Below, piece by piece: positions 1 to 20,242 of a stretch of DNA of 20,242 nucleotides. A program made the position numbers and the translations under genes. Position 1 is the stretch's first letter. The number at the start of each line of letters is the position of its first letter. The notes below the pieces were generated by a model. It was not told where the DNA came from. It did no database searches and saw nothing but the letters and a program-made list of their open reading frames with translations. The stretch is from an uncultured candidate division Zixibacteria bacterium (GTDB taxonomy: Bacteria > Zixibacteria > MSB-5A5 > GN15 > FEB-12): NCBI GenBank assembly GCA_913009765.1, contig CAJVYT010000030.1, positions 1 to 20,242 of the forward strand. Reading direction: 5' to 3'.

Positions 1-303
1 CTGAAACGTTTGTACAAAAATAAAGCTGAACTTCTTCTGGTCTTGGACCGACCGGAAATCCCCCTTCATAACAATGCAAGTGAAACAGATATTCGGGAAT
101 ATGTCAAACGACGCAAAGTCAGTGGGGGAACCCGCAGTGATGCCGGCAGAAAATGCCGTGATACTTTCACAAGCCTTAAAAAAACATCCCGAAAATTGAA
201 CATCTCCTTTTGGCTATATCTTAACGATCGAATAGGGAGTCTTAATGCCATATCTCTTTTGGATCATTTAATGCGTCTACGCTCTCCTTCCTCAACTTTT
301 TGA
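1..303 (+). pseudogene. IS66-family transposase, C-terminal fragment
   Basis: The reading frame is open from base 1 and gives 100 residues. It has the hallmark C-terminal part of IS66 transposases: RPEIPLHNNASETDIREY (residues 17-34) with the N-N-x-x-E signature (E28 would be the last acidic residue of the DDE triad), then a basic KRRK, SGGTRSDAGRK and FWLYLNDR. IS66 transposases move the element by cut-and-paste or copy-type DDE chemistry. The 5' part lies outside the window. After about residue 90 the frame no longer looks like IS66 and runs into DNA that is also the end of the methyltransferase gene on the other strand, with no terminal inverted repeat visible between them. So the element is probably a 3'-truncated remnant, not a working copy. 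The family call is firm; intactness upstream cannot be judged. Confidence 0.85.
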
Positions 304-2192
304 GATGTTACGAAATTATTTCCGTCTAATGGAACATTGCCAATGCTCATTTTACTTATATTGGAAATTGGCTTATTCCTTGGTTCAATAATTACTGTAT
401 CAGCATCAATCAAATAAGGACTAATATTTTTAGCCATTTTTTTTACTGAGTCAGTATAAATATATCTACCTTTTACTCTTCTGGTGTTTTTTAATCCAAC
501 AATAATACAGGTAACCTTTGCTTTATTTTTTGCATTATTACCCCATGAAAAAGATTGATGCGCAAAAAATATCTCCATGCCCTTTGAAAATAAATATGGC
601 CAAATGAGACATACTTGCTCACCTTGACAGATTGAATTTGTAGACACAAATGCAAATGCACTGTCAGTACCCTCAATATAATTGGCAGCTTTTTTAAACC
701 AACAGCCTATATAATCGATACGCTTAAAATTTTTAAACCCTTTAAATACCGAGATTATTTCTTTCTTTTGCGCTTCGTTTTGATTTTGGAAACCAATATA
801 AGGCGGATTTCCCAAAATATAAATCTCATACCCCTCATCTTTCGGACACACTTTCTCCCAATCCAGCCGTGTCGCATTGCCACAAACAATATGCCCCCCA
901 TCCTGCAACGGCAGTGTGGGTCGTGCTTTGCCAAACACCTCCTTGAAAGCGATGTTCATCTGATGCTCTGCCAGCCACAATGAAAGCTTGGCGGTCTCAT
1001 GGGCGAAGTCATCCAGTTCAATGCCGTAGAATTGGGAGAGGTTGATTTTGCTGGTAAATCGAAACGATATCTGCTTGCCATACAACCGCTTAAAAACCTC
1101 AATCTCCAGCTTGCAAAGCTCCTTGTAAGCAATAATCAAAAAGTTGCCGGAACCACATGCAGGGTCGAAGATGCGCAGGTGATAAAGCCGGTCCAAAAGT
1201 TTTGTCAGTTTGGTCTTGTTGTTTCCCGCCTGTTCCAATTCAGCGTAAAGATCATTGAGAAACAGTGGTTCAATCACCTTCATGATATTTACCACCGAGG
1301 TGTAGTGCATTCCCATACTGCCACGCTGGTCGTTATGGATCACGGCCTGAATCATGGAGCCGAAAATATCAGGGTTGATCGCCTTCCAGTTAAGCGCGCC
1401 ACACTCGATAATGATCTTTCTCGATTTTGCGGTGAACATTGGAACGGGGTATTCGTCGGCAAACAGCCCGCCATTGACGTATGGAAAATCTTGCAGAAAC
1501 TGCGGGAAGCTGGATCGCTCAAGCAGGCTGAGCACTTTGAAGAGCTTCTGCAGATAGGCTTGAAGATCGCTGCCGTCTTCAGTAGTATGGGATGCCACCG
1601 CGTTGGTGAACTGGTTGTCAGCAAAGATGTCGGTATCTTCAGCAAAGAAGCAGAAAAGCAGGCGGGAGAGGAAGATGTTGAGCGCGTGCCTGTCACGATC
1701 ATTCCCGGCAGGGTTGTCTTCCAGAATAAGATCGTAGAGCCGTCCCATACGTTCTGCCGCCTTGATGTCCGCCGGGTTTTCACTCTGGAACTGTGATTTC
1801 TCCATTCCCGCCCAGGGCAAGAAGAAATCAAAGTGTTTTGTCAAGTCATGAGCGGGGATATCAAGCGTATCTTCAGTCCTGGTGTCAACCGATAGCAGAG
1901 TTTTAAAATCGGTAACAATAATGAAACGAGGATGGTGCCTGATAATGGCAGGGTCGCTTTTTACTTTGTCAATGAGTTCGTGCAGATCAATAGCAGTCTC
2001 TTCTTTAAAAAAGAGCTTCTTTTTCCAGAGAATTTCACCCGGAATTTTTGAGAGGTTATAGTCACCCTTTTGTAACCGGGTGATGGAGGACTTTGGCTGT
2101 CCATATACAAGCAACAGGTCATAGATGAACGTTTTTTCGTTCAGATTCGTTACAAGCGACTGGATATTATTTTCTAATTTTTCAATATTCAT
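264..2192 (-). pseudogene. MmeI-like class I DNA methyltransferase, 3'-truncated
   Basis: The 642-residue product is a SAM-dependent N6-adenine-type DNA methyltransferase of the large MmeI-like/type IIG group. SAM-binding motif I is FDPACGSGN (342-350) and catalytic motif IV is NPPY (462-465). The N-terminal 130 residues (YDLLLVYGQPKSSITRL, PRFIIVTDFKTLL, FDFFLPWAGMEK) are the conserved head of this family. I could not place a convincing PD-(D/E)XK nuclease centre there, so restriction activity is not claimed. Members are usually around 900 residues; this one stops right after a region (KMSIGNVPLDGNN, 614-626) that normally leads into the target-recognition and C-terminal part. The loss coincides with the abutting IS66 fragment, so I call it truncated. 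Base composition is mosaic: about 53% G+C in 841-900 and 1141-1200, but 23-28% in 421-480 and 721-780. The start at 2192 sits about 40 bases below a good promoter, without a clear ribosome-binding site. Confidence 0.8.
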
Positions 2193-2232
2193 AGATGGGT
2201 TAAATCTTCGATACTTTTCGTATATCTACAAG

Positions 2233-2260
2233 ATTATACAAGTATCCAGCCAATTAACAA
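2233..2260 (-). promoter_or_regulatory. Predicted sigma70-type promoter of the methyltransferase gene
   Basis: Read on the minus strand: -35 TTGTTA (2255-2260), 16-base spacer, perfect -10 TATAAT (2233-2238). It lies about 40 bases upstream of the ATG at 2192. Found by eye only. Confidence 0.5.
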
Positions 2261-2421
2261 GTTTTTTTGTTGATAATTTATGATTTCCTAACGGGATAAC
2301 AGGCATTTTGTAATGATATCTATAAAGCAAATAACATCTTTAATGATGTCTTGAGGGAAAACAATATTTGTTTGCTTCCATAAATTATCTTGCATTCTGA
2401 GACAAAATTATAATTACTGAC

Positions 2422-2498
2422 TATAGAGAATACTCAATGTTCCAGAATTCTGATCTAAACGGAAGGTTTCATACCGTAATAAACAAAACTGGAAATTT
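2422..2498 (+). repeat. Diverged direct repeat, copy A (decayed coding remnant)
   Basis: Aligns without gaps to 8071-8147 at a fixed offset of 5649 bases; roughly three quarters of positions match by eye, including ACAAAACT and GAAGGTTTC blocks. Read in the frame that is open in copy B, this copy gives an equivalent peptide (IEN, QC, ILI, EGF, TKLEI conserved) but with three stop codons, so it looks like a dead coding fragment. The two copies bracket the four-gene cassette. Confidence 0.7.
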
Positions 2499-2792
2499 CT
2501 CTCCGAAAATTACGCTTACAATCGGTAATCCTCAGATTCTATACAGCATGATTCTGAAAGGTACACCTGCTTATGAATGATTTTGAAAGACACTACTATT
2601 GTAAATTAATCTATGTTAGCTTCAGGTTTAACAGGAACATCAAGATTGAGGATTTCCTACCAGAATTTGCACTTTACGGAAATTATTTAATAATGAGAAT
2701 TAGCGATATAAAGCCGCAGTCAGGCAAGACACTCACCTGTGTGTATTGATAATTGAGATGCTCTTTTGCTCATGTGTTCCTCTATTCTATTC

Positions 2793-2821
2793 TTGACAAA
2801 CCTCACGTTTCGATATATTCT
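2793..2821 (+). promoter_or_regulatory. Predicted sigma70-type promoter for the DGQHR operon
   Basis: Perfect -35 TTGACA (2793-2798), 17-base spacer, -10 TATTCT (2816-2821, 4 of 6). It would leave a leader of roughly 145 bases before the ATG at 2974, long enough for post-transcriptional control, though I see no recognisable riboswitch. Assigned by eye. Confidence 0.5.
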
Positions 2822-2973
2822 TAAAAATCAATAAGTTCCCGTCTGGATAAATGCGTTTAACGGTTTCTATAGATCTAAAAGAATTGAGGGGGATTAGTCT
2901 TTTGGTTCTTTTAGTAGAGAGTTCTTAATCAAACTTATAATTAATTGGATTTCAAAATTAATGGAGAGTTACA

Positions 2974-3981
2974 ATGAAAAAAACATTTCAGGCTATCCAA
3001 GTTAAACAAAACAATTGGAAATTTTATATCTTCACTATTGATTCAAAACTGCTTTATGAAATTGCGTATGTAAGTAGGAGGTTTGAAAATAAATCTCAAG
3101 GATACCAGCGCAATCTTTCTGAAAGCAGAGCCCGAGATATTCATGATTATGTGTTTGAGTCAAAAGGAGTCATTCCCAACAATATACTTCTTAATTTCGA
3201 AAAACCAATTAAATATGATACTAAGAAACATACGTTAACTTTTGATATAAAAGAAAACATAGCGTGGGTTATAGATGGGCAACATAGACTTTATGGCTTA
3301 TCTCTTAGCAAAAAAGCTATTGATATAATGGTAGTTGCATTTGAAAATTTAAGCCTCCCTGATCAGGCAAAAATATTCAGAATTATCAACTCAACCCAAA
3401 AAGGAGTAAATACATCTCTTATTTATGATCTTATTGATTTAGTAAGAGACGCAAGTTTTTTAGATGAAAGAGCTCACGAATTAGTTAAGAAACTTAATAG
3501 CGATTCTGATTCTCCTTGGTTTGATCAGATAAAGATGCTAGGAGTAGGTAAAGGTTTTATTTCTCAAAGTGCTTTTGTTAACAATTTAAAACCTCTATTA
3601 GATGAAGAAAAAAGGGCGCCTTTGATAATTTATACTGAGGAAGAGCAATACGGAATACTTAGAAATTATTTTAAAGTCATTAAAACTTTATTCCCCGATG
3701 ATTGGGGAAGTAAAAATTCCTTATTAACAAAAACAATGGGATTTTATGCACTTATGTCTTTATTGCCAATTGTATTACAACATTGTTTAAGTACATATAG
3801 TGATTTCAAAATTGATTCGATTATGAAAATTCTGAACCCAATAAAAAACTATGACTTTTCAAGTAGTGGTCCACTAAAAGGTGTCTCTGGCAAAGCTGGA
3901 GTAGAAAGAGTTATAGAAGAGTTATCCTCTCGACTTAAAGATGCAAGAAGTCAAACTAAAGTTCCAACTATTACACTTTAA
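2974..3981 (+). CDS. DGQHR-domain (DndB-like) protein
   Basis: A 335-residue protein with the DGQHR signature (D101-R105, in the context WVIDGQHRLYG) preceded by the QGYQR element (42-46) and followed by a typical RIINSTQKGVN stretch (about 136-146). Known DGQHR proteins include DndB, the regulator of DNA phosphorothioation clusters, and DpdB of the 7-deazaguanine DNA-modification clusters; the fold has ParB-like character. No other dnd or dpd gene is in the window, so only the family is assigned. The start is supported by GGAGAG about 7 bases upstream. It is the first gene of a two-gene operon with the next gene beginning 2 bases after its stop, and is far A/T-richer than the genes at 8.6 kb (22% G+C in 3181-3240), which suggests transfer. 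Confidence 0.8.
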   Translation: MKKTFQAIQVKQNNWKFYIFTIDSKLLYEIAYVSRRFENKSQGYQRNLSESRARDIHDYVFESKGVIPNNILLNFEKPIKYDTKKHTLTFDIKENIAWVIDGQHRLYGLSLSKKAIDIMVVAFENLSLPDQAKIFRIINSTQKGVNTSLIYDLIDLVRDASFLDERAHELVKKLNSDSDSPWFDQIKMLGVGKGFISQSAFVNNLKPLLDEEKRAPLIIYTEEEQYGILRNYFKVIKTLFPDDWGSKNSLLTKTMGFYALMSLLPIVLQHCLSTYSDFKIDSIMKILNPIKNYDFSSSGPLKGVSGKAGVERVIEELSSRLKDARSQTKVPTITL

Positions 3982-3983
3982 CT

Positions 3984-4823
3984 ATGGTTTATAAAATTAT
4001 TAATAAATTCATGTCTGTAAGCGGTGTCCATAACAAATTTATTAAAGATGCTATACGAGAAAATCCTTACGTTCCGCCTTCATCGATAACAAAGTCATTC
4101 CAAAGTTTTTCTTTAAGTGATTTAAAAAAATCTTTCTATAAAGAAGTAAATCTTTATTTAGATAAATCAATATATCAATACATTATCAGCAGAGAATTAT
4201 TGAACAGTGGTCATTTCTCATGGGCTGCTGTAACACAGTATTATGCAAATTATTATTCAATCTCTGGCTTAATAAGACTTCACGAACACGGTTTTTCAAA
4301 AATCGGTAATAAAGGTATTGAAATTCAGAATGATTCTGCCAATAAATATAAAGTGCGAAAAATATCTAATAATGGTTTGCACCGGGTTGTATGGGATAAA
4401 TTCTACTCTCTATTTCAAAACTTTGATTACAAACCTCATATTTTTTATTTTATATGCGTACCTCTTCAAAGTAATAACAATTATTATGAATCAGATCGTA
4501 GAAATACTATTAACTATGGCCCTGGAGAAGGGTATAACGAAATTTACTACACCCAAAGTAAGATTCAACGATTAAAAAAAGAGAATCAGAAAGACACATA
4601 CTCTATCAATAAATTTATAAGAGTAAATGAGTGGGTAGATATTGATAATGTTACACAGAACAGAATTAGATTGCTTGCTAATGTTATTCATGAAGTAGAT
4701 AAGTTAAGTGAATTCCCTATAGAGGTTAAAGAAAGGTTTAATAATAGAAAAAAATTTATTAGCAAATTTGAAGCTAAAGTTGGGATTCGTAATAGGATTA
4801 TTGGATGGTTAGAAGGTAAATAA
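3984..4823 (+). CDS. Unknown protein, partner of the DGQHR gene
   Basis: A 279-residue soluble protein that I do not recognise. It has no signal peptide or membrane segment. Residues 79-100 (SWAAVTQYYANYYSI...) resemble the A-x-x-x-x-Y-Y-A helix seen in HEPN-type four-helix domains, but no R-x4-6-H ribonuclease motif is visible, so a HEPN-like fold is only a suggestion. The protein is rich in Tyr, Asn and Lys, in line with the low G+C. It begins 2 bases after the DGQHR stop codon without its own clear ribosome-binding site, implying translational coupling; an internal Met at residue 10 is an alternative start. Its 3' end faces the ATPase gene with only 13 bases between the two stop codons. 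Confidence 0.75.
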   Translation: MVYKIINKFMSVSGVHNKFIKDAIRENPYVPPSSITKSFQSFSLSDLKKSFYKEVNLYLDKSIYQYIISRELLNSGHFSWAAVTQYYANYYSISGLIRLHEHGFSKIGNKGIEIQNDSANKYKVRKISNNGLHRVVWDKFYSLFQNFDYKPHIFYFICVPLQSNNNYYESDRRNTINYGPGEGYNEIYYTQSKIQRLKKENQKDTYSINKFIRVNEWVDIDNVTQNRIRLLANVIHEVDKLSEFPIEVKERFNNRKKFISKFEAKVGIRNRIIGWLEGK

Positions 4824-4836
4824 TTAAACCGGAACG

Positions 4837-6159
4837 TTATTGTTCATTAATTAATTGAGCTATTTTCTCAGCTTTCGAACAATCGTTACATTGGGCAAAG
4901 ATTTCATTAATTATGCTATCCAACTTATCACTATTAATTTTGTGACCCTTTTGTTTGGCTTGAGGGAGGTTAGCAGGTTTTGATGTTTGTAATTTACTAA
5001 CAGGTCCGCGATATGGTTCCCTAGATTTTTCTCGAATTTCTTTTGATAGAAGTAATCCTATTACTCTTTCTATTTCTCGATAAAAAACAGCCTTATAATC
5101 ATTATCAATAAAATCATCTCGACGACCGTTAGGAATCAGCTTATCAGAAACAATATGGATCTCTCCTACACAGTAATGATTAAATCGAGCTTCACGAAAG
5201 TACTGATTCAACAAGTGTGAATCACCAAGCAATATATCTCCAACTCTTACCTTAATACCGCCTCGCAGATCCCCACGACATAGTGCGCCTTTCATTTGCT
5301 CTCGTGTTGCTATCCAGTATACGGCTAATAATTCTTTGATAGGTGTCTCTAATTTATTTAGTCGGACTCCTGTTAATCTATCATTACGACCTTTCATTAC
5401 TGGCACTTCATTTGTATAAGGTTTGTATAGTCTTTGACCGTTCAGAGTTATTGTATATGTTCTATAATCTGCCACATTTGATTTTAAATATTTTTCAATC
5501 TGAGAGGCATAACTGAATTCTGAATTGTTAAAAGGTAAAGGGGCAACTTCAGTGAGATATTTTCTTACTTTTTGTATATCAAGTAAAACATTTCTATAGC
5601 TTGAAACACCTTCCAGTAAAACTGTGAAATATGTATTGTCTTTTTTTTCAGCGCGCGATTGTTTAAAAGTTACGGTTGTTTCTAGTACGTTACTCATATT
5701 GCTTTTTTTCCCGTTGCCGTTGCCTAATACTTCTCTTAGCCTTATACAATCCCATATTTGCTTTGACACTGTTTTTTGTCCTGGGGACGAAGTTGTAAAT
5801 GTAATTTTATCGCAAAATGCTATTCCACCAAGTCTTCCTATGCCACGGAATCCCCTGGCTGCTGTTCCTGTCTTTGCACTACTACCTATAGTGCTTAAGA
5901 AGTCTTTTGCCAATTTTGAGCAAATACCATGTGCATTGTCACCTATAAGTATTGATTTATTAATAGGGTCTAATTTAATGTCAATATTATATTTACTATT
6001 TGTTTTTTCTGAGCCATTATTAGATGAATTGTCTATTGAGTCAACGGCATTTTGTATGTATTCACGATATATCATCAGAGGGTTGTTATACATTCCTGAG
6101 GTTAGTGTTTCTATTAAGTAGATTCCTGTTTCAAATGACTGCTCTTTTTGTTTTTTCAA
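4837..6159 (-). CDS. Hsp90/HtpG-like GHKL ATPase
   Basis: A 440-residue protein with a GHKL (Bergerat) ATP-binding fold close to Hsp90. N-box: YREYIQNAVDSI with E33, N37 and D40. G1-box equivalent: IGDNAHGI, with D74 and G78, where the first Gly of the usual D-x-G-x-G is Ala76. G2 lid: GFRGIGRLGG (103-112). These would bind ATP and Mg. HtpG chaperones are over 600 residues; here the C-terminal dimerisation part is missing and a different 200-residue tail ends in a Lys-rich stretch. Such shortened Hsp90-like ATPases are frequent in defence islands (family knowledge). It lies 21 bases downstream of the radical SAM gene on the same strand, so the two are likely one transcript. The partner or client is unknown. 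Confidence 0.8.
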   Translation of the reverse strand: MKKQKEQSFETGIYLIETLTSGMYNNPLMIYREYIQNAVDSIDNSSNNGSEKTNSKYNIDIKLDPINKSILIGDNAHGICSKLAKDFLSTIGSSAKTGTAARGFRGIGRLGGIAFCDKITFTTSSPGQKTVSKQIWDCIRLREVLGNGNGKKSNMSNVLETTVTFKQSRAEKKDNTYFTVLLEGVSSYRNVLLDIQKVRKYLTEVAPLPFNNSEFSYASQIEKYLKSNVADYRTYTITLNGQRLYKPYTNEVPVMKGRNDRLTGVRLNKLETPIKELLAVYWIATREQMKGALCRGDLRGGIKVRVGDILLGDSHLLNQYFREARFNHYCVGEIHIVSDKLIPNGRRDDFIDNDYKAVFYREIERVIGLLLSKEIREKSREPYRGPVSKLQTSKPANLPQAKQKGHKINSDKLDSIINEIFAQCNDCSKAEKIAQLINEQ

Positions 6160-6180
6160 TGTGAAAACTCCTTATCTATC

Positions 6181-7653
6181 CTATGTAACTGTTTTTTGAT
6201 ATAAAGGCAAAGGCGATACATCCTCGGCGAAGTAGAACTCTAAAATAGCTTTTATTTTACCTTCTTTTTCTTTGATATATTGTTCCTTTAACTTTTTTTC
6301 ATTTCTGCACTTATTAAGAATTTCAAGCAGTTTCATGTGTTGATTTTTTGTCAAACGTTTGAATTGACGAATCCACGCTTTTTCTTTAACACCTGCTTCT
6401 CGTGAACGATACATCAATATGCGTTCTGGCATATGTAAAATTTGATAAAATTTTTCTGATGAGCCACCGAATGCACGATAAAAAAAATCCTCACCAGGCA
6501 TTACAGAACCTTTAACTACATTAAGTATTCTCTGAACATTCCTTAAGAAATACCAATTCCAGTTATCGCTAACATGATTGCGGTCCTCATTTTCTAATGG
6601 TATATATTTCATGGGAAAAGAATAAATCTTAGTGCCAAGTTCTTTATTTAAATCAATATTAATATGTAATCTTTCCCAGAAATCATCCGGCGAATCATTA
6701 AAATTGTATAAAATATAATTTGAGAGGTTCAGTATTTCATGCTTAGCTGCTAAACGTACAGCTTTCTCATATGTTTTTTTAAGCTTGAGGCTGTCAAATG
6801 CAATACGTAAGGGATGTATAGCAATTTTTGACATTAGTTTTATTTTTCCTTCTGTTAGTAATCTGGCATCTACTCCCTGATTAAAATCAACCCGTCGAAG
6901 TTTATTATTTAGTTTGGCTCCTTTCTCGAAACCTACATCTCTTATGTCTTTAATAATTTTTTTTAGATTCTTTGAATGAAGGACATTATTATCAAGAAGC
7001 ACTAAATGTGTTTTCTCGCCAAATTTACTTTTTATTCCTTCAATTAATGGTTTTATCCCGTGGTAATCAATAAACTTTGGCTCCAGTGTATTTACTCCGC
7101 AAAATTTACACTTATTGGGGCACCCTCTCGTTGCGTAGCCCATATAACTATCTTTTAAATTATAATCGTGATTTGGATAATTAAGGATAGAGTAGTCTGG
7201 TATCATCTTATCTACTATGAGGGAATTGTCTTTATCTAGGATTTTGGAGTGGTCTAAAACGCCTCTTATAATATTTGTTACTCCAGTGTCCTCATATAAT
7301 TTAGTTGATTTTAAAGTAGCAGCAATTCCTCCTACATATAATCGCGATGGGTCTCCTCTGAGAACAATATCTTTGTAATAATTTATTGTGTCAATTGTTG
7401 CTTTCCAGTAAAAGGTAAAAAGAGTGGTAATATATATACGGTCCCATGACTCCCAAGACATATCTTTAACTATTCCTTTGTGAAATGTAACCTTGTCACC
7501 AAGAGCTTTATGATAGGCTGATATTTTCATAAGACCCAGAGGAGGGAATTTGGTCTTATATGAAGGTTCAACTAATAAAATATTTCTATTCATAGAGCAA
7601 TTTGTTTGACTAGTATTAAAAATTACAAACTCTTTCTCATAAGAATATAGCAT
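6181..7653 (-). CDS. Radical SAM protein with B12-binding-like N-terminus
   Basis: A 490-residue protein with the radical SAM cluster motif C-x3-C-x2-C at Cys178, Cys182 and Cys185 (RGCPNKCKFCG), which holds a 4Fe-4S cluster and cleaves S-adenosylmethionine. The N-terminal 170 residues look like a cobalamin-binding Rossmann domain (NILLVEP, FPPLGLMKIS, YVGG at 106-109), but the D-x-H-x-x-G cobalamin ligand motif is not visible. DFNQGVDARLL (256-266) is a conserved feature of related uncharacterised radical SAM proteins. The substrate is unknown. Met21 (in front of NRNILLVEP) is a more natural start by domain boundary; neither start has a good ribosome-binding site. First gene of the minus-strand operon with the Hsp90-like ATPase. 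Confidence 0.8.
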   Translation of the reverse strand: MLYSYEKEFVIFNTSQTNCSMNRNILLVEPSYKTKFPPLGLMKISAYHKALGDKVTFHKGIVKDMSWESWDRIYITTLFTFYWKATIDTINYYKDIVLRGDPSRLYVGGIAATLKSTKLYEDTGVTNIIRGVLDHSKILDKDNSLIVDKMIPDYSILNYPNHDYNLKDSYMGYATRGCPNKCKFCGVNTLEPKFIDYHGIKPLIEGIKSKFGEKTHLVLLDNNVLHSKNLKKIIKDIRDVGFEKGAKLNNKLRRVDFNQGVDARLLTEGKIKLMSKIAIHPLRIAFDSLKLKKTYEKAVRLAAKHEILNLSNYILYNFNDSPDDFWERLHINIDLNKELGTKIYSFPMKYIPLENEDRNHVSDNWNWYFLRNVQRILNVVKGSVMPGEDFFYRAFGGSSEKFYQILHMPERILMYRSREAGVKEKAWIRQFKRLTKNQHMKLLEILNKCRNEKKLKEQYIKEKEGKIKAILEFYFAEDVSPLPLYQKTVT

Positions 7654-7748
7654 ATGAGAGGGGAGGATGTCTATCTTTCATAATGCTAAGGATGTAACAA
7701 CGATATAAATACACCCCCCTGAACAGTGATGTTACGAAAACTGGCCAA

Positions 7749-7771
7749 TCTTGATTTTGGGAAAATCAAGA
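7749..7771. repeat. Perfect 10-bp inverted repeat (stem-loop)
   Basis: TCTTGATTTT, a 3-base GGG loop, then AAAATCAAGA. It lies about 100 bases upstream of the radical SAM start. It is not followed by a T-run, so it is not a clear terminator; an operator or the end of an old element is possible. Confidence 0.6.
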
Positions 7772-8070
7772 AATGGAAGCACTATTGATGAAGCATCAGG
7801 CTATATATACTACTACCAATCCTGTAACTAACCGAATTCAATAGCAATATAGTGTTTTTATCATACTACAATTAATGGGGATTAGAAATAATTTTAGCCG
7901 AAAGATTTAATCTTTCCTCAATTATTATAGATTTTCAATTAACATATATATAAGAAGAGTACTTATTGAAGTGCAGATTATAGTCTAAAATTTCACATCG
8001 ATTCCGCATACCAAAGATGAAGATAATAGGATGAAAGATTGTACGTTTTAGAAATTTTCAAAAACTCAAC

Positions 8071-8147
8071 AATAGAGAATTTTCAATGCACTGGGATTCT
8101 TATCCACATTGAAGGTTTCAAACCGTTACAAACAAAACTTGAAATTC
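8071..8147 (+). repeat. Diverged direct repeat, copy B (coding remnant)
   Basis: Partner of 2422-2498, ungapped. In this copy the frame is open from about 8029 to a TAG at about 8159, giving roughly 43 codons that read like real protein (IENFQCTGILIHIEGF followed by KPLQTKLEILKEP), and the same frame continues open beyond the stop up to the MITE-like element. I do not recognise the protein. It is best read as a fragment of an inactivated gene. Confidence 0.65.
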
Positions 8148-8260
8148 TTAAAGAACCATAGACAGGTTCTTGGGAGAATGAAACTGATCCCAAACCAGCT
8201 CTTTTGCAAAGCCCTGTAGTGGAGATTTTAAATTATCCTTTGAGTGAAGATAAAATTTTA

Positions 8261-8507
8261 GGTAATAGTTCACCCCCCCTTTTTTTTGGAAAAGGGGGGC
8301 GAGGGGGGATTTTTATAATTTCAATGTCTTTTTTTACAATAAAAACAAGGTAGGATTAAAGGTATTGAGTGATATATTCTGATAGAGAAGTTTTTAAAAT
8401 CTTATTTAATGAAAAATTCCCCTTAATCCCCCTTTTCCAAAGGGGGAAGGTTTCAGTTCAGTCTTGTGGGCAATGATAAGCTTAACCGGGGGTGCTGAAC
8501 TATTACC
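8261..8507. mobile_element. MITE-like element, 247 bp
   Basis: Perfect 12-bp terminal inverted repeats: GGTAATAGTTCA at 8261-8272 and its complement at 8496-8507. Just inside are two inverted copies of a C-run/G-run hairpin unit (8273-8316 and 8411-8450, sharing the CCCCCTTTTCCAA core). There is no coding capacity, so it would depend on a transposase elsewhere. No clear target-site duplication is seen. Similar C/G-run hairpins are common interspersed repeats in Nitrospirota and Desulfobacterota genomes (general knowledge). Confidence 0.65.
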
Positions 8508-8594
8508 ATTCTTCTAATAACTGTTAACCGTTCACGGTTCACGCTTACCATTAAGATTTCCTCTGAATTATCCGATATACACTTAGAGTTCGAT

Positions 8595-10073
8595 ATGTAT
8601 GAAAAGTTCTACGGCCTTCGGGACAGACCATTTAACCTCACCTCTGACACCGGGTATCTTTACCTCGGCAGCTACCACAAAGAAGCCCTCGACTTCCTTT
8701 CATCCGGCATCAGGAAAAATTACAATCTCATTGTCTTAACCGGGGATATCGGCTCCGGGAAAACAGTTGTGCTGAGAAGCTTTGTTAAAGGCGTGGGTCC
8801 GGCATTTGAAGTGATACAGGTTTTTTACCCGGCTGATTCATGTGTTCAGCTTCTACAGATGATTCTCCTGAGTCTGGGTGTCAAGTCAATCCAGGGTGAT
8901 CTTAATGCCTTGCGTGAAGAATTGAAAGGCCGTTTAAAAAAACTGCACTCTGCTAAAAAGAGGCCTCTCCTGGTGGTTGATGAGGCCCAGAACCTGGATG
9001 GGGATACTATCGAAGAAACATTCCGGCTCTCCGAGCTTAAGTACAAAGGCAAGCGCCTTCTGAATGTTATTCTTACAGGACTGCCGAAATTGCAGAGCAA
9101 GCTTTCCTCACTTCACCATATCAAGCTTCAAACTGACGCAATCTATCATCTGAAGAGTCTTCCAAAAGAAGAGGTCCCTGAATATATTCAGTATCGTCTA
9201 TCTACTGCCGGCCTTTCTGACCCGGTAGTATTTCCCGGCGAGGTAATTAAAGTGATCGGCCTTTTTTCAGGGGGGACGCCAAGACTCATTAATACGGTTT
9301 GTGATGCCTTGCTTGTTCAGGGATACCTTGCAAATGAGAAAATAATTACACCTTCCATCCTTAAAGAAGCTCTTGACCATTTGCCTTATGATGCAGTGCC
9401 GGGTCATCCTGAAGCAGAACCCGCGACTGCTGCGCTCATTAGTAAGGCAGGTCACGGGAAAAACATAGTATCAGGGAAACAGGCAAAAAGGGTGAATTCG
9501 AAAAAGGCTGTTGTTGTATCGAAGCAGGATGAGAATGCGCTGGCTCAAGATGAAGGGCATAAGCCGGATAAACAGCTTTCCCTGAGGGTACTGGTTCTTG
9601 AAAAGAACAAGCGAATGAAAGTGCACCTCGATAATCAGTTTCAAAAATATGGATACAATTTCTTTATAACCAATAACCTTGAAGAGCTCTTTAAAACCCT
9701 TGAGCGGTCAAATGGACCGGAACTTGAGATTATAGTCGCAGACGCCGTTTCCTTTTTCCCCGGGGTGGGCAGGGAAGACCCGGCAGGTAAACGTGCCCTG
9801 GACAGTATACAGGCAGCTTATGCCTGTTCACCGATTATCATGACCTCTACCCTTCCGTTAACAGCAATACGGGCAAAACTTCTCAGGAGAGGAATCCCTT
9901 TTCTCCTGCAGAAACCGGACCTGGGTCTTCTTGACCTGTCTGAGGTTACAACCCGGTTCGATAGCTTTTTTGGCGAACTCCGAAATTGCCTCTCAAACAT
10001 ATATTCTCAGTTTAACGCATTTTATAACAGAATTATAAAGTTAACTTATGAAAATACCGATACAATAAAATAG
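8595..10073 (+). CDS. ExeA-like AAA+ ATPase with C-terminal receiver-like domain
   Basis: A 492-residue protein. It opens with the ExeA/GspA family head (MYEKFYGLRDRPFNLT). Walker A is GDIGSGKT (50-57), Walker B LLVVDEAQ (125-132), a sensor-like NVILTG (157-162), and a GGTPRLIN sensor-2 motif with R230. ExeA-type ATPases help assemble secretion or pilus complexes in the cell wall, but this protein has no membrane segment or peptidoglycan-binding domain. After a low-complexity linker (about 266-328) residues 331-460 resemble a response-regulator receiver: D383 at the phosphoacceptor position, PIIMTST (413-419), and K440-P441; the acidic pair at the first strand is replaced by E336-K337. Fusion of the two domains is unusual. 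First gene of a four-gene plus-strand cluster; next gene 52 bases on. Confidence 0.85.
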   Translation: MYEKFYGLRDRPFNLTSDTGYLYLGSYHKEALDFLSSGIRKNYNLIVLTGDIGSGKTVVLRSFVKGVGPAFEVIQVFYPADSCVQLLQMILLSLGVKSIQGDLNALREELKGRLKKLHSAKKRPLLVVDEAQNLDGDTIEETFRLSELKYKGKRLLNVILTGLPKLQSKLSSLHHIKLQTDAIYHLKSLPKEEVPEYIQYRLSTAGLSDPVVFPGEVIKVIGLFSGGTPRLINTVCDALLVQGYLANEKIITPSILKEALDHLPYDAVPGHPEAEPATAALISKAGHGKNIVSGKQAKRVNSKKAVVVSKQDENALAQDEGHKPDKQLSLRVLVLEKNKRMKVHLDNQFQKYGYNFFITNNLEELFKTLERSNGPELEIIVADAVSFFPGVGREDPAGKRALDSIQAAYACSPIIMTSTLPLTAIRAKLLRRGIPFLLQKPDLGLLDLSEVTTRFDSFFGELRNCLSNIYSQFNAFYNRIIKLTYENTDTIK

Positions 10074-10125
10074 GTTACTCAAAAATCGGGGTACACAGTA
10101 CATTATTAAGACACGGGGAGTTAAA

Positions 10126-11823
10126 ATGAGGGATAAACATAAGATCGGTGAACTTTTACTTGAGCTTAACGTTGTTACGCAAACAGAGCTTGATGAGGCC
10201 CTTGAAGAGCAGAAACGCACGGGTGAGAGGCTGGGCGCTACCCTTCTGAAGATGGACTTTATTTCCGAGGAGGACCTTGAACAACTGCTGAGCCGGCAGC
10301 TTGATGTTCCGTCGATCAATCTTGAAAATTATTCGCCTACCCCTGAATTAGTAGATATAATCCCTGAGAAAGTCATCAGAAAATACCTTGTCCTGCCCAT
10401 ATCCGTGGAGGGTAAAACGCTTACCGTAGCAACCGCAAGCCCGCGCGACCTGAGCATTCTGGATGACCTCGCTTACATTACAGGTCATAAGATCATTCCT
10501 GTAGTTGCATCAATCAGATCTCTTAACAGCAAGATCGGGGAATTGTTTGAAAAGGCGGTGAACTGGGAAGATGCGCTGAAGATACAAAAGGGAAGTGATC
10601 TTGAAATTATCAAAGCCGACCAGAGCGCTATTGACCAGGACCTTGAAAAGGCATTTCAACAGGCGGAAGATACAGTCGTGGTCAAGTTAGTTAATGCTAT
10701 TATCCTTGCGGCTATTGATAAGGAGGCCACCCACATCCATATAGAACCAAAGGAGGATTCATTTGAAATCTACCTGCGTATCAGCGGAAAACTGAGATTG
10801 CTGGTAAAGCCCCCGAAAAATTTCCTGCAGAATGTGGTGAACAGATTAAAGATCCTCAGTTCCATGGACATCCTGAACCGGCTGATTCCCTGTGAGGGAT
10901 ATTTCAGGGCCAGATCCATGAGGAAGTTTTACGATATAGATGTCGCCACCATCCCGTCGCTTCATGGAGAGAGGACGGTTCTGACCTTTCAGCAGCCTTT
11001 TTCAAAGGAGGAGCTGAAACTTGAAAAGCTCGGATTTACACCGGAAATGCTCCGGAGTTTCAAGGAATTGCTCCTGAATCCGAGGGGATTTATTCTGGTT
11101 ACAGGACAGACGGACAGCGGCAAGAGTTCCACTATTTATGCAGCCCTGAACCATATCAAGAATCCGGACAAATCGATTTTCACGTTTGAAAGAACAATCA
11201 AAAACAAGCTTCTCGGTATCAGCCAGGGCCAACCCAATGAAAAAGCGGGATACAGCTACGAGAAGGGGCTCCATTTTTTGCTCAGGCAGGATATAGATGT
11301 ACTAATGGTGGGAGAAATGATGACAAGGGATGCAATCGTCTCTACCCTCCTCGCATCTCTTTCAAAGACCCTCATCCTCGGCAGATTTTTGTCTAATGAT
11401 ACCATTGGCGCAATTGCCATGATGCTCGAAATGGATGTGCCTCCATTCATGCTTTTTTCCGCGCTCACCGCGATCCTCGGTCAGCGTCTGGTCCGGAAGC
11501 TCTGCCAGGAATGTATTGAAGATTATGAGCCGCCCCGTGATCTTGCAGAGGAAATCCGGGCTGTTACAGGCAAAGAGCATCCCAGGCTCTTCCGGTCCGC
11601 AGGATGTCCAGCCTGCAGCCATACAGGGTATAACAACAGGATAGGCATATTTGAGCTTGTAGTTCCCTCAGCGGAATTTCGCGACGCTGTTTTTGCCAGG
11701 GCATCCCTGAATGAACTCAAACAGGTTGCTGAAAAAATCGGATATCGCACATTCCGCCACGATGGGCTTATCAAAGCATCCGAGGGGCTGACGAGTTACG
11801 AAGAGATCGTCAGCACTGTCTGA
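10126..11823 (+). CDS. GspE/PilB-like ATPase with degenerate catalytic boxes
   Basis: A 565-residue protein with the full GspE/PilB layout: an N-terminal MshEN-type domain (about 5-145), an N2-like domain with HIHIEPKED (203-211), and a C-terminal ATPase core. Walker A is GQTDSGKS (327-334), still compatible with nucleotide binding. The Asp box (usually I-E-D-P-V-E) reads FERTI (354-358), Walker B keeps VGE (395-397) but the following I-R-D is M-M-T, and the His box has no His (SKTLILGRFLSND, 412-425). Conserved arginines of the ring interface are also replaced (DIDVATIP, VLTFQ). The four zinc-type cysteines remain (460, 463, 494, 497). So the fold is intact but the hydrolysis machinery is probably weak or lost. 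GGGGAG lies 5 bases before the ATG. Neighbours suggest an envelope or pilus-like complex. Confidence 0.85.
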   Translation: MRDKHKIGELLLELNVVTQTELDEALEEQKRTGERLGATLLKMDFISEEDLEQLLSRQLDVPSINLENYSPTPELVDIIPEKVIRKYLVLPISVEGKTLTVATASPRDLSILDDLAYITGHKIIPVVASIRSLNSKIGELFEKAVNWEDALKIQKGSDLEIIKADQSAIDQDLEKAFQQAEDTVVVKLVNAIILAAIDKEATHIHIEPKEDSFEIYLRISGKLRLLVKPPKNFLQNVVNRLKILSSMDILNRLIPCEGYFRARSMRKFYDIDVATIPSLHGERTVLTFQQPFSKEELKLEKLGFTPEMLRSFKELLLNPRGFILVTGQTDSGKSSTIYAALNHIKNPDKSIFTFERTIKNKLLGISQGQPNEKAGYSYEKGLHFLLRQDIDVLMVGEMMTRDAIVSTLLASLSKTLILGRFLSNDTIGAIAMMLEMDVPPFMLFSALTAILGQRLVRKLCQECIEDYEPPRDLAEEIRAVTGKEHPRLFRSAGCPACSHTGYNNRIGIFELVVPSAEFRDAVFARASLNELKQVAEKIGYRTFRHDGLIKASEGLTSYEEIVSTV

Positions 11824-11939
11824 GTTATAAAAGTGCAGAGCTGTTTCCGGCTTAATACCCGGAGGTTCTGGCTGAAGTTTTACAGCAGTTGAAATATTTC
11901 AAGGTTTTTTGGTAAGTTAGCGTATCGGGAGGCTGTTAT

Positions 11940-12782
11940 TTGATCAATAATCTATCATCAGGTTCATACCCTGAAGACCGGACCGGAAAACATATTCGCC
12001 TTAATAATTTTTTTCCACGGGCTGCTCCGGCTCTTGCCTCTGTTTTATGCCTTTTGTTCTCTGTTCTGTTTTTTTCCGCATGCGCCACTATTCCTGATCC
12101 GGAAGACATAAAAAAAGCAGATGCCTACAACAAGCTGGGATCATCCTATTTAAACAACGGGCAACTCAATGAGGCATTTGTAAAATTCCAGATAGCCCTC
12201 GACCTGGACCCCAAAAACAAAGAGACACTGAACTATCTCGGGTATATCAGCGCAAGATTCAAAAAATATGATGACGCTGTCTCTTATTACGAGAGGGCTA
12301 TATCAGTAGATCCGAACTACTCGGATGCGATAAATAATCTTGGAGTGACTTATGCAGAGCTTGAGGACTGGGATAAGGCAATTCAACACTTTAAAGACGC
12401 ACTAAACAATCCGATGTACCGCACACCTGACTGGGCATATTCAAACCTGGGTTATGCGTATTACAAACAGGGCAATTATACGGAGGCGGAAAATGCCCTC
12501 AGAGAAGCCCTTGTAAGAAATCCTGTTTTCCCCGGCGCCATGTACATTCTCGGACTCGTTTATACGGAACGCGGCAATGAGAAGGCTGCAATAAAAGAGT
12601 TTAAAAAGGCAATCGGGATATTACCGGATTACATGGATGCCCACTGGGAACTTGCCAATGCCTATTTGAGATTGGGTGAGAAAGCCAGGGCGCTGAAACA
12701 TTTCAGGGTAGTAGCGGAAAAAGATGAAAACACTGCAAGAAGCAGAGATGCATCGGACTACATTGAGCGTCTTAAGTATTAA
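11940..12782 (+). CDS. TPR lipoprotein (PilF/PilW-like)
   Basis: A 280-residue protein exported by a lipoprotein signal: an N-terminal positive region, a hydrophobic stretch (about 29-44), and the lipobox FSAC with Cys48 as the lipidated residue. The mature part is six consecutive tetratricopeptide repeats (about 58-278), each with the usual G/A-x-x-Y and P-x-Y/N endings, a protein-docking scaffold. Architecture matches PilF/PilW-type pilotins that help type IV pilus secretin assembly, though TPR repeats alone do not prove this. The start is TTG at 11940, chosen because GGGAGG lies 7 bases upstream; the next ATG would cut into the repeats. Its stop codon directly abuts the ATG of the following gene, so the two are probably co-translated. 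Confidence 0.8.
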   Translation: MINNLSSGSYPEDRTGKHIRLNNFFPRAAPALASVLCLLFSVLFFSACATIPDPEDIKKADAYNKLGSSYLNNGQLNEAFVKFQIALDLDPKNKETLNYLGYISARFKKYDDAVSYYERAISVDPNYSDAINNLGVTYAELEDWDKAIQHFKDALNNPMYRTPDWAYSNLGYAYYKQGNYTEAENALREALVRNPVFPGAMYILGLVYTERGNEKAAIKEFKKAIGILPDYMDAHWELANAYLRLGEKARALKHFRVVAEKDENTARSRDASDYIERLKY

Positions 12783-13439
12783 ATGGATACACCTGGCAAG
12801 GCATTAAAGGCAGAGAGGAAAAGACAGAAAAAATCCTTAAGATATTTTGCAGTAAGATTAAAGATAAACATCGAATACTTAAAAGCAATTGAAGACGATA
12901 ACTATTCATTGCTTCCTGCAGACATATTTACAAAAGCTTACCTGCGCCTTTATGCTGAGGCCCTCGGACTTGAAAACGATTACATCCTGAGTTTATATAA
13001 AGGCCGGAGCGAGGCGGAGATTGTTGAAATCCCGGCGCCTTCCAGAAGCAAATTTGTATTCCCTCTCAAGCCTGTATTAATTATTTTTTTTCTTGTCCTG
13101 ATTATCATATCTGTAACAGTGCTCATGAAGTCCGGAGAACAGAAACCTGCCGAAGAATTTGTCAATAAAGCAGGGGAGCAGGAAATTCTCAAAGAAGAGA
13201 AGCCGGGAACACTCTCTCTCAAAATAACTGCCACGGAAATTACCTGGGTGTCTGTGAGTATTGACGGGGGCAAGCCCAAAGAGTGGCTTCTGAGGGCAGG
13301 GGAGACAGTAACGTTAACTGCGATGGAAAAGTTTGCTGTTAAGGTAGGCAATGCAGGCGGCACAAGACTTACGCTTAATGGTGAGGAGCTTGGAGTTCTC
13401 GGGCCGCACGGGAAAATTGCCGACATTGTTTTGCCTTAA
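12783..13439 (+). CDS. RodZ-like HTH membrane protein
   Basis: A 218-residue protein with the RodZ layout: a cytoplasmic helix-turn-helix domain (about 5-72, including LKAIEDDNYSLLP and FTKAYLRLYAEALGL), a basic juxtamembrane patch, one membrane helix (about 96-115), and an outer C-terminal beta domain of the DUF4115 type (about 142-214). RodZ proteins link MreB filaments to the elongation machinery; shorter homologues such as this one are also found beside pilus and secretion genes. The ATG follows the TPR stop codon with no gap. It is the last gene of the cluster. No clear terminator follows it. Confidence 0.8.
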   Translation: MDTPGKALKAERKRQKKSLRYFAVRLKINIEYLKAIEDDNYSLLPADIFTKAYLRLYAEALGLENDYILSLYKGRSEAEIVEIPAPSRSKFVFPLKPVLIIFFLVLIIISVTVLMKSGEQKPAEEFVNKAGEQEILKEEKPGTLSLKITATEITWVSVSIDGGKPKEWLLRAGETVTLTAMEKFAVKVGNAGGTRLTLNGEELGVLGPHGKIADIVLP

Positions 13440-13637
13440 AATTTGGTTGTTAAGACTTGAACTTCTGCCTTTTCTTCGTGCAGTAAGCAAGGCATCTGCA
13501 AGATTGAAAAAAAAAGATGGCAAGCAACAAAAAACTTTTTAAACTTGTCAACGAAGTTATTTCAAATGTCAGGACACCACTCCCATAATCTGAAGCAATT
13601 CGGAGCAACGCATGAGGCGAAAATGATATGACTGTTG

Positions 13638-13646
13638 TGATATAAT
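13638..13646 (+). promoter_or_regulatory. Predicted extended -10 promoter
   Basis: TGA-TATAAT, an extended -10 element with a perfect hexamer at 13641-13646, 47 bases before the TTG of the 55-aa gene. No good -35 hexamer is present 17 bases upstream. Confidence 0.4.
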
Positions 13647-13693
13647 TCATCAGCGGCTACATAAAAGGTTCGGGAAAGCATCGGAGAGACATT

Positions 13694-13861
13694 TTGGCAA
13701 AATCAAAGATTATGCAGGAGAGCAGGAAAAGCGAGTCCGGGGCCATCGGGAAGCTCACTCCGGCTGAGAGACTTCAAATTGCGTGTGAGCTTTCCGACGT
13801 GTGCCGTGAACTGGAAAAGGCAGGGAAAAAGGCCTGGCGTGGGACTGGACGAAAGCCTTAA
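13694..13861 (+). CDS. Small 55-aa protein upstream of nucleotidyltransferase
   Basis: A frame starting with TTG at 13694, with GGAGAG about 6-7 bases upstream. The product (KSKIMQESRKSESG..., then LTPAERLQIACELSDVCREL) is mostly helical and charged. Small proteins with this kind of TPAERL...ELSD segment are often found just upstream of AbiEii-type nucleotidyltransferases, where an antitoxin or accessory role is possible but unproven. It overlaps the next frame by 23 bases if that gene starts at the GTG at 13839. The C-terminus (WRGTGRKP) could be a frame-shifted end, since the downstream partner is itself damaged. Confidence 0.5.
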   Translation: MAKSKIMQESRKSESGAIGKLTPAERLQIACELSDVCRELEKAGKKAWRGTGRKP

Positions 13862-14183
13862 AGAAATTGCAGGCATCATGAACAGGCTCTCGGCCCGGGG
13901 GGTAACAAAAGGATATGCCCTCATAGGAGGCCTGTCTGTCTCGGTATGGAAGACGCCGAGGGGCACCCGTGACATAGACCTTCTGGTATCATTGGACTCA
14001 ACAGAACATATCGATAAATTCTGCAAGGCTCTCGAAACCGAAGGGCTTGCCCCTGATATCCTTACAGGAGGTCTTGGTGACCCGGTTCCCTATCTTGTAA
14101 AGGTATCACATAAAGGCATACCCGTTGATATGACCGGGTTTGACTATGGATATTCATCTTTTCTTCCCTTAATGTTTCAATGA
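13839..14183 (+). pseudogene. AbiEii-like nucleotidyltransferase, 3'-truncated
   Basis: From the GTG at 13839 the product is 114 residues and shows the nucleotidyltransferase core: ALIGGLSVSVW (G30-G31) followed by RGTRDIDLLV with D45 and D47 as metal ligands. Family members (type IV toxin-like AbiEii and related MNT-type enzymes) are about 180-300 residues and continue after the GIPVDM segment with a helical domain and a conserved DLIVLK-type stretch. Here the frame ends at MFQ shortly after GIPVDMTGFDYG, and I found no continuation in the other plus-strand frames, so this looks like a deletion, not a simple frameshift. An earlier in-frame ATG at 13779 would sit inside the 55-aa gene and its extra residues do not look like the family. 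Confidence 0.65.
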
Positions 14184-14403
14184 CATTTTTTATGTGATGG
14201 ATGGGGCAGCTCATTTTGTAAAATGTGTAGACGCGCCCCACGGATGACGTGTTACAACACCATTTCATTGGTTACAGATAATCTATTGGAAAAGTTTAAT
14301 GTTTATCGAGTCAGCTTGGAAATCTAATGAAAAATGCATTTGAGCAACAGCCCGTGTACAGGCGACCCCACAAATGAAAAAGCTGAGAAAATATTGATAC
14401 ACT

Positions 14404-14808
14404 TTATTCAGCGACGAATTCTTCCAATGACAACGCGGTACCATGGAATGCTTTCAGGACTTTTTTGTCGGATGTCACCAGCGGGACTTTTAAGTCTAAA
14501 GCTAAAGCGACAAATTCACAATCATAGGCTGAGCACCCACTCAATGCAGCTAAACTCAAAACCTGGGCTGAAGCTATATCGTATTCCCCGCCATTCATAA
14601 GAGCTTCAGCTTCGTGCATGATTTTGAGTGAATCATCAAGTTTAAGTATTTTATTGTGTGTGTAGTAAGCGAGAATGTTCCTGAATTCACTCCGCCAAAG
14701 GACGGGGGCCACCCATTCAGGTTCTTTTGTAAGCGCCTGTTCTGATTGTTTGGTTTTTTCGCCCGGAAGATATAAATATGCAAGGATATTGGTATCGACT
14801 ACGATCAT
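14404..14808 (-). CDS. PIN-domain toxin, VapC/FitB type
   Basis: A 134-residue PIN-domain protein, the expected length for VapC toxins, which are Mg-dependent ribonucleases acting on tRNA or rRNA. The acidic centre is visible: MIVVDTNILAY with D5, LWRSEFRNIL with E41, and SAYDCEFVALA with D95; a last acidic residue may be SD (113-114) in VTSDKKVL. The start codon overlaps the antitoxin stop by 4 bases (ATGA), the usual translational coupling of these pairs. It appears complete. Confidence 0.85.
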   Translation of the reverse strand: MIVVDTNILAYLYLPGEKTKQSEQALTKEPEWVAPVLWRSEFRNILAYYTHNKILKLDDSLKIMHEAEALMNGGEYDIASAQVLSLAALSGCSAYDCEFVALALDLKVPLVTSDKKVLKAFHGTALSLEEFVAE

Positions 14809-15047
14809 GGGCGACCGGCATTTTTGACTTTTGTGATTTCTTTTTCCGTAAACAAATGACCGGCTGTCTTCTTGCGCAAAGCGCTTGCAGCAGCAATAAT
14901 TTTTTCAGGATAAATCTTGCGGTCTCTAAGCGCTTTTTCAATACAAGTGATTATCTCACTGTTGATGCTGCGCCGGTTTGTTTTTGCTGACTGCCTGATT
15001 TGATCATATAATTCATCCGGGATGTTTTTAAGTGTTACAGTTGCCAT
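14805..15047 (-). CDS. Ribbon-helix-helix antitoxin, FitA/VapB type
   Basis: An 80-residue protein with a typical FitA/Arc-like DNA-binding head (MATVTLKNIPDELYDQIRQS and RRSINSEIITCIEKAL) followed by a C-terminal tail (about 45-80) that would wrap the PIN toxin. The start at 15047 is chosen over upstream frames because GGAGG lies 5 bases before it and the protein begins exactly at the RHH strand. RHH antitoxins bind palindromic operators and repress their own operon; a matching palindrome overlaps the promoter just upstream. It overlaps the toxin gene by 4 bases. Confidence 0.85.
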   Translation of the reverse strand: MATVTLKNIPDELYDQIRQSAKTNRRSINSEIITCIEKALRDRKIYPEKIIAAASALRKKTAGHLFTEKEITKVKNAGRP

Positions 15048-15062
15048 TGCTCCTCCAAAATG

Positions 15063-15088
15063 GTTCCAATATGATTTCATTATGGAAC
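15063..15088. promoter_or_regulatory. Palindromic operator of the toxin-antitoxin operon
   Basis: Two 12-base arms, GTTCCAATATGA and TCATTATGGAAC, separated by TT, matching as inverted repeats at 10 of 12 positions. It begins 16 bases upstream of the antitoxin ATG and covers the -10 hexamer, as expected for autorepression by the RHH antitoxin. Confidence 0.65.
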
Positions 15089-15107
15089 AATTAACTGCTT
15101 TTGTCAA
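15079..15107 (-). promoter_or_regulatory. Predicted promoter of the toxin-antitoxin operon
   Basis: On the minus strand: perfect -35 TTGACA (15102-15107), 17-base spacer, -10 CATAAT (15079-15084, 5 of 6). The -10 lies inside the palindrome at 15063-15088. Confidence 0.65.
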
Positions 15108-15122
15108 TATGGAAGATAGCTT

Positions 15123-15947
15123 ATGAGTAGGGTCGTGTCTACATATTTTGCATATTTTGAAAAAATCCCGGACAATCAGATTACTGTATATCAGACACCT
15201 GATGGGGGAATTAATATAGAAGTGCTGTACGCCAATGAAAACATCTGGTTGCCTCAAAAACGAATGGCGAAACTGTTTGGGTGTAGCGCGGACAACATTT
15301 CTTTGCATCTGAAAAATATATATAAAGAGAAAGAACTCGATGAATCTTCAACTGCCGAGGTTTTCTCGGTAGTTCAAATTGAAGGGAAAAGGGAGGTTGC
15401 CCGTAATGTGACCTGTTATTCTCTATAGGCAATTATTGCTGTAGGGTACAGAGTGAATTCGGTGCGTGGCACACAATTTCGGCAATGGGCCATTACAATT
15501 CTCCAGAAATATATACACAAAGGTTTCGCCATCGACAGCGACCGCTTTAAATACGGTTCCCGATTCAGCGCCCGGTTTTTCGATGATTTGCTTGAAGAAA
15601 TCAGGGATATCCGCGCAAGCGAAAGAATGGCGTATCAAAAAATTACAGATATTTATGCAACTTCAATTGATTATTCTGCTAAGGCAGAAGATACAAAAAT
15701 GTTTTTTGCCACAGTTCAAAACAAACTGCACTTTGCCATTACCGGGCAGACTGCCGCTGAAATTGTCGCCAAACGGGCAGATAGCGCTAAACCTAATATG
15801 GGATTAACATCATGGCGAAAAGGGCCCAAAGGTAAAGTTATGCCAAGTGACGTTTCCACTGCTAAAAATTATTTAAACAAACCGGAGCTCGATCATCTAA
15901 ACCGCATCGTCACAATGTATCTGGATTTTGCGGATGTCGGTGTCTGA
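15123..15947 (+). pseudogene. RhuM-family protein gene, broken by TAG and truncated
   Basis: One continuous RhuM-family reading frame interrupted by a single TAG at 15426-15428. Before it: the N-terminal domain with ITVYQTPDGGINIEVLY, ENIWLPQKRMAKLFGCS and KNIYKEKELDE. After it, in the same frame: AIIAVGYRVNSVRGTQFRQW and the long C-terminal region to MYLDFAD. RhuM proteins normally have Asp at the stop position (LDAIIAVGYRVNS), so one codon changed. The 3' end is also lost: after LDFAD the frame ends in VGV at a GGTGTCTGACCCC sequence, about 60-70 residues short of the usual end. RhuM proteins are linked to Salmonella pathogenicity islands and phage-defence loci; their activity is unclear. 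Confidence 0.8.
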
Positions 15948-15992
15948 CCCCACGGACTTTCAAGACCCCTTGTTGTTCTCTGCCCGGGAATT

Positions 15993-16009
15993 GATTTTAG
16001 ACTAAAATC
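15993..16009. repeat. Small palindrome
   Basis: GATTTTA, GAC, TAAAATC: a perfect 7-bp stem with a 3-base loop in the gap between the RhuM remnant and the peptidase-like gene. No T-run follows, so it is not clearly a terminator. Confidence 0.45.
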
Positions 16010-16112
16010 TGCGATCTTCTTTTAGTTCTTATTGGTGGATAGTTAAAATGGCAATCTGTGGGTGGGAATAATGCAAGAAACAAGACTTTGCATAATAGTC
16101 CCATTTTTTATC

Positions 16113-16141
16113 TTGAAAAATAATTAGGTTGCAGGTATATT
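16113..16141 (+). promoter_or_regulatory. Predicted sigma70-type promoter of the peptidase-like gene
   Basis: -35 TTGAAA (16113-16118, 5 of 6), 17-base spacer, -10 TATATT (16136-16141, 5 of 6). It would give a leader of only about 20 bases before the ATG at 16169. Confidence 0.55.
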
Positions 16142-16168
16142 GAGGTATTCCAGACATTTCAAACAGTT

Positions 16169-17629
16169 ATGAACAATAGATATTCAGAATCGAAACTTTT
16201 TCCCATTGAAGCTGGACGTGAAGAGCGGGGGTGGGTGAGTGTAAAAAAAGAATGTGAAAACTTGTCAGAATGGGGATATAAACTGCTTTATGAAAACTTG
16301 AAGGGGTCAGTTCGTACTGTAGTTTTAGAACCTGATTATATATGTAAAGATCATAAAAATCTGTTCAGTCAATTCTATTCCAAAAAATTTTCCGTTCCAT
16401 CTCCCTTCACATGCCGACTTCATTTCTTTTCAGATCAAATCAAAAACATACAAGAGCTGCTTTATTACTCCGAGAAATATTCCGACAAATATCTTGGCTA
16501 TAGCATTATAAGAGAAGTTAGTGAGCGATGCATCGGACGAACCGTGATTAATCCTCACGTGATAAATAGTGGGGCTGACGGAAATTTCTATTATATGCTT
16601 ACAGAATTTGCTGTACATCTAAATGGGGCAAAGTTTAAAGTTCAAGGTTTTCCTTATACCTCACAAGACGTTGATGTTACAGTATGTGCTCACTCAGCAC
16701 TTTGGGCCATTTGTAGGTATTTATCTGAGAGATACACATTGTATAGTGAAGTGTATCCGTTCGACTTGGTGAGAATGACAGGAACTGCTCGTGGCCGTAC
16801 GTTCCCTTACAGAGGGATGACATATGCAGATTACTCTCAGATATTGTCATCATTTGGTGTCTATCCTGTTATAGTGAGTGTGAAGAAACATACCCGCTTT
16901 CCTATTGCTGATCCGGACGAATTAAAAAAAGTTTATACTTATGTTGAATCCGGGTTCCCTGTTCTTGCCAGTTTTGCCGGGCATGTCGTAGCTTTGGTGG
17001 GCCATACAATTGATTATGACAGGCCATATACAGAAGATAGTGACGGTTTTGTGGACAGCTTTTCCTTCCTCAAACAATTTATCACAATTGACGATAACTT
17101 TTTCCCGTATGCACTACTTGGCTACGATGACGACCCTGATAATTATGCAACAGTCTATCCTTATTCAATTAATTCTATTGTTACCGCAGTTTGTCCGCTT
17201 CCGGAAAAGGCATTTCTGCCTGCAGAGAAAGCGAAAGAAAAGGCCATGAAGTATTTCAGAAATTTTATAAGCGAACTTGGAAAATATTCGGGTAAACCAT
17301 GGGTGACGCGATTTTTCATCACCACAAATAAATCGTTCAAAAGAAGAAAGCTGGAAAATATTAAGGCTGGACATGATAAACTGGATTCATTTATAATTAA
17401 TATTGATTTGCCCCATTTCATATGGGTAATGGAAATAAGTTCTTTAGCTGATTATAAGAACGGTGTGTGTGTAGCAGAGATAGTCCTTGATTCAACGGCG
17501 AGCGAAAAAGACCATGCTGTGCTATATATGAGGATTGGAAATATATTGTATTTTAACGGTAAAGAAAAGAATGTTTCTGACGCCTCTAAATCTTTTCCCC
17601 AATATACCGATAATCTAAATAAGGAGTAA
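16169..17629 (+). CDS. Papain/C39-like cysteine-peptidase-like protein
   Basis: A 486-residue protein that I cannot name, but the middle looks like a papain-fold cysteine peptidase of the C39-like kind. Q166 precedes the likely nucleophile Cys173 (DVTVCAHSALWAI), the usual Gln-x6-Cys spacing for the oxyanion Gln and catalytic Cys. His272 sits in AGHVVALVGH, matching the G-H-x-V-x-x-x-G His motif, and ITIDDNFFPY (306-313) supplies D308 or D309 as third residue. No signal peptide or membrane segment is seen, so it should act in the cytoplasm. The flanking N- (1-155) and C-terminal (350-486) parts are unassigned. A good promoter lies 28 bases upstream, but there is no clear ribosome-binding site. 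The stop codon is followed 4 bases later by a small gene with its own AAGGAG. Confidence 0.65.
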   Translation: MNNRYSESKLFPIEAGREERGWVSVKKECENLSEWGYKLLYENLKGSVRTVVLEPDYICKDHKNLFSQFYSKKFSVPSPFTCRLHFFSDQIKNIQELLYYSEKYSDKYLGYSIIREVSERCIGRTVINPHVINSGADGNFYYMLTEFAVHLNGAKFKVQGFPYTSQDVDVTVCAHSALWAICRYLSERYTLYSEVYPFDLVRMTGTARGRTFPYRGMTYADYSQILSSFGVYPVIVSVKKHTRFPIADPDELKKVYTYVESGFPVLASFAGHVVALVGHTIDYDRPYTEDSDGFVDSFSFLKQFITIDDNFFPYALLGYDDDPDNYATVYPYSINSIVTAVCPLPEKAFLPAEKAKEKAMKYFRNFISELGKYSGKPWVTRFFITTNKSFKRRKLENIKAGHDKLDSFIINIDLPHFIWVMEISSLADYKNGVCVAEIVLDSTASEKDHAVLYMRIGNILYFNGKEKNVSDASKSFPQYTDNLNKE

Positions 17630-17633
17630 GCTT

Positions 17634-17834
17634 ATGTCAAGGGAAGACATAGGAAAATATTTTATGACAAAAGAAGATTTCTTTGACGGTGCTGTTGAGT
17701 CTGAGGTATTTAACAAGGTCTCTACCGAAATCCGCGTCGAAGAGAGCAAAATGCTTGTCGATGAATCCAGGATAGAAAGAGACAAGACATGGAGTTTGTT
17801 GGCTAACCAGGTTGTGGGGAGTGAGGAGTATTAG
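17634..17834 (+). CDS. Small 66-aa charged protein, partner of the peptidase-like gene
   Basis: ATG at 17634 with AAGGAG 7 bases upstream, overlapping the end of the preceding gene, so translation is probably coupled. The product is acidic and largely helical (KEDFFDGAVESEVFNKV, then SRIERDKTW) with no recognisable domain. It could be a regulator or inhibitor of the peptidase-like protein, by position only. Only 12 bases after its stop codon the sequence becomes a T-run and adapter, so nothing can be said about what really follows in this genome. Confidence 0.6.
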   Translation: MSREDIGKYFMTKEDFFDGAVESEVFNKVSTEIRVEESKMLVDESRIERDKTWSLLANQVVGSEEY

Positions 17835-17846
17835 TGTTGATTTGTG

Positions 17847-17914
17847 TTTTTTTTTTAATGATACGGCGACCACCGAGATCTACACTCTTTCCCTACACGA
17901 CGCTCTTCCGATCT
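17847..17914 (+). other. Illumina adapter plus poly-T: assembly chimera junction
   Basis: 17857-17914 (58 bases) reads AATGATACGGCGACCACCGA at its start and ACGACGCTCTTCCGATCT at its end: the complete Illumina universal P5/Read 1 adapter. It is preceded by ten T (17847-17856). In the reverse orientation this is genomic DNA, then adapter, then poly-A, the pattern of a read running past the end of its fragment. The assembler seems to have used the homopolymer to join two unrelated ends. It is not biological DNA. Confidence 0.97.
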
Positions 17915-18229
17915 AGTTGGCCTGTTTCTGCATCGGTTCTTCTATATCCCTTGCCGTTTGTTTACGGCATTGCAGGATTCGGCTGGTATAACTCGACCAT
18001 CGAGTATAGTTCTAATTTGCCCAATCTGATCACGCCAAAGAGCGAGACCGAGCAACAAATCGGCTATCATTTTGGCGGCGGTGTAGAATTGCCGCTTAGC
18101 AGCGCCATGTCGGTTGCCGCAGATATTCGTTACGTTTACCTCGATTATCAGTTTAATTCGACGTCCAGTGGCCAAAAAGTAAAGTCTGATTTTTATGCTA
18201 TTACGCTTTCAATGTTTTGGGGATTCTAG
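17915..18229 (+). CDS. Outer-membrane beta-barrel protein, C-terminal fragment
   Basis: The frame is genuine only from 17915, just after the adapter, and gives 104 residues. Alternating hydrophobic strands with Gly and aromatics (YGIAGFGWYN, IGYHFGGGVELPLS, VAADIRYVYLDYQF) and a C-terminal Phe (TLSMFWGF) are typical of OmpA/OmpW-type eight-stranded barrels recognised by the BAM machinery. The N-terminal part, including the signal peptide, is missing because the fragment begins at the library end. A GTG-started frame running from 17834 through the adapter is an artefact. The next gene starts 9 bases downstream. Confidence 0.75.
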   Translation, partial: SWPVSASVLLYPLPFVYGIAGFGWYNSTIEYSSNLPNLITPKSETEQQIGYHFGGGVELPLSSAMSVAADIRYVYLDYQFNSTSSGQKVKSDFYAITLSMFWGF

Positions 18230-18238
18230 AGTGAAACT

Positions 18239-19468
18239 ATGACAATTTATTATGCCAGGACATCATCGAATCAATTTGGACCTCTGAGACTTGCAGAAAT
18301 AAGAAGGTTCGTAAAAGATGGTGTATTTCAATTGTCTGATCAATATTTGGATTTTTCTTCCGTCAAATGGAAAGCGATGGTTGAGGATCCTGTTTTGAAA
18401 CAAGTTTTCCGGGAAAATAACACCGACAAAAAACCTCCGAAAATCATTGCCATTGCCAGCGGCAAAGGGGGAGTTGGCAAAACAGCTCTTGCTGCTTCCA
18501 TGTCGATCGAACTTGCCAATCTGGAAAAGAAAGTCATTCTGGTTGATGCAGATTTCGGAGGCCCTGACCTTCATGAATGGATGGGGATCAGCCGGCCTCC
18601 GATAACTTTGAATGCGCTGTTCAGCAAAAAAGGCCTGAGCTTGAGTGATATCCTGTTAAGCACTCCGTACAAAAACATTAAAATGATTTGCGGCGATGTC
18701 GGGAGCCTCGAGTCATCAAATCCAAAATATTTTCAACGGCTCAAATTTATCCGCCAATTAAGACAACTCGATGCCGATTATGTGCTTGTCGACCAGAGCC
18801 CGGGAGTGTCGTATGCAACCGTGGATATTTACCTCAATTGTGACGAGGGGATTATCGTCACACTGCCGGAAGCGACCTCTTACATGGATGCTTTTAATTT
18901 CATCAGAAGCACGCTGATAAGACGACTCAAAAAGGCTATATTTTTTAGCGAATATGCATTGCAGCAACTGGAAGAATTCGAAAATCTGGATTGGCGAAAA
19001 TACGAAAAATCACTACTCCCTTTTTTAGTCAGAATAGAGCGAGACAACACACGGGCAGGTATAATTTTTAAGGGTGTTCTTCGTAATTTTCATCCGAAAA
19101 TCGTAACCAATATGGTGCAAAATAAACGCGAATCTTTGGAAAGTACGAGGTTTCAATATTCTTTAACAAAACTTTTACTGATAGAGGCAAGGCACCTCGG
19201 ATTTATCGAGTACCGAAAGGATTTTAGAAGCACACTAAAAGAGCACCGACCTTTCGTTTTGATTGCCCAAAAAGATGCAGATTCGTTACATTTCAAAAAG
19301 TGGAGGCGCACTCTTGAGAACGGATTGCATCATCTTGCAAAAATTGGCGCCGGTAAAAAAGAAAACAACCCGACAACGAAAGAACTGCTTCAGCCTGCCA
19401 TAAACCATTCGCATGAAATACATGCAGGAGTTAAAAAACTCAACCTGCAGATTCCCTCAACTGTGTAA
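18239..19468 (+). CDS. GYF-domain/MinD-like ATPase fusion
   Basis: A 409-residue protein. Residues 1-60 form a GYF_2-type domain (YYARTSSNQFGPLRLAEI with the later KWKAM), a peptide-binding module. Residues 68-350 are a MinD/ParA-family deviant Walker ATPase: GKGGVGKT (75-82) with signature Lys76, switch-I-like VDADFGGPDLHEW (102-114), and VDQSPG (184-189) in place of the usual D-x-P-P-G. These enzymes dimerise on ATP and position or regulate envelope machinery; the closest style is FleN/YlxH or Mrp-like. A Lys/Asn-rich tail follows. It starts 9 bases after the outer-membrane gene and is followed by the phosphotransferase gene after 20 bases. It belongs to the contig right of the adapter, so it should not be linked to the genes on the left. 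Confidence 0.8.
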   Translation: MTIYYARTSSNQFGPLRLAEIRRFVKDGVFQLSDQYLDFSSVKWKAMVEDPVLKQVFRENNTDKKPPKIIAIASGKGGVGKTALAASMSIELANLEKKVILVDADFGGPDLHEWMGISRPPITLNALFSKKGLSLSDILLSTPYKNIKMICGDVGSLESSNPKYFQRLKFIRQLRQLDADYVLVDQSPGVSYATVDIYLNCDEGIIVTLPEATSYMDAFNFIRSTLIRRLKKAIFFSEYALQQLEEFENLDWRKYEKSLLPFLVRIERDNTRAGIIFKGVLRNFHPKIVTNMVQNKRESLESTRFQYSLTKLLLIEARHLGFIEYRKDFRSTLKEHRPFVLIAQKDADSLHFKKWRRTLENGLHHLAKIGAGKKENNPTTKELLQPAINHSHEIHAGVKKLNLQIPSTV

Positions 19469-19488
19469 AAGCTCAGTCCAGCCAACAA

Positions 19489-20242
19489 ATGCCTTCAACA
19501 AAAATAAAACTGACTGAACTCTATACCCGCCACCTTGGAAAACCGCCCGAAAAAATTATACAACTCAAAGGGGATGGGTCCGATCGCAGCATTTTCAGGC
19601 TTTATGGATCGGCGAAAACAGTTATTGGAATCAGCGGGGAAAATCATGCGGAGAATCTTGCCTTTGTCCAATTTTCAAATCATTTTGCCGAGCACGATCT
19701 GCCGGTGCCAAAAATCTATGCAACGCAATTGGCAAAGGGAATTTATCTCGAAGAAGATTTAGGCTCCGAAACTCTGTTTGATCGTATTTCAAAGGTGAAG
19801 GAGAGATCGAGTGATGCTGTCCTGAATTTGTATCGGAAGGTGATCGAGTGGCTTCCAAAATTCCAGATCGTAGCAGCAAAGGATTTGGATTTTTCCTTTT
19901 GCTACCAATACAGAGAATTTTCCCGGGATGCTATGCTTTGGGATTTGCAATATTTCCGACATCGTTTTTTGGATATTTTTTATGACGGTGAATTTTGTGA
20001 GGCTGACCTTTTGGACGATTTTCGCTTCTTCACTGATTATCTGAGCCATGCTGATTCGAATTTCTTTTTATACCGCGATTTTCAGTCGCGAAATATTATG
20101 CTGAAAAATGATCGTCCGTATTTCATTGATTACCAGTCCGGCAGGCGGGGAGCTTTGCAATATGACTTGGCATCACTTTTATACGATGCAAAAGCGAGAC
20201 TGCCGGAGAATATACGCGAGGAATTGATCGATTTTTATCTTG
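19489..20242 (+). CDS. APH/AmgK-like phosphotransferase, partial at window end
   Basis: ATG at 19489; 251 residues are visible and the gene runs off the window. It is of the aminoglycoside-phosphotransferase fold, close to sugar kinases such as AmgK (N-acetylmuramate/N-acetylglucosamine kinase). Seen motifs: DGSDRSIFRL (29-38) at the nucleotide-binding loop, EEDLGSETLFDRI (88-100), a catalytic loop YRDFQSRNIM (195-204) with D197 and N202, where the usual first His is Tyr195, and IDYQSG (213-218) with D214 for metal binding, followed by QYDLASLLYD (224-233). The family usually has about 330 residues. In related genomes it is often followed by a nucleotidyltransferase, which cannot be checked here. 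No strong ribosome-binding site is visible. Confidence 0.8.
   Translation, partial: MPSTKIKLTELYTRHLGKPPEKIIQLKGDGSDRSIFRLYGSAKTVIGISGENHAENLAFVQFSNHFAEHDLPVPKIYATQLAKGIYLEEDLGSETLFDRISKVKERSSDAVLNLYRKVIEWLPKFQIVAAKDLDFSFCYQYREFSRDAMLWDLQYFRHRFLDIFYDGEFCEADLLDDFRFFTDYLSHADSNFFLYRDFQSRNIMLKNDRPYFIDYQSGRRGALQYDLASLLYDAKARLPENIREELIDFYL

Follow-up and report, generated by a model that had tools for sequence, protein, structure and literature searches.

The question raised by this locus is whether the DNA on the two sides of position 17.85 kb belongs together. The window (the whole stretch of DNA analysed here, 20,242 nucleotides) had been described in a first-pass annotation as the join of two separate sequences, with a complete Illumina adapter inside the contig, ten T on the outer side of the adapter, and a right side that begins where a library insert would begin, in the middle of an outer-membrane gene. 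The adapter, the ten T and the different native neighbour of the right flank together make it close to certain that the contig was falsely joined at this point, likely by an assembler working on untrimmed reads. The junction is an artefact, not a biological feature. The features of the window are listed in Table 1.

Table 1. Features of the window in order of position, with strand and supporting evidence.
Feature	Position	Strand	Evidence or remark
IS66 transposase end	1-303		Low-GC stretch
MmeI-like type IIG restriction-methylase, truncated (642 aa; model length 912 positions)	264-2192		
DGQHR/DndB-like gene	2974-3981		
HSP90-like ATPase (weak resemblance)	4837-6159		
Radical-SAM/BchE-like gene (weak resemblance)	6181-7653		
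Peptidase-like gene, 486 aa	16169-17629	+	291 homologues among 4,285 scored candidates, closest 87%
Last complete left gene, 66 aa	17634-17834	+	Five homologues, 80-89%
False chimeric ORF, 131 aa, starting MLICVFFLMIRRPP	17834-18229	+	Adapter peptide plus end of outer-membrane protein
Ten T, likely flow-cell oligo spacer	17847-17856	+	Recurrent T run beside other adapter copies
Complete 58-base Illumina universal adapter	17857-17914	+	Exact match, chance expectation none
Outer-membrane beta-barrel gene, codons 80-183 and stop, cut by the join	17915-18229	+	Whole gene in G001; Pfam OMP_b-brl
MinD/ParA-type ATPase gene	18239-19468	+	Pfam; 100% identical in G001:C637
APH-type kinase gene, running off the window end	19489 on (flank 18239-20242)	+	Pfam; 100% identical in G001:C637

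The adapter and the T run

Exact comparison over the whole window showed no mismatch between positions 17857-17914 of the forward strand and the 58-base Illumina universal adapter, which we take to be the product named Illumina TruSeq Universal Adapter. All 58 bases are the same as in that oligonucleotide, and the orientation is that in which the insert follows the last base; the difference is that the adapter is here internal to the contig and not at a contig end. None of 100 dinucleotide shuffles of the window matched the adapter, even with 3 mismatches allowed, and the 12-base adapter stem occurred once elsewhere in the window (11586-11597), with one mismatch. The T run directly before the adapter is exactly ten bases long (17847-17856) and is the longest run of T or A in the window, where the remaining runs of at least 8 are 8-9 long. 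The interval 17847-17914 consists of these ten T and the 58 adapter bases, and on both points the first-pass annotation was borne out.

An exact scan for the adapter detected it in at least 120 genome stretches and in 57 viral stretches. Among the matches listed, 182 copies in 177 loci were examined, the genome part being a lower bound. The ten T of the window are part of the artefact and not of the left-flank DNA, because at least ten T were also present outside the adapter in 143 of the 153 listed copies whose outer side is ten or more bases long (another 29 listed copies were too short there and were excluded from this test). The commonest length of the T run was ten (52 of the 182 listed copies). 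In 98 listed copies 10-160 further bases follow past the run; close to it they are rich in T and poor in C, which is what base calls made after the end of a molecule should look like. Of the 182 listed copies, 175 were no more than 160 bases away from the outer end of the stretch retrieved, and 7 were farther from it. Divided by source, the copies no more than 160 bases from that end were 118 of the 124 listed from genomes and 57 of the 58 from viral stretches, which argues against the idea that the T run and the adapter-like sequence occur naturally in the genome. That idea is also at odds with an exact match of 58 bases to a synthetic oligonucleotide, and with the finding of an adapter match in only one of 20 genomes (G001, the nearest genome compared, and 19 relatives), over 24 bases only. 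No point in support of a natural element was found, and its probability is negligible.

Long joins like that of the window are uncommon: of the 182 listed copies, a single one, in locus L042, is flanked on each side by over 1 kb of the stretch retrieved (1,153 and 6,789 bases, forward strand) and provides a parallel. Five loci (L034, L042, L105, L114 and L129) have an internal adapter with at least ten outer T and 1.1-14.3 kb on the T side; their insert side is shorter than 400 bases, except for one L042 copy. In L045, the universal adapter is immediately preceded by other adapter-like sequence, presumably another adapter, and then A7 and T7, an arrangement suggesting that assembly can join homopolymer tails. 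Many of the adapter-bearing genome contigs come from MAGs of runs DRR093003, DRR093004 and DRR093005. According to a passage of PMC6946796, the second of these runs is a metagenome from deep-sea sulfide deposits that are hydrothermally inactive.

The right flank and its native locus

All 2,328 bases of the right flank (17915-20242) were found in G001 at 100% identity, at positions 1956-4283 of contig C637. The identity sets in at 17915, immediately behind the adapter; the preceding base is already different and there is zero overlap. In this test of the insert boundary, genomic DNA starts directly after the last base of the adapter. The outer-membrane beta-barrel gene is whole in G001 (183 codons, 1719-2270 of L180), and the window holds codons 80-183 of it. 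Upstream of this gene in G001 is a gene of 365 aa with an adenosine-deaminase domain detected by Pfam (L180 587-1684). A second genome of the same genus, G002, carries the right segment at 90% identity and is colinear with G001 across the join point, with 93% identity over 5.4 kb. The adapter was absent from the same locus in the contigs of both genomes (L180 in G001, L196 in G002).

The mid-gene insert start given in the first-pass annotation is thus matched by the G001 identity, which sets in at codon 80 of 183, and its claim of a join between two sequences agrees with G001 and G002, both of which place codons 1-79, and not the left flank, before 17915. Because the right flank has another native upstream neighbour in these two genomes, two separate loci appear to have been joined here, rather than an adapter placed between contiguous flanks. 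If there had been only an insertion error, with the adapter separating flanks that adjoin each other in the source organism and with a true gene order, codon 80 would not be expected to follow codons 1-79 of the same gene in G001 and G002; the left gene pair has its own stop at 17834, and the loss of the first 79 codons would need to coincide exactly with the insert boundary. No support for such an error was found; a strain-specific rearrangement in the source organism may be invoked for it, and the error is considered extremely improbable.

The left flank and the source of the two sides

The left flank (1-17846) had no blastn match in L180 or L196, and none of its 31-mers was present in L180. 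Neither 1-14000 nor 14000-17846 gave a DNA match in G001; as G001 is 86% complete, the lack of the left flank from this genome is no proof of another organism. A search with 8500-17846 against 82 genomes of the phylum of G001, in which no more than 3 candidates per genome were scored, gave 27 short DNA matches (64-96% identity) in 21 genomes, and 18 of the 27 fall in 15.2-15.9 kb, in or beside a RhuM-type gene. The T2SSE-type ATPase encoded by the left flank was compared with 20 relatives, the best of which reached 32% identity over near-full length; over partial stretches, identity was up to 37%. In the genomes reached via adapter-bearing loci, this ATPase had only distant matches (19 of 24 genomes, the best-scoring at 36%). 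As to the native continuation of the left flank, no sequence carrying its end was found in the searches of G001, of adapter-linked, viral and plasmid sequences, or of the 82 genomes. The first part of the window (1-7653) is low in GC and resembles a defence island.

Judged from these sequence matches, the two flanks are likely to come from different organisms. It is unlikely that they come from different places in the genome of one organism, in which case the join would still be false. On that reading, the left part could be missing from G001, given its 86% completeness, or could be accessory. The comparison of tetranucleotide composition which the first-pass annotation had proposed as a check could be carried out, and it left the flanks unseparated: the correlation of the right flank was 0.20 with 15519-17846 and 0.16 with the remainder of its contig in G001, values being low for all pairs that include a right flank of just 2.3 kb. 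That the profiles fail to distinguish the two sides is consistent with a single organism. Against it are the empty searches of G001 with left DNA, the low identity of the relatives of the T2SSE-type ATPase, and the contrast between the short patches of left DNA in 21 of the 82 phylum genomes (at most 3 candidates scored in each) and the right flank, whose DNA matched 54 of the 82, two of them over the full length. The present contig differs from chimeric scaffolds of metagenomes in that its junction is marked by the adapter itself.

The gene pair left of the junction

The 486-aa peptidase-like protein had no match in Pfam, NCBIfam or PADLOC, and none in the PDB by sequence profile. Residues C173, H175, H272, H279, D308, D309 and N310 were invariant in all 20 aligned sequences. 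The predicted fold (pLDDT 84) has a weak likeness to the papain-like proteases UfSP2, the C39 domain of PCAT1 and staphopain, and the fold comparison of the model gave no match at E ≤ 0.001. The protein was found neither in 20 genomes reached via adapter-bearing loci nor in viral contigs; three matches were obtained in plasmids, at 21-23% identity, and 2 of the 82 genomes of the phylum of G001 had matches at 26-31%.

Of the five homologues of the 66-aa gene that follows, four share its length and its ending, and the fifth (P0123) diverges after residue 65; the C-terminus of the protein is nearly invariant. This last left gene is regarded as complete because its final codon is conserved in four of the five relatives, and genuine left DNA extends at least to codon 66, at position 17834. 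Close relatives of the 486-aa and 66-aa proteins (P0121 and P0127) are both assigned to a contig of 43,363 bases; the pair is therefore probably natural. The 66-aa partner could be a substrate or an inhibitor of the 486-aa protein.

The longest run without C in the window spans 55 bases (17809-17863). The C-free left end was considered as noise from the end of a read, and this was rejected up to 17834, where the coding sequence is conserved to the last residue in four of the five relatives; the rejection stops there, and the 12 bases 17835-17846 fall outside it.

Proposed origin of the join

The join would have started from a library fragment that ended at the first base of the right side and was shorter than the read. 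Such a read would pass through the insert, the adapter and the ten-T spacer of the flow-cell oligonucleotide to the end of the molecule. Left untrimmed, the adapter and T run would then present the assembler with a shared repeat, and the unrelated contig 1-17846 would have been linked to their outer side. We infer that the interval likely stems from an untrimmed read that passed through a short insert and on to where the surface-bound molecule ended, and that the left contig was attached in an assembler step.

In the window, ten T stand directly before the P5 sequence, as in a P5 flow-cell surface oligonucleotide with a ten-T spacer, and Illumina flow cells presumably bear the same spacer. In a passage of PMC11123353, a ten-T spacer precedes P5 in the primers used there for solid-phase amplification and reduces steric hindrance. 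Reads that run on past the adapter are described in part of PMC3906532, according to which post-insert sequence can affect de novo assembly. A literature search on adapter contamination, read-through and flow-cell spacers returned no title on exactly such joins, and one may still exist.

It is doubtful that the join was instead made within single reads, the base caller having taken up a neighbouring cluster after the ten T and so having linked unrelated genomes. If that were true, the ten T and the adapter would tag an entire category of these chimeras among public MAGs.

The false protein and its consequences

The right side is in frame with the adapter by coincidence, and the ORF at 17834-18229 keeps the 104 C-terminal residues of the outer-membrane protein; this chance agreement of reading frames therefore produces a false ORF of 131 aa. 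The chimeric ORF still scores as OMP_b-brl in Pfam, and therefore would pass an annotation pipeline. A search with the chimeric protein scored 8,000 candidates, 5,458 of which passed E 0.001. Among the 120 matches listed, 109 carried the full adapter peptide, 7 a partial one and 4 (P0001-P0004) none; these four have a Pfam outer-membrane domain. The first-pass warning that any protein with this beginning is false holds, as the adapter peptide is in frame with the outer-membrane protein end and is carried, in whole or part, by 116 of the 120 relatives among the matches listed. A full-text literature search did not find the adapter peptide IRRPPRSTLFPYTTLFRS printed in any paper.

NCBI screens for adapters with VecScreen, yet contamination occurs, as stated in a passage of PMC7218494. 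The spurious database proteins treated in that passage likewise arise from contaminant DNA and recur as proteins; cross-species contamination is concerned there, whereas in the window it is an adapter peptide.

Beyond the first-pass annotation, the present analysis places the right side in its native neighbourhood, supports the completeness of the last left gene and gives a likely origin of the ten T. The earlier rejection of any gene-neighbourhood claim that spans 17.85 kb stands, with an adenosine-deaminase-type gene as the native upstream neighbour of the right side. The join is a quality warning, not biology, and the 131-aa ORF is to be masked. The ten T followed by the adapter provide a simple search string for such joins, and for the false protein families that result from them, in databases.
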